In this document: piece after piece, positions 1-64,000 of the stretch
Numbering within the stretch: the first letter of the stretch is position 1
Layout of the letters: every line of letters starts with the position of its first letter
Source: Micromonospora sp. NBC_01740
Lineage (GTDB): Bacteria; Actinomycetota; Actinomycetes; Mycobacteriales; Micromonosporaceae
Length of the DNA: 64,000 nt
Assembly: GCF_035920365.1 (NCBI RefSeq)
Contig: NZ_CP109150.1
Location: 7,130,001 to 7,194,000, forward strand
Direction of reading: 5' to 3'
The notes under the pieces: model-generated
What the model was told of the DNA's origin: nothing
The model's input: only the letters and a program-made list of their open reading frames with translations
Databases searched by the model: none
Made by a program: the position numbers and the translations under genes

Positions 1-212
1 GGCGGGAGGTACGCCACTGGCCACGGCCGAGCACGTTACCGAGGATCGATCGAGCGCGCCGCCCGCCCGATCCGCTGGCCCGTGCCTGCACCGCTGTGAC
101 CGGGTACGGCCATCCGGCTGCGGCTGTCCAGCCCTTCTGCCGGTGTCGGGGGCGGCGGCGGGCCCGGAGTCGGCCGTACAGTGTGCCGACCGTTCTAACG
201 AGGAGGGGTTCC

Positions 213-2468
213 TTGACCCAGCCACCACCGGTGTCGGGCCCCCCGGGTTCCGGCGAGGCGCCCGGCAGCACCGCCGGTGACGACCCCGGAAACGCGCCGC
301 CGCACCTGCTCGTCATGCCGTCCATCGAGGGCGCGCCGCCCCCGATGGTGTGGCCCGGGGCGGAGGGCGCACCCGCCTGGGCGATCCCCGTCAGCATCCC
401 GCCCGGGACGCGCGGTTACGCCGTGTTCATCCCGCTGGTGCCAACCACCGCCGCGGCGGCTCCGGTCGCCGCGGGCCCGCCGGCCCCGGCCTCGGTCGTC
501 CCCGCCCCCAGGCCGGCCGAGGCGACCGCCGCGCCAGCCCCGACGGCCGTCGTCGAGCCGGGAGAGAGCATCCCGACGCGGACCGCCGCGGTGACGGCGG
601 CGGACTCCGCGGCACCGGCTGCCGCGCCGTCACCGGACGCCGTCGGCGCGCCGCCGCGCGGCACCGACGCGGCACCTACCGCCTCCGCCCCCGCTACGCC
701 CACCACGAGCGGACCCGCCGAGGCGGCGCCCAGCACGAAGGGACCCGCCGCCGAAGCGGCGCCCAGCACCGGGACGCCCGCGACCGCCGCGCCGGCCACC
801 GGTGGTGCGCCGGCCGCCCCGTCGGCGGGCACCGGCGCATCCGCTGCCCGCCCGCCGGCGACCAACGTCCAACAGCCCGCCGCCGCGCCGCTGCCGGCGC
901 CGTACCGGATCGGAGTGCCGTCCGGCGCGCCGGCGCCGTACCGCGGCTACCAGCCGGTCCCGCGCCCGCCGTCGTTCCTCGACACGCGCTGGCCGGGGCC
1001 GGCGCCCACCCAGGACCGGGCCGTACCGCTCGCGGTCCTCGCCGGAGCGCTGGGCCTGGCCTTCTTCGTACCGCTCACCCGCACCGGCATCGGCTGGTTC
1101 CTCGGCTGGCTCGCCCTGACCGTCGCGGTGGTCCTCGCGGTCCGGCGGACGGGCGCGGAACTGCCGCGCGCCGACCGGCGGATCCGCGCCGGCTGGGCGG
1201 TGGCGGCCCTGGCGCTGCTGTCGGTCCTGGCCTTCCGCAACGCCTGGTGGCTGGTGACGTTCTGCGTGCTCGGCGCGCTCTGCTGCGCGACCCTCGCGAT
1301 CGTGGGCGGCCGGCTCGTCCGCTCCATCCTGTTCAGCCTGGTGGCGGCCCCCTTCGCGGCGTTGCGAGGGCTGCCGTGGGTGCGTGGGCACCTGCACGCC
1401 CCGGTGAACCCGCATCTGGCCCGCCGGGTCGTCGGGTCGGCCGCGGCCACCGTGGCCGCGCTGATCGTCTTCGGCGCGCTCCTGTCCTCGGCCGACGGCG
1501 CCTTCTCCGTGATGCTCGGCGAGCTGGTTCCCGAGGTCAACGGCGGCGCGACGTTCCGCTGGATCCTCCTCGCCGCCGTGGGCGGGCTCTGCGCCGTCGC
1601 CGCCCTCTACACGCTGGCCGCGCCGCCCGACCTGTCGACGATGGACCGGCCCGGCACGCGCCGCTTCGGCCTCGTGGAGTGGGCGCCGGTCATCAGCGCC
1701 CTGACGCTGCTCTTCGGCGGCTTCGTGGCGGTGCAGTTCACCGTCCTGTTCGGTGGGCAGCGGCACGTGCTGCGCACCGCCGGCCTCAGCTACGCGGAGT
1801 ACGCGCGCAGCGGGTTCTGGCAGCTCGTCGTCGTCACCATGCTGACGCTGGCGGTGCTCGGCGGGGTGGCCCGCTGGGCGCGACGGGACCGGGCCGTCGA
1901 GCGCCACCTGCTGCGGGTCCTGCTGGGCCTGCTCAGCGTGCTCAGCTTCGTCATCGTGGGGTCGGCGCTGTCCCGGATGTACACGTACCAGAAGGCGTAC
2001 AGCTTCACCGGCGAGCGGCTCTTCGTGATGGCGTTCGAGCTGCTGCTCGGCACCGTGTTCCTGATGATCCTGGTGGCCGGGCTCCGCTGGCGCGGTGCCT
2101 GGATCCCCGGCACGACGGTGGCGCTCGCCGTGGTGATGCTGCTGGGCCTGGCCGTGCTCAACCCGGAGGACTACGCCGCCCGCCGCAACATCGCCCGGTA
2201 CGAGCAGACGGGGAAGATCGACGCCTGGTACCTGCGGGCGCTCTCCGCAGACGCGACGCCGGCGCTGGCGGGCCTGCCCGATCCGGTGCGCCGCTGCACG
2301 CTGAGCTGGGTCGCCAAGGACCTCGACGAGTCGGACCCCTGGTACGCCTGGAACCTGGGCCGGATCCGGGCGCGCGCGGCGCTCGACCGGGCCGGGCCGG
2401 GCGCGGTCGGCGGTCCACGCGACTGCCGGGCCGCCGACCAGTTCGACCTGCCGAAGCGCCGCCGCTGA
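213..2468 (+). CDS. DUF4173/DUF4153-type polytopic membrane protein
   Basis: Integral membrane protein of unknown function, 751 aa. The first ~270 residues are a Pro/Ala/Thr-rich, probably disordered region; the rest is roughly ten or more hydrophobic segments. The stretch around residues 515-610 (GLSYAEYARSGFWQ, then YTYQKAYSFTGERL) is the conserved signature of the DUF4173 family as I know it. I chose the TTG at 213 because GAGGAGGGG lies just upstream; the frame stays open upstream to 96 without a better site. A GC-rich hairpin follows the stop. The family assignment is good, the biochemical role is unknown. Confidence 0.85.
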   Translation: MTQPPPVSGPPGSGEAPGSTAGDDPGNAPPHLLVMPSIEGAPPPMVWPGAEGAPAWAIPVSIPPGTRGYAVFIPLVPTTAAAAPVAAGPPAPASVVPAPRPAEATAAPAPTAVVEPGESIPTRTAAVTAADSAAPAAAPSPDAVGAPPRGTDAAPTASAPATPTTSGPAEAAPSTKGPAAEAAPSTGTPATAAPATGGAPAAPSAGTGASAARPPATNVQQPAAAPLPAPYRIGVPSGAPAPYRGYQPVPRPPSFLDTRWPGPAPTQDRAVPLAVLAGALGLAFFVPLTRTGIGWFLGWLALTVAVVLAVRRTGAELPRADRRIRAGWAVAALALLSVLAFRNAWWLVTFCVLGALCCATLAIVGGRLVRSILFSLVAAPFAALRGLPWVRGHLHAPVNPHLARRVVGSAAATVAALIVFGALLSSADGAFSVMLGELVPEVNGGATFRWILLAAVGGLCAVAALYTLAAPPDLSTMDRPGTRRFGLVEWAPVISALTLLFGGFVAVQFTVLFGGQRHVLRTAGLSYAEYARSGFWQLVVVTMLTLAVLGGVARWARRDRAVERHLLRVLLGLLSVLSFVIVGSALSRMYTYQKAYSFTGERLFVMAFELLLGTVFLMILVAGLRWRGAWIPGTTVALAVVMLLGLAVLNPEDYAARRNIARYEQTGKIDAWYLRALSADATPALAGLPDPVRRCTLSWVAKDLDESDPWYAWNLGRIRARAALDRAGPGAVGGPRDCRAADQFDLPKRRR

Positions 2469-2473
2469 CGGAT

Positions 2474-2505
2474 CCGCCGTCCCCGGGTCGGTCCGGGGAC
2501 GGCGG
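2474..2505. terminator. hairpin between convergent genes
   Basis: An 11-bp perfect stem (CCGCCGTCCCC / GGGGACGGCGG) with a ~10-nt loop sits directly after the stop of the membrane protein gene and faces the convergent minus-strand gene ending at 2552. There is no U tract, as is common for actinobacterial terminators. It could serve both strands. Confidence 0.6.
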
Positions 2506-2551
2506 GACCGCCGGGTCGGCGGGCCGGTGCGTCCAGCGGGTGCCGGTCGGG

Positions 2552-3361
2552 TCACCAGGGCTCGGGGATGCCCACCGCGAGGCAGCGCCGGGTGCCGGGG
2601 ACCGGCTGGTAGCAGGCGGACGCCTCCAGGTTGTTGGTCAGGTCGGCGCGGGAGAAGGACGTGCTGCCGCCGTTGACGCAGGTGCCGCCGCTGGTGGACA
2701 CACCGCCGGTGACCTTGGCCGTGGCGCAGCCGACCGTGGCGGCGGTCTTCTCCACCGTGTTCAGCGAGGAGCGCTGGTCCGCGTACTGGTGTGCGCCGTA
2801 GCCGGTCAGCCGCACGCCGGGACGGGTGACCGTGTACTGGAACGCCGCCGACGTGTAGTACGACCAGCTGGCGCCCGTACCCACGGTGCGCAGCTCCGGA
2901 TCGGCGGACGAACCGGGAACGAACATGGCGAAGCCCTTGTCGTGGGTGGTGGTGCCCGAGACCATCCGGTAGACGATCACCAGCAGGCCCTGGCTGTAGC
3001 TGCCGGTGGAGTAGGTCAGGTAGCTGCCGCTGCCGCAGGTGGTCCGGTCGGCGACGTAGCCGACGCCGTTGGCGTAGAGCATCACCCTGGCGCAGCGGCC
3101 GTCGTCGGCGGTGTCCTCGATCGTGCCGACCGTGGTGCTGGTGCCGGAGTTGTCGGTGGCGTAGCCGGTCAGCCGGACGCCCGGCAGCGTGCCGGCGTAC
3201 TGGTAGGCGGTGGGATGGTAGTAGCTCCACGAGGCCGACCAGCCGCTACCGGAGGGCAGCGCGAGCGCCGGCGAGGCGGGCAGCAGTGCGGCGACCAGCG
3301 CGGCGGCCAGGGCCGCGAACAGCGTCATCCGGGTCGACCGCCGTCGGAAACGGGCCTTCAT
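2552..3361 (-). CDS. secreted protein with two tandem beta-type repeats, unknown function
   Basis: A 269-aa exported protein. The N-terminus is a classic signal peptide: MKARFRRRSTR, a hydrophobic core, then ALA cleavage-type residues near position 35. The mature part is two repeats of about 100 residues, each with SWSYY..(A/T)..(F/Y)QY and PGVRLTGY, plus several cysteines that may form disulfides. The ATG at 3361 is preferred to an upstream in-frame start at 3403 because GGAGGACCG lies in front of it. I do not recognise a named family; an extracellular binding role is a guess. Confidence 0.75.
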   Translation of the reverse strand: MKARFRRRSTRMTLFAALAAALVAALLPASPALALPSGSGWSASWSYYHPTAYQYAGTLPGVRLTGYATDNSGTSTTVGTIEDTADDGRCARVMLYANGVGYVADRTTCGSGSYLTYSTGSYSQGLLVIVYRMVSGTTTHDKGFAMFVPGSSADPELRTVGTGASWSYYTSAAFQYTVTRPGVRLTGYGAHQYADQRSSLNTVEKTAATVGCATAKVTGGVSTSGGTCVNGGSTSFSRADLTNNLEASACYQPVPGTRRCLAVGIPEPW

Positions 3362-3523
3362 CGGTCCTCCGATCTCCACGACGGGCGGGACACCCGGCGT
3401 CACGGATCAGGTTGACCGAGGACGTCGGCGGCGGGTACCGCTGGGTCTCGAAGCGGACAGCCGGACGGCCTCACCCGGCTGCGCGCCTCCGACCGCGAAG
3501 GCCCGGCGGGCGCCTGCGGGCGG

Positions 3524-4318
3524 TCAGGCCGGCGCCGCGCCCCGGACGGCCCAGGCCCGGGCGGTGAGCCGGATCGAGCCGTCCGGCGCCACGGGCAGGC
3601 GGGCCGCGAGCAGGTCACGCAGGCGGGTGCGCTGCGGCGCCGTCAGGGAGGCGACGTACGAGGGGGCGGGGCCCTGCCCGCCCAGGAACGGCGTCCAGTA
3701 GTCGTCGACGTCCGCGAACACCATGGGCACGTCGACGGGCCGGAGCGCCACCGCCGTCAGGCCCGCGTCGGTCCACATCCCGCGCAGGGAGTCCGGGTCG
3801 CACCCCGCGAACCGGCGCCCCTCGTCCCGTTCGGCCACGGCCGGGTCGAGCAGGGCGGCGGCGTCCCAGAAGTGCCGCAGCAGCGCCATGCCGCCGGCGT
3901 AGTCCCAGACGTAGGCGGCGGCCACCCCGCCGGGGCGGACGACCCGGGCGAACTCGGCGACGGCGCGCGCCGGCTCGGGCACGAAGTTGACCGCGAGTCC
4001 GCTGACGACGACGTCGACGCAGCGGTCGGGCAGGGGCAGCGCCCGGGCGTCGCCGACCTGGAAGGCCGCCCGTCCGTCGCGGACGGCCGCGCGGGCGTAC
4101 GCGACGAAGCCCGGCGAACTGTCGACGCCCGAGACGTGCCTCGGGTCCCCCAGTGCCAGCACGGTCGACGTGAGCGCGCCCGTGCCGCAGCCCACGTCGA
4201 GCCAGCGGCGGCCCGGTGGCACGGCCAGCCACCGCAGGAACTCCCCCGCGACGGGGCGGCTCCACCGGCCCACGTACGCCTCGTAGGCCCTGCCGTCCGC
4301 CCAGACCGGGTGCGCCAT
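3524..4318 (-). CDS. class I SAM-dependent methyltransferase
   Basis: A 264-aa soluble methyltransferase of the UbiE/Methyltransf_11 type. Motif I LDVGCGTGALT lies near residue 40, an acidic VDSS loop follows, and FARVVRPGG marks the post-motif III helix. The start MAHPVWADGRAYE at 4318 gives a normal family length; the longer open frame upstream covers the neighbouring intergenic region and has no support. The substrate cannot be told from sequence. It is divergent from the 4484 gene and follows the secreted-protein gene on the same strand without overlap. Confidence 0.85.
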   Translation of the reverse strand: MAHPVWADGRAYEAYVGRWSRPVAGEFLRWLAVPPGRRWLDVGCGTGALTSTVLALGDPRHVSGVDSSPGFVAYARAAVRDGRAAFQVGDARALPLPDRCVDVVVSGLAVNFVPEPARAVAEFARVVRPGGVAAAYVWDYAGGMALLRHFWDAAALLDPAVAERDEGRRFAGCDPDSLRGMWTDAGLTAVALRPVDVPMVFADVDDYWTPFLGGQGPAPSYVASLTAPQRTRLRDLLAARLPVAPDGSIRLTARAWAVRGAAPA

Positions 4319-4483
4319 GCGGAGACGATACGACGCCCCGGCGTGCCGGGCCGACCGCAGGCCAGAGCCGGTGAGGGCTGGTGCGCACCGATTCGCCTCG
4401 ATGAGCCAGACTCGGTCGTACCCCTGCCTGCCCCGACAGCTCCCGAGCGCACCCCCGTACCCCTCGCCCGATGGTTGGAGCGC

Positions 4484-4789
4484 ATGTCCCACACCCTCCT
4501 CGCCTGGTTGGTCGGCGGCGTCCTGCTCGTGGGCGCGGGCTTCGCGACGACCCTGCTGCCCCGGTGGCGGGCGCGGGGGCGGGAGCGCCGGACCGCCTGG
4601 TCCGCCGCCCGCGCGGCCATCGACAGCGCGGCCGTCAGCCGGGACGCGGCGGTGACCCGGGTGCCGCAGGCCGAGCAGTTGCTGGCCCGCGCCGAATCCA
4701 TCGCCGCCGGGCGCGGCGGGGCGTCCGCCGCCCGGCAGGCGGCGCAACACGCGAGAGAGGCCGACCGGCTGTGGCGCACGCACCAGTGA
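4484..4789 (+). CDS. small single-pass membrane protein (possibly DUF6403-like)
   Basis: A 101-aa protein with one N-terminal membrane helix (LLAWLVGGVLLVGAGFATTL) followed by a basic, helical Ala/Arg-rich tail. TTGGAGCGC precedes the ATG. Its TGA overlaps the GTG of the next gene by 4 bp, so it heads a translationally coupled trio with 4786 and 6153. The pattern resembles short actinobacterial proteins annotated DUF6403, but I am not certain of that name. Function unknown. Confidence 0.7.
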   Translation: MSHTLLAWLVGGVLLVGAGFATTLLPRWRARGRERRTAWSAARAAIDSAAVSRDAAVTRVPQAEQLLARAESIAAGRGGASAARQAAQHAREADRLWRTHQ

Positions 4790-6156
4790 AATCGCGCAGG
4801 CGATACCGGTACGAGCTGCTGCGCTGGGCGCTGCTCGGCGTCGCCGTGGTCGTCCTGGTCGTCTTCCTGCTCGCCCAGCGGCAGAGCGTCGACGTCAGCT
4901 ACGGCCGGTCGCCGGCCGCCCCGGCGAAGATCGACGAGGGCTCGGCGGGTGAGCTGAGCGACGCGAGCGTGCCCTCGGTGGACGAGATGACCGCGCTGAT
5001 GGCCGCCGAACCCGTGGTGCGGCTCCCCGGCGCGACCGCACGCTGGAACGAGCAGCGGGTCCGCGAGGCCGCCGGCGCCGAACCCGTCCGCATCCTGGTC
5101 GCGCCGCCCGGGCTCGACGAGGACGAACGCAAACGGGTACGGGACGTGAAGAACGCGACCGTCCGGGTGATCGGCACCGAGGTCAGCGGCGGCATCTACC
5201 AGGCCGTACCCGACACCCTGCCCGGCTGGCGCGCCCAGTTCGCCACCGCCGACGTGACAGGCCTGCTGGTGGCGTTGATCGCCGCGCTGCGGGAGGCGCC
5301 CGACCCGCCCGAGCACGACGAGCTGCGGTGGCGTGACCCGACCGACCGGGAGCTGGCCGCCGTCGCCGCCGACCTGCGGGCCACCGGCCTGCACCTCGGG
5401 GCCGGGGCCACACTGACCGGCATCCCCGACAAGGCCGCGCGCAACGCCTTCCCGGACGGCGCCCGGTACGTGGCGCTGCCCGCGCAGCCGTTCGGCGAGC
5501 CGGTGCCCCGGTACGGTCCGGCGCTGGCCGAGCTGTTCCCGGGCACGCCGATCGTCGTGATGTACGGCCTCTGGATCGAGTACCACGGCCCGGCGGCCGA
5601 CGACTTCGCGGAGCTGGCCGGGGCGAGTTTCTACGGCCAGTTCGGCGGCCGGCTGAGCCGGTACGACTACCCCCAGGGCAACATCCTGACGGCGTACCTG
5701 AACCGGGTCACCGACCTGCGCTACTCGGGGCTGTTCGACCGCCCGCTGCCGTACCAGCCGGTCGACCCGCTGCGGGTGGCGCTGCCCGCCCTGCCGTGGC
5801 TCTTCGCGGGCTGCGTGGCGACGTTCCTGATCCTCTCGGTCCGGTCGCTGCGCCGGTCGGACGCCCTGGTGGTCCGGCGGGGCGACCCCGGGCGGGGTGG
5901 CACGCCCGCCCGGTTGGCCGGTCTCACCGCGCTCGCCGTCGAGATGTCCCTGCTCACCGACGCCCGCAGCGATCCGGCGCTGACCCGGGGCATCGTCAAG
6001 CTCCAGGCCGCCCGCGCCGCGCTGGACGAGGGGCTGCCGGACCGCCACGTGCGGACGTTGCTGGACGAGGCGGCCGACGAGCTGGACGACGGCGCCCGGA
6101 CGTTGGGAGTCGCCAGCTACCGCCCGCACCTCTACCTCCGGGGCAGGTTGTCGTGA
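4786..6156 (+). CDS. membrane protein of unknown function, bitopic with extracytoplasmic domain
   Basis: A 456-aa protein. One membrane helix lies at residues ~10-27 and a second near ~330-348 (LPWLFAGCVATFLILSV), leaving about 300 residues between them that should be outside the cell and a ~100-residue helical cytoplasmic tail. GTG start in a 4-bp GTGA overlap with the previous gene and the same overlap with the next one: a tight operon. No family recognised. The two-helix topology is repeated in the next gene, suggesting a heteromeric membrane complex (inference). Confidence 0.75.
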   Translation: MKSRRRYRYELLRWALLGVAVVVLVVFLLAQRQSVDVSYGRSPAAPAKIDEGSAGELSDASVPSVDEMTALMAAEPVVRLPGATARWNEQRVREAAGAEPVRILVAPPGLDEDERKRVRDVKNATVRVIGTEVSGGIYQAVPDTLPGWRAQFATADVTGLLVALIAALREAPDPPEHDELRWRDPTDRELAAVAADLRATGLHLGAGATLTGIPDKAARNAFPDGARYVALPAQPFGEPVPRYGPALAELFPGTPIVVMYGLWIEYHGPAADDFAELAGASFYGQFGGRLSRYDYPQGNILTAYLNRVTDLRYSGLFDRPLPYQPVDPLRVALPALPWLFAGCVATFLILSVRSLRRSDALVVRRGDPGRGGTPARLAGLTALAVEMSLLTDARSDPALTRGIVKLQAARAALDEGLPDRHVRTLLDEAADELDDGARTLGVASYRPHLYLRGRLS

Positions 6157-7127
6157 GCCAGTCCGTACGACGTCGGCTCGCCGACCTGTTCGGCACGCCC
6201 TTCGGCGTCGCCGTCCTGGCCTGCCTGGCGCTGGCCGGCTGGGCGTTGTGGACCGGCGGGGCGCTGGACGGCCCGGTCGCCCGCCACGTGCGCGCCTCCT
6301 CCGTGTACGTCGCGCCGGGCGTCGAGCTGGACCGCGCGGCGGCCGAACGGATCATCGGCAACCGCCGGCTGGTCGTGCTGATGTTGGCGCCGGGCGCCGA
6401 CCTCAGGCAGGGCTGCCGCCAGGTCGAGCGCGCCGCCGACGGGACCGTCGTGCTGGTGATGAGCCGCGACGGCGACGAGTACGACACCTACGGGTGCGCG
6501 CTGCTGCCCGGGCGCGACGACGGGAACTTCGGCCGGGCCTTCGTGGCGGAGATGGCCGTCAGCCGGGGCGTCGACACCTTCGCCGACCGCCCCCTGGAGG
6601 CGCTGAAGGTCGTCACCGTCAACTACGACCTGCTGGTGAAGGCCGGCACCGTTCCCGACGGCGCGCGGACGATCAGCCCGTCGCTGCCCCGCTTCCTGCT
6701 CGCGGCCGCGGCCATCGTGGCCGTCGTCGCCGGGGCGACGGTGCTCTACGTCGGTGGCCGCCGCGCGGGCCGGCTCGCGGACGCCCGTCGCCGCCGCCGC
6801 GACGACAGCGCCGACGCCCGCAGCGCGCTCAGCGCCGCCGCCGCCGTGCTCGCCCAGCAGATCATCGACCTCGACCGGTGGTACGCCATGGCGGAGCGCC
6901 AGGCCCACGTCGACGGCGCCAAGGAGACGTTCGGCAGGAAGTACCTGACGCTGACGTCGGACTACGCCGCGCTGCTCGAACGCGTGACGGCCGTGGACGC
7001 GGACGACGAGGACGCCGTACGCCGACTCGTCGAACGCGTCGACGCGTTGAGCGGGCGCGCGTCGGCGCTCACCGAGGACGGGGCAGGGCCGAAGGCCGCC
7101 TGGAGTCGCAGCGCACGTGGTGACTGA
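6153..7127 (+). CDS. membrane protein of unknown function, third gene of trio
   Basis: A 324-aa protein with a membrane helix at residues ~14-32 and another at ~175-195 (FLLAAAAIVAVVAGATVLYV), an extracytoplasmic domain of ~140 residues between, and a long charged C-terminal helical region. GTG start overlapping the previous stop. The internal segment GTVVLVMSRDGDEYDTYGC is echoed by a decayed copy just downstream at 7148-7275. No known domain recognised; topology matches the 4786 product, so the two probably act together. Confidence 0.75.
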   Translation: MSQSVRRRLADLFGTPFGVAVLACLALAGWALWTGGALDGPVARHVRASSVYVAPGVELDRAAAERIIGNRRLVVLMLAPGADLRQGCRQVERAADGTVVLVMSRDGDEYDTYGCALLPGRDDGNFGRAFVAEMAVSRGVDTFADRPLEALKVVTVNYDLLVKAGTVPDGARTISPSLPRFLLAAAAIVAVVAGATVLYVGGRRAGRLADARRRRRDDSADARSALSAAAAVLAQQIIDLDRWYAMAERQAHVDGAKETFGRKYLTLTSDYAALLERVTAVDADDEDAVRRLVERVDALSGRASALTEDGAGPKAAWSRSARGD

Positions 7128-7147
7128 TTAGTGTCAGGGGACGGACG

Positions 7148-7275
7148 GGCTGGTGGCGACCCGCACCCCGGCAGAACTGCCGTCAGGTCGAGCGCGCACG
7201 GAGGGACCGTGGTGCTGGTGATGAGCCGCGACGGCGACGAGCACGACTGCACGGGTGCGCGCCGCTCGTCTCGAC
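7148..7275 (+). pseudogene. decayed partial duplicate of the 6153 gene
   Basis: DNA here closely matches about 6367-6510 inside the upstream gene: the stretches CAGGTCGAGCGCGC and GTGCTGGTGATGAGCCGCGA recur almost exactly, including codons for GTVVLVMSRDGDE. The copy has small deletions, loses the frame on both sides and has no RBS. It marks the border between the chromosomal trio and the accessory island, so it may be debris of the rearrangement that brought the island in, or of a lost paralogue. Confidence 0.7.
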
Positions 7276-7311
7276 GACGTGCGGCAAGCACAACCCACTA
7301 CGGTCAGACTC

Positions 7312-9573
7312 TCACTCCAGCACGATGTCGAATTCCTCGGTGGCCTCCGAAACGATCTCCGCGACATCCTTCAGGAAGCGGTTCTGGTCCGGCGATGCGC
7401 TGACAGTCGGCACCGGGGCGCCCTTGTCGTAGATGTCGGAGGCGATGATGCGGGCGCGGACGAACGTGGATCCCTTGCCGCTCTGGTTGTAGGCCGTCTG
7501 CCAGCTGCGCTGCACTTCGTGCTGGAGCCTGCGCCGGGCCAGATCGATCAGCTCCCCGGTCACGGCATTCGATACCTCGTCGATGATCGTCTGCCTCTCG
7601 TCGTCGCTCGGCTGGCCCCCGTCCCAGCGCACCGGCTGCTGCAGCATGAGATATACCTGCGCTTGCAGCGCATAGCGGAGATCAGCGACCGGCTTGAGGT
7701 TGTCGTATTCGTCCACCCACCCTTCCGCCAGGCGGCGACTCAACGCCTTGACGCGGGTCCAGTGCTCCTTCCGCGCGTCCGGGTTGAACTCGAACCCGAG
7801 CAGTCCCCGCCACCGCAGGTGGAAGCTCTTTGCCGCTTCGGTCACCGCGAGGGAGAGATTCATCCGGTCGTAGACCGGCCGGCTGGGGCCAGCTTCGACA
7901 GCCTGCTCCGGGTGGGCCAGGGCGTCGACCAGCCGTTGGAGCTCCTCGATCGACCGTCCTCCCATTCTCTTCTTCGCGTTGAGCGGCTCGTGGATCCCGC
8001 CGACGAAGAACCGTGCGCAGTCGAGGCGGCGACGCAGGACGCGCTCGGCGGCCGGGCCGAGTTCGTCGCCGATCGCCTTGAGCACGTTCTCCACGGAGGC
8101 GAGCACGTGCTCCTCCCGGGCGGAGAATGTCGGCAGGTTGTCGCCCTTGACCTGGTCGAAGTGAGTGAAGAGGAAGTGCAGTTTCATCGCGTTGCCCGAG
8201 ACGGCGATGCCCTTGAGCGCCGCCACCGGGGCCGCCTGCATCGGCTGGGCCGCGTTGTCGACCAGGAGCACGGCGTCGACTTTCTCGAGCTGCAGGGCGA
8301 CCCTGGTCGAGAGGGTGGCAACCGACTTCGGGGTGTGGCCGAGACCTTCGCCGTCGACCAGGACGAGCTTGGCCGGCTGGGCGGCCCACTGCGGTACGAA
8401 CGGGCCACTGACGCGGATGCCGTTGACGAGCGGCGTGAGCAGGCGACCGAACAGCGGGGCGTAGTTGCTGGAGAATCTGGTGACGTTCTTGATGAACGCC
8501 GTTCTGTCGTCGGTGCTCCAGAACCAGCTGACCGGCCAGTCCTGCCGGTTCCGCCGTAGGTCACCGACTTCCAGCGTGGTGAAGCGCTTCTCGATCTCGT
8601 CGATCAGGGAATCCACGATGCCGTGGAACTCGTCGGACTGCCGCAACGCGGTGTCGAGGTTCTCCTCGATGTATTCGGCGACGGCCCGTTCGTCTTCCTC
8701 GCTGGGATCGAACGCGTCCCGGGTGTCGCTGGCATATCGCTCGACGATCGCCCGGACCGAGCGCACCGCCTTCTGGATCACCTGCTGGGTGAACTCGATG
8801 TCGACCTGGCCGTACTCGGTCGGGTCGACCTCCTCGCCGTCGTCGACGTCATCGTCCACAAGGTCGTCGGCGGCCGGCGCGGTGGCACGGCCCAATACGT
8901 AGCTGAAACGGAACCGCTGGTTGACGTGATCGAGAAGCTGCCGGACGACCTCGGCGTCGCCCTTGCCGTTGAAGGCGGCCAGCGCGGCGGCTGACACGTT
9001 GTCACTCAGGTAGTCGATCACTTCGTCGCGAGGCGTGAACGTCACGGCGGCGTGGTATGTCTCGTCCGTACTGGTGATCAGCTCCGTATCGGCGACGGTC
9101 GTCTTCGCCGTCGACGTGGACGGGAAACGCTCGGTCTCCGGATCGGTGCCGAGGAGCTGCCGCACCACCGTCGTCTTGCCTGCCCCGGTCGTGCCGAGCA
9201 TCATCACGGTCTCGTAGCCGTCCGCCGCGGTGGGGAGCGGAAGAAGCTCTTCGCGTACGCCTGCGAAGTCGAGCTGCACAGCCTCCCCGTCCTCGTAGAA
9301 GATCTCCACGATCCGGGCGTCGAATCGCGCTTCGGCGCTCGCCCGTGCGGTCGGCTCCCAGAGGTCCGGGGTGCGCAGGATCTCGTTGAGCTGTTCGACC
9401 ATCCGGGCGGCCTCGGCGTCATCGGCCGTCCCGAGCGCCCGACGAACCCGGCGGCCGGGCTCACCCGTACCCGCATCGATCCTGCTGGGGTGCCGAAAGA
9501 TGACCGACCAGCTCTCCCGGCTCTGGTTTCGGCTCTTGGCGGCGGTGTAGGAACTCTGCACGGCGATGGACAC
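7312..9573 (-). CDS. large P-loop GTPase with integrase-like N-terminal segment
   Basis: A 753-aa protein. G1 is GTTGAGKTT at residues 127-135, G3 is DGEG near 407 and G4 is THFD near 470, so GTP rather than ATP is the likely ligand. Long helical regions lie between and after the G motifs. Residues ~20-75 (WSVIFRHP, then GRRVRRALGT.DDAEAARMVEQLN) read like the N-terminal arm/core-binding segment of tyrosine recombinases, but no recombinase catalytic domain follows. GTG start with AGGAGG about 9 nt upstream. It is divergent from the HTH-methylase gene at 9764 with a shared promoter region. A defence role is inferred from context. Confidence 0.85.
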   Translation of the reverse strand: MSIAVQSSYTAAKSRNQSRESWSVIFRHPSRIDAGTGEPGRRVRRALGTADDAEAARMVEQLNEILRTPDLWEPTARASAEARFDARIVEIFYEDGEAVQLDFAGVREELLPLPTAADGYETVMMLGTTGAGKTTVVRQLLGTDPETERFPSTSTAKTTVADTELITSTDETYHAAVTFTPRDEVIDYLSDNVSAAALAAFNGKGDAEVVRQLLDHVNQRFRFSYVLGRATAPAADDLVDDDVDDGEEVDPTEYGQVDIEFTQQVIQKAVRSVRAIVERYASDTRDAFDPSEEDERAVAEYIEENLDTALRQSDEFHGIVDSLIDEIEKRFTTLEVGDLRRNRQDWPVSWFWSTDDRTAFIKNVTRFSSNYAPLFGRLLTPLVNGIRVSGPFVPQWAAQPAKLVLVDGEGLGHTPKSVATLSTRVALQLEKVDAVLLVDNAAQPMQAAPVAALKGIAVSGNAMKLHFLFTHFDQVKGDNLPTFSAREEHVLASVENVLKAIGDELGPAAERVLRRRLDCARFFVGGIHEPLNAKKRMGGRSIEELQRLVDALAHPEQAVEAGPSRPVYDRMNLSLAVTEAAKSFHLRWRGLLGFEFNPDARKEHWTRVKALSRRLAEGWVDEYDNLKPVADLRYALQAQVYLMLQQPVRWDGGQPSDDERQTIIDEVSNAVTGELIDLARRRLQHEVQRSWQTAYNQSGKGSTFVRARIIASDIYDKGAPVPTVSASPDQNRFLKDVAEIVSEATEEFDIVLE

Positions 9574-9763
9574 GGAGGGTCCTCCTGGAGGGGGGTGGCA
9601 GGCCCGGGGGGGTCGAACGCGGGCAGGGGGAGATGAACGACCGGCCGCGCCTTGATGAAAGCGACCCTAGCACACTTTTCGCTGAAAGCGCCGTCAAACA
9701 GCCTAGGCGCGATCGGGCCCGTGTAGGGTGACGGCGAGACGCAGGACCACTGACAGGACGCCC
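9574..9763. promoter_or_regulatory. divergent promoter region, GTPase / methylase operon
   Basis: A 190-bp AT-richer spacer between divergent genes. It contains a direct repeat TGAAAGCG (9656-9663 and 9683-9690) and a TAGGGT -10-like box at 9724-9729 for the rightward operon. If that box is used, transcription starts after the GTG at 9728 and supports the ATG at 9764. The HTH of the methylase makes autoregulation here plausible but unproven. Confidence 0.4.
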
Positions 9764-11881
9764 ATGCCGCAGCCCACCCAGGTGACCGCCGCCGAGATCT
9801 CCCGGCTGGCCGGGGTCACGCGCGCCACCGTGAGCAACTGGCGTCGGCGTCATCCCGACTTCCCCGCCCCGTCGGGCGGGACGGAGACCAGCCCGGCGTA
9901 CGACCTGGACGCCGTCCGGGCCTGGCTTTCCGCGCGCGGGCAACTGCCTGCCAGCTCCCCCACCGACGATCTGCGCACGGCCCTACGGACCAGCGCAACC
10001 GACCTCGCCCACCGAAGCAGACTGTTGCCGCTCGTCGTCGCGGCGAGTCGCGTAGCCGACAGCGAGGTGGAAAAAGCCGTCGGGCTGCCCGATGACCAAC
10101 TGTCCGCATGGGCTGCGAAGACAAGCCGGTCGTACGCGGTCGACATCCCCGGCGTCGGCAGTCTCACGGGTCAGCCCGACGCGGCCGAGGTGCTTCGTGC
10201 CGTGCTGCGTTGCGTCAACGAGGTGGGCGCGGCGCAGACGCTGGAGGTATTGGCCGAGGGCGACATCGGGGACGGCAAGGCCGGGGGCGCCTATCGCACG
10301 CCACCGCCCGTCGCCGATCTGATGGCGGAGCTTCTCGCCGGCCCGGGTGAGCCGTACCCGGATCGGGTCTTCGACCCGGCCTGCGGGGTGGGTGGGCTGC
10401 TGCTGGCCGCCGCCGGGCGGGGGGCACACGAGTTGTACGGCCAGGACGCGGTGGGGGTGTTCGCCGCGCAGGCTGCCGCCCGCCTCGCCGTGCAGGCTGG
10501 CGGGACGAAGGCACAGGTCCAGGTCGGTGACAGCATGCGCGACGACGCGTTCCCGACGTTGGCCGCTGACGCGGTGCTCTGCACCCCGCCCTACGGCCAC
10601 CGCGAGTGGGGCCACGAGGACCTGGCGTACGACCCTCGGTGGCTGTTCGGGCTGCCGCCGAAGGGCGAGTCGGAACTGGCATGGCTGCAACACTGTCTCG
10701 CGCACCTGACCCCGGGTGGCCGTGCTGTCCTGCTGATGCCGCCGGGAGCCGCCTTCCGGCCGTCGGGGCGACGGATCAGGGCCGAGATGGTCCGCAGCGG
10801 TGCGCTACGTGCCGTCGTCGCCCTGCCTGTCGGGGTGGCCCAGCCGCTGCACATCGGCCTCCAGTTGTGGCTGCTCGAACGGCCGCACCCGCAGGCGACC
10901 CTGCCGCCGACGGTCCTGATGGTCGACAGCGCCGGCACCGGAACCACTGACACCCGCGACACGCCGGACAGGCGCTCCACGTTGGACTGGCCGGCGATCC
11001 GCAGCGCGGCGCTCGACGCCTGGCACGAATTCGACCGACACCCCGACAACTACGATCCCGTTGCGGGCGTGGCACGGGCCGTCCCGGTCGTCGACCTGCT
11101 CGACGAGGCGGTGGACCTGAGCCCGGCGCGTCACGTACGTGCCGCCCCGGTCGCGGCGAAGCCCGACGAACTCGCCGAGATGGCGTACGAGCTGAGGAGC
11201 CGGCTGCGGCTGGCGGCCAGCGGGCTGGTGGCCCTCAGCGGCGGTCACACCTGGCCTCCTGCCGGCGCCGATCCCCGATCCTGGCGGACCGCCACCGTCG
11301 CCGACCTGCTGCGGGGTGCCGCCCTCACGCTGCTCCGCGCGCCAGCGGCGATCCGCGGTTCGAGCCCTGCCCTACAGGACTCCGAGCTGCCCCGGACACT
11401 CACCGCGCGGGACGTGGTGTCCCGCCGCCCGGCCTCGGGTGCCGGCGAGGAGGAACGCTCGGACGAGGACGTCACCATCGAGGCGGGGGATGTCATCCTC
11501 CCCGAGATGCTGCACGAAGGCGTGAGCACCGCGCGCGTCGCCGACGCCCGCGACGCCGGCCACCTCCTCGGCCGGCACCTCCACCTCCTGCGTCCCGACC
11601 CGGCCCGCCTGGACCCGTGGTTCCTGGCCGGGTTCCTGGCCGCGGAGGACAATCTCAGCGCCGCGTCGTCCGGCACCACCGTGGTCCGGGTCGACCCCAG
11701 ACGCCTGCGGATCCCCCTGCTCCCCCTCGACGAACAACAGCGGTACGGCAAGGCGTTCCGCCAGCTCCACGCGCTCCGAGTCGCGGCGGACATCGCCAAC
11801 CGCCTCGCCGACGAGACCGCCCGCACCCTGGCCGCCGGCCTCACCGGCGGTGCACTGCTCCCACCGGAAGGATCACGTTGA
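9764..11881 (+). CDS. N-6 adenine DNA methylase with N-terminal HTH and C-terminal HsdS-like domain
   Basis: A 705-aa fusion. Residues ~9-32 form a helix-turn-helix (ISRLAGVTRATVSNWRRRHP). A gamma-type N6-adenine methylase core follows: motif I DPACGVGG near residue 203 and motif IV as TPPY near 274, where N, D or S is usual at the first position. The last ~150 residues resemble an HsdS half: AGDVILPEM, DPWFLAGFL, PLLPLDEQQ. ATG at 9764 with AGGA upstream; an in-frame GTG at 9728 is possible. The stop overlaps the TTG start of hsdM. It may methylate on its own specificity or regulate the locus. Confidence 0.85.
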   Translation: MPQPTQVTAAEISRLAGVTRATVSNWRRRHPDFPAPSGGTETSPAYDLDAVRAWLSARGQLPASSPTDDLRTALRTSATDLAHRSRLLPLVVAASRVADSEVEKAVGLPDDQLSAWAAKTSRSYAVDIPGVGSLTGQPDAAEVLRAVLRCVNEVGAAQTLEVLAEGDIGDGKAGGAYRTPPPVADLMAELLAGPGEPYPDRVFDPACGVGGLLLAAAGRGAHELYGQDAVGVFAAQAAARLAVQAGGTKAQVQVGDSMRDDAFPTLAADAVLCTPPYGHREWGHEDLAYDPRWLFGLPPKGESELAWLQHCLAHLTPGGRAVLLMPPGAAFRPSGRRIRAEMVRSGALRAVVALPVGVAQPLHIGLQLWLLERPHPQATLPPTVLMVDSAGTGTTDTRDTPDRRSTLDWPAIRSAALDAWHEFDRHPDNYDPVAGVARAVPVVDLLDEAVDLSPARHVRAAPVAAKPDELAEMAYELRSRLRLAASGLVALSGGHTWPPAGADPRSWRTATVADLLRGAALTLLRAPAAIRGSSPALQDSELPRTLTARDVVSRRPASGAGEEERSDEDVTIEAGDVILPEMLHEGVSTARVADARDAGHLLGRHLHLLRPDPARLDPWFLAGFLAAEDNLSAASSGTTVVRVDPRRLRIPLLPLDEQQRYGKAFRQLHALRVAADIANRLADETARTLAAGLTGGALLPPEGSR

Positions 11882-13926
11882 ACAGCAGTAAGCACACCGA
11901 GCTGGCGAATCACGCCTGGTCGGTCGCCGACCTCCTGCGCGGCGACTACAAGCAGTCCGACTACGGCAAGGTGATCCTGCCGTTCACGGTGCTGCGCCGG
12001 CTGGAGTGCGTCCTCGACCTCACCCGGGACAAGGTCCTGACGGAACACGACCGCTTCAGGGGCCAGGACGTGGACGTCTCCCGGTTCCTGCGCCGCGCGT
12101 CCGGGCACCGCTTCTACAACGTGAGCGGCTACACGCTGAAGTCGATCGCCAACGACTCCGGCCAGACGGCGAAGCACCTGCTCGCCTACATCGGCGCGTT
12201 CTCCGAGAACGCGCAGGAGGTGATGGAGCGCTACGAGTTCGCCCAGCAGGTCCGGCGGCTGGACAGCGCGAACCTGCTCTACCAGGTGGTCGGCCGTTTC
12301 GCGGACCTCGACCTGCATCCTCACCAGCGCGACAAGAAGACCGGGAAGGTGATTCTCGGCGAGGACGGCAAGCCGGTCCCGAACGTCACGAACCACCAGA
12401 TGGGGTACGTCTTCGAGGAGCTGATCCGGCGCTTCGCCGAGCAGTCCAACGAGACCGCCGGTGAGCACTTCACCCCGCGCGAGGTCATCGAGCTGATGGT
12501 GAACCTGCTGGTCGCGCCCGACGACGACGCGCTCAGCATCCCGGGCACCTCGCGCACCGTCATGGACCCGGCGTGCGGCACCGGCGGCATGCTGTCCGCC
12601 GCCGAGGAGCACATCACCAGGCTCAACCCGTCCGCCACCGTCACTGTCTTCGGCCAGGAACTCAACCCGGAGTCCTGGGCGATCTGCCGGTCCGACATGA
12701 TGATCAAGGATCAGGACCCGGACAACATCAAGTTCGGCAACTCGTTCAGCGACGACGGCCACCGCGGCGAACACTTCGACTACCTGCTGGCCAACCCGCC
12801 GTTCGGCGTGGAGTGGAAGAAGGTCAAGGACGAGGTCGAGAACGAGTACGAGACGCTCGGCGAGAGCGGTCGGTTCGGTGCCGGCCTGCCCCGGATCAAC
12901 GACGGCTCGCTGCTCTTCCTCCAGCACATGATCTCGAAGATGAAGCCGGTCACCCTCGACGGCAAGGGCGGCAGCCGGATCGCCATCGTCTTCAACGGCT
13001 CCCCCCTCTTCACCGGGGCGGCCGAGTCGGGCGAGTCACGGATCCGGCAGTGGATCCTGGAGAACGACTGGCTCGAAGGCATCGTCGCTCTGCCCGACCA
13101 GCTCTTCTACAACACCGGCATCTCCACCTACTTCTGGATCCTGACCAATCGCAAGGCCAGGGGCCACCGGGGCAAGGTCGTCCTGCTCGACGCCCGCGAC
13201 CAGTTCGCCAAGATGCGCAAGTCGCTCGGCGACAAGCGCAAGTACGTCACCCCGGACCAGATCAAGGACATCACCCGGCTGTACGCGGAGGCACTCGACG
13301 TCGCCCAGGACGGCGAGCACCCGCAGCACGGCAAGGTGAAGGTCTTCGCGAACGAGGACTTCGGCTACCGCCGGATCACCGTCGAACGCCCGTTGAAGCT
13401 CCGCTTCGAGGTCACCGACGAGACGCTGACCGCGCTGGCCGTCTCGAAGCCGATCCAGAAGGTGCCGGACGTCGAGGCGCTGACCACCGCGCTGAAGCCG
13501 CTGATCGGGCAGGTGTGGACGACGAAGCGGGCCGCATGGGACGCGCTGCGGAAGGCGATGGCCGAGGGCGGCGTGCCCTGGCCCACCGGCACGCCGTTCC
13601 AAAAGGCGATGCGGGACATCATCGGGGTACGCGACCCCGAGGGCGAGGTGCAGCTCGTCAAGGGCGAAACGGAGCCGGACACGGAGCTGCGCGACTACGA
13701 GAACGTGCCGCTGCACGAGGACGTCGAGGAGTACCTGCGCCGCGAGGTGCTCCCCCACGTCCCGGACGCCTGGATCGACCACGAGAAAACCAAGATCGGG
13801 TACGAGATCCCCTTCACCCGCCACTTCTACGTCTACAAGCCCCCGAGGCCGCTGGCGGAAATCGACGCGGAACTGAAGGCACTGGAGGCCGAGATCCAGG
13901 CGCTGCTGGGCGAGGTGACCGAGTGA
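11878..13926 (+). CDS. hsdM: type I restriction-modification methyltransferase subunit HsdM
   Basis: A 682-aa N6-adenine methyltransferase subunit. The HsdM N-terminal helical domain (residues ~1-150, LANHAWSVADLLRGDYKQSDYG) precedes motif I DPACGTGG near 231 and motif IV NPPF near 305; the C-terminal coiled tail should contact HsdS. TTG start with GGAAGGA upstream, 4-bp overlap with the previous methylase and 4-bp GTGA overlap with hsdS. With HsdS it would form the modification enzyme; the matching HsdR lies 7.5 kb downstream after an inserted cassette. Confidence 0.95.
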   Translation: MNSSKHTELANHAWSVADLLRGDYKQSDYGKVILPFTVLRRLECVLDLTRDKVLTEHDRFRGQDVDVSRFLRRASGHRFYNVSGYTLKSIANDSGQTAKHLLAYIGAFSENAQEVMERYEFAQQVRRLDSANLLYQVVGRFADLDLHPHQRDKKTGKVILGEDGKPVPNVTNHQMGYVFEELIRRFAEQSNETAGEHFTPREVIELMVNLLVAPDDDALSIPGTSRTVMDPACGTGGMLSAAEEHITRLNPSATVTVFGQELNPESWAICRSDMMIKDQDPDNIKFGNSFSDDGHRGEHFDYLLANPPFGVEWKKVKDEVENEYETLGESGRFGAGLPRINDGSLLFLQHMISKMKPVTLDGKGGSRIAIVFNGSPLFTGAAESGESRIRQWILENDWLEGIVALPDQLFYNTGISTYFWILTNRKARGHRGKVVLLDARDQFAKMRKSLGDKRKYVTPDQIKDITRLYAEALDVAQDGEHPQHGKVKVFANEDFGYRRITVERPLKLRFEVTDETLTALAVSKPIQKVPDVEALTTALKPLIGQVWTTKRAAWDALRKAMAEGGVPWPTGTPFQKAMRDIIGVRDPEGEVQLVKGETEPDTELRDYENVPLHEDVEEYLRREVLPHVPDAWIDHEKTKIGYEIPFTRHFYVYKPPRPLAEIDAELKALEAEIQALLGEVTE

Positions 13927-15260
13927 CTGCAACAGCGCCTACAACATACCCCCAGGTGCCACTTCGGCGCTTCATCAACGAGATCGTCGACGGCCCGTTT
14001 GGCAGCTCCTTGACAAGTAGCCATTATTCTGACGAGGGCGCACGCGTCGTCAGACTCGGGAACATTGGGTCCGCCTACTTCCGCAACACCGACGCCGCTT
14101 ACATCCCGTTGGACTACTACACACACTTGCAGCGTCACACAGTAATTCCTGGCGACTTGCTCATAGCCGGCCTCGGCGACGAACGCCATCCGGTCGGGCG
14201 CGGTTGTATAGCCCCAGACAACATCGGCCCCGCGATAGTTAAGGCTGACTGCTTCCGCGCACGGCTAGACGAAAAGCGACTAACGCATCGGTTCGCCGCC
14301 TGGGCACTCAGCTCATCATTCGTTACCGATCAGGTAATTGCACTAACACGCGGCTCCACACGGTCTCGGATCAACCTCGATGTGGCGCGTGATATACGGC
14401 TCCCAATTCCCCCACCTCTGGAGCAACACCGCATTGCCGACTTCCTCGACGCCGAGACCGCGCACATTGACAGACTTGCGGCGGATCGGATGCGACAGCG
14501 CGCCATCCTGGAAGAGCGCTCGTATGCCGAAGTTTCCGAGACACTGATACCTGGTGTACTCACTGCAGGGAGGGGGACGTCGCCGTGGCCTTGGTTGCCC
14601 AACATGCCCGAAGACGTCCCCCTGGTGCGACTCGGTTACGTGTGTCGGTTGCAGAATGGTTTGACCGTAGACGGCAACCGCGACGTGAGCGGCGACGCCG
14701 TGACTCGTCCGTACCTACGGGTGGCGAACGTGCAAGCCGGTTACGTGGACCTTGCGAACGTCACTGAAGTGACTGTGCCGCGCGAGACTGCGAAGCGGTG
14801 CACGCTGCGCACTGGCGATGTTCTGATGACGGAGGGCGGAGATCTAGATAAGCTCGGCCGAGGCACCGTATGGAATGGCGAACTGCCCAACTGCCTGCAC
14901 CAGAATCATGTCTTCGCACTTCGTCCTGAGTTGGACCGACTCGATGGCGACTACCTGGCGCTCATGACCCAGACGATGCACGGACGCTGCTATTTCGAGA
15001 GCACGGGTTCAAGAACAACCAACCTGGCCTCGACGAACAGCAGCAAGATCCTTAGTTTCCCCATTCCGCTGCCGCGTGTCATACGCCAACGCGAACTAGT
15101 GCGAAGTGTCCGCAACCGGCTCGACGCCATCGCCCGCCTGAGACGGGAACTGGATCAACAGCTTGCGCTACTCACCGAGCGTCGCCAAGCACTGATCACT
15201 GCCGCTGTCACTGGCCAGATCGATATCTCCACCGCCAGCGGACGAGGAATCGAGGCCTGA
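13923..15260 (+). CDS. hsdS: type I restriction specificity subunit HsdS
   Basis: A 445-aa two-TRD specificity subunit. TRD1 covers residues ~8-160, a conserved helical spacer follows (PPPLEQHRIADFLDAETAHI), then TRD2 (~225-390) and a second conserved helix region (LLTERRQALITAAVTGQIDI). This sets the bipartite target site, which cannot be predicted here. Base composition is clearly more AT-rich and codon use more relaxed than in hsdM, typical of recombining TRDs. GTG start overlapping the hsdM stop. Confidence 0.95.
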   Translation: MTATAPTTYPQVPLRRFINEIVDGPFGSSLTSSHYSDEGARVVRLGNIGSAYFRNTDAAYIPLDYYTHLQRHTVIPGDLLIAGLGDERHPVGRGCIAPDNIGPAIVKADCFRARLDEKRLTHRFAAWALSSSFVTDQVIALTRGSTRSRINLDVARDIRLPIPPPLEQHRIADFLDAETAHIDRLAADRMRQRAILEERSYAEVSETLIPGVLTAGRGTSPWPWLPNMPEDVPLVRLGYVCRLQNGLTVDGNRDVSGDAVTRPYLRVANVQAGYVDLANVTEVTVPRETAKRCTLRTGDVLMTEGGDLDKLGRGTVWNGELPNCLHQNHVFALRPELDRLDGDYLALMTQTMHGRCYFESTGSRTTNLASTNSSKILSFPIPLPRVIRQRELVRSVRNRLDAIARLRRELDQQLALLTERRQALITAAVTGQIDISTASGRGIEA

Positions 15261-15402
15261 GCCGGCTGCTGGGACTGCATTTACGCGTTCTCGCCGTGCG
15301 ACGGGGTTGCGAAAGGGGATTCATTTGGATTTGCGAGGAGAGCGCCCCATCGAAGCTTAGGAACTGAATCCGCCCAGCCCTCCGTCCGGAAACGAGGGAT
15401 TC

Positions 15403-16182
15403 CTACCCGCCGGATGGCGTCCACGGGTCGATGGGCATCTCGTAGACGAGCCGGTACCTGCCGCCAGGGAACACGATGTCGGCGGTCTCGACGGCGGTTT
15501 GGCCGGCGTAGTACGTGCGCTCGACAGAGATCACCCACATGCCGCCGCGTCTGTCGAGTTCGAGGGCTTCGGCCTCGTCGGGCATCGCCGGTCGGGTGAT
15601 GACCTCCTCGACGAAGCGGTCGATGGCCACGCCGATGGAGTCCATGCGGGCGACCACGCCGATAATCGGCCCTTGCTCGGGGTACTCAACGGGGGTGCCG
15701 CCCGTGATGGTCAACGGCTCGTACGAGTCAGCGAGTTGGATTGGGGTGTCGTCGGCGAGGTACCGGTACTTGGTGTGCATGACCATGTCGCCGGGCTGGA
15801 TGCCGAGTCGTTCCGCGAGAGGGGCCGACGCCGGAATCTTCCGGCTGTCGGCCTCCCAACTCGGTTGTTTGCCTGCGGCTTCGCTGTCTCGGGCGAACGG
15901 CGACGTGCTGCCGATGCGCTTGCGCATGTCCCGGGAGTGGGCGCGGCGGACGAGCCTCGTCCGGTTGCGGACATAGTTCCCGGACCCGCGTCGACCCTCG
16001 ATGAGCCCTTCGCTGCGAAGCAGCGTGAGGGCATGCTTGATGATCGTGGTGGAGAAGCCCCACCGCTTCTGGAGTTCCTTCTCTGTGGGGAGCTTGTCGC
16101 CGGGACCCAGTTCACCGGAGAGGATCCGCGCGCGCAGGTCGTCCACGACGCGCTGGTAGTTCGGCGGTTCCTTGCTGGTCAT
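15403..16182 (-). CDS. GntR-family regulator with UTRA domain
   Basis: A 259-aa HutC-subfamily repressor. The N-terminal winged helix (residues ~8-75: VVDDLRARILSGELGPGDKLPTE, TTIIKHALTLLRSEGLI) is followed by a UTRA effector domain (~95-255). ATG at 16182 with AAGGGG upstream; an open frame to 16263 lacks a site. It is divergent from the small gene at 16378 across an inverted repeat. GntR/KorSA-like repressors next to XRE genes are typical of actinomycete integrative elements, so this may be a remnant of such an element (inference). Confidence 0.9.
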   Translation of the reverse strand: MTSKEPPNYQRVVDDLRARILSGELGPGDKLPTEKELQKRWGFSTTIIKHALTLLRSEGLIEGRRGSGNYVRNRTRLVRRAHSRDMRKRIGSTSPFARDSEAAGKQPSWEADSRKIPASAPLAERLGIQPGDMVMHTKYRYLADDTPIQLADSYEPLTITGGTPVEYPEQGPIIGVVARMDSIGVAIDRFVEEVITRPAMPDEAEALELDRRGGMWVISVERTYYAGQTAVETADIVFPGGRYRLVYEMPIDPWTPSGG

Positions 16183-16273
16183 GGGTGACCCCTTCAACCC
16201 GACGCACTTGCTCACGTCAAGTCGACCACGCAGCTGTGGGCGCAGCAAACGGGATGCCTTCATCGGAACCGAT

Positions 16274-16319
16274 GTTAGTGCATGTTCATGCTTCCGATCT
16301 TCTAAGTAAGTGCGCTAAC
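16274..16319. promoter_or_regulatory. inverted repeat, probable GntR operator
   Basis: GTTAGTGCA at 16274-16282 and TGCGCTAAC at 16311-16319 form an inverted repeat with one mismatch across a 28-nt AT-rich spacer, between the divergent GntR and small-protein genes. GntR repressors usually bind such sites in their own intergenic region. Confidence 0.45.
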
Positions 16320-16377
16320 TTTCCTCCAGCGCCACAGGCCCAGGTCGGCGATCGATCCAGGAAGGAGAAGGTTGCTC

Positions 16378-16524
16378 GTGATTCCCAAGGTCCTGTCCAT
16401 CGTGTTCGGTGGCCTGATGCCTGGTTTCCTGCTCGGGCTGGTTGCGTTCAAGGTGAAGTCGCGGTGGTGTCCGCGCTGCGGCGAGTCCACCGAGGCCATG
16501 CGGCCGGCGGAGCGGGAGCGTTGA
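16378..16524 (+). CDS. 48-aa membrane-anchored protein with CPRCG motif
   Basis: A 48-residue ORF: a hydrophobic N-terminal helix (VLSIVFGGLMPGFLLGLVAF) then SRWCPRCGES, a CxxC knuckle, and an acidic/basic tail. GTG start 12 nt after GGAAGGAGAAGG, a strong RBS. Its TGA overlaps the TTG start of the XRE gene by 4 bp (TTGA), so the pair is coupled. No named family; function unknown. Confidence 0.7.
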   Translation: MIPKVLSIVFGGLMPGFLLGLVAFKVKSRWCPRCGESTEAMRPAERER

Positions 16525-17747
16525 CCGGGCCGGGCCGGCGTAACGGCTACGAGCAGCCGATCGGGCGGCGGGTGGCGGAGCTGCGGACGCGTCGGGGAAT
16601 GACTCAGCAGGTCTTCGCCGACCGGATCCGCAAGTCGAAGAGCTGGGTGGACAAGGTGGAGCGCGGGGTACGTACCCTCGATCGCCTTTCGGTGATCGAG
16701 ACGGTCGCCGGGGCCCTCGGCGTCGCCCCGACCGTCCTGCTGGCCGGCAAGGCCCAGCGGGCGCCGGCCGCCGACACCGGCGGCGTCGTGGAGCGGGTGC
16801 GGGCGGCGCTGGCCCGCTACGACACACCCGGCTCCGGCAACGACAGCCAGCCCCCACCATCGCTGCGGGAGCTTGACCACCAGGCGGGGTACGCGTGGAC
16901 GGCGTACCGCAACGGCCACCTTCCCCAGGTGTTGCGGATGCTGCCCGACCTGCTCGACGGCAGTCGCCGGGCCTGCCATCCACAGCCGTGGGACGCGTCC
17001 GCCGCCGACCTGCTGGTGCGGGTGTACCGGCTCGCCGCCCAGGTGCTGGTCAAGCTCGGCGAGGCGGACCTGGCCTGACTGGCGGCCGACCGGGCGATGA
17101 GCGCCGCCACCGGCGACCCACGGCGTGCTGGCCTCGCGGCGGTCTCCCTCGCGCAGGCGCTGCGGGCCCTGCGGCGGGGCCGGCTGGCGATGACCGCCGC
17201 CCTCGACGCCGTACCCCATCTCGGCCTGGCAGCATCACCCGACTCCCTGCCGGAGGAGCCCGCTCTGACCGGAACCCTGCTGGTAGAAGCCGCTCTCGCG
17301 GCCGCCGCGTGCGGGGACGCCGCCGCTGCGGGCGATCTCACCGAGCGCGCGGCCCGCCTCGCCACCGCCCACGACGAACGGCACCATCGCGACCACGACG
17401 GCATCGGGTTCGGCCCCACCACCGTCGAACTCGCCCGCGCCCTGATCGCCATGCGCCTCGGCGACCACAGTCAGGCCGTCGCCATCCACCAGCGGGCCAC
17501 CAGCGACGACGCCTGGCACCTGCTCCCCGCCGAACACCGGGCCGCCCACCTGATCGACATCACCCGCGCCCACCTCGACCTCGGCGACCCCCACGCCGCC
17601 GGCCGCGCCCTGGCCGCCGCCGATGCCATCGCCCCTGCCGAAACCCGCATCCGCCCCGCCGCCCGCACCGCACTGACCGCCGTGCTCCGCGCCGGCTTTC
17701 CCGCCGCCGACGTGACCCGCCTGGCCGCCACCGTCGGACTGACCTAG
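16521..17747 (+). pseudogene. XRE-family regulator with TPR-like repeats, interrupted by in-frame TGA
   Basis: The N-terminal half (16521-17078) carries a Cro/C1-type HTH (GRRVAELRTRRGMTQQVFADRI, residues ~15-70). A TGA at 17076-17078 stops it after LGEADLA. The same frame continues without shift (LAADRAMSAATGDPRRAG) for another ~220 residues of Ala-rich helical repeats to 17747. Restoring a sense codon such as TGG gives a normal ~408-aa transcriptional regulator. Either a recent nonsense mutation, readthrough, or two proteins (185 aa and 216 aa from ATG 17097). TTG start coupled to the 48-aa gene. Confidence 0.7.
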
Positions 17748-17815
17748 CCGAACCTGAACGGGGAGCGCCCCGCCAGTCGGCAGACGCCCCCGTCAGTACC
17801 GCACCGCGAGGCGGC

Positions 17816-18256
17816 TCATGCGCTCTCTAGTGCCGCTTCCAGCCGGTCCAGATGGTTCCACCACTCCTCATCATCGCGCCGGCACGACGACAGCAGGTTG
17901 GCTGCTGAGACGATCGCCAGGACGACGACGTTCTCCGTAGGTACCGCACCCGCGAAGGGCTCACCGTTGACAAGGCGCAAGAGGAAGGCGGAGACCTGCT
18001 CTTCAGTCGCACGTGCCCAAGCCTCGGCCCGCGCGATCTCGGCAGCGACGGCGAGGGTTTCCTCGTCGCTCGGCCTACCCTGATGGATCTCCCACATCGC
18101 AAGCTGCGTAACGGCGAGGGCAAGCTCGACTGTCTCTCGCGCCGCCTGGTCGTCGGGCAGCGCCTGCAATGCCGTCTCCAGCTTGGAGAGATCCTGCTGC
18201 ACTGCCGCATGGATGGCGTTGCGTGTCAGCGGCTCAACTCGACTGCTGATCTTCAT
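17816..18256 (-). CDS. hypothetical helical protein, 146 aa
   Basis: ATG at 18256 behind GAAGAAGGGCAAGG, giving an acidic, Ala/Glu-rich, all-helical protein without membrane segments. It is the last gene of a three-gene minus-strand set (18575-18835, 18234-18374, this one), overlapping the middle gene by 23 bp. An open frame extends further upstream but there it is out of phase with coding composition. No family recognised. Confidence 0.6.
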   Translation of the reverse strand: MKISSRVEPLTRNAIHAAVQQDLSKLETALQALPDDQAARETVELALAVTQLAMWEIHQGRPSDEETLAVAAEIARAEAWARATEEQVSAFLLRLVNGEPFAGAVPTENVVVLAIVSAANLLSSCRRDDEEWWNHLDRLEAALESA

Positions 18257-18374
18257 CCTTGCCCTTCTTCTCATCGAGCTTCGCCAGCCAGGCCCTGAGC
18301 GCGCCGCCCGCCGCACCGAGGGCGAGGAAGGTTCCAACGAGTGCCTTGGCAGTGATCGGCATAATTTCAGACAC
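18234..18374 (-). CDS. short membrane protein, start uncertain or lost
   Basis: From the GTG at 18374 this frame gives 46 aa: a hydrophobic segment (ITAKALVGTFLALGAAGGAL) and a charged tail ending KKGKDEDQQSS. The frame is open well upstream, to about 18680, and reads like a real Gly/Pro-rich N-terminus (GGGGSKSGQPPATSAQGK, KGKGRPDPRRELVSPEALSAG), but contains no ATG, GTG or TTG before 18374. Either translation starts at 18374, or a small indel after the 18575 stop destroyed the original start. Confidence 0.4.
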   Translation of the reverse strand: MSEIMPITAKALVGTFLALGAAGGALRAWLAKLDEKKGKDEDQQSS

Positions 18375-18574
18375 GCTAGCCCATAGCGCTGATCCGACTG
18401 CAGCACCAGCGCTGAGCGCCTCCGGGCTGACAAGCTCACGCCGCGGGTCGGGCCTGCCCTTGCCCTTGTCCGCTGCACGTCGCGCTCTCGCTGCCGTCGA
18501 GGCGTTGCGGGCAGGCGGCTTCCCTTGTGCCGATGTCGCGGGTGGCTGGCCTGATTTGCTGCCACCACCCCCGT

Positions 18575-18835
18575 CTAGTTTCCCAGCGCTTGTACCTTCG
18601 CGATCGTCTGCTTCACCTGTTCCCTGGTCGCTGCCGGACGGCTGGCGACCTGACCGAGCACCTCCACGAGGCCATCAATCTGCCCGACCAACTGCCCCGA
18701 ACTGCCCTGCAACGCGCCGGCCACGAGCGTCCGCGCCTGGCTTGCGTCCTCCCTCGCCGCAAGCAACTTGGCCTGCGCTTCATCCAACTTCTGCGATGCA
18801 GCGGCCAACTGCGCGATGATCTGCGCCGCGCTCAC
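18575..18835 (-). CDS. small coiled-coil protein resembling DUF6244
   Basis: An 86-aa Ala/Gln-rich helical protein: SAAQIIAQLAAASQKLDEA, then ALQGSSGQLVGQIDGL, ending TIAKVQALGN. This matches my memory of a short actinobacterial family annotated DUF6244. GTG at 18835 with GGGAGGG immediately upstream; first gene of the minus-strand trio. No function is known. Its presence next to GntR and XRE genes fits mobile-element cargo. Confidence 0.65.
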   Translation of the reverse strand: MSAAQIIAQLAAASQKLDEAQAKLLAAREDASQARTLVAGALQGSSGQLVGQIDGLVEVLGQVASRPAATREQVKQTIAKVQALGN

Positions 18836-19297
18836 ATTCCCTCCCCTGGTGCCAACGTCCAGCACTCACCAGGCGTGATCAGTCGGAAGCAGCTTACGCA
18901 AGGTGGCCTCATGCATGCATGCCCGTGACTGCCTCCAGCGGCCAAGATCGAGCAGTGCAGCCCCACGCCTGACCGCCGAACCCCGACAGCGGTCACCGTG
19001 TGGGCGAGTAGCCATGGCGGTCCGGCCGACCCGATAGTCACCATGACGCAAGACAATCGGCCAATTCCCGACAGGGCCTTTCTGACGCGCAGGGAAATTG
19101 CCCCGGCCGCTACCATGGGTGGCGCACGCGCGCCAAGATCAGTTGTTTCGGTGATCGACGCGCAACACGCTGCGTGGGGCAGCCCAGCTTGACTGAAAAG
19201 GCCAGACTCATCCGCCCCACCGCAGTCCCGGCGCGCTCGGGCACGTCCAACGCGACGTGTGGCAATGACGGTGACCGGTCGGCAGTTAGGTAATCGA
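18836..19297. promoter_or_regulatory. divergent intergenic region; promoter candidate for AIPR operon
   Basis: A 460-bp region without a convincing gene. Near its right end ATGACG (19265-19270), a 16-nt spacer and TAGGTA (19287-19292) form a -35/-10 pair whose start point would fall at about 19298-19300, on the GTG of the AIPR frame. That suggests a leaderless transcript. The short open frames inside have no RBS or coding bias. Confidence 0.4.
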
Positions 19298-21463
19298 GTG
19301 AGCGGGAAGCCCGCGACGCCTGGCGCGTCGCCCTACGACACGGCCCCGATGACCCAGGTCCGGCAGGTGCGGGATGCGCTGCTACGAGAATTCGGCGGTC
19401 TGATAGACCTCGAGGATCTCGCCAACAAGTCAGTTGCGGATCGCGAGCAGGCATTTCTGTCGAGGGCCCTGGCCGCCCTGACGGTTCGCGACCTGACGGG
19501 CTGCGACTCGGCAGCCGCCGCCGAGGCGGTGATCGACGGCCGGGACGACATCGGCATCGACGCGGTGGCCATCGACAAGAACGCGTCGCATCTCTGGTTG
19601 GTGCAGTCGAAGTGGAGTGACAGCGGCAAGGGGAAGTTCGCCGTTGCCGACGCGCTCAAGTTCATTGAGGGGCTTCGCCTCATCGATGCGCGGAAGTTCG
19701 ACCGCTTCAACGTCCGATTCCAGAACCTCGCGGACCAGGTCGCCGCCGTGCTCAGCAACCGAGGGTCGAGGATCACCCTGGTGCCGACCGTGATGCGGGC
19801 CGAGCCACTCGCGGACGATGTCGTGCAGCGGCTCTCCGACGCGCAGGACGAGTTCAACCAGTTCGGCAACATGCTCGACCAGCGCACCTACCTGGCCCGC
19901 GACATCTGGGGGGTGGTCTACAACGACTTCGCCGAACCGCCGATCCCGCTGACCGCCAGGATGCACGACTGGATCAGGGTCACCGAGCCCTACGAGGCAT
20001 TCCAGGGGATCGTGTCGGTCGCCGACATCGCTGAGTGGTACGGCACTCACGAGGACCGCCTCTTCGACCGCAACATTCGCAAGCCGCTGGGCATCACGCA
20101 GGTCAACCAAGGCCTGATCGACACGCTGACCGCCGACCCGCACAACTTCTGGTTCTTCAACAACGGCATCACCGTGCTATGCGACACGGTGGATCCCGAG
20201 TACTTCCAGCGTGCGGCAAAGCGGGCGCCGGTCACGCTCAAGCTGGACGGGGCCAGCGTGGTGAACGGTGCGCAGACCGTCCACGCGATCCACCGGGCGT
20301 TCCGCAAGGATCCCGAGGCGATCACCGACGGCTATGTGACCGTCCGGGTCATCTCGCTCAAGAACTGCCCGCCGGGCTTCGCCGACGCGGTGACCACGGC
20401 CACGAACACCCAGAACCGCGTGGAGCGACGAGACTTCGTCGCGCTCGATGCCGTGCAGCGGCGCATCAAACAGGACTTCCTTCTCTCGCTCCAGAAGACC
20501 TACGCGGTGAAGCGCGGTGAGGAGCCCGCAGCCGAAAGCGGCTGCTCGGTGGAGGTCGCCGCCGTCGCGCTCGCCTGCGCGCACCGGAACTCCGATCTCG
20601 CGGTCCGCGCCAAACTCGGCGCGGAGCTACTGTGGGAGGAAGGCTCCCAGGGCGCCTACCACCTGCTGTTCAACGCCCAGGATCAACCTTCCGCCTACCA
20701 GATCTGGCGCAGCGTCCTCGTTCTGCGGGAGGTCGACGCCACGCTCTACCGCACAGCGAAGAACCGGCAGGCGCGGGCCGAGGCGATCGTGGAGCGCGGG
20801 AACCGGCTGATTGCACACATCGTCTTCCAACACTTGGACCTCGACGGCATCGACGAACCCGACACCGACTGGGACGCGATCCTGGCTCAGGTGCCGAGGG
20901 TGGTCGAGCGCGCCACGGACTGGCTCGTTCACCACGTCGACGCCGAATTCAAGAAGCAGCTGGTGTCCAGTACGCTTGCCGAGCCCGAGCCCTGTCGCAC
21001 CCTCGCCGGCCTGGTGCTGAGAGATCTGCAGAGCGGCGCTTCGGTTCCCGACCTGCCACAGGAATACCGGCCGGTGAGGAGCATCCCCAGACAGCGCCGA
21101 CGCAATGCCGTCCCCACCCTGGTCGATGCCAACCGACTTGCTGAGGGCACGCCACTGACGTTCCGGGCAATCGGGCAGCCCGAGCGGGACGCACTGGCCG
21201 CCTGGCTCGCGGCCGACTCGAATCGGGGGGCCGCGACCTGGGTCAACCAGCGGGTGCGACCGCTCCTTTGGGCCGCCGACGGGAAGCGCTACTCCCCATC
21301 CGGGCTGGTGCAGAAGATGTGGCGGTTGGCGGAGTGGAGCAAGGCGCCCGTCGCTGCCCAGGGAACTGCCCGATGGTGCGACGCGGAGGGGAGGTCCCTG
21401 TCGAGGCTGGCACTGGACACCCGGAACGACGACGACCTCGGCGACCTTGACGAGGACGCATGA
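19298..21463 (+). CDS. AIPR-family (abortive infection phage resistance) protein
   Basis: About 721 aa. Hallmarks of the AIPR family: DIGIDAVAID with QSKWS near residues 84-107, a PD-(D/E)xK-like strand pair, FWFFNNGITVLCD near 285, and VVNGAQTVHAIH near 320. The last ~110 residues (RLAEGTPLTFRAIG, DGKRYSPSGLVQKMW, WCDAEGRSLSRL) look like a RAMA-type domain of restriction-associated proteins. Start is uncertain: GTG 19259, GTG 19298 (leaderless, used here) or ATG 19349. Its stop overlaps the hsdR ATG by 4 bp, so it is co-translated with the restriction subunit. Presumed nucleic-acid-targeting defence protein. Confidence 0.85.
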   Translation: MSGKPATPGASPYDTAPMTQVRQVRDALLREFGGLIDLEDLANKSVADREQAFLSRALAALTVRDLTGCDSAAAAEAVIDGRDDIGIDAVAIDKNASHLWLVQSKWSDSGKGKFAVADALKFIEGLRLIDARKFDRFNVRFQNLADQVAAVLSNRGSRITLVPTVMRAEPLADDVVQRLSDAQDEFNQFGNMLDQRTYLARDIWGVVYNDFAEPPIPLTARMHDWIRVTEPYEAFQGIVSVADIAEWYGTHEDRLFDRNIRKPLGITQVNQGLIDTLTADPHNFWFFNNGITVLCDTVDPEYFQRAAKRAPVTLKLDGASVVNGAQTVHAIHRAFRKDPEAITDGYVTVRVISLKNCPPGFADAVTTATNTQNRVERRDFVALDAVQRRIKQDFLLSLQKTYAVKRGEEPAAESGCSVEVAAVALACAHRNSDLAVRAKLGAELLWEEGSQGAYHLLFNAQDQPSAYQIWRSVLVLREVDATLYRTAKNRQARAEAIVERGNRLIAHIVFQHLDLDGIDEPDTDWDAILAQVPRVVERATDWLVHHVDAEFKKQLVSSTLAEPEPCRTLAGLVLRDLQSGASVPDLPQEYRPVRSIPRQRRRNAVPTLVDANRLAEGTPLTFRAIGQPERDALAAWLAADSNRGAATWVNQRVRPLLWAADGKRYSPSGLVQKMWRLAEWSKAPVAAQGTARWCDAEGRSLSRLALDTRNDDDLGDLDEDA

Positions 21464-24400
21464 GCCCCATCCATCACGAGTCCGCCTTCGGGGACGCGAT
21501 CGTCGCCGCGCTCCTCGCCAACGGCTGGGAACGCGGCGACAACGCCGACTACCGCCCCGAACTCGGCCTCGACACCGCCCAGCTCCTCACCTTCATCGGC
21601 GCCACCCAGGCCGCCGAGTGGAAGGAACTGATCGCCTTCTACGGCGACGACCAGGCCGCCGCACAGCGCGGGTTCGTCAAGCGCCTCGACCAGGCCATCG
21701 CCACCGACGGGCTGCTCGACGTGCTCCGCAAGGGCGTGAAGGACCACGGGGTACGCATCCGGGTCGCCTACTTCAAGCCGTCCTTTGTCGAGTCCGACGC
21801 GATCCTCGCCGACTACCGGCACAACCGGCTCACCGTCGTGCGGGAGCTGGCGTACGCGACCAAGCAGGCCGACCGGGGCAACCGGCTGGACCTCGCGCTG
21901 TTCCTCAACGGCATCCCGGTGGCTACCGCGGAGCTGAAGAACCCACTGACCGGCTCGGGCGTCGAACACGCGAAGGAGCAGTACCGCACCGATCGCGACC
22001 CGACCGAGCTGATCTTCTCGCGTCGGGTGATCGCCAACTTCGCCGTCGACCCCGACCGGGTCTTCGTCACCACCCAGCTGCGCGACAAGTCGACCCGGTT
22101 CCTGCCCTTCGACACCGGCTCGGCGGGGCCGGGTCGGCCCGGCGGCAGGGGCAACCCGCCCGCCACGGAGCACGGGAAGTACGCCACCTCCTACCTGTGG
22201 GAGCAGATCTGGCAGCGGGACAACTGGCTCGAACTGCTGGAACGCTTCGTGCACCTGCACAAGGAGAAGGGCGCCGACGGGCGTACCCGAAAGTCTCTGA
22301 TCTTCCCCCGCTACCACCAGTGGCACGCGGTGCGGAAGCTGGCGGCGCACGCGGCGCGGCACGGTGCCGGCCACAACTACCTGATCATGGCCTCGGCGGG
22401 CTCGGGCAAGTCGAACACCATCGCCTGGCTCAGCCACCGCCTGTCGTCCCTGCACGCCCACCGTGACGTGGCCGAACTGGACCCTGGCGCGGTCGCCGCC
22501 GGCCTCAAGCCGGGCTCCCCCGTCTTCGACAAGGTCGTCATCATCACCGACCGGCGGAACCTCGACGCCCAACTGCGCGCGACGGTCGGCAGCTTCGAGC
22601 AGACCGCCGGCCTGGTGGTGAAGATCGACGAGAGGCAGGGCTCGAAATCCGAGCAGCTCGCCAGGGCGCTCTCCCGCGGGACGGGCAAGATCGTCACCGT
22701 CACGCTGCACACCTTCCCGGCCCTGGTGGACTACCTCAAGCGCAACCCCACCGAGATCCAGGGCCGGCGCTTCGCGATCGTCATCGACGAGGCGCACTCC
22801 TCCCAGTCCGGCGAAGCGGCCGGCTCCGTCCGGGAAGTGCTGCGTGACCTGGGCCTCGACGCCGACTCCGACGACCCGGGAGCAACCAGTGTTCCCGCGC
22901 CGGCCGGCACCGAGGCCAAGCTGAAGGCCAAGGCGCGCAGGCGGCACCGGGCCGCCAACCTCTCCTACTTCGCGTTCACCGCCACGCCGAAGCACAAGAC
23001 CCTCCTGGACTTCGGCACGCTGGGCGAGGACGGGATGTACCACCCGTTCCACACGTACTCGATGCGGCAGGCCATCGAGGAGAAGTTCATCCTCGACCCG
23101 CTGCGCAACTACGTCACCTACGACACCTACTGGAAGCTCGTCAACGGCAACCCCGACGAGCGGAAGGTCGACCGGGCCAAGGCAAACCCGCTGCTGGCCC
23201 GGTTCGCGCTCACCCACGACTCGACCGTCGCCCAGCACGCGCAGGTCATCGTCGAGCACTTCCGCACGCACACCGCCGGCAGGCTCGGCGGGCGGGCGAA
23301 GGCGATGGTGGTCACCGCAGGCAGGCAACAGGCCGTGCAGATGGCCCGCTCGATCAGGAAGTACCTCGGCGACCTCCGCTACCCCGACCCGGGCGTCCTG
23401 GTCGCGTTCTCGGGCACCCTGAAATACGACGGGGAGGAGCTCACCGAGGCGAAGGAGAACGGCGGGCTGGCCGAAAGCGCGCTCGAAAAGGCGTTCGCGT
23501 ACACCCGGGCCGACGACAAGGCCGCCCAGGCCGGCGGCGCCGGGCAGCGCGAATACCGGATCCTGGTGGTCGCGGAGAAATACCAGACCGGCTTCGACCA
23601 GCCACTGCTCACCACGATGTACGTCAACAAGACGCTGACCGGCATCGCCGCCGTACAGACCCTGTCCCGGCTCAACCGCACCCACGAGCGCAAGAGCCAG
23701 TCCGACCTGGCGGTGCTGGACTTCGTCAACGACGCGGAGGACATCAAGGAAGCCTTCCGCCCGTACTTCGAGGAAGCCGCCACCCTGCCCTCGGACCCCA
23801 ACCTGCTCTACACCGCGCAAAGCAGGGTGATGTCCGCGGCGCTCCTCGTCGACGACGAGATGCTCGCCTTCGCGGCGGCCTGGCTGGCCGCCGACGAGCA
23901 GGCCGCCGGCAACACGGCGAAGTGGGAGAAGCTGCACGCCGAGCTGTACCGGCACCTCGACCCGGCGGTCGCCCGCTTCACCGAGCTGCTCGACAGCGAC
24001 GACGAGGAAGAGCAGGCCACGGCCGAGACCTTCCGCGCCGACCTGAACGACTACGCGCGCAAATACAGCTTCCTCTCCGGGATCGTCCCCTACGCCGACG
24101 CGGAGCTGGAACGCCTCTACCTCTACGGGCGGCACCTGCTCAACCGGCTGCCCCGCCGCGACGACGGCGGCGTGGACATCGGCGAGGTCGACCTCAGCCA
24201 CCTGCGGGTCGAGAAGACCGGCGAGCACGACGTCAGCCTCGTACCGGAGGGGCCGGCCGACATGAAGGGCTTCGGCGACGGATCCGGCGGCGCGAAGGAG
24301 TCGGAGAAGTCGCTGCTGTCGGAACTCATCGACCGGTTCAACGCGAAGTACGGCACGGAGTTCACCGAGCAGGACGTCATCAAGCCCTTCCACGAGGCGC

Positions 24401-24636
24401 TCGCCGACCCGAAGGTGCGGCTGGCCGCCGTCGCCAACGACGAGGAGAACTTCGGCCACGTCTTCGACCCGGTCTTCGAGGACAAGATGATGGACCACTT
24501 CGACACCACCGCCGACCTGGGCCGCAAGTACTTCGACCCGCAGCAGAACTTCCGCAGCTCGCTAAACCGCAGCGCCCGCAGCGCCGCATGGCAGATGATC
24601 CGCCGCCAGGAAGGCGTCGTGGACGACGCCGCCTGA
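21460..24636 (+). CDS. hsdR: type I restriction endonuclease subunit HsdR
   Basis: A 1058-aa motor-nuclease. The N-terminal PD-(D/E)xK nuclease shows DLALFLNGIPVATAELKN at residues ~144-161; SF2 helicase motifs follow: Walker A ASAGSGKS near 310, TDRRNL, DEAH near 442, FTATPKHK, and a second RecA lobe with VAEKYQTGFDQP and LSRLNR. The C-terminal helical domain should bind HsdM. Length is normal. ATG in a 4-bp overlap with the AIPR gene; followed 20 bp later by a kinase gene. Probably works with HsdM/HsdS encoded 7.5 kb upstream. Confidence 0.95.
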   Translation: MSPIHHESAFGDAIVAALLANGWERGDNADYRPELGLDTAQLLTFIGATQAAEWKELIAFYGDDQAAAQRGFVKRLDQAIATDGLLDVLRKGVKDHGVRIRVAYFKPSFVESDAILADYRHNRLTVVRELAYATKQADRGNRLDLALFLNGIPVATAELKNPLTGSGVEHAKEQYRTDRDPTELIFSRRVIANFAVDPDRVFVTTQLRDKSTRFLPFDTGSAGPGRPGGRGNPPATEHGKYATSYLWEQIWQRDNWLELLERFVHLHKEKGADGRTRKSLIFPRYHQWHAVRKLAAHAARHGAGHNYLIMASAGSGKSNTIAWLSHRLSSLHAHRDVAELDPGAVAAGLKPGSPVFDKVVIITDRRNLDAQLRATVGSFEQTAGLVVKIDERQGSKSEQLARALSRGTGKIVTVTLHTFPALVDYLKRNPTEIQGRRFAIVIDEAHSSQSGEAAGSVREVLRDLGLDADSDDPGATSVPAPAGTEAKLKAKARRRHRAANLSYFAFTATPKHKTLLDFGTLGEDGMYHPFHTYSMRQAIEEKFILDPLRNYVTYDTYWKLVNGNPDERKVDRAKANPLLARFALTHDSTVAQHAQVIVEHFRTHTAGRLGGRAKAMVVTAGRQQAVQMARSIRKYLGDLRYPDPGVLVAFSGTLKYDGEELTEAKENGGLAESALEKAFAYTRADDKAAQAGGAGQREYRILVVAEKYQTGFDQPLLTTMYVNKTLTGIAAVQTLSRLNRTHERKSQSDLAVLDFVNDAEDIKEAFRPYFEEAATLPSDPNLLYTAQSRVMSAALLVDDEMLAFAAAWLAADEQAAGNTAKWEKLHAELYRHLDPAVARFTELLDSDDEEEQATAETFRADLNDYARKYSFLSGIVPYADAELERLYLYGRHLLNRLPRRDDGGVDIGEVDLSHLRVEKTGEHDVSLVPEGPADMKGFGDGSGGAKESEKSLLSELIDRFNAKYGTEFTEQDVIKPFHEALADPKVRLAAVANDEENFGHVFDPVFEDKMMDHFDTTADLGRKYFDPQQNFRSSLNRSARSAAWQMIRRQEGVVDDAA

Positions 24637-24656
24637 AAAGCCACTACCGTGCGGGG

Positions 24657-26285
24657 GTGACAGTGCGGGCAGAGCCGATCGCCGGCCGGTACGAACTGGT
24701 CGACGAAATCAACTCCGGCGGGATGGGGCAGGTCTGGCGCGGCTACGACGCCGTCCTCGACCGTGAGGTCGCCGTCAAGCTGATCCGCGCGGACGTCATC
24801 GCCTCCGCCGAGCAGGCCGAGGAGTTCGCCAGGCGCTTCCGCCGCGAGGCCCGCGTCACCGCCCGCATCCAACACCACGGCGTCCCCCAGGTGTACGACG
24901 CCGTGCTCGACAGCACCTACGACCAGGTCTACCTGGTCATGGAGCACGTGCGCGGCACCTCGCTGCGCGCCTACATCGACCCACTCCGACCGTTGCCCAT
25001 CGACTGGGCGGCGGCGGTCGCGGCGCAGATCTGCACGGTCCTCTCCCACGCCCACGCCGTCCCTGTCGTACATCGGGACCTGAAGCCGGACAACGTCCTG
25101 GTGTCCGACGCCGGCGCGGTCAAGGTGCTCGACTTCGGCATCGCCGCCATGCTCCGCACCGACGTCACCCGCCTCACCGTCACCGGCAGTGTCATCGGAA
25201 CGCACCACTACATGCCGCCGGAGCAGATCCAGGGCGCGCGGATCACCCCGCAGAGCGACCTGTACGCCCTCGGCTGCGTGCTCCACGAGTTGCTCGTCGG
25301 CAGGACCGTCTTCGCCGGCGGTAACGAGTTCGAGCTGATGCGGCAGCACGTCTCCGAGACGCCTCTGCCACTGCGCAAGCTGCGACCGGACGTACCGGAA
25401 GCCCTGGACGAGTTGGTTCTCCAGCTCACCGCCAAGGCGCCCGAGCACCGCCCCCGGGACGCGTACGACGTCTACGAACGGTTGCTGCCGTTCCTCCCCG
25501 CCCCGGGGTCCCATCCTCCGTCGGCCGGACACTGCCCGACCGGCGTGCCGGACCCCACGCTGCTGTACCGCCGCCCCAACGCGCCACGGCTGCGGCCGGA
25601 AGCCCCGTCCGTGCCAGACCCGCGTGAGCGCCCCGTCCCGTCGCAACCGTCCGCCGGTGGCCCTCCGACGGACCTGCGGGGAGCGATCCACGGCGCGGTG
25701 TCCCGCTCCAACGACCTGCTCGCCGAGGAGCGGTACACGCAGGCGGCGGAAGCGCTGCAACAGGTCATCGAACCGGCGGCAGCCGTGCTCGGCGTCGAGA
25801 GTCCCCGGGTCCTCGCCCTCCGTCAGCGGCGAGCGGCCATCCTCGTCATCGGCGGTGACTTCCGCCAGGCCCTGCCGGAGTTCGATGCCCTGTACTCGGC
25901 TTTCGCACGCACCGGAGGGCCGACCGGTGACGACGCGCTGGCCTGCCTACGCCAGGCCGCGCACTGCCGGGCGGAGCTGGGCCAGTCCACCGCCGCGCTG
26001 CGCCGGTTCCGGCAGGTGCTCACCCACGTCCGTGCCGCCGAGGGTGACGTGTCCTCCGACGCCCTGGAACTACGCCGCAACATCGGCATGCTGCTGCTCG
26101 CCGAGGGCAGCGTCGAACAGGCGGTGGCCGAGCTGGTGCCACTGCACGAGGACCTTTCGCTGGTCTACGGGCCGGACCACGAGGAGACCCAGGAGATCTC
26201 CGACCTTCTCACCCGGCTACGCCGCACCGGCGGTACGCGTCGGCGGACCCCTGACGACATCGGGCCAAGCGGGCTTAGCTGTTAG
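24657..26285 (+). CDS. Ser/Thr protein kinase with C-terminal TPR-like region
   Basis: A 542-aa soluble kinase. The N-terminal kinase domain (1-285) has the glycine loop as NSGGMGQV (first glycine replaced by Asn), Lys41 in AVKLI, HRDLKPDN, DFG and PPE in place of APE. A Pro-rich linker (~290-350) precedes a helical repeat region (~355-530) resembling TPRs. No membrane helix, unlike PASTA kinases. GTG start 20 bp after hsdR, so likely in the same operon; it may tune or sense for the restriction/AIPR block (inference). Confidence 0.9.
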   Translation: MTVRAEPIAGRYELVDEINSGGMGQVWRGYDAVLDREVAVKLIRADVIASAEQAEEFARRFRREARVTARIQHHGVPQVYDAVLDSTYDQVYLVMEHVRGTSLRAYIDPLRPLPIDWAAAVAAQICTVLSHAHAVPVVHRDLKPDNVLVSDAGAVKVLDFGIAAMLRTDVTRLTVTGSVIGTHHYMPPEQIQGARITPQSDLYALGCVLHELLVGRTVFAGGNEFELMRQHVSETPLPLRKLRPDVPEALDELVLQLTAKAPEHRPRDAYDVYERLLPFLPAPGSHPPSAGHCPTGVPDPTLLYRRPNAPRLRPEAPSVPDPRERPVPSQPSAGGPPTDLRGAIHGAVSRSNDLLAEERYTQAAEALQQVIEPAAAVLGVESPRVLALRQRRAAILVIGGDFRQALPEFDALYSAFARTGGPTGDDALACLRQAAHCRAELGQSTAALRRFRQVLTHVRAAEGDVSSDALELRRNIGMLLLAEGSVEQAVAELVPLHEDLSLVYGPDHEETQEISDLLTRLRRTGGTRRRTPDDIGPSGLSC

Positions 26286-26303
26286 CTGAGCTGGGAGGTC
26301 GCG

Positions 26304-26700
26304 TCATGTCGGCGGCGGTTCCAACCGCTCGAAGCTCTCCATGCCGGCGAGTTCGAGCACCTTGGTCCGGGTCGCCGGGCAACCCTGCCAATCTGGTCGT
26401 CGATCTGACGGCCGGTCGGCACGGCACCCTGCTTCTCATACCAGGAGTAGAGGTTCACGGTGAGGTTGGCCATCGTGCCCGTCACGGAGCCGATCCCCTC
26501 AGCGTCGGCAACTGGCCGTCCAGGTAGGCACACACCTCCTTCGCCGACACCGGCGTCGAGCCACCGGCGTGCGGTGCTGCGCCGAGCAACGCCGCGGACA
26601 TCCACGGGTTGACGCTGCCGTCGCGGAAGACGGTCGCGGCGAGGCTCCTCCCGGGCGCAGCGACCGCCGGATCGTGGTGCAGCCGGCGACCGGATCCGCC
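26304..26700 (-). pseudogene. frameshifted remnant gene, unknown family
   Basis: Coding-looking peptide sequence runs through three successive frames on the minus strand: TVFRDGSVNPWMSAALLG and VCAYLDGQLPTLRG, then MANLTVNLYSWYEKQGAVPT, then TKVLELAGMESFERLEPPPT with a TGA at 26304-26306. Two indels therefore broke one gene of at least ~130 codons. No intact start or RBS at the right side. I do not recognise the family. Confidence 0.55.
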
Positions 26701-26777
26701 AACAGCACCATAGAAGGGCGTGTGGCGCGACGCATGATGGCATGCCGATCAGATGATGGCATCCGGGTGCGTCGCGG

Positions 26778-28493
26778 CTACCTGCCGCCTCCAGAACTTT
26801 CGGCGAGGAGGCGATCCGCTTCTGATGCGATCGCACTCAATTCGCGAGCGGCATTTCCGCGCGCGAGGTCAGCGCCGAGAACCTCGTCCTGCGCCGCTTC
26901 GACCCCGGCGAGGAACACATCCATGGGCGGGTCGATGATCTCCCAGAGCTGCCGGCGCGCATCGGCCGCGATCTTGTCAGCGTGCCCCATGATCTCAGTG
27001 ACGAACGCCGCGTGCTGACGCTCGCTCTCGAGCTGAGCCCTACGCACTTCGCGTTCGCCTTTCCAGACCTCGTAGCCCGCCAGGCCGATCTGTATCGCGA
27101 AACCGCCGATCTTGGCGGCCTTGCCGATGTTGTCAGCGACCTTCAGCGCTTCCCAGGGCTTGAACTTCTTCCCGAACAGGTGGCCGACGTTCTTGACGAC
27201 GTTGTGGCCGACCGACCCCGACGCGTTCTTGAGGCCGTCGCCTGCCCCCCACCAATTCTGACCCTTCGTGATCTGATCGGCGACCCCACGCCAGTCCACT
27301 GTCGACGTCAGTCGGTCCCGCGTGGCCTGGTCCGAGGGCATGACCCCCAGGCCGTCCGGCGTTCCCAGCGCGACGTTGCCCGAGGGATGAAGAAGGTGCT
27401 GAGCTCGATTGCTGTCGCCGATCTCCAGCAGCCGTTCCGACAACTTGTCGAGCTGCATCTCGGTCAGCCTGTTGATCGCGTGAGCGAATTGCTCGGCATG
27501 ACGGTCGAGTGCCTCCACAAGCCTCGCCTCCGCCGCGTCGAGAGCATCTCCCGCCCGTGAGCCGTCAGCGGGAAGACTCGTCGCCGTATCGACGAACGCC
27601 GTCACGTTGACCAGGCACGCTGATTTGAACTCCGCCTCGGCCGCGAGGAAAGACCTCTCGATCATGTAGCGACGGTCGGAAACCGCGGAACGCTGCGCGG
27701 CGAGCAGGCCGAGCGCGTCCTGCGATTGGGGGTCTTCCGCGAACATCTGTTGTGCCTCGTCACACAGCTGGCGAATAAGGTGCAGTGGCTGCCGGAGCTG
27801 AGCGAGCTGCCCCCGGTCCTCACTGATCTTGTTGACCTGCAAGCGCAACTCGTCGATGCCGGAACGCGTTCGAAGCGCGTCGGCCCGGGGACCGCCATCC
27901 AGACTCCGCAGGTAATAGACGGAGTCCACTTCCGCGATCGGGAGATTGAACGCCGAGGTGCCGAGCGCGTCCTGTACAGCCTTGTCGCGCACGCCCTCAG
28001 CCGCCGCCTGCTTGCCGGCCTGCGTGATCACCACGATCATCTGCCCGAACAACTGGAGATCGTTCGCCAGGTGCCGCAGGTAGTCCCTGGATGCGTCGTC
28101 GAAGAGGTTCACGGTGATGACGAACAGGATGAAATCCGCCTCACCGATCGCACCGACGGCCAACTCGTCGTGGCTCCGCAGACCCGACTGGACACCTGGC
28201 GTGTCGACGAGCGCCACCGCGCCGTCCCACTCGTACTCGGTGACGGCGTCGGTAGCTATGTCCGCGTCAATGACGGGTTCCACATCCCCGTCGGTCAACG
28301 CTTTGATCAGGCTCGACTTACCACTGCTGAATTGACCGGTGAGAACCATCCGCGGCTTCTGCCGGGATTGCATGCGTGCGCGGGTGAGAAGCTCCCCAGC
28401 GAGCACGCCGGAATTAGATCTCAACACGTGCTGCAAGCGTGACATCAGCTCCTGCGCACGCGATGGCAGTTCATGCACGAGAACGTTCGTCAC
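26778..28493 (-). CDS. dynamin-like GTPase (second of tandem pair)
   Basis: A 571-aa bacterial dynamin-like protein. G1 is GQFSSGKSS (residues 53-61), typical of the family, and G3 is DTPG (97-100). The expected G4 N/TKxD position reads TQAG (157-160), so base recognition may be altered. A long helical stalk follows, then a conserved KFKPWEALKVADNIGKAAKIGG segment with hydrophobic patch near 470, and a charged helical end. GTG start after GGAGG, 4-bp overlap with the preceding GTPase. Two such GTPases in tandem recall LeoA/LeoBC (Eleos) and IniA/IniC. Confidence 0.9.
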   Translation of the reverse strand: MTNVLVHELPSRAQELMSRLQHVLRSNSGVLAGELLTRARMQSRQKPRMVLTGQFSSGKSSLIKALTDGDVEPVIDADIATDAVTEYEWDGAVALVDTPGVQSGLRSHDELAVGAIGEADFILFVITVNLFDDASRDYLRHLANDLQLFGQMIVVITQAGKQAAAEGVRDKAVQDALGTSAFNLPIAEVDSVYYLRSLDGGPRADALRTRSGIDELRLQVNKISEDRGQLAQLRQPLHLIRQLCDEAQQMFAEDPQSQDALGLLAAQRSAVSDRRYMIERSFLAAEAEFKSACLVNVTAFVDTATSLPADGSRAGDALDAAEARLVEALDRHAEQFAHAINRLTEMQLDKLSERLLEIGDSNRAQHLLHPSGNVALGTPDGLGVMPSDQATRDRLTSTVDWRGVADQITKGQNWWGAGDGLKNASGSVGHNVVKNVGHLFGKKFKPWEALKVADNIGKAAKIGGFAIQIGLAGYEVWKGEREVRRAQLESERQHAAFVTEIMGHADKIAADARRQLWEIIDPPMDVFLAGVEAAQDEVLGADLARGNAARELSAIASEADRLLAESSGGGR

Positions 28494-30670
28494 GAGGTGC
28501 CTCCTTCGTCCGTTTCCTTGATTCGCACGTCGACCCCGGTGTGCACGCGTGCAAGAGCGCGCCATGCTTCCCAGACACCCGGGGCGACGGGCTCGTTCAG
28601 GGCTATGTCCAGGCTGTCCGGGCCCGTCTCGTGGACAGTCACCTCGCGATCCGCCAGGTGCCGGATGATCTGGAGCGCGTTGGCGCTCGCCGATGAGTGC
28701 GCCGACGTGGGCACGATTCGTTCCACGCACTCCGCCGCCGGGGAGAGCGTGAGCTCACTGAGATTTGGCTCCGAGACCTCGACCGCGATGCCCGCACCCC
28801 GCCAGCGGGTCGCACGGACGACGGCCGACGCCACCCGCTCCCGGCCCGTGCAGCGCAGCAGCTCACGACCGAGTTCGGTGTCGATCCGGGTGATCGCCGG
28901 CTCGACCTCGTCCGACGCGACACGCTGCAGCACCGCGATGGACCGCTCGAGCACGGCACAGGCCGCGTACTGCCGGGCGACTTCGTCCTCGACCGCATCG
29001 AGCCAGTCTCGCCGCACCCGGTCGCCCTCCGGCACGAGATCCTCCCGGAGCTTCATGAGCAGCTCCGACATCTGGTCGCGGACCTTCCGGCGGCGGCGCT
29101 CACGAACTTCCGCGGCGCTTCGGAACACTTCGTCACCGATCCAGTCGATGAACCGGTCGAGCCCGAGGAAACTGACGGCGAGTCCGATGACGCCGCCGGC
29201 GACCATACCGATCGCGGTCCCGAGACCAGGCGTCAGAAAGGTGCCGGCGACCGCGCCGGCCTTCGCGCCGAGTGCGAGCCCGCCCAGTCCCACGGCGAGA
29301 CGCCCACCAGCCTTGACCGCGCGATTGCCCCAGACCGCGCCTCTTCCCTCGAGGTCACGGAAGCCACTGACGCCGAGCCCCGCCCAGTCGTCGGCCACAT
29401 CGATCGCGACGCCATTCAGGTCGGCATTCAGTCGCTGCCCGGCGTCAGCGACGGACCGCTCGACTTCCTTGCGGAGGACGGCGATCTCGCGGTTCAGCCG
29501 TTCGTTGATCTCGTCGAGATCCTGGTCGACGTCGACGCTCTCGGCCCAGCGCTCACGGGCGGTGATGGCTGCCGCGAAGGCCGCTTTGATCTCCTCGTGC
29601 GCATCGTCCACCCGCCGGAAGGCGCGCTTACGGAATTCGAGCTGCATCCCCATGCTCGCCGTGAGCGCCGAGGACGCCGTGACGTGTGCGTCCGCCAGGG
29701 CGCTGGCGGCGTCCAGGAGCGCGAGACGCAGGCTGTCGCAGATACTGACGATGCGCCGCTGTTCGACGGTGCGGTCCGATTGGAAGCGGAGCGCGCTGAT
29801 CAGGGAGTCGATCCGGCTGTTGGCGTGCAGGGTGTGGGATTCGTCGGCGCCCAGCGAACCCGAGCGTGCCAGTTGGGCCGCCTGGGCGTGAATCGCCACC
29901 GCGTCGATGTAACGCCCACCGGCGCGCAGAAGGTGACGGCGGATCGGCGCCAGGTTCCCTTCCGCGTCACCTCCGAACACAAGTCCGGGTTCTTCGAGCA
30001 TGTCCAGCAGCCCGATCTCTTTCGTGACGTCGGTGAGACAGTTCAGAGCCACGAGGATCGGCTTGCCAAGGTCCGACAGCCGTTCCAGCGCACGCCCGGT
30101 CTGTTCCTGCGTCGCTTGATCGGTGGCCACCCAGAGGATCAGATCCGCGTCGGCAACCTGACCGAACGCAACCTCGTAGTCCTCTCCTCCGTCCATGGCG
30201 CCGACACCCGGGGTATCGACGATCTCGACGCCGATCTCTTTCGCGACCCGGACACAGGAATCTCGGGAGTATCGCTGCCTACCATCGCCGACGCGCTCCC
30301 CATCGCCGGCCGACAGATACTCGAACAGAGTGCTCTTGCCGGCCATCGTCCGGCCCATCAGGACGACGCGGAACGGCCGTTCGACATCACGGTCCGCAAG
30401 GGACTCACAGACAGCTTCAAGGCGTACCGCGCTGTGGCGCAGAAACCCGACGGCATCCCCGAGCGACCGGCGATGTTCACTGGCGCCGAGCCACACATCG
30501 ATCTCCTGCGATGCCCGTGTCAGCTCGCGAGACACCTCTCGCCCGCCGGTGACCAGGAACGCCCGGAACGCAGCGGGCACGGTCGACGACGACTCATCCG
30601 CCCCGAAGATCCGCTCTCGTGCCGAATCCTGACCCGACGTACTGGGCTGGCCGGAAATCCGCCAGGTCAC
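28490..30670 (-). CDS. dynamin-like GTPase (first of tandem pair)
   Basis: A 726-aa large GTPase: G1 GRTMAGKS (106-113), G3 DTPG (152-155), G4 NCLTD (210-214). A helical region follows, then a glycine-rich hydrophobic hairpin at ~455-510 (GGLALGAKAGAVAG, GTAIGMVAGGVIGLAV) that could insert into membrane, and a C-terminal helical domain. GTG at 30670 with GGAGG nine nt upstream; it overlaps the stop of a 58-aa ORF on one side and the next GTPase on the other. Likely membrane-remodelling partner of the 28493 product. Confidence 0.9.
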   Translation of the reverse strand: MTWRISGQPSTSGQDSARERIFGADESSSTVPAAFRAFLVTGGREVSRELTRASQEIDVWLGASEHRRSLGDAVGFLRHSAVRLEAVCESLADRDVERPFRVVLMGRTMAGKSTLFEYLSAGDGERVGDGRQRYSRDSCVRVAKEIGVEIVDTPGVGAMDGGEDYEVAFGQVADADLILWVATDQATQEQTGRALERLSDLGKPILVALNCLTDVTKEIGLLDMLEEPGLVFGGDAEGNLAPIRRHLLRAGGRYIDAVAIHAQAAQLARSGSLGADESHTLHANSRIDSLISALRFQSDRTVEQRRIVSICDSLRLALLDAASALADAHVTASSALTASMGMQLEFRKRAFRRVDDAHEEIKAAFAAAITARERWAESVDVDQDLDEINERLNREIAVLRKEVERSVADAGQRLNADLNGVAIDVADDWAGLGVSGFRDLEGRGAVWGNRAVKAGGRLAVGLGGLALGAKAGAVAGTFLTPGLGTAIGMVAGGVIGLAVSFLGLDRFIDWIGDEVFRSAAEVRERRRRKVRDQMSELLMKLREDLVPEGDRVRRDWLDAVEDEVARQYAACAVLERSIAVLQRVASDEVEPAITRIDTELGRELLRCTGRERVASAVVRATRWRGAGIAVEVSEPNLSELTLSPAAECVERIVPTSAHSSASANALQIIRHLADREVTVHETGPDSLDIALNEPVAPGVWEAWRALARVHTGVDVRIKETDEGGTS

Positions 30671-30843
30671 GGGTAGACCTCCGCCTTGATGGACATTTGG
30701 GGCAGCGAGCGCAAGGTGCGAGCCTGCACCTCCCGCTGTGACCATGCAACCGCTGCGCGCAGGCCGGCTGTCGTCATTTCACGCAGCCGCCCGCGCTCCC
30801 GACTCCCAAAGAGCATGAGCTCCGAAATTGCGCACACCGACAT
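30667..30843 (-). CDS. small protein translationally coupled to dynamin pair
   Basis: A 58-aa ORF (MSVCAISELMLFG start, MSIKAEVYP end) whose TGA overlaps the GTG of the downstream GTPase in the same 4-bp fashion as the GTPase pair itself. The RBS is weak; in-frame TTG 30882 or GTG 30867 are alternative starts. Amphipathic, Arg-rich, no cysteine-knuckle or membrane helix. The overlap is the main support; function unknown. Confidence 0.5.
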   Translation of the reverse strand: MSVCAISELMLFGSRERGRLREMTTAGLRAAVAWSQREVQARTLRSLPQMSIKAEVYP

Positions 30844-31039
30844 GCGGGGTTCCAGGGGGTAAGGCACTGCCGGACCAGGCAAGCCAGAGGTAGCACCCTA
30901 CGGATCCTCCCGCTGTCATTGTCGGCTCCGCCTGAAGACTGGTTCAGGCACAGATTCTGTGAGTTGTGCTCGCGGGTAGTTCGGGTTGGGTGCCGGGGTG
31001 GAGATCATCGTGGCGTTGCTGCCGCATCTGGTTGCCTGG

Positions 31040-31113
31040 TGGGGCGGGCGGGACTCGAACCCGCGACCGAGGGATTATGAGTCCCCTGCTCTAACCGGCT
31101 GAGCTACCGCCCC
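31040..31113 (-). tRNA. tRNA with CAT anticodon (Met elongator or Ile2)
   Basis: Full cloverleaf on the minus strand: acceptor GGGGCGG/CCGCCCC, D-arm AGCTCAGCCGG, anticodon loop CTCATAA, T-loop GTTCGAGTC, discriminator A, then an encoded CCA at 31037-31039. The CAT anticodon can be elongator Met or lysidine-modified Ile2; sequence alone does not decide. Its 3' end points to the accessory island, a usual integration position. Confidence 0.95.
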
Positions 31114-31176
31114 AATACCGCGCCGGATCTTATCCCGCCCGGTGGATCACCGGCCAGCACGAAACGGCGCCGTCGC

Positions 31177-32868
31177 TCATCGGCGTCGCCGGCGTAGCAG
31201 CACGATGGGCAACGCGAGGATAACAGTGAGCAGCCATCCCACCGCGATGACGCCCCACAGCCAGCCCTCGTCGCTCTCGGCCGTCTCGGTGATGAACATG
31301 CCGAGGGTCAGCAGGAAGGTCCCCCCGCCGATCGCCAGCGCGGCGAGGCCGCTGACGACCATCAGCGGGATCTCCCACCAGGAGCGCTTCGCCGGCTCCC
31401 GCCGTTCGGTGCCGGCAGCGGCCTGCGGCTGCGGGATGCGGTCCGGGTCGCGGGCCGGCATGGCCACCTGCCGGTCGGCCGGCACCTGGGAGTCGATCAC
31501 CCGGATCGCCCCGGGGTGCAGGTCGAACATGGTCGGTTCGATCCGCATCGAGATGGCGTCGTCGCCGATGAGCTGCCGGGCGCCGTCGGGCCAGGTGAGC
31601 ATGAGGGCGCATTCGGCGTACCGCACGGTGAGCGGGCCACCGCGGCCGAGCCAGCTCACCCCGTCCACGCCGACGTGCAGCTCGCCGTCGCCTTCCTTCT
31701 CCCGGTAGGGGGTGCCGGCGACCGTGTCGGGCGAGCGGGTGGGCGCTGCGACGAAGCCGGCCCAGTCGGCCCGGTGCCCCTCGGGAACCATCAGCAGCGC
31801 TCCGGCCAGCACCTCGCGGGCCACCTCGTGCACGTCGTCCGTGCTGACGTCCTTCAGCTCGGCGCGGTGCTCGTCGACCGTGAGGTTGCGCTCCCCGGTG
31901 AGCACGTTGAAGGCGTACGACGGCAGCCGCGCCGCGTCCACCTCGGCGGTGCCGAGGAAGTCCTGCCGCTTCGCCACGACGGCGTCGAGGTCGGCCTGTT
32001 CGATCCGGCCGACCCGGAGCTTGGCGAGCGTGTCGACGAAGCCGCCGAGCACGGCGTCCTGCTTCTCCGGCAGCGCGTCGGCCAGCGCCCGCAGCGTCGC
32101 GTGGCCGTCGCCGCGCGGCTCGTAGCCCGCCGTCGTCTGGTAGGAGAGCCCGGCGTCCTGGCGCAGCGCCCGGTACAGCTCGCGCTCCAGCACCCCGGCG
32201 AAGACGCTCGCGGCGGTCCGGCGCCGCACGACGGCGTCCAGCACCACCGCCCGCGAGCCGCCGACGAAGTACGCGGGGGTCTGCGGCAGCGCCGACGACG
32301 CCGCCGGCACCGGCTGCCGTACGCCCTGGGGCAGCGTCAGGCGCAGCCCGGCGGGGACGGCCTTCCCCGCGATCCAGAGCACCGCGTTCTCCCGGGTGAA
32401 CCAGCGGGCCGCCCACTGCCGCAGGTCGTCGGCGGTCAGCGCGGAGAGCCCCCACTCCGGGTAGCTGGTGATGCCGAAGTCGCGGGCGCCGTGCCGCCAC
32501 AGCGGGATGTCGTCGACGGCGGCCGTGCCCCGGCTGCTGTACTCGGTGCGCAGGATCTCCTTCTCCACGTCGAGCCGACCGGTCGGCAGCTCGGTCAGGT
32601 TGGCGCAGACCGAGGTGAGGAAGGTGGCGATGTCCTGCGCGGAGCCCTGCATGTGGAACGTGGTGAACACCGGCGCGGTGGCACCGTTGACGTGGTAGTC
32701 GGCCAGCCCGAGGGGGGCCAGCGCGAGGTGTTCCAGCAGGTGGGTGATGCCGCTGCGGGCGAGCGTCTCGTCGGCGGTGCCGACCCGGAAGGTCAGCCCG
32801 GCGCGCATCGGCCCGCCGGTGGGGGCGAGCAGCGTGGGCACCCCGTCCACGTCCAGTTCCTGGATCAT
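31177..32868 (-). CDS. M16-like zinc metalloprotease with C-terminal membrane helices
   Basis: A 563-aa protein. The inverted zinc motif HLLEH (residues 43-47) and a downstream glutamate in VEKEILRTEY (~102) are the M16/pitrilysin signature. Two membrane helices sit at the C-terminus (~505-525 and ~540-558), followed by RRRRR. ATG at 32868 lies in a 4-bp ATGA overlap with the upstream TPR-like gene. A membrane-tethered M16 with cytoplasmic or outer catalytic domain is unusual; substrate unknown. Confidence 0.85.
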   Translation of the reverse strand: MIQELDVDGVPTLLAPTGGPMRAGLTFRVGTADETLARSGITHLLEHLALAPLGLADYHVNGATAPVFTTFHMQGSAQDIATFLTSVCANLTELPTGRLDVEKEILRTEYSSRGTAAVDDIPLWRHGARDFGITSYPEWGLSALTADDLRQWAARWFTRENAVLWIAGKAVPAGLRLTLPQGVRQPVPAASSALPQTPAYFVGGSRAVVLDAVVRRRTAASVFAGVLERELYRALRQDAGLSYQTTAGYEPRGDGHATLRALADALPEKQDAVLGGFVDTLAKLRVGRIEQADLDAVVAKRQDFLGTAEVDAARLPSYAFNVLTGERNLTVDEHRAELKDVSTDDVHEVAREVLAGALLMVPEGHRADWAGFVAAPTRSPDTVAGTPYREKEGDGELHVGVDGVSWLGRGGPLTVRYAECALMLTWPDGARQLIGDDAISMRIEPTMFDLHPGAIRVIDSQVPADRQVAMPARDPDRIPQPQAAAGTERREPAKRSWWEIPLMVVSGLAALAIGGGTFLLTLGMFITETAESDEGWLWGVIAVGWLLTVILALPIVLLRRRRR

Positions 32869-33830
32869 GACCGCCCACCCTTCGCGTACGCCTTGTCGCG
32901 GAACCGCTGGAACTGCTTGGTCGCGTCGCCGTCGATGTAGCCGAACATCGCCTCGTCGCCGAGCGGCCCCATGGCCGCGAACTGCTGTGCCGCCGCCTGG
33001 TACTCGTCCAGCAGGCAGAAGGCCATCGCGAAGACGCTGCGCACCCAGACCCAGCCCCAGTCGTTGCGGAACTCGGGGTGCCAGACCGACTGCTGCGCCG
33101 CCTGGTGGATCTCGCGCTGCACGTGCGCGCCGCGCAGGTGGGCGCTCGCCTCGCGGAGGTCGTCGTGGTCGAGCGCCTCCTCCAGGTGGGCCTCGACCAC
33201 CAGCACCGCGTTCGGGGCGCCGGGCGGGGCGGCGTCGGCGCACTCCCGGGCGAAGCCGTGCGCCCGCTCCCAGGTGCCACTCCACTTGGGACAGAACTGT
33301 TGCAGCAGCGAGGCCTGGGCCGGCAGGTGGTGCGGGTGGTGCTTGGCGAGCTGGTCGTAGCGGCGGCGGGCCTCCGCCTGGCCGAGCTCCAGCCCGCGCG
33401 CGTTGGTGATCCGCTGCGTCCAGGCCGCCGCGTCGTCCGGGTACCGGGCGGTGACGTCGATCAGCACCTGCTCGGCGCGCCGCAGGTGGGCGTGGAACTG
33501 GGCGAACTGGTCCCGGCTGACGTGCTGCGCCCGGTAGGACGAGCGGATCCGCCAGCCGGCGCGGATCAGGTGCGACCCCAGCAGGGCGCCGGCGAGCGCG
33601 TCGTCGGGCCGCTGCGCCAGCACCTCACGCAGGAACTCCTCGATGTCCTCGGCCTCGCCGGCCTCGCCGACGAGGAAGGTCCGGCCGTGCGGGTCCTGCC
33701 CGTCGACGAGCGCGCGCAGGGCCGGCCAGTCGCGCGCCGCGAGGGCCGCGCGCACCTGACCGACCTGGGGGTACGCCGCCGCAGCGTCGAAGTCGGGCGG
33801 CGGAAGGGGTGCGGGCATGGCGAGGAGCAT
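32865..33830 (-). CDS. TPR-like helical protein
   Basis: A 321-aa soluble all-helical protein, with repeat-like segments such as DDALAGALLGSHLIRAG and DDAAAWTQRITNARGLELG, similar to DUF4034-type proteins I recall. Start is ATG 33830 or 33818; neither has a strong RBS. Its stop overlaps the start of the M16 protease gene, so it is probably an adaptor for, or co-expressed with, that protease. No catalytic motif seen. Confidence 0.75.
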   Translation of the reverse strand: MLLAMPAPLPPPDFDAAAAYPQVGQVRAALAARDWPALRALVDGQDPHGRTFLVGEAGEAEDIEEFLREVLAQRPDDALAGALLGSHLIRAGWRIRSSYRAQHVSRDQFAQFHAHLRRAEQVLIDVTARYPDDAAAWTQRITNARGLELGQAEARRRYDQLAKHHPHHLPAQASLLQQFCPKWSGTWERAHGFARECADAAPPGAPNAVLVVEAHLEEALDHDDLREASAHLRGAHVQREIHQAAQQSVWHPEFRNDWGWVWVRSVFAMAFCLLDEYQAAAQQFAAMGPLGDEAMFGYIDGDATKQFQRFRDKAYAKGGRS

Positions 33831-33861
33831 AAGTGATCTTCAACGGGACGTGACCCTCCGT

Positions 33862-35100
33862 TCAGCCGGTACGCAGCTCCGACAGGACGGCCCCGGCGGC
33901 CCGCCAGCCGCTGGCGAGAGCGCCCTGGATGGAGGGGCTGTCCCGGTGGTCCCCGGCCACGAACAGGCCCTCCCCCAGCGCCACCGGCTTGCGCAGCCGC
34001 CCCTGCGGCGGGGGCGCGGCGGGCAGCGCGTCGGGGATGGACACCGTGGTCAGGTGGGTCCAGTCCGCCGTGGACCGGCCGTAGAGCCGGGTGAGTTCCG
34101 CCCGTACCGTCGGCTCGGGCGGGGCCGACGGGCCGACCACCGAGGTGGCGACCAGGTGCCGCCCTGCCGGCGCGTACGTGGGCGCGGCCCTGCTGACCAC
34201 CACCGTGTTGGCGACGATCTCGCGCCGGTCGCCGTCGAGGAGCAGGATCGGCTCGTCAAGCGGCGGCTCCGGCGCGCTGTGGTAGTAGGTCGTGTAGGCG
34301 TGCGTGCGTACCGCCGGCAGACCCGGCAGCAGCGTGGCCGCCGCCGGCGGGTCCACGGCGACCACGACGGCGCGGCAGCGGAGGTCGCCGGCCTGGGTGC
34401 GGACCCGGCCGGGCGCGACCTCGGCGACCGGGGTGTCGAGGTCGATCAGCTCCGCCGGGAGCGGGTCGGCGACGGCGCGGGGCAGCGCGGCCATCCCCTC
34501 GGCGGGCAGGCCGATCCGGCCCCGGGCGAAGGAGCGCAGCACCATGGCGAGCACGTGGCTGGAGGTCTCCAGTTCGCGGTCGATGAGGACCCCGGACAGG
34601 AACGGCCGCAGCAGCTCCTCGACGATCGTGTCGGAGAGGCCGGCGCGGCGCAGCGCGGCCTCGGTGGTGGTCTCCTGGGCGGCGAGCAGCCGTTCCTTCG
34701 GCAGGGTGGCGCAGCCCGTGGCGAGCGCGGCGAACCGTAGCCGGTCGAGCAGGGAGCCCACGCCGGCCAGCGCGGTGCCGGGCGCGCCGGTGGGTTCGCG
34801 CAGCGGGTTCACCAGACGGGCCAACCGGTCGCCCCTGCGCACCAGCACGCCGGACGTGAAGTGTCCGAGGCGCAGCCGGTCGACGTCGAGCAGGGCGCCG
34901 ATCCGGGGGTACGCGGTGTTGAGCACCTGGAAGCCCCGGTCCAGCAGGTAGCCGTCTACGGCGTCGGTGGCGACCCGGCCGCCGAGCCGGCCGCCGGCCT
35001 CCAGCAGCCGCCACGGCACACCCGCGCGGTGCAGCCGCCGGGCCGCGGCGAGCCCGGCCAGGCCGCCGCCGACCACGACGACATCGGTCTCGGCGAGCAT
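33862..35100 (-). CDS. FAD-dependent amine oxidase/protoporphyrinogen-oxidase-like protein
   Basis: A 412-aa flavoprotein. Rossmann FAD motif VVVVGGGLAGLAAARRLHRAG at residues 6-26, then the second GG motif (GGRLGGRVATD). The C-terminal FAD-contact region is GLFVAGDHRDSPSIQGALASG. The layout fits the NAD(P)-binding_8/amino_oxidase group that includes phytoene desaturase-like enzymes; substrate unknown. ATG at 35100 with GGGAGG upstream. Stands alone between the TPR gene and a tRNA. Confidence 0.85.
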   Translation of the reverse strand: MLAETDVVVVGGGLAGLAAARRLHRAGVPWRLLEAGGRLGGRVATDAVDGYLLDRGFQVLNTAYPRIGALLDVDRLRLGHFTSGVLVRRGDRLARLVNPLREPTGAPGTALAGVGSLLDRLRFAALATGCATLPKERLLAAQETTTEAALRRAGLSDTIVEELLRPFLSGVLIDRELETSSHVLAMVLRSFARGRIGLPAEGMAALPRAVADPLPAELIDLDTPVAEVAPGRVRTQAGDLRCRAVVVAVDPPAAATLLPGLPAVRTHAYTTYYHSAPEPPLDEPILLLDGDRREIVANTVVVSRAAPTYAPAGRHLVATSVVGPSAPPEPTVRAELTRLYGRSTADWTHLTTVSIPDALPAAPPPQGRLRKPVALGEGLFVAGDHRDSPSIQGALASGWRAAGAVLSELRTG

Positions 35101-35382
35101 CGCGCACCTCCCGCTCTCCGCCAGTCCGGGACAGCCGGCCCGGCCACTCACCTACCCACGAGTCGACGCACCGATCGACGCAGCGGGAGTCCAGGTCGAC
35201 AGCGACCATCCTGCCGGGCGAGCGGCCCGGGGGTGGGCGAAACAGGTCGTCCCGCACCTGGCGGGCACGATCTTCGCCACGACGGATCCGGGCGACGGCC
35301 GGCAGGCGCGCGACGACCGGCAGACACGGGGCGGGAACGGCGAACGCCCGCCGGCGTGGCCGACGGGCGTCTGGTGTGGAAG

Positions 35383-35455
35383 CTCCCCCGTTTGGACTCG
35401 AACCAAAAACCTGCCGGTTAACAGCCGGCTGCTCTGCCAATTGAGCTACGGGGGA
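35383..35455 (-). tRNA. tRNA-Asn (GTT)
   Basis: Minus-strand cloverleaf of 73 nt: acceptor TCCCCCG/CGGGGGA, D-arm AGCTCAATTGGC, anticodon loop CTGTTAA, T-loop GTTCGAGTC, discriminator G as usual for Asn. No encoded CCA. Confidence 0.96.
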
Positions 35456-35724
35456 CCGCTGTGTCGTCCGGTGCCGATCTCGCTGCGCCGTGCGACGGCA
35501 CAAGAGTACAGGATTCCGGGGGGTGTTGGTCCAGGGGGTTACCGCTTCGATCGGCGCCCGCGCACACGACAATAAACCCGGACAAATCGTCATCCCGGCA
35601 CAAGGAGGTATGAGCGGAGAGCAGGATGGGTAGTTAGCTGCAGACAGAGAAGGCAGGCGCGATTTGGTCGCCTCCGGCGGGGTAACCGTCGGTCGACGGC
35701 GCGTCAGGTACGGAAGGAGCCGCC

Positions 35725-36129
35725 ATGCGCGGAAAGATGATGTTCCTTGGCGGGCTGGCTGCGGGATTCGTCCTGGGCGCCCGTGCCGGTCGGGAGAAGT
35801 ACGAGGAGCTGGTGATCCGGGGCCGCAAGGTGCTCGACCACCCGACCGTCCAGGAGGCGGCCGGTGTCGCGCAGGCCCAGGCGACCCGCCTCTACAGCGA
35901 GGGCAAGGACAAGCTCGGCCAGTCGAAGCTGGGCGAGAAGCTCAACAGCAACGGCCACAAGCAGGAGCTGACCGCCGCCGACGACGCGTTCGCCGGCACG
36001 CCGGCCACGGTCGGCGCGAAGAGCTCCACCGGGTCGTCGAGCACGGCCTCGGCCTCCGGGTCGACGTCGACCACCGCCACGCCCCGTAGCAAGCCGTCCA
36101 GCTCGGGCACCAACGGCAGCACCCTCTGA
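35725..36129 (+). CDS. YtxH-like small membrane-associated protein
   Basis: A 134-aa protein with a short N-terminal hydrophobic helix (MMFLGGLAAGFVLGARAGREKYEEL), the YtxH-type signature, a helical middle and a Ser/Thr/Gly-rich disordered C-terminus. ATG behind GGAAGGAG. It is monocistronic, closed by the perfect hairpin at 36143-36172. YtxH proteins are general-stress membrane proteins of unknown mechanism. Confidence 0.8.
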   Translation: MRGKMMFLGGLAAGFVLGARAGREKYEELVIRGRKVLDHPTVQEAAGVAQAQATRLYSEGKDKLGQSKLGEKLNSNGHKQELTAADDAFAGTPATVGAKSSTGSSSTASASGSTSTTATPRSKPSSSGTNGSTL

Positions 36130-36142
36130 TCGCACCTTCGCG

Positions 36143-36172
36143 CGGGCCGGTCGCCTCCGGGCGACCGGCCCG
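36143..36172. terminator. bidirectional-type terminator hairpin
   Basis: Perfect 13-bp stem (CGGGCCGGTCGCC / GGCGACCGGCCCG) with a TCCG tetraloop between the convergent YtxH-like gene and the sugar isomerase gene, followed by TTCGTG. Confidence 0.75.
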
Positions 36173-36222
36173 TTCGTGTGCGGGCCCCGACTTCGGCCCG
36201 CCCGGGTGCTACCCCGGGGCGG

Positions 36223-37230
36223 TCAGTCCTTGCTGGTGAACGCGGCGTCGAAGGCCGCGGCCGGGGCGTCGAAGGCGAGCCGGCGGACGAACTGCAACGC
36301 CTCCGGGGCGCCGACGAGGCGGTCCATCCCGGCGTCCTCCCACTCGATCGAGATCGGGCCGGCGTAGCCGATCGCGTTCAGGGCCCGGAAGCAGTCCTCC
36401 CAGGGCACGTCGCCGTGGCCGGTGGAGACGAAGTCCCAGCCGCGCCGCATGTCCGCCCACGGCAGGTGCGAGGCGAGCCGGCCCCGCCGCCCGTCCCCGG
36501 TGCGCACCTTCGCGTCCTTGCAGTCGACGTGGTAGATCCGGTCGGCGAAGTCGAAGATGAAGTTCACCGGGTCCAGCTCCTGCCAGACGAAGTGCGACGG
36601 GTCCCAGTTCAGCCCGAACGCGGGCCGGTGCCCGACCGCCTCCAGCGCCCGCTTCGTCGTCCAGTAGTCGTACGCGATCTCGCTCGGGTGCACCTCGTGG
36701 GCGAAGCGCACGCCCACCTCGTCGAAGACGTCCAGGATCGGGTTCCACCGGTCGGCGAAGTCCTGGTAGCCGCGCTCGATCATCGACGGCGGCACCGGCG
36801 GGAACATCGCCAGCGTGTGCCAGATCGACGAGCCGGTGAAGCCGACGACGGTGTCCACCCCGAGCTTCGCCGCCGCCCGCGCGGTGTCCTTGATCTCCTC
36901 GGCGGCGCGGCGGCGTACGCCCTCGGGCTCGCCGTCGCCCCAGATCCGGGCGGGCAGGATGCCCTGGTGCCGCTCGTCGATCGGGTGGTCGCAGACGGCC
37001 TGGCCGACCAGGTGGTTGGAGATCGCGAAGACCTTCAGGTTGTGCTTCGCCAGGGTCTCGCGCTTCCGCTCGACGTACGAGTCGTCCGCGAGTGCCCTGT
37101 CGACCTCGAAGTGGTCGCCCCAGCAGGCGATCTCCAGCCCGTCGTAGCCCCACTCGGAGGCGAGGCGGCAGACCTCGTCGAACGGAAGATCGGCCCACTG
37201 GCCGGTGAAGAGCGTGATGGGTCGCGCCAT
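36223..37230 (-). CDS. sugar phosphate isomerase/epimerase (xylose isomerase-like TIM barrel)
   Basis: A 335-aa AP-endonuclease-2/XylI-like barrel: [37 protein letters not shown] and [11 protein letters not shown] carry the Glu/Asp/His metal ligands expected for this superfamily. ATG at 37230 after GGGGAGAAG. Such enzymes commonly sit beside Gfo/Idh oxidoreductases, ThuA and DUF1080 proteins, as here, and act on keto-sugars. Likely cytoplasmic partner of the 51738 oxidoreductase, though transcribed separately. Confidence 0.85.
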
Positions 37231-37629
37231 GGTGCTTCTCCCCTGTGGTGATGGGGATTCCGTGGGTATGTGACCGGGGCGAGGGTGACCGGGCAGGGCC
37301 GGTGCGCGGCGGGCCACGGCGGGACACCGGTGGGTACGCGTGCGCACCTGGACCCGCCGGGTTGCGCCTCCCGCCGGTCACCGGCAACCGCCACGGTCGC
37401 CGCCCCCCACTCTAGTGCCTCGTCACGCAGCCTTGAACGGGTGATCCATGGCTCCGTGGGCGGTGGTGGCCGCCGGCGGTCCGCGGGCGAAGGAGTCGTA
37501 CGGACGCTGTCGAGCTGAGTCGTCTGTGACGTCAGGTGGGGTGACGTCCGGGCCGCGCTGTGCACCGGACGGCGATGAATCGTCTACGACATCAGCTCGA
37601 CAGCGTTCCGCGTGTGGATCCTCCGCTCG
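37231..37629. other. 399-bp intergenic region
   Basis: No gene supported. It holds the isomerase promoter somewhere near 37240-37450 and, at 37505-37605, a large inverted repeat described separately. No match to the 53-bp ROK-type site was seen here. Confidence 0.5.
37505..37605. repeat. 14-bp perfect inverted repeat with extended imperfect arms
   Basis: CGCTGTCGAGCTGA at 37505-37518 is the exact reverse complement of 37592-37605. Similarity continues inward (TCGT..GACG on both arms), giving arms of about 26 nt around a ~50-nt core that includes TGACGTCAGG and GTGACGTC. It lies just after the ThuA gene stop. Could be a long-range terminator, a MITE-like remnant or a binding region. Confidence 0.5.
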
Positions 37630-39756
37630 TCAGCGGATGCGGATGCCGACGGGCGGCAGGGTCCACTTCTGGTTGGCGTTGGTGTGACAGGTCCACAGGT
37701 GCACGGCCTGACCGTCCGCCGGGTTGTTGCCCGAGACGTCCAGGCACTTGCCGGTCTGCGGGTTCTTCAGGGTGCCGTCCGCCTGGGCCGACCAGTTCTG
37801 CGCCCCCGTGCCGTTGCACGTCCACAACTGGATCTTCGTACCGTCGGCCGACGCGCCGCCGGAGACGTCCAGGCACTTGCCCAGCGCCTTCACCGTCGAG
37901 TTCGGCGTCACCGTCCACGTCTGCGCGGCGGACCCGTTGCAGCCGTGGATCTGGATCTGGGTGCCGTCGGCCGTGGCGCCGTTGCGCACGTCCAGGCACT
38001 TGCCGCCCAGGCCACGGATCGGGCCGGTGCCGGTGCCGCCGCTCCCCTTGACCAGGGTGAAGTCGTCCACGTCGAAGAGCCCCGTGCCCGAGCCGGTGAA
38101 GGTCAGGTAGAGCGTGCCGGTGCCGGACGGCACACCGGAGAGGGCGGCCGTGACGTCGGCGAAGGTGTTCCAGCCGCCGGTGTTCGGCACCGCCACCGAG
38201 CCGAGGACGGTGCCGGTCGCGGAGCCCGTACGCACCTGGATGGTGCCGCCCGGCCCGCCGGAGACGACCCGCGCCCGCAGCGACGTCGTGCCGGTCAGGT
38301 CGAGCCCGGCGTACGCGGCCCAGTCCCCGGGGTCGATGTGGCCGAGGGTCTGCCCGCCGTTCGCGCCGGCCTTGGTGAACGGCGAGACCCCGGAGGCGGA
38401 GCTGAACGCCTCGGCCTGGACGGTGTTCCCGACCGGCGGGTTGACGCCGAGTTCCTTGATCCGGATGTTGCGGAACGAGGCGTCGTCGCCGGTGCCGTGG
38501 TTCTGGAGCCCGATGTGGCCGGCGAGCGAGCGGACCGGGTCGGTGTTGGTGAAGTCGTTGATCTTCACGCTGTTCAGGAAGACCTGGAGGCGCTCGCCCT
38601 CGACGAGCAGCTCGTAGGTGTTCCACTCCCCCGGCGGGTTCAGCGCCGCGTCCCGGGCGGCGATGTCGGCGGACTTGAAGGTGTAGACGGCGCCGGTCGT
38701 GCGGTCGGCCGCGTCCGTGGCGTCGATCTGCGCCTCGTAGCCGTTGTTCACGGCCGACCAGGGGTCGCTCGACGGCGGAAAGCCGATGAAGACGCCGGAG
38801 TTGTCGTCGCCGGCGAGCCGCCAGTCCAGCTTCAGCGAGTAGTTGGTGAACTGCTTCGCGCTGTACCAGTACAGGCCCATCCCGCCGACCGAGGTGAGGG
38901 TGGCGTCGGCGTTGCTGAAGCTGCCCGGCCCGGCCTGGGACCAGCCGGTGGTGGAGCCGTTGTAGAGCGGCGTGTAGCCGGTCTCGGGCCGGCAGTCGGC
39001 CTTGGCCCGGCCGGCCGCGTACCGGATGCCGCCGAGCAGGTGGGCACGGAAGGCCGGCTCGGCGTACGACGCCTGGGTGTGCCCGCCGCCCGTGTAGAAG
39101 GACCGGCCGCCGCTGTAGGTCTTGCACCAGGAGTGCGGGTGGTCGGCGCCCATCGAGCCGCCCGAGTAGGAGGACTCGTCGAGGGTGGCCAGCACCCGGG
39201 CCGTGGACCGGGCGTTGGTCTGGTAGTTGTACCACTCGTCGGTGCGGGGCCAGGTCTGCGGCAGGTGCGCGGTCGCCGGGTGCGCCCGGTTCTCCGCCTT
39301 CACGTTGGCCTGCTGGATGGCCGGGTGCGAGGCGAAGTACGCCCCGACGAGGTTGCCGTAGAAGGACCAGCCGTACTCGGTGTCGGCGGCGGCGTGCACG
39401 CCGACGTACCCGCCGCCGGCGCCGATGTAGGACTCGAAGGCGCTCTGCTGCGTGCCGTCGAGCACGTCGCCGGTGGTGTTGAGGAAGACCACCGCCTCGA
39501 AGCGGGACAGGTTGGCGGTCGTGAACTGGGCGGCGTCCTCGGTGGCGGTGACAGTGAAGTTGTTGGCCGCGCCGAGGTCGCGGATCGCCTGGGTGCCGAC
39601 CGCGATGGAGTCGTGCCGGAAGCCGGCCGTCTTGGAGAAGACCAGCACGTCGTACGGGGCGTCGGCGGCGCTGGCCGGCGTGGCCGGGGTGGTGCAGGCG
39701 AGGACGGCGAGGACGGCGGTGGCCGCGCCGAGGAGGGGTCGGAGGAGTCTGCGCAT
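37630..39756 (-). CDS. secreted ThuA + DUF1080 + CBM + ricin-B-lectin protein
   Basis: A 708-aa exported multidomain protein. Signal peptide residues 1-31 (MRRLLRPLLGAATAVLAVLA); ThuA-like glutamine amidotransferase-fold domain ~32-240 (DVLVFSKTAGFRHDSI, GGGYVGVHAAADTEYGW); DUF1080/3-keto-disaccharide hydrolase-type jellyroll ~243-415 (YNGSTTGWSQAG, NSGVFIGFP); CBM6-like ~430-560 (QAEAF, GDWAAYAGLDL); ricin-type beta-trefoil ~570-700 with three GKCLDV repeats. ATG after GGAGAG. Likely binds and hydrolyses oxidised glycosides outside the cell. Confidence 0.88.
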   Translation of the reverse strand: MRRLLRPLLGAATAVLAVLACTTPATPASAADAPYDVLVFSKTAGFRHDSIAVGTQAIRDLGAANNFTVTATEDAAQFTTANLSRFEAVVFLNTTGDVLDGTQQSAFESYIGAGGGYVGVHAAADTEYGWSFYGNLVGAYFASHPAIQQANVKAENRAHPATAHLPQTWPRTDEWYNYQTNARSTARVLATLDESSYSGGSMGADHPHSWCKTYSGGRSFYTGGGHTQASYAEPAFRAHLLGGIRYAAGRAKADCRPETGYTPLYNGSTTGWSQAGPGSFSNADATLTSVGGMGLYWYSAKQFTNYSLKLDWRLAGDDNSGVFIGFPPSSDPWSAVNNGYEAQIDATDAADRTTGAVYTFKSADIAARDAALNPPGEWNTYELLVEGERLQVFLNSVKINDFTNTDPVRSLAGHIGLQNHGTGDDASFRNIRIKELGVNPPVGNTVQAEAFSSASGVSPFTKAGANGGQTLGHIDPGDWAAYAGLDLTGTTSLRARVVSGGPGGTIQVRTGSATGTVLGSVAVPNTGGWNTFADVTAALSGVPSGTGTLYLTFTGSGTGLFDVDDFTLVKGSGGTGTGPIRGLGGKCLDVRNGATADGTQIQIHGCNGSAAQTWTVTPNSTVKALGKCLDVSGGASADGTKIQLWTCNGTGAQNWSAQADGTLKNPQTGKCLDVSGNNPADGQAVHLWTCHTNANQKWTLPPVGIRIR
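37657..38030. repeat. ricin-domain DNA repeat, copy 1
   Basis: Gap-free, near-identical direct repeat of 39837-40210 (constant offset 2180 bp). It encodes the ricin-B-lectin domain of the ThuA protein; the second copy encodes the same domain of the PQQ dehydrogenase. Confidence 0.85.
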
Positions 39757-39795
39757 GTCGCTCTCCAATGCCGGGGCTGTCAAGGGCCTGCCGGG

Positions 39796-39824
39796 GCGGG
39801 GAGGGGCGTCGTGCCCCTCCCCGC
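39796..39824. terminator. hairpin between the two secreted-enzyme genes
   Basis: Perfect 12-bp stem (GCGGGGAGGGGC / GCCCCTCCCCGC), 5-nt loop, just after the dehydrogenase stop and 40 bp before the ThuA start. Probably ends or attenuates dehydrogenase transcription before the ThuA gene. Confidence 0.65.
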
Positions 39825-39830
39825 CTCAGG

Positions 39831-42698
39831 TCAGGGCAGGGTCCACTTCTGGTTGGCGCCGGTGTGGCAGGTCCACAGGTGCACGGCCTGGCCGTCGGTC
39901 GGGGTGTTGCCCGAGACGTCCAGGCACTTGCCGGTCTGCGGGTTCTTCAGGGTCCCGTCCGCCTGGGCCGACCAGTTCTGGGCGCCGGTGCCGTTGCAGC
40001 CGTACAGCTGGATCTTCGTGCCGTCGGCGGACCCGCCGCCGGAGATGTCCAGGCACTTGCCCAGCGCCTTCACCGTCGAGTTCGGCGTCACCGTCCACGT
40101 CTGCGCGGCGCTGCCGTTGCAGCCGTAGATCTGGATCTGGGTGCCGTCGGCGGTGGCCGCGTTGCGTACGTCCAGGCACTTGCCGCCGAGCCCGACGACC
40201 GGGCCGGTGCGGGCCCCCGCCGAGCCGGTGGTGAAGGCGAACGTGTCCACGTCGTAGAGCGCGCCGGTGCCCGTGCCGGCGAACGTGAGGTAGAGCGTGC
40301 CGGTGCTGGCCGGCGCCCCGGAGATGCTGCCGCTGACCGTGGTGAACGCGTCCCAGGCGCCGGTGACCGGCACGGTCGCGGAGCCGAGCACGGTGCCCGT
40401 CGGCGAGCCGAGCCGCACCTGGAGGGTGCCGCCGGCGCCGGCCGAGGAGACCCGGGCGCTGAACGAGGTCGCGTTGTCGATCCGGTACGGCTCGAACGCG
40501 ATCCAGTCGCCGTTGTTGATGTCGCCGACGGTCCTGCCGCCCTCGGCGGTGCCCTTGTCGAAGGTGCCGACGCCGGAGGAGGTCTTGAAGTGCTCCGCCT
40601 GGCGCTTGCGCGGCTGGAGGGTGTGCTGCTTGTGCGTGGTCAGCCCGCCCGCGTCGGTGTACTCGGCGTCGAAGACGGCGAAGATGTTCGCCGCGTCGTC
40701 GTGTTCACCGTCGACGGGGATGGTGATCGAGCCGGAGCAGCCGTTCTTCGAGGTGATCTGGTGGCCGTGGTTGTCGTGGCCCAGCACGTACGTCATCTTG
40801 ACCTTGGTGCAGTCGATGGCGGCGTCCTCGGGGTCGGTCACCGTGATGCTGAACGGCACGGTGTCGCCGTAGCTGAACAGCTTGCCGTTGGCCGGGCTGT
40901 TGATGGTGACCGTGGGCGCGGTGTTGCCGACGCCGATCTGCACGTTCGCCGTGCCGGTCGCGCCCTGGGGGTCGCGTACGGTCAGGGTGACCTGGTAGGT
41001 GCCGTTGGCGGTGTACGTCTTGCTGGGGTTGGCCGCCGTCGAACTGGTGCCGTCGCCGAACGCCCAGGAGTAGGTGAGCGCCCCGCCCTCCGGGTCGCTG
41101 GACCCGGCCGAGGAGAAGTTCACGGTCAGCGGGGCCGCGCCGGAGGTCTTGTCGGCCGCGGCGACGGCGGTCGGCGCCCGGTTGCCGCCGGCGATGTAGT
41201 CGTAGCGGTAGAGCGCCGAGTTGGCGTCGCCGTTGAAGTAGCCGGTGCCGTAGTCGAGGATGTAGAGCGCGCCCTCGGGCCCGAACGCCATGTCCATGAT
41301 CTGCTTGCCGTTCCACGGGAACGTGTCGATGCCGCCCGGGCTGCCGTCGGCGTTGAGGTGGATCGGCTTGACCCAGCCCCGGCCGAGTTCGCCGGCGAAG
41401 AACTGCCCGTCGAAGGACTGCGGGAACTTGGTGGTGGAGTTCAGCGCGGCGTCGTAGCGGTAGACGGGGCCGCCCATCGGCGACTCGGAGCCGCCGCCGA
41501 ACTCGGGCGGGGTGCCGGCGTCGCCGGCGTACCGGATCCAGGCCGGCTTCGCCCCCGGCAGGGTGGGCAGGCCGGTGTTGCGGAACGAGTTGTTGGTCGG
41601 CCCGCCGGAGCAGTTGTACTTCGCCCCGGCGGTCCCGGCGGCGAAGTCCCACTCGGCGTACGTCTCGGTGGCGGTGTTGGTGCCGGTGCAGTACGGCCAG
41701 CCGTAGTTGCCGGGCCCGGTGACCCGGTTGAACTCCACCTGGCCACTCGGCCCCCGGGCGCTGGTGGTGCCGGCGTCCGGGCCGTAGTCGCCCACGTAGA
41801 CGATGCCGGTGGCCCGGTCCACGCTCATCCGGAACGGGTTGCGGAAGCCCATGGCGTAGATCTCGGGGCGGGTCCGTGCGTCCGAGTCGACGAACATGTT
41901 GCCCGCCGGGATCGAGTACGTGCCGTTGGCGTTCACCTTGATCCGCAGGATCTTGCCGCGCAGGTCGTTGGTGTTGGCCGCGCTGCGCTGCGCGTCGTAC
42001 GCGGGGTTGCGGTTGGTGCGCTCGTCGATGGGCGCGTACCCGGCCGAGTCGAACGGGTTGGTGTCGTCGCCGGTGGAGAGGTAGAGGTTGCCGGCGGCGT
42101 CGAAGTCGATGTCGCCGCCGACGTGGCAGCACATGCCCCGGTCGGCGGGCACGTCGAGGATGTCGACCTTGCTGCCGGTGTTGATCGTGAAGTCGGCGTT
42201 GAGGGTGAACCGGGAGAGGCGGTTGACGCCCTGCCAGGCCGAGAAGTCGGTGCCGGTCGCCGGCGCGTCGCCGGCCGGTGTGGACAGCGGCGGGGCGTAG
42301 TAGAGGTAGATGTGCCGGTTGCTGGCGAAGTTCGGGTCGGCCCCGACGCCCTGCAACCCCTCCTCGTCGTGGGTGTAGACCGGCAGCGTGCCGATCACGG
42401 AGGTGGTGCCGGCGGAGTCCGTACGCCGGACGGTGCCGTTGCGGGCGGTGTGCAGGACCGACCGGTCGGGCAGCACCGCGATCGTCATGGGCTCGCCCAC
42501 CTCGGCGACGCCCTTGGCGAGGGTGACCTGCTGGAAGTCGGTACCGACGATGGGGTGGGCCTGGGCCGGGCCGGGGCCGCCCAGCGTGGCCGGGCCGGCG
42601 CCGAGGGCGACCGTGCCGGCGGTGGCGGCCAGCAGCAGCGCCGAGGCGGCGGAGAACCGTCGTCGGAGCCGTGGGGTGGGGGCGTCCTGGGTGGACAT
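39831..42698 (-). CDS. secreted PQQ-type sugar dehydrogenase + PKD + CBM + ricin-B-lectin protein
   Basis: A 955-aa exported enzyme. Long signal region to ~48 ending AQA; a glucose/sorbosone dehydrogenase six-bladed propeller ~50-480 (ADPNFASNRHIYLYY, GRGWVKPIHLNADG, VYVGDYGPDAG); PKD domain ~505-590 (YSWAFGDGTSS); a second Ig-like region; CBM6-like ~690-815; ricin-B-lectin ~825-955. ATG 42698 behind GGAAGGGA. The upstream 53-bp element matches the one before the ROK regulator, so it is probably controlled by that repressor. Confidence 0.88.
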   Translation of the reverse strand: MSTQDAPTPRLRRRFSAASALLLAATAGTVALGAGPATLGGPGPAQAHPIVGTDFQQVTLAKGVAEVGEPMTIAVLPDRSVLHTARNGTVRRTDSAGTTSVIGTLPVYTHDEEGLQGVGADPNFASNRHIYLYYAPPLSTPAGDAPATGTDFSAWQGVNRLSRFTLNADFTINTGSKVDILDVPADRGMCCHVGGDIDFDAAGNLYLSTGDDTNPFDSAGYAPIDERTNRNPAYDAQRSAANTNDLRGKILRIKVNANGTYSIPAGNMFVDSDARTRPEIYAMGFRNPFRMSVDRATGIVYVGDYGPDAGTTSARGPSGQVEFNRVTGPGNYGWPYCTGTNTATETYAEWDFAAGTAGAKYNCSGGPTNNSFRNTGLPTLPGAKPAWIRYAGDAGTPPEFGGGSESPMGGPVYRYDAALNSTTKFPQSFDGQFFAGELGRGWVKPIHLNADGSPGGIDTFPWNGKQIMDMAFGPEGALYILDYGTGYFNGDANSALYRYDYIAGGNRAPTAVAAADKTSGAAPLTVNFSSAGSSDPEGGALTYSWAFGDGTSSTAANPSKTYTANGTYQVTLTVRDPQGATGTANVQIGVGNTAPTVTINSPANGKLFSYGDTVPFSITVTDPEDAAIDCTKVKMTYVLGHDNHGHQITSKNGCSGSITIPVDGEHDDAANIFAVFDAEYTDAGGLTTHKQHTLQPRKRQAEHFKTSSGVGTFDKGTAEGGRTVGDINNGDWIAFEPYRIDNATSFSARVSSAGAGGTLQVRLGSPTGTVLGSATVPVTGAWDAFTTVSGSISGAPASTGTLYLTFAGTGTGALYDVDTFAFTTGSAGARTGPVVGLGGKCLDVRNAATADGTQIQIYGCNGSAAQTWTVTPNSTVKALGKCLDISGGGSADGTKIQLYGCNGTGAQNWSAQADGTLKNPQTGKCLDVSGNTPTDGQAVHLWTCHTGANQKWTLP
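39837..40210. repeat. ricin-domain DNA repeat, copy 2
   Basis: Partner of 37657-38030; differences are mostly silent or clustered around variable loop positions (for example WTCNG versus YGCNG). Confidence 0.85.
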
Positions 42699-43011
42699 GG
42701 GTGTGCCGTCCCTTCCTGACGAGTGACTGCCAGGGCGGGCGCGCGCCGTCGCGCCGGATGCCGTAGCGGGGGATGCGGTCGGCCCGCCGGGGTGCCGTGC
42801 CCGGCCGGCCGCGACCTGCGAGGGATGGAGTGGACCCCATCGATCGGAGGTCACCAGTCGATGGGTTCCCGCGCCGCCGGTTCACCTCGACGAAACAGAT
42901 TCGTGATGGCCCGACATTAAATGGCGAGCATCGATGTGTCCATACCTTCCGCCGATTCGGCACCAACTTTCGTCGATCCCGTCAAAAGTCGCCGCCTGCC
43001 GGAGCCGCGAC
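42699..43011. other. 313-bp intergenic region
   Basis: Upstream of the dehydrogenase gene and downstream of the polyprenyl synthase stop. AT-rich section 42895-42990 contains the operator-like element; the rest shows no gene. Confidence 0.5.
42936..42988 (-). promoter_or_regulatory. operator-like element shared with the ROK operon
   Basis: This 53-bp stretch aligns without gaps to 58112-58164 (about 38 of 53 positions identical by eye), with GTGTCCA, GCCGATT, AACTTT and CAAAAG conserved. The core ACTTTCG...TCAAAAGT is an imperfect palindrome. It lies ~240 bp before the dehydrogenase ATG. Confidence 0.6.
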
Positions 43012-44079
43012 TCAATGGGGACGGTCGACGGCCTGGGCGGCGAGGGCGGTCAGGGCGGCACGGGCCTCGGCGGTCACCGGGGTGGACCCCAGGGCCGCCA
43101 GGGCGGCCTCCGCGCGTACCCGGATCATCTCCTCGATCCGCTCGCGGGCCCCGGTGCCTTCGATGATCTTCCGCAGCTCGCCGGCGCCGTCACTGTCGAG
43201 CGCCGGGTTGCCGAACAGCTCCCGCAGCCGCGCGGCCTGCGCCCGGTCGGCGGCGCCCCGGGCCAGCGCCATCATCACCGTCGGCTTGCCCTCCCGCAGG
43301 TCGTCCAGGATCGACTTGCCGGTGACCGTCGGGTCGCCGAAGACCCCCAGCACGTCGTCGCGCAGTTGGAACGCGTCGCCCAGCGGGTCGCCGAACTCGG
43401 CCAGCGCGGCCAGCAGCTCCGGCCCGGCCCCGGCCAGCGTCGCCCCGATCTGCAACGGCCGGGTGACCGTGTAGCGGGCCGCCTTCATCCGGACGACGGT
43501 CAGCGCGCTCGCCACCGACCCGTCGCCCACCCCGGAGACCAGGTCCAGGTACTCCCCCGCGATCACCTCGGTGCGCATCAGCGCGTAGACCGCGTACCCC
43601 CGGTGCACCCGCCCCGCGTCCAGGCCGCACTCGTGGAACATCTGGTCGGACCAGGCGGCGCAGAGGTCGCCGCAGAGCAGCGCGGTGTTGCGCCCGTACG
43701 CCTCGGGGTCGCCGCGCCAGGACGAGCGGGCGTGCAGGTCGGCGAAGAGCCGGTGCACCGACGGCCCGCCCCGGCGGCGGTCGCTGCCGTCCAGGATGTC
43801 GTCGTGGATCAGCGCGAACGCGTGGAACAGCTCCAACGCGGCGGCGGCCGTCACGATCGGGGCGCCGTCGGGGCCGCCCGCGCCCCGCCATCCCCAGTAG
43901 CAGAAGAGCGGGCGCAGCCGCTTGCCGCCGGCCAGCACGAACCGGTGCAGCGCGGTGAAGACGCCCCGGGGCGCGCCGTCCGGCCAGTCCCGGCCCTGCC
44001 GGTCGAGGAAGGCGGCGAGCGCGGCGTCGAACCGCGCCCGCAGCCCGCTCGTGTCGGTCGGGGCGACGACGGCGGTCAC
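43012..44079 (-). CDS. polyprenyl (isoprenyl) diphosphate synthase
   Basis: A 355-aa trans-prenyltransferase of the IspA/GGPPS family. First aspartate-rich motif HDDILDGSDRRRG, second QLRDDVLGVFGD, plus GGKRLRP near residue 52 and the KT-like step KAARYTVTRPL. It elongates FPP or GGPP-type chains; length is not predictable by eye. GTG start in a 4-bp overlap with the phosphodiesterase gene, last of the ebo-like cluster, so it likely supplies the lipid donor for the UbiA-type enzyme at 49251. Confidence 0.92.
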   Translation of the reverse strand: MTAVVAPTDTSGLRARFDAALAAFLDRQGRDWPDGAPRGVFTALHRFVLAGGKRLRPLFCYWGWRGAGGPDGAPIVTAAAALELFHAFALIHDDILDGSDRRRGGPSVHRLFADLHARSSWRGDPEAYGRNTALLCGDLCAAWSDQMFHECGLDAGRVHRGYAVYALMRTEVIAGEYLDLVSGVGDGSVASALTVVRMKAARYTVTRPLQIGATLAGAGPELLAALAEFGDPLGDAFQLRDDVLGVFGDPTVTGKSILDDLREGKPTVMMALARGAADRAQAARLRELFGNPALDSDGAGELRKIIEGTGARERIEEMIRVRAEAALAALGSTPVTAEARAALTALAAQAVDRPH

Positions 44080-45515
44080 GCCTCCTCCCCGGACGGTCCC
44101 GCCGACGCCGGGGTGGGCGACCCGGCCGACGCCGGTGCCAGCCCCGCCAGCTCCAGCAGGAGTGCCTTGACCTCGGTCGCGGCGACCCGGTCCCGCGCGG
44201 CGGACGGATCGGAGCAGAGCAGCACCGGCCCGTCCGCCGGATCGGCCGGGAGCCGGCCGTGCGACCCGCGCACCGCCCGGGCGCCGGCGTCCAGCCCCAC
44301 CACGCTCATCAGGTAGCGCATCCCGAGCTTCTTGCGCGCCAGCGCCACGGCGGCCCGCCGCTTCGCCGCCAACGGTGCGGCCGGGTCGAGAAACAGCTCC
44401 GCCGGGTCGTAACCCGGCTTGCGATGAATGTCCACCAGCCGGGCGAAGTCGGGCGCGCGGGCGTCGTCGAGCCAGTAGTAGTAGGTGAACCAGGCGTCCG
44501 GCTCGGCGACGAGCACCAGCTCCCCGGCGCGCGGGTGGTCCAGCCCGTGCGCGGCCCGGCCGTCGGCGTCGAGCACCTCGGCCACCCCGGGCAGCCCCGC
44601 GCAGAGCGCCGCCACCGCCGGCACGTCGGCCGGGTCGCGGACGTGGACGTGCGCCACCTGGTGGTCGGCCACCGCGAAGGCCCGCGAGGTCCACGGGTCG
44701 AGGTACTCCATGCCGGCCTGGGTGTGCACCCGCAGCAGCCCCTCGGCGCGCAGCAGCCGGTTGACGTCGACCGGCCGGGAGACGTCGGTGATGCCGTACT
44801 CGGAGAGCACCACCACGGTCGCGTCCCGGGCGCGGGCGGCGTCCAGCAGCGGCCCGAGCACCCCGTCCAGCTCGGCCGCCGCCGCGGCGGCCCGGGGCGA
44901 CGACGGGCCAAAGCGTTGCAGGTCGTAGTCGAGGTGCGGGACGTAGACCAGGGTCAGGTCCGGCGCGTGGTCGGCGAGGATCCGCTCGGCGGCCCGGCAG
45001 ATCCACGCCGACGACGCCAGCCCCGCGCCCGGCCCCCAGTAGCTGAACAGCGGGAAGGTGCCGAGCCGGTCGGTGAGGGCGTCGTGCAGCTCCGGCGGGT
45101 CGGTGTAGCAGTCCGGCTCCTTGCGCCCGTCCGCCCGGTAGACGGGGCGAGGGGTGACCGTCCAGTCCACGTCGGCGCCCATGGCGTACCACCAGCAGAC
45201 GTTGGCCACAGTGAAGCCCGGCTCGACCCGGCGGGCCGCCTGCCACAGCTTCTCGCCGCCGACCAGGGCGTGGTGCTGGCGCCAGAGCAGCACCTCGCCG
45301 AGGTCCCGGAAGTACCAGCCGTTGCCGACGATCCCGTGCCCGGCCGGGAGCTCCCCGGTGAGGAACGTCGACTGCACCGGGCAGGTCAGCGCGGGCAGCA
45401 CGGTGCCCAGCTCCGCGCGGAAGCCGGCGTCGGCGACCGCGCGCAGCCGGGGCATGTGCGCCAGCAGGCGCGGGGTCAGCCCCACCACGTCCAGCACCAC
45501 CAGCCGCCGACTCAT
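44076..45515 (-). CDS. alkaline phosphatase-fold nucleotide pyrophosphatase/phosphodiesterase (EboF-like role)
   Basis: A 479-aa AlkP-superfamily enzyme. N-terminal metal site VVLDVVGLTP, nucleophile Thr in LPALTCPVQSTFLTG, YVPHLDYDLQRFG, VVVLSEYGITDV and a late His (DIHRKPGYD). No signal peptide. In ebo operons an alkaline phosphatase family protein accompanies EboE, and this gene directly follows the EboE-like gene (46-bp gap, bridged by a 17-codon ORF). It may remove phosphate or pyrophosphate from the prenylated intermediate. Confidence 0.85.
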   Translation of the reverse strand: MSRRLVVLDVVGLTPRLLAHMPRLRAVADAGFRAELGTVLPALTCPVQSTFLTGELPAGHGIVGNGWYFRDLGEVLLWRQHHALVGGEKLWQAARRVEPGFTVANVCWWYAMGADVDWTVTPRPVYRADGRKEPDCYTDPPELHDALTDRLGTFPLFSYWGPGAGLASSAWICRAAERILADHAPDLTLVYVPHLDYDLQRFGPSSPRAAAAAAELDGVLGPLLDAARARDATVVVLSEYGITDVSRPVDVNRLLRAEGLLRVHTQAGMEYLDPWTSRAFAVADHQVAHVHVRDPADVPAVAALCAGLPGVAEVLDADGRAAHGLDHPRAGELVLVAEPDAWFTYYYWLDDARAPDFARLVDIHRKPGYDPAELFLDPAAPLAAKRRAAVALARKKLGMRYLMSVVGLDAGARAVRGSHGRLPADPADGPVLLCSDPSAARDRVAATEVKALLLELAGLAPASAGSPTPASAGPSGEEA

Positions 45516-45561
45516 GCCGGCACCCCCGCGCCGTGTCGACGGTTCGCTCGCTGGCGCCCGC

Positions 45562-46764
45562 TCATCGCCGTACCTCCGCCGTCGCCGGGGCCGCCCGGCC
45601 CGCCGGCGCCAGGCCCAGGGCGACCAGCTCGGCGCGGGCGAAGGCCAGCTCCGCGGCGATGCCGGCGGCCAGCTCCGCGTCGGTGCGCGGGCGCCGCGCG
45701 GCCGGCAGCACCCCCCAGGTGTACGTCTCGACGTCGAGGTGGTCGCAGCCCGCCTCCGGCCCGGCGTAGAGCGTGGCCAGCGCGGCGCGCAGCACCGGCA
45801 GGGTCGAGCCCAGCGGCGGCTCGGGCGGGGCGTGCAGCGGCACGTGGTAGTGCACCCGCCACGGGCCGGGCAGCCGCGCGGCCAGGGCGGCGTCCAGGTC
45901 GTCGGCGGCGTGGGCGGGGTCGGCAGGGTCGGCCGCCCCCGCGCAGCCTGCCGCCCGGGTCTGGTGCAGGAAGCGCGGCTCCACCCAGCGTCGCAGCGCC
46001 GGCGTCGCCTCGGCGGGCGCCTCGATGGCGGCCGAGACCTGCACCTTCACCACCGGCAGCCCGGCCGTGCGCAGCCGGCCCAGCGCCTCGGCCGGCGCCT
46101 CCCAGGCGCAGGCGAGGTGGGCGAGGTCCAGGCAGACGCCGAGCCGGTCGGTGTCCACGCCGGCCAGGGCCGCGACGGCCTGCCCGGTGCTCTCCACCAC
46201 GCAGCCCGGCTCCGGCTCGAACCCGACCCGCACGCTCCGGCCGGTCGCCCGCTCGACGGCCGCGAGACCGGCCGCGAGCTGGTCGAGCCGGTGGCGGGCG
46301 GCGTCCACGCGGGCGGCGTCCCAGGGCCGCCGCCAGGCCAGCGGCAGGGTGGAGACCGAGCCCCGGGCCGCGTCGTCGGGCAGCAGGTCGGCGAGCACCC
46401 GCGCCAGATCCAGGGTGTACGCGAGCCGCGCGGGCGTGGTCCAGTCCGGGTGGTAGACGTCGCCCTTGACCACGGGCGCCTGGAAGGCCGCGTACGGGAA
46501 GCCGTTGAGCGTGACCACCTCCAGCCCCCGGGCGGTCAGCGCGGCCCGCAGCCGGCGACGGGCGGCCGGGTCGGCGGCCAGCTCGGCGGCGACCGGGGCG
46601 GCCAGCCACAGCCCGAGGCCGAGCAGGTCGGCGCCGAGCGCCTCGCGTACGGGCACGGCGTGGGTGTCCAGCTGGCGCAGGATGCCGGCGAGGTCCTCGG
46701 CGGGGTGCACGTTGGTGCAGTAGCCGAGGTGGACGGTGTCGCCGCCGGCGTGCCGCAGCCGCAT
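45562..46764 (-). CDS. eboE: EboE-like metabolite-traffic protein (sugar isomerase-fold)
   Basis: A 400-aa TIM-barrel protein starting MRLRHAGGDTVHLGYCTNVHP; LGYCTNVHPAED, TLNGFPYAAFQ, VGFEPEPGC and VCLDLAHLACAWE are the features I associate with the EboE family. The ATG overlaps the TatD-like stop (TGATG). EboE is needed for ebo-mediated metabolite export or prenylation in cyanobacteria and algae; the reaction is not established. Confidence 0.85.
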   Translation of the reverse strand: MRLRHAGGDTVHLGYCTNVHPAEDLAGILRQLDTHAVPVREALGADLLGLGLWLAAPVAAELAADPAARRRLRAALTARGLEVVTLNGFPYAAFQAPVVKGDVYHPDWTTPARLAYTLDLARVLADLLPDDAARGSVSTLPLAWRRPWDAARVDAARHRLDQLAAGLAAVERATGRSVRVGFEPEPGCVVESTGQAVAALAGVDTDRLGVCLDLAHLACAWEAPAEALGRLRTAGLPVVKVQVSAAIEAPAEATPALRRWVEPRFLHQTRAAGCAGAADPADPAHAADDLDAALAARLPGPWRVHYHVPLHAPPEPPLGSTLPVLRAALATLYAGPEAGCDHLDVETYTWGVLPAARRPRTDAELAAGIAAELAFARAELVALGLAPAGRAAPATAEVRR

Positions 46765-47630
46765 CAGCTGCCGCCGCGCAGGATCGAGTTGCCCGCCCAG
46801 GTGCCGATCGGCGGGTCGGCGGCGGCGTGCTCCAGGTCCGTCAGGTCGAGCCGACCGGACCGGCCGTAGAACTCGACCGGGTTGCGCCACAGCACCCGGT
46901 CCACGTCGTCGTCGGTGAAGCCGGCCAGCAGCATCGCCTCCCCGGTGGCCCGGGTGAGCAGCGGATCCGAGCGCCCCCAGTCGGCCGCCGAGTTGACCAG
47001 CACCCGCTCCGTCCCGTACGCCCGCAGCAGCTCCACCATGCGCGGCGGCGACATCTTGGTGTCGGGATAGATGGAGAAGCCCAGCCAGCAGCCGGTGTCC
47101 CGGACCAGCCCCACCGTCACCTCGTTGAGGTGGTCGAGCACCACCCGGCCCGGCTCGACGCCGGACTCGGCGACCACGGCGAGGCTGCGTTCGACGCCCC
47201 GCGCCTTGTCCCGGTGCGGGGTGTGCACCAGGGCCGGCAGGTCGTGGGCCACGGCCAGGGCGAGCTGGGCGGCGAACGCCTCGTCCTCCGCCGGCGTCAT
47301 CGAGTCGTAGCCGATCTCGCCGACCGCCACCACGGCGTCCTTGTCGAGATAGCGCGGCAGCAGGTCGAGCACCGGGCGGCAGCGCGGGTCGTTGGCCTCC
47401 TTCGGGTTCAGCGCGACCGTGGCGTGGTGGCGGATCCCGAACTGCCCGGCCCGGAACGGCTCCCAGCCGACCAGCGAGTCGAAGTAGTCGGCGAAGGAGG
47501 CGGGGCTGGTGCGGGGCTGGCCGAGCCAGAACGCCGGCTCCACCACCGCCCGGACCCCGGCGGCGGCCATCCGCTCGTAGTCGTCGGTGGTCCGCGAGGT
47601 CATGTGGATGTGCGGGTCGAAGATGCGCAT
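46764..47630 (-). CDS. eboB: TatD-family metal-dependent hydrolase (EboB-like)
   Basis: A 288-aa amidohydrolase-fold protein. FDPHIHMTSRT near the start gives the HxH metal pair; VAVGEIGYDS and VHTPHRDK add the Glu and His, and VNSAADWGRSDP the Asp. It matches TatD-like proteins encoded in ebo operons. ATG overlaps the EboA stop by one base (TGATG) and its own stop overlaps the EboE start the same way. Confidence 0.85.
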   Translation of the reverse strand: MRIFDPHIHMTSRTTDDYERMAAAGVRAVVEPAFWLGQPRTSPASFADYFDSLVGWEPFRAGQFGIRHHATVALNPKEANDPRCRPVLDLLPRYLDKDAVVAVGEIGYDSMTPAEDEAFAAQLALAVAHDLPALVHTPHRDKARGVERSLAVVAESGVEPGRVVLDHLNEVTVGLVRDTGCWLGFSIYPDTKMSPPRMVELLRAYGTERVLVNSAADWGRSDPLLTRATGEAMLLAGFTDDDVDRVLWRNPVEFYGRSGRLDLTDLEHAAADPPIGTWAGNSILRGGS

Positions 47631-48232
47631 CAGGCCTCCTGGATTTCGCGCAGCCGGGTGAGCAGGTCGGTCGCGTCCGCCGGCATGGCGCGCCCGGCGG
47701 CCTGCCGCTCGGCGGCCAGCGACGCGAGCATCGCGGCGAGTTCGCCGTCGGCGCGGGCGTCGAGGTCGTGCACCACGGCCAGCGGCACGCCGGTGAAGAC
47801 GCACTTGAGCACCGCCTGCCGCCAGGCGTCCGGGTCGAGGTGCCGGGCGTACGGGCCGAGGGCGGCGGCCAGCAGCCGGGTGTCGTTGGTGCGGATCGCG
47901 TCGTGCAGCAGTGGCGTCCCGGCCGCACCGACCGGCAGCAGCGGCAGCGCCTTGAGCACGGCCCGCTTCTCGGCGGCGTCGCCCTGCCGGTAGCGGGTCT
48001 CGGCGTGGGTCGCGTGGTCGGTCGGCAGCGCGGCCAGCAGCAGGGCCCGGGCCGCCTCGTCGGCGCTCCAGCCGGGTGCCCCGGGCAGCGGTGCCCGGCC
48101 GCAGCGCCGCCCGGCGGCAGCGAAGAACCGGTCGATCGTCGCCGGTTCGGCCGCCACCCGCCGCAGCGCCGTGTCGAGCCAGTCGGGTTCGGGTACGCCC
48201 CGCAGCGCGGCCCGCAGTGAATCCGGTGTCAT
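47630..48232 (-). CDS. eboA: EboA-domain protein
   Basis: A 200-aa helical protein (MTPDSLRAAL start, WLDTALRRVAAEP, GDAAEKRAVLKALPLLPVG, AVLKCVFTGVPLAVVHDLD) that fits the EboA family. GGGAGGAGACGGG precedes the ATG. No catalytic motif. EboA is the name-giving subunit of the ebo system, here fourth in the operon. Confidence 0.85.
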   Translation of the reverse strand: MTPDSLRAALRGVPEPDWLDTALRRVAAEPATIDRFFAAAGRRCGRAPLPGAPGWSADEAARALLLAALPTDHATHAETRYRQGDAAEKRAVLKALPLLPVGAAGTPLLHDAIRTNDTRLLAAALGPYARHLDPDAWRQAVLKCVFTGVPLAVVHDLDARADGELAAMLASLAAERQAAGRAMPADATDLLTRLREIQEA

Positions 48233-48267
48233 CCCGTCTCCTCCCTCGTGCTGCCGACGTGGCCCCG

Positions 48268-49254
48268 TCACCGTTGCTGGCGTGCCGCCTCCTTCGCGGT
48301 GGCACCCGGTCCCGGGCGTGCCGCCTCCTTCGCGGCGGCACTCGTTTCGGGGCGTGCCGCCTCCTTCGCGGCGGCGCGCAGGAAGTCGAGCGAGCGGGCC
48401 GCGACGGCGGGGGCGGCGTGCGAGTGCCGGGGCAGCTCCACGGCGACCAGGCCCCGGTAGCCGGCGTCGCCCAGGGCCCGCAGCACGGGCGGGAAGTCGA
48501 TCTCCCCCGCGCCGAACTCCAGGTGCTCGTGCACGCCCCGGCGCATGTCGTCGATCTGCACGTTGACCAGGTACGCGCCGACCTCGCGTACGCACTCGGG
48601 GACCGGCCGCGGCTCCAGGCAGCGGCAGTGCCCGATGTCGAGGGTGATGCCGAAGCGGTCCGGATCGCCGAGCGCGCCGCGCAGCCGGCGCCAGCCGGCG
48701 ATGTCCTCGACCAGCATGCCCGGCTCCGGCTCGAAGCCGAGCGTCGTGCCGGCCGCCTCGGCGGCGTCGACCACCGTCGCGCAGCCGGCGACCAGCCGGT
48801 CCCAGGCGGTCTCCGGTGCGACAGCGTCGGGGCGTACGCCGGACCAGAGGGAGACGGCCTCCGCGCCCAGGTCGGCGCCGATCCGCACGGCCCGGCGCAG
48901 GAACTCGACGCGCCGCGCCGGGTCGTCGTGCAGCAGCGTCGGGGCGTGCTTGTGCCACGGGTCGAGCAGGTAACGGGCGCCGGTCTCGACGACCACGGCG
49001 AGGTCGAGCGCCGCGAGCCGGCGGGCCACGGCGGCCACCCGGCGGGCCAGCGCGGGCGCGAACGGGTCGAGGTGGTCGTGGTCCAGGGTGAGCGCGACGC
49101 CCCGGTAACCCAGGTCGGCGACGACGGCGAGCGCGTCGGTCAGCCGGTGGTTGGCGAACCCGTTGGTGCCGTAGCCGAACCGGAGCCCGCCGTCGGCCGC
49201 GCCGGCCACCACCGTGCCCCGGGGGCCCGGCGCGGGGCGGGTCGGGGCGGTCAT
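48268..49254 (-). CDS. sugar phosphate isomerase/epimerase with C-terminal 12-residue repeats
   Basis: A 328-aa XylI-like TIM barrel: GYRGVALTLDHDH, LGFEPEPGMLVED, ITLDIGHCRC and VNVQIDDMRRG show the metal-ligand layout. It differs from the 36223 enzyme and from EboE. The last ~36 residues are three copies of a 12-aa unit (AAKEAARP plus four), encoded by 36-bp DNA repeats, unlike usual family members. ATG overlaps the prenyltransferase stop by 4 bp. Probably acts on the cyclitol or sugar intermediate. Confidence 0.85.
   Translation of the reverse strand: MTAPTRPAPGPRGTVVAGAADGGLRFGYGTNGFANHRLTDALAVVADLGYRGVALTLDHDHLDPFAPALARRVAAVARRLAALDLAVVVETGARYLLDPWHKHAPTLLHDDPARRVEFLRRAVRIGADLGAEAVSLWSGVRPDAVAPETAWDRLVAGCATVVDAAEAAGTTLGFEPEPGMLVEDIAGWRRLRGALGDPDRFGITLDIGHCRCLEPRPVPECVREVGAYLVNVQIDDMRRGVHEHLEFGAGEIDFPPVLRALGDAGYRGLVAVELPRHSHAAPAVAARSLDFLRAAAKEAARPETSAAAKEAARPGPGATAKEAARQQR
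48281..48381. repeat. three 36-bp tandem repeats
   Basis: CGTGCCGCCTCCTTCGCGG recurs at 48281, 48317 and 48353, exactly 36 bp apart, in frame within the isomerase gene tail. In-frame unit length suggests slippage-generated variable protein repeats. Confidence 0.85.
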
Positions 49255-50105
49255 GTCGGGGAGATCCTTCGGGCGAGCCGGCCGCCGAGCGGCGCGGCCG
49301 CCGCCACCGCCAGCCCCAGCAGCCCGGCCCCGGCGCGCGCGGTGAGGGCGCCCTGCAACGCGGGCAGCCCGGTGATGCCGGCTCCCACCGCCGCCCGCAC
49401 CCGGCCGGCGCGGGGGTCGGCTACCGCCCGGGCCTGGGCCGCGCCGTAGCGGGCCACGTACCAGCCGGCCAGCAGCGCCGGCAGCGCGGCCCGCTCGGGG
49501 CGGGGTCGGACGACGGCGCCCGCCGCGACCAGGGCGGTGCCGGCGAGGGTACGCAGCGGCAGCGCGGCGTCGGCGCCGGTGACCTCGCGGCGGGAGAGCG
49601 CGGTGACCGTCCACGTGTGCGCGGCCACGGTGACCGCCGCCGGCACCGCCCGCAGCGCCCGTCCGCCGGTGGCGCCGAGCAGCACGTCCAGCCCTCGGCA
49701 GGCGGCCATCACGGCCGGCCCGGCGGCCGTCGACTTCGCCGCCAGGTCGTACCCCCAGACGGCGGCGGCGAGCGGGACCGCGACCGTCGCGGCGCGCCGG
49801 CCACCGGCGGCGGTGGCCAGCGCGACCCCGGCGGCGGTGAGCCCGGCGGCGAGGCCGAGCGCGGCCCCGGGGGCCACCCGGCCGCTGGGGATGGGCCGCT
49901 CGGGGCGTTCGACGGCGTCCAGCCGGCGGTCGGCCCAGTCGTTGGCGGCCATCCCCGCCCAGTAGAGCAGGACGGACGCGGCGGCCAGCGCGGGCGTACG
50001 CCGCCCGAGCGTGCCGGCGGCCGCCGCCCCGGCGACGACGTCCCCGGGCACCGAGAGCGCGGCCGGCGCCCGGACCAGTTCGGCGAGGTCAGCGAGGCGC
50101 GGCAT
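49251..50105 (-). CDS. UbiA-type prenyltransferase (SCO3242/EboC-like)
   Basis: A 284-aa polytopic membrane prenyltransferase with about eight hydrophobic helices. The first Asp motif is ANDWADRRLDAVERPERPIP, a clear NDxxDxxxD variant. The second is WGYDLAAKST. It transfers a polyprenyl chain to an acceptor, as EboC is thought to do. Overlaps the inositol-phosphate-synthase-like gene by 17 bp and the isomerase by 4 bp. Confidence 0.9.
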   Translation of the reverse strand: MPRLADLAELVRAPAALSVPGDVVAGAAAAGTLGRRTPALAAASVLLYWAGMAANDWADRRLDAVERPERPIPSGRVAPGAALGLAAGLTAAGVALATAAGGRRAATVAVPLAAAVWGYDLAAKSTAAGPAVMAACRGLDVLLGATGGRALRAVPAAVTVAAHTWTVTALSRREVTGADAALPLRTLAGTALVAAGAVVRPRPERAALPALLAGWYVARYGAAQARAVADPRAGRVRAAVGAGITGLPALQGALTARAGAGLLGLAVAAAAPLGGRLARRISPT

Positions 50106-51249
50106 CGGTGCCTCCCGCGTGCAGCCGGTGGGCGAAGCCGCACAGTCGGGTCCACTGGTCGGCCAGCGAGTGGGTGGGCGTGCCGAGCGGGTCCTTGAAG
50201 AAGAAGGCGAGGTCGGTCAGGGGGCCGGCGTGGCCGGCGGCGTGCGCGGCGGCGGTGAGCCGGGCCAGGTCGAGCACGAGGGGCGCGGCCAGGGCGGAGT
50301 CGCAGCCGTGCCAGGTGAACTCCATCCGCATCCCGGTGCCGAGGAACCCGGCGAACGTGATCAGGTCCCAGGCGGTCTTGAAGTCGCCCAGCGCCTCGAC
50401 GTACTCGATGCGGGTGCCGCCCTGCGGCAGGTGGCCGAGGGTCTCGCCGAGCACGCGCTGCTTGCTCTCCACCTTGGCCGCGTTGGCCGCCGGGTCGGCG
50501 AGGGTGGCGCCGTCGCCGCCGCCGAGCAGGTTGACCCCGGACCAGGAGCGCACCGCCAGGTGCCGCATCGCGAACATCGGCGCGAGCACGGACTTGACCA
50601 GCGTCTCCCCCGTCTTGCCGTCGTGCCCGGCGTACGGGATCCCGCGCTCGGCGGCCAGCGCCACCAGGGCCGGCAGCCGCAGCCCGGTGGACGGGGTGAA
50701 GTCGACGTACGGGCAGCCCGCCCGCACCGCCGCGTACGCGTAGAGGGAGCTGGGTGGCAGCACCTCGTCGGGGCCGGCGAGCGCGGCGGCCAGCGCGCCC
50801 GGGTCGGCGTGGCCCGGGTGCGGGCGGGCGGCGGGTTCGGTGGCCGAGACGTTGACCACCACCACCCGGTCCAGCCCGTGCCGGCGGCGGAAGTCGGTGA
50901 GGTCGCGTACGGTCGCGGCGGCCCGGTCCGCCTGGCTGCCGCCGGCGGGGGCCGGACGCAGCTCGCGTTCGACGGCGGCCAGCTCGTCGGGGAGGGTGGC
51001 GACCAGCCGGCCGGGCAGCACGCCGGCGGCGGCCAGGGTCTCGGCCCGCTTCGCCAGCGGAGTGGTGACGACGTCGTGCCCGCCGAGGAACAGGTCGGTG
51101 AAGGCCGGCAGGGCGGGCCCGCGCAGGTCGGGCAGCTCGGTGACGCAGCCGGTCGGGCCGGTGAGCCCGGACCGCAGGGCGAGCGCCCCCACGATGCTGG
51201 TGGTCGCGACCGAGCCGCGTGCTCCCACCAGCCAGACACCCGTACGCAT
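50089..51249 (-). CDS. myo-inositol-1-phosphate synthase-like enzyme
   Basis: A 386-aa protein of the inositol-3-phosphate synthase family. The N-terminal NAD motif is VGARGSVATTSIVG; NVSATEPAARP, YAGHDGKTGETLVKS, NLLGGGDG and DPLGTPTHSL lie at catalytic-domain positions. Family members convert glucose-6-phosphate to inositol phosphate. It heads the ebo-like operon, in the place where classical ebo clusters have EboD, a dehydroquinate-synthase-like cyclase. AAGGAGCACC precedes the ATG. Confidence 0.85.
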   Translation of the reverse strand: MRTGVWLVGARGSVATTSIVGALALRSGLTGPTGCVTELPDLRGPALPAFTDLFLGGHDVVTTPLAKRAETLAAAGVLPGRLVATLPDELAAVERELRPAPAGGSQADRAAATVRDLTDFRRRHGLDRVVVVNVSATEPAARPHPGHADPGALAAALAGPDEVLPPSSLYAYAAVRAGCPYVDFTPSTGLRLPALVALAAERGIPYAGHDGKTGETLVKSVLAPMFAMRHLAVRSWSGVNLLGGGDGATLADPAANAAKVESKQRVLGETLGHLPQGGTRIEYVEALGDFKTAWDLITFAGFLGTGMRMEFTWHGCDSALAAPLVLDLARLTAAAHAAGHAGPLTDLAFFFKDPLGTPTHSLADQWTRLCGFAHRLHAGGTDAAPR

Positions 51250-51291
51250 GGTGCTCCTTCCCGATCAGGAGGAACCAGCCGTGCATTGAGG

Positions 51292-51320
51292 TATATAGAT
51301 ATCAGAAGTTTGTTCAGAAA
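51292..51320 (-). promoter_or_regulatory. promoter of the ebo-like operon
   Basis: On the minus strand TTTCTG (51320-51315), a 17-nt spacer and TATATA (51297-51292) form a promoter in a sharply AT-rich patch, ~43 bp before the start codon. CAGAA repeats flank it. Confidence 0.55.
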
Positions 51321-51575
51321 GATACGCATCTATGCGGATGGGCCCCGTCCGCCGGCCGCCCCGGGAGGAGCCCACCGGTCCGGTGTCGACGTCGGCGGCG
51401 ACGACCCCGGTCCGGTTCCCGGCGCGGACACGGACGGACGGGGCTGGCAGGCAGGGCCGGTCGGCGTCCCGTCCCTGCCTCCCCCGCATCCGCCGGTCGG
51501 GACGACGGCGCGCGCCGACCGGACGTCGTGGGGGTGACACGGCCCCGGCAACGGTCGCCGGGTGGTGACGGTCCT

Positions 51576-51612
51576 CCGGTGCGACCGGGGAATCCCGGTC
51601 CGGCCGCACCGG
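51576..51612. terminator. hairpin downstream of the Gfo/Idh gene
   Basis: CCGGTGCG...CGCACCGG outer stem with an inner ACCGGG-GAAT-CCCGGT stem, ~125 bp after the oxidoreductase stop; likely the end of the sugar-transport operon. Confidence 0.5.
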
Positions 51613-51737
51613 ACGACCGTTCTGCTCGTGCGTCACCGGGCCACGCCGGCCCGGCCGCACGTCCTCCGGCTCCGACCTCGTCCCGGCCGCGGGGCGCAAC
51701 CGCGGCCGGTCCCTCGCCGGTCGGCGCCGGAGTCGGC

Positions 51738-52976
51738 TCAGGCGGCGACCGTGGCCAGGGCCGGCTCCACCTCGGTCCACGAGGAGCCGAGCTCCGCCGA
51801 CCGGGTCACCGCGTCCAGCACCAGCTGGACCTGCAACCCGTCGACGAAGGAGGGCGCCGGGTCGACTCCGGTGGCGACCGCCTCGACGAAGTCCCGCGCC
51901 TGGTGGGTGAAGGAGTGCTCGTAGCCGATGAGGTGGCCGGGCGGCCACCACGCGGACATGTACGGGTGCTCCCCCTCGGTCACCAGGATGCGGCTGAAAC
52001 CCTGCTCGGCGGCGGGTCGCGTCGCGTCGTAGAACTCCAGCTCGTTGAGGCGCTCCAGGTCGAAGGCCACCGTGCCCAGCGAGCCGTTGATCTCCACCCG
52101 GAGGGCGTTCTTGCGTCCCGTGGCGAAGCGGCTCGCCTCGTACGTCGCCAGCACGCCGCCGTCGAGGCGGGCCACGAAGACCGCCGCGTCGTCGACGGTG
52201 ACCGCCCCGGTGGCCGGGCGGTGGCCGTCGGCGCCGTTGCCGTCGGCCGCCGCCCCGTCCACCGTCGCCGCCAGCCCGCTCGACCCGGCCGGCAGCGGCC
52301 GTTCCTTGACGAACGTCTCGGTGACCGCGCTGACCCCGGTGATCCGCCGGCCGGTGACGTACTGGGTCAGGTCGATGATGTGCGCGCCGATGTCGCCGAG
52401 CGCGCCGGAGCCGGCCTTGTCCCGCTGCAACCGCCACACCAGGGGGAACTGCGGGTCCACGATCCAGTCCTGCAGGTACGTCGCCCGGACGTGCCGGATC
52501 ACCCCGAGCCGCCCGTCGGCGACGAGCTGGCGCATCATCGCGACCGCCGGCACCCGCCGGTAGTTGAACCCGCACATCGACCGCACCCCGGCGGCCTGCG
52601 CGGTGACCGCCGCGGCGGCCATCGCCCGGGCCTCGGAGACCGTGTTGGCCAACGGCTTCTCGCACAGCACGTGCTTGCCGGCGGCCAGCGCGGCGAGGGC
52701 GATCTCGGCGTGGCTGTCCCCGGGCGTGCAGACGTCGACCACGTCGATGTCGTCCCGGGCGATCAGGTCGCGCCAGTCGGTCGTGTGCGCGTCCCAGCCG
52801 AGCCGGTCGGCAGCGTCGGCCACCTTCCCGGCGTCCCGGCCGCAGATCAGCGACATCCGGGCCCGCGCCGGCAGGTCGAACACCCGGTTCACGGTGCGCC
52901 ACGCCTGCGAGTGCGCGGCGCCCATGAACGCGTAGCCGACCATGCCGACCCGCAGTTCTCTGTCTGTCGTGGACAA
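51738..52976 (-). CDS. Gfo/Idh/MocA-family oxidoreductase
   Basis: A 412-aa NAD(P)-dependent sugar dehydrogenase. N-terminal Rossmann domain with VGMVGYAFMGAAHSQAW and EKPLANTVSEA (catalytic Lys of EKP); C-terminal alpha/beta domain with GDIGAHIIDL supplying the conserved Asp/His. TTG start after GGGGGAGACCC. It follows the solute-binding protein by 20 bp and probably oxidises the imported sugar. Confidence 0.92.
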   Translation of the reverse strand: MSTTDRELRVGMVGYAFMGAAHSQAWRTVNRVFDLPARARMSLICGRDAGKVADAADRLGWDAHTTDWRDLIARDDIDVVDVCTPGDSHAEIALAALAAGKHVLCEKPLANTVSEARAMAAAAVTAQAAGVRSMCGFNYRRVPAVAMMRQLVADGRLGVIRHVRATYLQDWIVDPQFPLVWRLQRDKAGSGALGDIGAHIIDLTQYVTGRRITGVSAVTETFVKERPLPAGSSGLAATVDGAAADGNGADGHRPATGAVTVDDAAVFVARLDGGVLATYEASRFATGRKNALRVEINGSLGTVAFDLERLNELEFYDATRPAAEQGFSRILVTEGEHPYMSAWWPPGHLIGYEHSFTHQARDFVEAVATGVDPAPSFVDGLQVQLVLDAVTRSAELGSSWTEVEPALATVAA

Positions 52977-52996
52977 GGTGGGTCTCCCCCCGTGTA

Positions 52997-54052
52997 TCAG
53001 AACCCGAGCTTGAGGTAGCTGCCCGCGTTCTCCTTGGTGATCGTCTCGGAGGCGAGGATGATCTCCTTGGGCACCTGGAGTTCCACCAGGTCGGACATGC
53101 CCTTGCCCTGGCCGATCAGCCGGGCCAGGGAGATGGCCGAGGAGGCCATCGAGGGGCTGTAGGTCACCGTCGCCTTCAGCACCGTGTTGTCCGCCTGGAT
53201 GTCCTCCATCGCCTTCTTCGAGCCGGCGCCCCCGACCATGAAGAACTCCTTGCGGCCGCTCTGGTTGACCGCGGCCAGCACGCCGATGCCCTGGTCGTCG
53301 TCGTGGTTCCAGAGCGCGTCGATCTTCGGCAGGGCCTGGAGCAGCTGCGCCGCCTCCTGCTGCCCCGAGTCGGCCGTGAACCGGGCCGCCCGGCGGTTGG
53401 CGACCTTGAAGCCGCTCGCCGTCAGGGTGTCGACGAAGCCCTTCGACCGCTCCTGGGTCAGCTCCAGCTCGTCCATGCCGGCGATCTCGCCGATCACCGG
53501 GTTGCTGACGCCCTTGGCCTTGAACTGCTCGATCATGTAGGTGGCGGCGGCCACGCCCATGCCGTAGTTGTCACCCTTGATCTGGAGCCGGTAGGCCCGC
53601 GCGTCGGGGAACGCCCGGTCCAGGTTGACCACCGGGACGCCGGCCTTCATCGCCTCCAGCCCGAACGCGTTGAGCTCCTTGCCGTCGTGCGGCAGCAGCA
53701 CGATCACGTCCGGCTTCTGCGAGATCAGCGTGGACAGCGCCGCCCGCTGGGCCGCCGCGTCCGCGCCGGCCTCGACCGACTTGAACTCCACGTCGGAGTA
53801 CGCCCCGGCCTGCGCCTTGGCGTTGTTGGTGATGGCGGCGATCCAGCCGTGGTCGGCGGCCGGCGCGGAGAAGCCGATGACGACCCGTTTGCCGGGCTCA
53901 TTGTTGCCGCCCGGCGCGGCCGCCGCCTTGGTCTGCGCCTCGGTCGGCTTGGTCTCGTTGCTGGTGCAGCCGGCGAGCAGCACGCCGGCGCCGACGGCGG
54001 CCCCGCCGAAGAGCAGCCGGCGGCGCGACATGTCGCGACTGTGCTGGGTCAT
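52997..54052 (-). CDS. ABC sugar-binding lipoprotein (ribose/galactose type)
   Basis: A 351-aa periplasmic-binding-protein-like domain 4 lipoprotein. SRRRLLFGG suggests Tat export and LAGC is the lipobox with Cys at ~29. Mature part: VVIGFSAPAADHGWIAAI, DVIVLLPHDGKEL, NLDRAFP, ALWNHDDDQGIG, all usual ligand-site positions. AGGAGG before the ATG. Substrate-binding part of the importer encoded upstream. Confidence 0.93.
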   Translation of the reverse strand: MTQHSRDMSRRRLLFGGAAVGAGVLLAGCTSNETKPTEAQTKAAAAPGGNNEPGKRVVIGFSAPAADHGWIAAITNNAKAQAGAYSDVEFKSVEAGADAAAQRAALSTLISQKPDVIVLLPHDGKELNAFGLEAMKAGVPVVNLDRAFPDARAYRLQIKGDNYGMGVAAATYMIEQFKAKGVSNPVIGEIAGMDELELTQERSKGFVDTLTASGFKVANRRAARFTADSGQQEAAQLLQALPKIDALWNHDDDQGIGVLAAVNQSGRKEFFMVGGAGSKKAMEDIQADNTVLKATVTYSPSMASSAISLARLIGQGKGMSDLVELQVPKEIILASETITKENAGSYLKLGF

Positions 54053-54173
54053 GACGACCTCCTGGGTTGACGGTGGTGGAGGAAATCTCGCGGTGCGGGA
54101 CGGAAGAGCGCGTGCGGTGCCCGGCCACCCTCGCTCAGGTGGCCCGGATGCCGCGCGGTCGGTGCGGTGCGGG

Positions 54174-55298
54174 TCAGGTGCTGGTGAGCCGGTTGCGGCT
54201 CAGGAACTGGGTGAGGCTGCGGAACTGGACCTGCTGGACCAGGACGGCTGCGACGATGATGCCGCCCTTGACCATGTTCTGGGCCTCCGTGGAGAGGCCG
54301 TTGATGGCGAAGAGGTTGGTGATGGTGGCGAAGATGACCACGCCGAGCAGGGAGCCGATGATGGTGCCCCGCCCGCCGCTGAGCAGCGTGCCGCCGATGA
54401 TCGCGGCGGCGATCGCGTCCAGCTCGTAGAGGTTCGCCATCGCCGCCTGCGCCGAGTTGGCCTGGGCGGTGAGCATGATGGCGGCGATCCCGCAGCAGAG
54501 CCCGGAGAGCGCGTAGAGCAGCACGGTGTGCCGCCGGACGTTGATGCCGGCGAGCCGGGCGGCCTCCGGGTTGCCGCCGACGGCGACCGTACGCCGGCCG
54601 AAGGTGGTGCGGTTGAGCAGCACCCAGCCGGCGGCCACCACGGCGGCGAGGATGTAGACCAGCAGCGGGATGCCCAGCAGGCTGTTGCTGGCGAGGCCGT
54701 TGATGAAGCCGTTGTCCGACACCTGGGTCTGCTTGTCGGAGATCTCGGCGGCCAGGCCCCGGGCCGCCACCAGCATCGCGAGGGTCGCGATGAACGGCAC
54801 CAGCCGGCCGTACGAGATGAGCAGCCCGTTGACCAGGCCGACCGCCAGCCCGACGGTGAGCGCGCTGAAGATCATGCCGCCGGCGCCGTAGCTCTGGGTG
54901 GCCACCGTGGTGCACCAGACGCCGGCCAGCGCGACGATCGCGCCGACGGAGAGGTCGATGCCGCCGCCGATGATCACGAAGGTCATGCCGACGGTGACCA
55001 CGCCGACCACGGCCGCCAGCTTGAGGATGCTCAGGACGTTGTCCCACACCCAGTCCGGGTTGGAGTAGAGGTCGGAGCGGGTGAGGGCGCCGATCACGAC
55101 GAGCACCGCCAGCACCCCGATCAGGCCGAGGTTGCGGCGGGCGCCCTCGCCGCCGTCCCCCCGCCACCAGGAGATCCGGCCCGGTGCCGCCACCTTGTCG
55201 ACGGCCGCCCCGGTCTGCGCCGGGTCCACCGGCGGCGACTGCGCCGGCAACTGCGCCGCCCGCTGGGGCGCCACGGTGGGAGTAGGACCCTCGGTCAT
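54174..55298 (-). CDS. ABC sugar permease (RbsC/XylH-like)
   Basis: A 374-aa polytopic permease, about ten hydrophobic helices after a Pro-rich cytoplasmic N-terminus. GGGIDLSVGAIVALAG and ELDAIAAAIIGGTLLSGGRGT are the BPD_transp_2 signatures. ATG in a 4-bp overlap with the ATPase gene, 121 bp before the binding-protein gene. Confidence 0.93.
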   Translation of the reverse strand: MTEGPTPTVAPQRAAQLPAQSPPVDPAQTGAAVDKVAAPGRISWWRGDGGEGARRNLGLIGVLAVLVVIGALTRSDLYSNPDWVWDNVLSILKLAAVVGVVTVGMTFVIIGGGIDLSVGAIVALAGVWCTTVATQSYGAGGMIFSALTVGLAVGLVNGLLISYGRLVPFIATLAMLVAARGLAAEISDKQTQVSDNGFINGLASNSLLGIPLLVYILAAVVAAGWVLLNRTTFGRRTVAVGGNPEAARLAGINVRRHTVLLYALSGLCCGIAAIMLTAQANSAQAAMANLYELDAIAAAIIGGTLLSGGRGTIIGSLLGVVIFATITNLFAINGLSTEAQNMVKGGIIVAAVLVQQVQFRSLTQFLSRNRLTST

Positions 55299-56854
55299 GC
55301 CGGTGCGCCTTCCATCAGGGACCCCGCCATGACGAGGTCGAGCACGGTGTTCTCGTCGAGTTCGCGGGCCGGGGCCTCGTGGACGACCCGCCCCTCCCGC
55401 ATCACCAGCACCCGGTCGGCCAGGCCGAGCACCTCGGGGACCTCGCTGGAGACCAGCAGCACCCCGACGCCGCGTGCGGCCAGCCCCCGGATCACCTGGT
55501 AGAGCTCCGCCCGGGCGCCGACGTCAACGCCCCGGGTCGGCTCGTCGAGCAGCAGCAGCCGGGTGTCGCCGAGCAGCCAGCGGCCGACCACCACCTTCTG
55601 CTGGTTGCCGCCGGAGAGGGTGCGCACCGGCCGGCGTACGTCGCGGGGGCGCAGCTCCAGGCTCTCGGCGATCCGGTCCGCCTCGTCCCGTTCCCGGCCG
55701 GCGTCGGTGAACCCGGCGCGGGCGTAGCGGGCGAAGGTCGCCAGGGTCACGTTGCGGTAGATCGGCTCGCCCAGCAGCAGCGCCTGGCTCTTGCGCTCCT
55801 CGGGGGCCATCCCCATCCCGGCCCGCACCGCCGCGCCGACGCTGCCGGGGCGCAGCGCCCGGCCGGCCATCCGCACCGAGCCGGCATCGGCACGGCGCGC
55901 GCCGTAGATGGTCTCCAGCAGCTCGGAACGACCCGAGCCGACCAGCCCGGCGATGCCGACGATCTCGCCGGCCCGGACGCCGAGCGAGACGTCGGCGAAC
56001 TCGCCGGCCCGGGTCAGCCCCTCGACCGTGAGCAGCTCCGCGCCGCTGGCCACGCCGGCCGGGCGGTCCGGGAAGACGTACTCGATGGTGCGGCCGGTCA
56101 TGCGGCTGACCAGGTCGCGGGTCGGGGTGTCGCGGGCCGACAGGTTCGCCGCGGTGGTCCGGCCGTCCTTGAGTACGGTGACCCGGTCGCCGATCTCGCG
56201 GATCTCCTCCAGCCGGTGCGAGATGTAGATGACGGCGATGCCCTGTGCGGTCAGCTCCCGGATGATCCGGAACAGGTTGCCCACCTCGTCGTGGGCCAGC
56301 ACGGCGCTCGGCTCGTCCATGATGATCAGCCGTGCCTCGTGGGAGAGCGCGCGGGCCATGCTGACGATCTGCTTGCCGGCGGCGGGCAACGCGCGCACCA
56401 TCCGCCCGGGCGGGATCTCGGCGTGGCCGAGCCGGCCGAGGATCTGCCGGGTGTGCCGGGCCATGGCGCCCCGCCGGACGAAACCGAGCCGGCGCGGCTC
56501 GTGGCCGAGGAAGGCGTTCTCCGCGACCGAGAGGTCCTCGACCAGGTCGAGTTCCTGGTAGATGGTGGCGATGCCGGCGCGCATGGCGGCCTGCGGGTTG
56601 GCGAAGGTGGTCGGCTCGCCCCGCCACTCGACGAGCCCCGAGTCGGGCCGGTGCACCCCGGCCAGCACCTTGATCAGGGTGGACTTGCCGGCGCCGTTCT
56701 GCCCGAGCAGGCAGTGCACCTCGCCGGCGCGCACCTCCAGCTGCACCCCGTCCAGGGCCCGTACGCCCGGGAAGGTCTTGACCACGTCGGTGAGGCGCAG
56801 CACCACCTCGCCCGCGACGGCGTCGGCGGGCGACTCGACCAGTTGCTCACTCAT
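55295..56854 (-). CDS. ABC sugar importer ATPase, duplicated (RbsA/MglA-like)
   Basis: A 519-aa protein with two ATPase halves. Half one: LLGQNGAGKST, signature region LPAAGKQIVSMARALS (atypical), IIMDEPSAVL. Half two: GLVGSGRSE in place of a Walker A, LSGGNQQK, LLLDEPTRGVD. This asymmetry is normal for the ribose/galactose class. ATG overlaps the ROK stop (ATGA). Confidence 0.93.
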   Translation of the reverse strand: MSEQLVESPADAVAGEVVLRLTDVVKTFPGVRALDGVQLEVRAGEVHCLLGQNGAGKSTLIKVLAGVHRPDSGLVEWRGEPTTFANPQAAMRAGIATIYQELDLVEDLSVAENAFLGHEPRRLGFVRRGAMARHTRQILGRLGHAEIPPGRMVRALPAAGKQIVSMARALSHEARLIIMDEPSAVLAHDEVGNLFRIIRELTAQGIAVIYISHRLEEIREIGDRVTVLKDGRTTAANLSARDTPTRDLVSRMTGRTIEYVFPDRPAGVASGAELLTVEGLTRAGEFADVSLGVRAGEIVGIAGLVGSGRSELLETIYGARRADAGSVRMAGRALRPGSVGAAVRAGMGMAPEERKSQALLLGEPIYRNVTLATFARYARAGFTDAGRERDEADRIAESLELRPRDVRRPVRTLSGGNQQKVVVGRWLLGDTRLLLLDEPTRGVDVGARAELYQVIRGLAARGVGVLLVSSEVPEVLGLADRVLVMREGRVVHEAPARELDENTVLDLVMAGSLMEGAPA

Positions 56855-58038
56855 GATGCCTCCGCGAAGGCCACGTCGCTGGCCAGCACGGCGGCACCGG
56901 CGACGCCGGCGCGCGGGCCCAGCTCGGACAGGACGACGGGCAGGTTGCCGGTGGCCAGCGGCAGCGACCGGCGGTAGACGACGCTGCGGATCTCGGCGAG
57001 GAGGATGTGCCCGAGCTGGGCGAGCCCGCCGCCGATCACGATCATCGACGGATTGGTGAAGCTGACCAGCCCGGCCAGGACCCCACCCACCCGCCGACCC
57101 CCGTCGCGGATCAGCTGGATGCACGTCACGTCCCCCTCGACGGCGCCCCCGGCGACGTCCAGCGCGGTCACCGCGCCGCGTGCGGCGAGCCGTTCGGCCA
57201 GCGCCGGCGACACCCCGCTGCGCGCGGCGGCGGTCGCGTCCTTGGCCAGCGCGGCCCCACTGAACAGGGCCTCCAGGCAGCCGATGTTGCCGCAGGAACA
57301 CATCGGGCCCTGCGCGTCGACCTGGATGTGGCCGATGTCCCCGGCGCAGCCGTCGGTGCCCCGGTAGACCTCGCCGCTGAGGTAGATCCCGCACCCTATT
57401 CCGGTGCCGATCTTCACGAAGAGGAAGTCGTCCACGGAGTGGGCGACCCCGCCGTGCCGCTCTCCGATGGCCATGATGTTGACGTCGTTGTCGACCACCG
57501 CCGGGCAGCCGTGCTCGCGGGTGAGCAGCTCGCGCACCGGGAACCGGTCCCACCCGGGCATGATCGGCGGGGAGACCGGCACGCCGTCGCGGAAGCTGAC
57601 CGGGCCGGGCACCCCGATGCCGACGGCGTCGAGCCGCTCGTAGGCGCCGTCCACCCGGGCCTTGTGCAGCAGCTCGTTGACCCGCTGGAGGATCACCTTC
57701 GGGCCGGTGCGGATGTCGGCCGCCTCGGCGTACGCGGCGACCGGCTCCAGCCGGCCGTTGACCACCTCGACGTCGATGGAGCTGGCGCCGAGGTCGACGG
57801 CGGCGAAGCGCAGGCGCGGGCTCAGCTCGACCAGGGTGGAACGGCGACCGCCCCGGGAGGCCGCCAGCCCCGCCTCGGCGACGTAGCCGAGGGCGACGAG
57901 CCGTTCCAGCTCCGCCAGCAGCCGGGGACGGGGCATCTGCAACCGGTCGCCCAGCTCGGCCCGGGACACCGCGCCCTCGTCACGGAGCAGCCGCAGCAGC
58001 CGTACGTGCAGGGGGTCGACCGTCCGCACCGGACTCAC
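56851..58038 (-). CDS. ROK-family transcriptional regulator
   Basis: A 395-aa ROK repressor. N-terminal winged HTH ~10-60 (LLRLLRDEGAVSRAELGDRL), then the sugar-kinase fold: VDLGASSIDVEV, GIGVPGPV, and the zinc motif CSCGNIGCLE. GTG start with a weak AAGAG. First gene of the importer operon, with a palindromic element ~105 bp upstream, so autoregulation with sugar induction is likely. Confidence 0.92.
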   Translation of the reverse strand: MSPVRTVDPLHVRLLRLLRDEGAVSRAELGDRLQMPRPRLLAELERLVALGYVAEAGLAASRGGRRSTLVELSPRLRFAAVDLGASSIDVEVVNGRLEPVAAYAEAADIRTGPKVILQRVNELLHKARVDGAYERLDAVGIGVPGPVSFRDGVPVSPPIMPGWDRFPVRELLTREHGCPAVVDNDVNIMAIGERHGGVAHSVDDFLFVKIGTGIGCGIYLSGEVYRGTDGCAGDIGHIQVDAQGPMCSCGNIGCLEALFSGAALAKDATAAARSGVSPALAERLAARGAVTALDVAGGAVEGDVTCIQLIRDGGRRVGGVLAGLVSFTNPSMIVIGGGLAQLGHILLAEIRSVVYRRSLPLATGNLPVVLSELGPRAGVAGAAVLASDVAFAEAS

Positions 58039-58111
58039 CTCTTCGCGGGCTCGTTCACATCGACGCGATGCCGAGGTGTCGTGCCGACACAGTAGGAGTG
58101 TTCCGTGTCAC

Positions 58112-58164
58112 GTGTCCAGAGCTTCGGCCGATTTGACGCGAACTTTTGTCCGATCGAACAAAAG
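58112..58164 (-). promoter_or_regulatory. probable ROK operator (palindromic core)
   Basis: CTTTTGT-N8-ACAAAAG at 58143-58164 is a perfect inverted repeat, with CGATCG at the centre. The larger 53-bp stretch is repeated upstream of the secreted dehydrogenase gene (42936-42988). Placed before the ROK gene start, it fits an autoregulatory operator. Confidence 0.65.
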
Positions 58165-58214
58165 CATCGGAAGGATCAGGAAAAGCGCGGGGCCCCGGAG
58201 CTGGCGGGAGCACG

Positions 58215-58252
58215 CCGCCGCCCCGCCACCGGGGACGGTGGCGGGGCGGCGG
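58215..58252. terminator. strong hairpin after the YihY-like gene
   Basis: Perfect 16-bp stem (CCGCCGCCCCGCCACC / GGTGGCGGGGCGGCGG) with a GGGGAC loop, 25 bp after the stop of the membrane protein gene on the minus strand; no U tract. Confidence 0.7.
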
Positions 58253-58276
58253 CGGGTGCGGACGGGCGACGCGCGG

Positions 58277-59389
58277 TCAGCTGCGGTTGGCGGCGTTGCG
58301 CTTCTTCTTGAGCTTGCGGTCGTCGCGCAGCTCGACGTACGGCTCCTCGTCCGGGGAGTGGCCCGCCTCGATGGCGCGGCTGCGCTCCAGCTCGGCGTCG
58401 AACTCCGCGCCGAGGAGGATCGCGATGTTGCTCAGCCACAGCCAGATCAGGAAGACGATCACACCGGCGAGCGCCCCGTACGTCTTGTTGTACGAGCCGA
58501 AGTTGCTGACGTAGAGCGCGAACAGGCCCGAGATCACCAACCAGATGACCACCGCCAGCACGCCTCCGGGGCTGACCCAGCGGAAGCCGCCGTGCCGCGC
58601 GTTCGGCGACGCCCAGTAGAGGATTGCGAACATCAGGCTCACCAGGAGCAGCAGCACCGGCCACTTGGCGATGTTCCACACGGTCACCGCCGTGGAGCCC
58701 AGCCCGATCGCCTCCCCGACCTGCTCGGCGAGGCCGCCGGTGAAGACCACGATCACCGCGCTGGCCAGCAGCATCACGCCGATCACCGCGGTCACCCCGA
58801 CGCGGATCGGCAGCGTCTTCCAGATCGGCCGCCCCTCCGGCACGTCGTAGATGGTGTTGGAGGCGCGCATGAACGCGGCGACGTAACCCGACGCCGACCA
58901 GAACGCGGCGAGCAGACCGAGGATCGCGGCGAAGCCGGCGAAGCCGCCGCTCTGCTGCGCCTGGTCGATCGCCCCCTCGACGATCTGCCGGATGCTGTCC
59001 TGCGGGACGACGTCGTTGACCGTCTCCTTGACGCCCTCCGTGGCCCGTGGGCCGAGCAGGCCGAGGATCGAGACCAGCACCAGCAGGCCGGGGAAGATGG
59101 AGAGCACCCCGTAGTACGTCAGCGCCGCCGCCCAGTCGGTCAGGCTGTCGTCCTGGAACTCCCGCACCGTGCGGCGCAGCGCGGCCTTCCAACCGGCGCC
59201 CGGCAGCCCGGTCGGGCTGTCGGGACCCTCGTCGGGCCCGACCGGGCCGCGACCCGGGCGGTGCCGCTCGGCACGAACGGGGTCGGATCCCCGGTCCGCG
59301 CGGCCCGTCCGGCGGTCGCCCACCCGGCCGGCCGCCCCGGAATCGTCGCGGTCGCGTCCGCTGCGGGTGGAGGACTCGTCGGAGGCCAT
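58277..59389 (-). CDS. YihY/BrkB-family membrane protein
   Basis: A 370-aa protein with a ~65-residue charged N-terminal tail, then six hydrophobic helices. TDWAAALTYYGVLSIFPGLL, AFWSASGYVAAFMRASN and GVIVFLIWLWLSNIAILLGAEFDAE are the family signatures. Basic C-terminal tail KLKKKRNAANRS. GAGGAGGGGCG precedes the ATG. Often misnamed ribonuclease BN; no catalytic role is established. Monocistronic. Confidence 0.92.
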   Translation of the reverse strand: MASDESSTRSGRDRDDSGAAGRVGDRRTGRADRGSDPVRAERHRPGRGPVGPDEGPDSPTGLPGAGWKAALRRTVREFQDDSLTDWAAALTYYGVLSIFPGLLVLVSILGLLGPRATEGVKETVNDVVPQDSIRQIVEGAIDQAQQSGGFAGFAAILGLLAAFWSASGYVAAFMRASNTIYDVPEGRPIWKTLPIRVGVTAVIGVMLLASAVIVVFTGGLAEQVGEAIGLGSTAVTVWNIAKWPVLLLLVSLMFAILYWASPNARHGGFRWVSPGGVLAVVIWLVISGLFALYVSNFGSYNKTYGALAGVIVFLIWLWLSNIAILLGAEFDAELERSRAIEAGHSPDEEPYVELRDDRKLKKKRNAANRS

Positions 59390-59453
59390 CGCCCCTCCTC
59401 GTGGTCGGTGTCAGTCCCCCTCGACATGCCCAGGCAGCGGCCACCGTTAACCA

Positions 59454-60254
59454 CTAGCCGTAGAGCAACCTGCCCATCCGGCGCGAGGCGACCAGCAGCC
59501 CCAGGACCATCGCCGCGACCAGGTAGAGCACGTCGAGCACCCACTCCCAGCCGGCCGCGCCCACCGAGACGCCGCGGATGAGGTGCACCGCGCGGTAGAG
59601 CGGCGTCACCTCCACCGCCCAGCGCAGCGCGGCCGGGTAGGCCTCGGCGGGGACGAACGTGCCGGAGAAGAGGAAGAGGGTGAACTGGGCCGCCGACATC
59701 AGGTCGAAGTCGTGCCAGCTGCGCATGAAGGTGGTGATCGCCATGCCCAGCGCGCCGAAGGCGAAGCCGACCAGCACGGCCGCCGGGAAGGCGACCAGCG
59801 CCCGTGCCGCGGTGGTCAACTCCATCACCACCATCACCACCAGGAAGGCGGCCGAGTAAGCGCTGCCGCGCAGCATCGCCCAGAGCAGCTCCCCCAGCGC
59901 GATCTCGAACGGCTGCACCGGGGTGGCGATCACCCCGTCGTACAGCTTCATCTGCTTCATCTTGCCGAAGAAGTTGAAGGTCGTCTCCGACAGCGCGCCG
60001 GACATGGCCGACGACGCGAGCATGGCCGGCGCGACGAACGCCGCGTAGGTGACGACCTCGCCGCCGGGCAGCGTGAGGTCGCCGACCAGCGCGCCGACCC
60101 CGACGCCGATGGAGAGCAGGTAGAGCAGCGGCTCCACGAACCCGGAGACGAGCAGCAGCCAGTAGACGGCCTTCAGGGCCGCGACGTTGCGCTCGGCCAC
60201 GGAGACCGACCGGCGGGACGCGGCGGCCAGCCGGGGCAGGACGAGAGCGACCAC
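59454..60254 (-). CDS. ABC-2 type exporter permease (DrrB-like)
   Basis: A 266-aa permease with six hydrophobic helices. VSGFVEPLLYLLSIGVG, KMKQMKLYDGVIATPVQPFEIALGE and FLFSGTFVPAEAYP are typical ABC2_membrane motifs. GTG at 60254 after AGGAGGAGT. Eleven bp after the second permease, so the two form a heterodimer with the ATPase at 61842. Confidence 0.9.
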   Translation of the reverse strand: MVALVLPRLAAASRRSVSVAERNVAALKAVYWLLLVSGFVEPLLYLLSIGVGVGALVGDLTLPGGEVVTYAAFVAPAMLASSAMSGALSETTFNFFGKMKQMKLYDGVIATPVQPFEIALGELLWAMLRGSAYSAAFLVVMVVMELTTAARALVAFPAAVLVGFAFGALGMAITTFMRSWHDFDLMSAAQFTLFLFSGTFVPAEAYPAALRWAVEVTPLYRAVHLIRGVSVGAAGWEWVLDVLYLVAAMVLGLLVASRRMGRLLYG

Positions 60255-60265
60255 TGCGACTCCTC

Positions 60266-61072
60266 CTAGACGACCAGCCTGCGACGGAACGCGCGCCGGG
60301 CCAGCAGCCAGCCGCCGACCGCCCAGGCCGCGAGGTAGAGCAGGTGACCGGCGACCGACCACTGCGGAGCGACGCCGAGCGCCGCCGCCCGGCACAGGTC
60401 GACGCCGTGCCAGAGCGGGGTCGCGTACGCCAGCCAGCGCAGCGCCAGGGGCAGCGACTCGACGGGGAAGAACACGCCGGCGAAGAGCGTCATCGGGATC
60501 ACCGCGAAGCGGAGCAGCATCGCGAGCCAACTGTCGACGGAGACCACCGACGCGTACGCGAAGGTCGGCGCGGCGACCGCCAGCCCGAGCAGCGCCGTCG
60601 CCGGCAGCGCGGCGAGCGCCCACGGAGAGCGCAGCGCCCCGAACAGGGCTGTCACCAGCAAAAACGCCGCGACGGTGGTGACCACCCGGAACACCACGAA
60701 GGCCAGGTGCCCGCCAAGGATGTCGCCCACCCGCAGCGGCGCCGCGCTCTGCGCGAAGTAGGTCCTGACCCACTGGAAGTTGCCGAACACGGGCCACGTC
60801 GACTCGCTGACGGCCGTCTGCAACGCGGTCGACGCGATCAGGCCGGGCACGATCCAGTCGAGGTAGCTCACCCCGTCGATGCCCTGGTCGATGTAGGAGC
60901 CGACGCCGACGCCGAAGCCGAGGACGGTCAGCACCGGCAACAGGAACGACGAGAAGATCCCCGCCCGCCAGGTGCGCCGGTAGCCGACGAGGTGGTGCGC
61001 CAGCACCGCGAGCGCCGGCACCCGCGGCAACCTCGGGCGCGCGCGTTCCCGCGCCGACTGCGCCACGCTCAC
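60266..61072 (-). CDS. ABC-2 type exporter permease (DrrB-like)
   Basis: A 268-aa permease, six helices: GIFSSFLLPVLTVLGFGVGVG, IVPGLIASTALQTAVSE, FAGVFFPVESLPLALRWLAYATPLWHG. Related to but distinct from the 59454 product. GTG start; no strong RBS. Part of the same export operon. Confidence 0.9.
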   Translation of the reverse strand: MSVAQSARERARPRLPRVPALAVLAHHLVGYRRTWRAGIFSSFLLPVLTVLGFGVGVGSYIDQGIDGVSYLDWIVPGLIASTALQTAVSESTWPVFGNFQWVRTYFAQSAAPLRVGDILGGHLAFVVFRVVTTVAAFLLVTALFGALRSPWALAALPATALLGLAVAAPTFAYASVVSVDSWLAMLLRFAVIPMTLFAGVFFPVESLPLALRWLAYATPLWHGVDLCRAAALGVAPQWSVAGHLLYLAAWAVGGWLLARRAFRRRLVV

Positions 61073-61152
61073 GCGACCACCCCGTCTCGCTCCGCGTCCA
61101 CCACGGCCTTCCTACCTCGCGGGTACGACAGGCCGGCGACTCCGTCGCCCTG

Positions 61153-61695
61153 TCAGCGCTTACGGGCCGCGCGCAGCAGCGCCTGCACCGCGTAGGCGAG
61201 CAGCAGCAGCCCGGTGCCGGTGCCGACGACGAGCCCCGCCGGCACCGCCGAGACGAGCGCGGTGACCAGCCCGGCCACGGCGACGGCGCACACCGCCACC
61301 CCGAGCGGCCACAGCAGCGGGTCGCGCAGCACCGGGACGAGGGGGAAGAAGTGCAGCCCCACGACGGCGCCGACCAGCACCGGGATGAACTCCGACCAGC
61401 CGACGAGGGCGAGCACGACGGCGCCGAGCCCGGCGGCGGCGAACTCGGCCAGGACGATCAGGAGGTAGCGGCGGTCGGCGGCAGAGTCGTGGGTGACGCC
61501 CCCTGCTCCCCGGCTGCGGGCCACGACGACGGCGCCGATCACCGCCGTGACCAGGGCCGCGCCGCTCGCGACCACCAGCAGGGCGCGCAGCGGCTGCTCG
61601 GCGGCCGGCACGCTGAACCAGATCGTCGCGAAGACGCCCAGGTAGAGCGCGGCGAGCCCGGCCTGGCGGCGGGACTGGAACTCCAACTCCGACAT
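61153..61695 (-). CDS. small polytopic membrane protein, unknown
   Basis: A 180-aa protein with five or six hydrophobic helices (AALYLGVFATIWFSV, ALLVVASGAALVTAVIGAVVV, ALVGWSEFIPVLVGAVVGLHFFPL). ATG with GGGGGTGTC upstream. It lies between the exporter ATPase and its permeases on the same strand and may be co-transcribed, but no domain is recognised. Confidence 0.7.
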   Translation of the reverse strand: MSELEFQSRRQAGLAALYLGVFATIWFSVPAAEQPLRALLVVASGAALVTAVIGAVVVARSRGAGGVTHDSAADRRYLLIVLAEFAAAGLGAVVLALVGWSEFIPVLVGAVVGLHFFPLVPVLRDPLLWPLGVAVCAVAVAGLVTALVSAVPAGLVVGTGTGLLLLAYAVQALLRAARKR

Positions 61696-61841
61696 GACAC
61701 CCCCGTGTGCGTCGCCGAGCGGTCGACGTGGCGCCGGCCCGCCGATGCTACGTAACGGCCGGCCCGCCGCACCCACCCGGTCGCGCCGGACGACCGGCAC
61801 CGGATCGCGAACCACCGACGACGAGCGACCGGACGCCCCTG

Positions 61842-62774
61842 TCAGTCGACCAGGGTGCGGCCGGTGAGGTGGAGGAAGACGTCCTCCAGGCTGCTGCGCC
61901 GGACCAGCACGTTGGCCGGGTGCAGCCCCCGCTCGCCGACCTCGGCGACGGCCGCGTCGCCGTCGGGCACGTAGAGCAGGATCCGGTCGGGCAGCACCTC
62001 GACCCGCTCCCCCAGCCCGTCGAGCTTGCCGGCGAACGCCTCCTGTGACTCGGCGGCGAACCGCAGCTCGACGACCTCCCGGGTGGAGTGCCGGTCGATC
62101 AGCGCCCGGGGCGAGCCCTCGGCGACGATCCGCCCGCCGTCCATGACGACCAGGCGGTCGCAGAGCTGCTCCGCCTCGTCCATGTAGTGCGTGGTGAGGA
62201 CCAACGTGACGCCCTGCTGCTTGAGCCGGAACAGCCGCTCCCACACCAGGTGCCGGGCCTGCGGGTCGAGGCCGGTCGTCGGCTCGTCGAGCAGGACGAT
62301 CTCGGGCTCGTTGACCAGCGCGCGGGCGATGGTCAGCCGCCGCTTCATGCCGCCGGAGAGCGGCTCCACCCTGCTGTCGGCCCGCTCGGTGAGCTGGACG
62401 AAGTCGAGCAGCTCGGCGGCGCGCGCCCGGGCCACCCGGCGGGAGATGCCGAAGTAGCGCGCGTAGGTGGTCAGGTTCTCCTGGACGGTCAGCTCGGGAT
62501 CCAGGTTGTCGAGCTGCGGGCAGACGCCGAGGCGGGCCCGGATCGCCGGCCCGTCGCGCACCGGATCCATGCCGAGGATGCGCAGCTCGCCGCCGCTGGG
62601 CGGGGAGGTGCAGCCGATCATCCGCATGGTGGAGGACTTGCCGGCGCCATTGGGCCCGAGGAAGCCGAACGCCTCGCCGGCCCGCACCTCGACGTCGATG
62701 CCGTCGACGGCGGTGAAGTCGCCGAACCGCTTCACCAGCGCCCGCGCCTGGATGAGTGGTGGAGCCGTGGTCAT
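61842..62774 (-). CDS. ABC exporter ATPase (DrrA-like)
   Basis: A 310-aa ATPase: Walker A LGPNGAGKSS, Q-loop VCPQLDNLDPELT, signature LSGGMKRR, Walker B IVLLDEPTTGLDPQ, switch His in THYMDEAEQLCD. The C-terminal ~70 residues (SLEDVFLHLTGRTLVD) are the DrrA/NodI-type extension. It heads the exporter group. The transported compound is unknown; drug or lipid are both possible. Confidence 0.92.
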   Translation of the reverse strand: MTTAPPLIQARALVKRFGDFTAVDGIDVEVRAGEAFGFLGPNGAGKSSTMRMIGCTSPPSGGELRILGMDPVRDGPAIRARLGVCPQLDNLDPELTVQENLTTYARYFGISRRVARARAAELLDFVQLTERADSRVEPLSGGMKRRLTIARALVNEPEIVLLDEPTTGLDPQARHLVWERLFRLKQQGVTLVLTTHYMDEAEQLCDRLVVMDGGRIVAEGSPRALIDRHSTREVVELRFAAESQEAFAGKLDGLGERVEVLPDRILLYVPDGDAAVAEVGERGLHPANVLVRRSSLEDVFLHLTGRTLVD

Positions 62775-63204
62775 CGCCCGACCCTAACCTCCGGATCCGA
62801 CACCTCCCACCGGGCCGGTTCCGACACCCCACCGGGTCCGGGCGGGTCCGTCGCCGGGGTGATAGGGGCCGGGGCGGTAGGGGTACAGGCGCCCTGGTCA
62901 GGGCCCATCCGGCAACGGAGAGCGACGAAAACTACCCTGCGTCATGGCCTGGTGCGGCGCCGACGGCACGGCGACGGCCGCACGCGGGCGGGACGGAAAC
63001 GCGTTGCTACCGGACCAGAGTGGACGCATCGGATACGACCCGCTCCCGGCTTGCCGCATTCTTACCAATCAGGGCGCGCATCCTTCCGCATATCCGGACC
63101 CAATTACAGTCTCTCTGCGTAATCGCGAGTCCCAATTAATTACTGGCTGCAATCATGATCAGCAATGTTCCGCCCGGTATCTAATTCGCGTATCGTGCCC
63201 CCTC
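62775..63204. other. 430-bp divergent intergenic region
   Basis: Lies between divergent ATPase and TRAP permease genes. The right 130 bp are AT-rich (GGTATCTAATTCGCG near 63176-63190) and probably hold the TRAP promoter. No gene or clear riboswitch fold found. Confidence 0.45.
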
Positions 63205-64000
63205 GTGCCACCAGTGCGTTCCTCCGGCGAACCCGCCCCGCAGCCGTCCACCGTGGGCCCCGAGTCCACCCCGGATGGCGGTCCGGTCCCGTTGCCGCCC
63301 GAGACCGACAATCGGTCCGATCCGGACGGTGCCGCGCCCGATCCACGGGAACTCGCCGCGCAGTTCGAGGACGAAAAGCCCGGGCGGGAACTCTCCGGGC
63401 CGATCGGCGTGCTGGTCACCGGAACGACGTTGGCGATCGCGCTGCTCGCCCTCTGGCAGGTGTTCTACCCGCTGCCGCAGGGGAGCAAGTTCTACCTGGT
63501 CATCTTCCTGGCCGGCATCCTGCCGATGGTCTTCCTGGCGTACCCGGCGGATCTGCGCCTGCCCCGGCGGCTGCGCCGCACCGGCGCGACCGGGCCGGAC
63601 GACGCGGTCCCGGCGGAGCGCCCCGGGCGCCGGCGCCCCACCCTGCCGGACTGGATCCTGGCCGGCGCGGCGCTGGTCAGCTGCCTCTACCCGGTGCTGC
63701 CCGTCGACCTGGGCGACGGCGGCGGCGGGTACGACGCCTTCCTCGACCGGCAGGGCCTGCTCGTCGGCGTGGACGTGGCGATGGGCACCGTCCTGCTGCT
63801 CCTGCTGCTGGAGGCGTGCCGGCGCACCACCGGCTGGATCCTGCCGGCCGTCTGCGTGGTCTTCCTCGGCTACGGCTACTACGGCGGGCTGCTGCCCCAG
63901 TCCTGGCCGGTGGCCCACGCCGGCCTCGACTTCGGGCAGATCGTCGACGGCCTCTACAACTCCGACAGCGGCTTCTACGGCACCCCGCTCGACGTCGCGG
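63205..64000 (+). CDS. fused TRAP transporter permease, N-terminal part (runs off window)
   Basis: An open frame from the GTG at 63205 to the window end (265 codons). After a ~65-residue Pro/Glu-rich cytoplasmic stretch come helices TTLAIALLALWQVFYPLPQ, FYLVIFLAGILPMVFLAYP, DWILAGAALVSCLYPVLP and TVLLLLLLEACRRTTGW, then the GLYNSDSGFYGTPLDVA motif of 4TM/12TM fused TRAP permeases. The RBS is poor, so the start may be GTG 63214 or leaderless. Imports organic acids with a binding protein expected beyond the window. Confidence 0.85.
   Translation, partial: MPPVRSSGEPAPQPSTVGPESTPDGGPVPLPPETDNRSDPDGAAPDPRELAAQFEDEKPGRELSGPIGVLVTGTTLAIALLALWQVFYPLPQGSKFYLVIFLAGILPMVFLAYPADLRLPRRLRRTGATGPDDAVPAERPGRRRPTLPDWILAGAALVSCLYPVLPVDLGDGGGGYDAFLDRQGLLVGVDVAMGTVLLLLLLEACRRTTGWILPAVCVVFLGYGYYGGLLPQSWPVAHAGLDFGQIVDGLYNSDSGFYGTPLDVA

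Follow-up and report, generated by a model that had tools for sequence, protein, structure and literature searches.

An ebo-type operon of Micromonospora with an inositol-3-phosphate synthase as a plausible replacement for EboD

Introduction

Ebo operons are found across many phyla and also in the plastids of algae. In its described form the operon comprises EboA to EboF (Yurchenko 2016, PMC5133447; Klicki 2018, PMC6282210), of which EboD has been filed with 3-dehydroquinate synthase (PMC5133447). Yurchenko 2016 (PMC5133447) suggested an isoprenoid-cyclitol product and Klicki 2018 (PMC6282210) a cyclitol lipid carrier; the prenylated cyclitol carrier that an earlier sequence-only reading of the present locus took to be undescribed had thus already been put forward. 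Deletions in Nostoc showed a role of ebo in metabolite export (PMC6282210). In a laboratory Nostoc, an eboD homologue is located close to the ebo cluster. A homologue of EboC was able to farnesylate quinoline aromatics in vitro; the part of that paper used here lists no cyclitol as an acceptor, and a figure draws two Saccharomonospora ebo loci, with their cyclase not given in the same part (PMC9235831). Some ebo clusters without EboD have also been published, with no mention of inositol-3-phosphate synthase (MIPS) in the passages concerned (PMC5133447). A related logic is found in the BE-40644 pathway of Actinoplanes, where a cyclase-made cyclitol is prenylated by a UbiA enzyme; however, the cyclase is an EEVS, not a MIPS, and the UbiA is reported to be distinct from EboC (PMC5133447). 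Among the matches listed from the open-access PMC literature, we found no published description of MIPS in an ebo locus. The MIPS form of the operon appears new relative to the literature searched, whereas the idea of a prenylated-cyclitol carrier is not. This form is a widespread but so far unstudied variant of an operon already known from bacteria.

Results

The window is a stretch of 64,000 nucleotides from Micromonospora sp. NBC_01740. The eight minus-strand genes were confirmed within 43012-51249, in the order MIPS-UbiA-TIM1-EboA-EboB-EboE-EboF-IDS. They are given here with one neighbour:

50089..51249, minus strand: MIPS, inositol-3-phosphate synthase of the Archaeoglobus Ino1 type, proposed EboD stand-in (PF07994/PF01658)
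49251..50105, minus strand: UbiA, membrane prenyltransferase of the SCO3242 family, counterpart of EboC (NF045897, PF01040)
48268..49254, minus strand: TIM1, xylose-isomerase-like TIM barrel, distant EboE paralogue (PF01261)
47630..48232, minus strand: EboA (NF035938)
46764..47630, minus strand: EboB, TatD-like metallo-hydrolase (PF01026)
45562..46764, minus strand: EboE, TIM-barrel "metabolite traffic protein" (NF035939, PF01261)
44076..45515, minus strand: EboF-like alkaline-phosphatase-fold phosphohydrolase (PF01663)
43012..44079, minus strand: IDS, short-chain isoprenyl diphosphate synthase, lineage-specific, GTG start at 44079 (PF00348)
39831..42698, minus strand: glucose/sorbosone dehydrogenase (GSDH) propeller, neighbour and probable partner (PF07995)

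The genes had been described as nearly all overlapping. According to their coordinates this holds for five of the seven junctions (MIPS/UbiA, 17 nt; UbiA/TIM1 and EboF/IDS, 4 nt each; EboA/EboB and EboB/EboE, 1 nt each), whereas gaps of 35 nt and 46 nt separate TIM1 from EboA and EboE from EboF. Among 396 genomes of the window's phylum, 17 of 20 EboE loci, the window included, keep the seven-gene order from MIPS to EboF, so the arrangement is not a matter of chance. The first seven genes are a conserved actinobacterial operon.

The ebo-like character of the operon was borne out. EboE exceeds the cut-off of NF035939 (408 bits; cut-off, 250) and also matches PF01261, and its residues E183, D213, Q242, and E346 are unchanged in 11 rows. 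EboA exceeds that of the domain model NF035938 (159 bits; cut-off, 50) and stays below the narrower EboA family NF035937 (79 of 320 bits); its structure model is all-helical (pLDDT 97.9), and a Foldseek search with this model gave no significant PDB match for the fold. EboB matches PF01026 with 43 bits and the AF_1765 structure 3guw at an E value of 5e-27, and EboF matches PF01663 with 216 bits and, weakly, phosphonoacetate hydrolase and NPPs. The PF01026 and PF01663 models also match the annotated TatD and phosphodiesterase of EboD-type loci.

The prenyltransferase does belong to the UbiA family, as had been read, but its score places it in the SCO3242 family (NF045897, 365 bits; cut-off, 260) and not in the EboC equivalog (NF035940, 128 bits; cut-off, 250), which several UbiAs from EboD-type loci likewise miss (89-110 bits). 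In the 396-genome set a UbiA over the cut-off is present in 18 loci, all of them ebo loci. Residues N55, D56, D59, D63, Y119, D120, and K124 are unchanged in 13 rows. TIM1 scores 129 bits on PF01261 and 21 bits, a weak match, on the inosose dehydratase model. It keeps E175, D206, Q233, and E273 in 17 rows and is related to EboE by hhalign (96%), and the best structural match of its AlphaFold model (mean pLDDT 83.7) is the UlaE epimerase 3cqj (TM 0.71/0.83).

The MIPS exceeds the cut-offs of PF07994 (168 bits) and PF01658 (100 bits), and the Archaeoglobus fulgidus enzyme 1u1i is by far its closest PDB structure (229 bits, E 1e-66). K259, K263, K291, and K352, which we take to be the catalytic lysine set, are unchanged across an alignment of 14 rows, and both lysines that are replaced by Ala in 3qvw and 3qvx are kept. 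The top PDB match of the UbiA profile is DGGGP synthase 6m31 (E 7e-12), so that the closest solved structures to these two proteins are archaeal ether-lipid enzymes, DGGGP synthase and A. fulgidus Ino1, whereas here both are encoded among ebo genes in a bacterium. In the 396 genomes, MIPS matches of 560-628 bits are confined to 17 loci, every one of them an ebo locus; the next match scores 329 bits.

IDS matches PF00348 with 151 bits, and no NCBIfam chain-length model exceeded its cut-off. Chain length in prenyl synthases follows the aromatic residue five positions before DDxxD. The dedicated polyprenyl synthase of the sequence-only reading is not what this gene appears to encode: its closest solved structures are FPP synthase 8f8f and GGPP synthase 3lk5, and not long-chain enzymes. 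As 23 loci including the window, all from Micromonosporaceae or the window's own genus, have IDS after eboF in the same orientation, we regard it as a Micromonosporaceae addition, predicted to be of the short-chain, C15-C20 (FPP/GGPP) type.

Like the described ebo operon, the operon unites an EboA domain, EboB, EboE, EboF, and a UbiA enzyme, and an isoprenoid-cyclitol product can be proposed for both. It differs in gene order, in its SCO3242-family UbiA in place of EboC, and in having MIPS and TIM1 instead of EboD. EboB, EboE, UbiA, and EboF are also shared with an EboG-type ebo operon (Deinococcus L184 and L187, and L028 of the window's phylum), which, in contrast, has EboD and EboG, has no MIPS and no TIM1, and in which EboA was not found.

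MIPS and EboD had been described as both sugar-phosphate cyclases by family. They are in fact separate families, PF07994/PF01658 versus the 3-dehydroquinate synthase grouping, and MIPS for EboD would thus be a swap by an unrelated enzyme. A survey of their exclusivity, proposed together with the suggestion that MIPS may replace EboD, found MIPS in 77 of 123 EboE loci, EboD in 11, neither in 35, and both in none. Twelve of the 35 are contigs ending short of the MIPS position and 20 belong to a paralogue type that has UbiA and Ebo genes but lacks MIPS, the only ebo type in genomes G408 and G460. No EboD was found near the window's operon, and nothing in its genome (best score, 167 bits; cut-off, 333) or in 16 other MIPS-type genomes exceeded the cut-off of the EboD model; the one genome that did, out of 18, was the EboD-type genome. 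Conversely, ten annotated non-actinobacterial plasmid ebo loci all have an EboD-type gene, with no annotated MIPS within 8 kb. Ten of the 35 MIPS-less loci contain a PF00459 protein, versus 0 of 74 with MIPS. It was considered as an inositol monophosphatase and rejected: the three that were scanned had HisN as their best model without reaching any cut-off, and therefore give no sign of inositol chemistry.

One mixed operon, a single case, was found in Gemmatirosa (Gemmatimonadota). MIPS (410 bits), TIM1, and an intermediate UbiA stand there beside EboG (E 5e-14, on the other strand), EboB, EboE, and EboF of the EboD lineage, with no EboD in 17 kb around the locus. Its EboE and EboB fall within EboD-lineage clades, and an MIPS-type position was rejected for EboB (AU p 2e-32); for EboF the test does not settle the placement (AU p 0.125). 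The UbiA of this operon takes a position intermediate between EboD-type and actinobacterial UbiAs: the midpoint-rooted tree groups it with the latter (100/100), to which its path is shorter, whereas the unrooted tree supports an alternative split equally (99/99). The MIPS branches at the base of its tree, in an order that is not settled. Because the two cyclases are never co-located in the 123 loci, no EboD exceeds the cut-off in these MIPS-type genomes, and this mixed operon exists, it is plausible that MIPS replaces EboD, probably together with TIM1.

The GSDH propeller next to the operon (PF07995, 119 bits; cut-off, 25; ATG at about 42698) also carries PKD, CBM6, and ricin domains and, as judged by eye, a signal peptide. 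Of 82 MIPS-type operons 39, about half, have a GSDH domain at a distance of up to 4 kb, versus 0 of 12 EboD-type operons, and in 38 of the 39 it is on the operon's strand. This adjacency is a new observation, and the secreted dehydrogenase next door is likely the operon's partner in this strain. In four plasmid loci (L180, L203, L205, and L206), ScyD/ScyE propellers precede MIPS, accompanied by a multicopper oxidase, and the link recurs in S. melanogenes (L109) and in one more plasmid cluster, L195, which is some 13 kb away from the operon. ScyD/ScyE as a general ebo partner was dropped: among 131 genomes from a single genus that we take to be Streptomyces, the family is present in only 6 (5 in a single-protein search), at 9 places, 2 of which adjoin an orphan MIPS (G441 and L173), and none was found on the contig stretch near an EboE match, the 740-contig draft G403 being uninformative.

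Discussion

We think it probable that this biosynthetic operon of the ebo type obtains its ring from MIPS, together with TIM1, where other ebo operons use EboD, and that the product is a prenylated inositol-derived lipid. MIPS would convert glucose 6-phosphate into inositol 3-phosphate. This may be tailored by the phosphohydrolase EboF and by TIM1 and EboE, two TIM barrels with a metal site that are akin to epimerases and dehydratases. The UbiA enzyme most resembles one whose substrate is a phosphorylated polyol, and it would attach a C15-C20 chain; in Micromonosporaceae IDS would make this chain, elsewhere presumably house-keeping synthases. The membrane-bound lipid could support the hand-over or oxidation of small molecules at the outer face of the membrane, the role that deletions demonstrated for ebo in Nostoc, and a function in extracytoplasmic metabolite processing is likely. 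Prenylation may not be obligatory, since two MIPS loci (L071 and L101) are without UbiA and EboF. The MIPS-less paralogue type, the published clusters without EboD, the aromatic acceptors of the EboC homologue, and the fact that the mixed operon is a single case with an intermediate UbiA also count against this reading.

Alternatively, the product may be redox active: the two TIM barrels would dehydrate the inositol ring toward a phenol, and prenylation would give a quinone-like membrane electron acceptor for secreted dehydrogenases or oxidases. The GSDH propellers, the ScyD/ScyE proteins with their multicopper oxidase, a PQQ dehydrogenase adjoining an EboD-type ebo cluster in Salipiger, the weak inosose dehydratase match of TIM1, and the aromatics prenylated in vitro by the EboC homologue (PMC9235831) all fit this idea. 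However, the operon itself has no oxidase or dehydrogenase, and Nostoc ebo mutants keep the monomer in the cytoplasm whereas a scyE mutant has it also in the periplasm, which favours traffic (PMC6282210); we consider a redox-active product unlikely.

Two further explanations concern what MIPS makes. That it forms a different cyclitol phosphate, from another sugar or with another ring size, is suggested by the divergence of the subfamily and by a match (E 2e-10) to 6k96, a synthase from this superfamily that forms a five-membered ring, but the conserved A. fulgidus lysines and the far better match to the A. fulgidus enzyme make this quite improbable. Least probable in our view is that MIPS merely adds to the inositol-phosphate supply for phosphatidylinositol or mycothiol while the ebo genes use something else. 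Its product is a common metabolite and MIPS-less ebo paralogues exist; yet the same genome has a second, separate MIPS (G000:C1:1444932), the operon MIPS reaches just 24 bits on TIGR03450, the mycothiol-type INO1 model, against a cut-off of 638, and the subfamily is almost confined to genomes or loci with EboE.

If the preferred reading, a prenylated inositol-derived lipid, is extended to ebo as a whole, ebo might be a general prenylated-cyclitol lipid system, carried by most Streptomyces. A head-group module of cyclase, prenyltransferase, and TIM1 would swap as a unit between EboD type and MIPS type on a constant EboB-E-F core, and the lipid would serve secreted propellers (GSDH, ScyD/ScyE) by redox or hand-over. 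We regard this extension as doubtful. The exchange of cyclase type points to the constant part of the ebo system, and the propeller partners offer a clue to the product's site of action. A MIPS with intact key residues also shifts the guess for the ring from a sedoheptulose-derived cyclitol to inositol, which can be tested, and carriers that are easy to engineer are at hand: in the genus taken to be Streptomyces, the MIPS subfamily is present in 93 and EboE in 96 of the 131 sampled genomes, and all 93 with MIPS have EboE.

The operon and its cyclase

The eight minus-strand genes, mostly overlapping, that the sequence-only reading described are present in the window (G000:C1:7130001-7194000; host genome 7.3 Mb, a single contig), and five of their seven junctions overlap.

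43012-51249, minus strand: eight genes in the gene order MIPS (Archaeoglobus-type inositol-phosphate synthase), UbiA (membrane prenyltransferase), TIM1 (EboE-like TIM barrel), EboA, EboB, EboE, EboF and IDS (short-chain isoprenyl diphosphate synthase)
39831-42698: glucose/sorbosone dehydrogenase (GSDH) propeller gene, beside the operon

EboE scores 408 bits on its curated model (cut-off 250), EboA 159 bits on its domain model (cut-off 50), and UbiA 365 bits on the SCO3242 family model (cut-off 260) and 128 on the EboC model (cut-off 250). By eye, short repeats occur at the TIM1 end (AAKEAARP) and in the spacer ahead of eboA (about 48170-48300). The operon is a widespread ebo variant, and no earlier description of a MIPS-type ebo operon was found in the open-access literature searched.

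Among the matches listed, the best solved structure for MIPS is Archaeoglobus fulgidus Ino1 (E 1e-66; next kind 1e-44), and its best-matching named relatives are from Micromonospora. K259, K263, K291, and K352, which we take to be the catalytic set, are invariant in 14 relatives, and two of them align with the lysine positions occupied by Ala in 3qvw and 3qvx. A mycothiol-type identity was rejected, as TIGR03450 gave only 24 of 638 bits. The host genome has a separate second MIPS at 1.44 Mb.

The proposal that MIPS may replace EboD, the usual 3-dehydroquinate-synthase-like cyclase, is supported by the survey of their mutual exclusion: MIPS is present at 77 of 123 EboE loci, EboD at 11, neither at 35, and both at none. 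The sampling favours the MIPS type, because 80 of the loci are the best 80 matches to an EboE alignment of 10 MIPS-type rows and 1 EboD-type row, and loci with G handles (our genome numbers) may duplicate species also present by name. The loci with neither cyclase comprise 20 paralogue-type loci, 12 contigs that stop before MIPS would be reached, L177, L194, and the disrupted locus L042, where MIPS is absent from the stretch fetched. The EboD-grade model NF004852 exceeded its cut-off in 1 of 18 genomes, the EboD-type G381 (564 bits), and in none of the 17 MIPS-type genomes; 16 of these reach at most 199 bits (host genome 167), and G318, which is 82% complete, has no match. At ten plasmid loci of Proteobacteria, Deinococcota, and Bacteroidota, 3-dehydroquinate synthase (EboD) is annotated every time and inositol-3-phosphate synthase is never annotated within 8 kb. 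MIPS thus probably takes the place of EboD in these operons. A few EboD-less clusters, in Bacteroidetes and Planctomycetes, are attributed to deletion or draft assemblies in passages of PMC5133447.

Distribution

EboE was found in 19 of 396 genomes of the phylum, at 20 loci, 17 of which, including the window, show the order MIPS-UbiA-TIM1-EboA-B-E-F; in one of these (L040) a single frame holds TIM1 and EboA. Of the other three, L028 is EboD type, L025 is a second copy in G128 that lacks MIPS, and L042 is the disrupted locus. The same kind of search gave 17 MIPS matches of 560-628 bits, all within those ebo loci, the next match reaching 329 bits; UbiA proteins above the SCO3242 cut-off (18 loci, 17 genomes) also all belong to them.

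In the EboE locus comparison, loci from the genus of G128 are placed among those of named Streptomyces, and the genus was therefore taken to be Streptomyces. Among its 131 genomes, MIPS (counted at E 1e-100) occurs in 93, EboE in 96, and neither in 35, and all 93 MIPS genomes also have EboE. EboE lies within 9 kb on the same contig at 81 of 98 MIPS loci; among the remaining 17, L174 (G442) is cut by its contig, L173 (G441) is a true orphan, and the contigs of the other 15 have no EboE match. Three genomes have EboE without MIPS: G408 and G460 are of the MIPS-less type, and in G444 the contig ends.

The prenyl side and the product

The best solved relative of the UbiA profile is DGGGP synthase (E 7e-12), which prenylates a phosphorylated polyol. 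The "dedicated polyprenyl synthase" of the sequence-only reading did not hold up: IDS is nearest to FPP and GGPP synthases. It follows eboF on the same strand at 23 loci, namely in the window, in one further genome of the same genus, and at 21 of the 26 named loci from Micromonosporaceae; among the loci compared, none outside this family has it there. It is therefore outside the conserved ebo core.

TIM1 and EboE are distant paralogues (hhalign 96%) with a common, invariant E-D-Q-E set, whose Gln aligns to His in MJ1311 in a pairwise alignment. The closest match of the TIM1 structural model is to sugar 3-epimerases. Actinobacterial EboA proteins fused to a xylose-isomerase-like domain, described from iterated searches in a passage of Yurchenko 2016 (PMC5133447), fit the TIM1-EboA adjacency.

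We lean toward a prenylated inositol-derived lipid as the product. The sequence-only reading knew of no description of a prenylated cyclitol carrier, but passages of two papers show that proposals of an isoprenoid-cyclitol product (PMC5133447) and of a cyclitol lipid carrier (PMC6282210) are already in print for ebo.

Mixed and unusual loci

Plasmid 2 of Gemmatirosa kalamazoonensis (Gemmatimonadota, L186) carries EboG-EboB-EboF-UbiA-MIPS-TIM1 with a divergent EboE; neither EboD nor EboA was found in 17 kb. Its EboE is placed in the clade of EboD-type EboEs (branch 100), and its EboB groups with EboG-type EboBs (100; alternative rejected, AU p 2e-32), as does EboF with that lineage, not decisively (p 0.125). 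The UbiA is under both cut-offs (SCO3242 model 169, EboC model 136) and falls between EboD-type and MIPS-type UbiAs, closer by path length to the latter, a placement affected by rooting; the MIPS branches basally within the ebo MIPS set. In this single case, ring and prenyl enzymes closer to one lineage seem to function together with EboB, E, F, and G from the other.

A Streptomyces paralogue type has UbiA-TIM1-EboA-B-E-F without MIPS (L025, L072, L075, L081, L086, L090, L096, L099, L171, L179, and others), often with an FAD oxidoreductase, a PF00459 phosphatase, a P450, and a gamma-glutamyltransferase. L071 (Herbidospora) and L101 (Thermomonospora) have MIPS-EboA-EboB-EboE without UbiA and EboF, L071 also lacking TIM1. 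L177 (G456:C78) holds two sets, tandem and interleaved (TIM1-EboA-B-E-EboA-B-E-F-F). On a Streptomyces plasmid (L195, NZ_CP024990.1 5000-54900), a type II polyketide cluster that resembles diazofluorene clusters contains a ScyD/ScyE gene (propeller family of scytonemin genes) and a complete MIPS-ebo operon, alongside glutamine synthetase, amidase, and adenylosuccinate-lyase-like genes. A related polyketide cluster (L194/L196) has a full-length eboE only (L194 8989-10167, NZ_CP108489.1 128760-129938), with no other annotated ebo gene near it in L194, hinting that EboE may be client-specific.

Genes around the operons

Measured from its domain to the operon, GSDH is no more than 4 kb away at 39 of 82 MIPS-type loci, 0 of 12 EboD-type loci, and 1 of 36 loci with neither cyclase (L054, a cut contig), each set counting one locus twice. 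At 38 of the 39 it is on the operon's strand. It is upstream at 20 loci, mostly of Streptomycetaceae but also of Pseudonocardiaceae, Jiangellaceae, and three Micromonosporaceae, and downstream at 19, mostly of Micromonosporaceae. Such adjacency occurs in 11 of 16 MIPS-type genomes; from 79 GSDH matches over the 17 genomes searched, we estimate about 1% by chance.

In the window, the GSDH gene adjoins one for a ThuA and 3-keto-disaccharide-hydrolase protein (37633-39783) that also carries CBM6 and ricin domains, a pairing known from 3-keto-sugar pathways. Upstream (51738-54052), as in most Micromonospora loci, lie genes for a sugar-binding protein and for a Gfo/Idh/MocA oxidoreductase that resembles levoglucosan dehydrogenase but scores below cut-off. 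At four plasmid loci a ScyD/ScyE-family propeller precedes MIPS, with a multicopper oxidase nearby. The orphan ebo-subfamily MIPS of L173 (G441:C1:2478500-2497500) adjoins two ScyD/ScyE-family genes and groups as sister (99) to the MIPS at plasmid locus L180, which is likewise linked to ScyD/ScyE. Just past the EboD-type cluster on a plasmid of Salipiger sp. CCB-MM3 (L188, 13693-15840) is a PQQ-dependent dehydrogenase gene.
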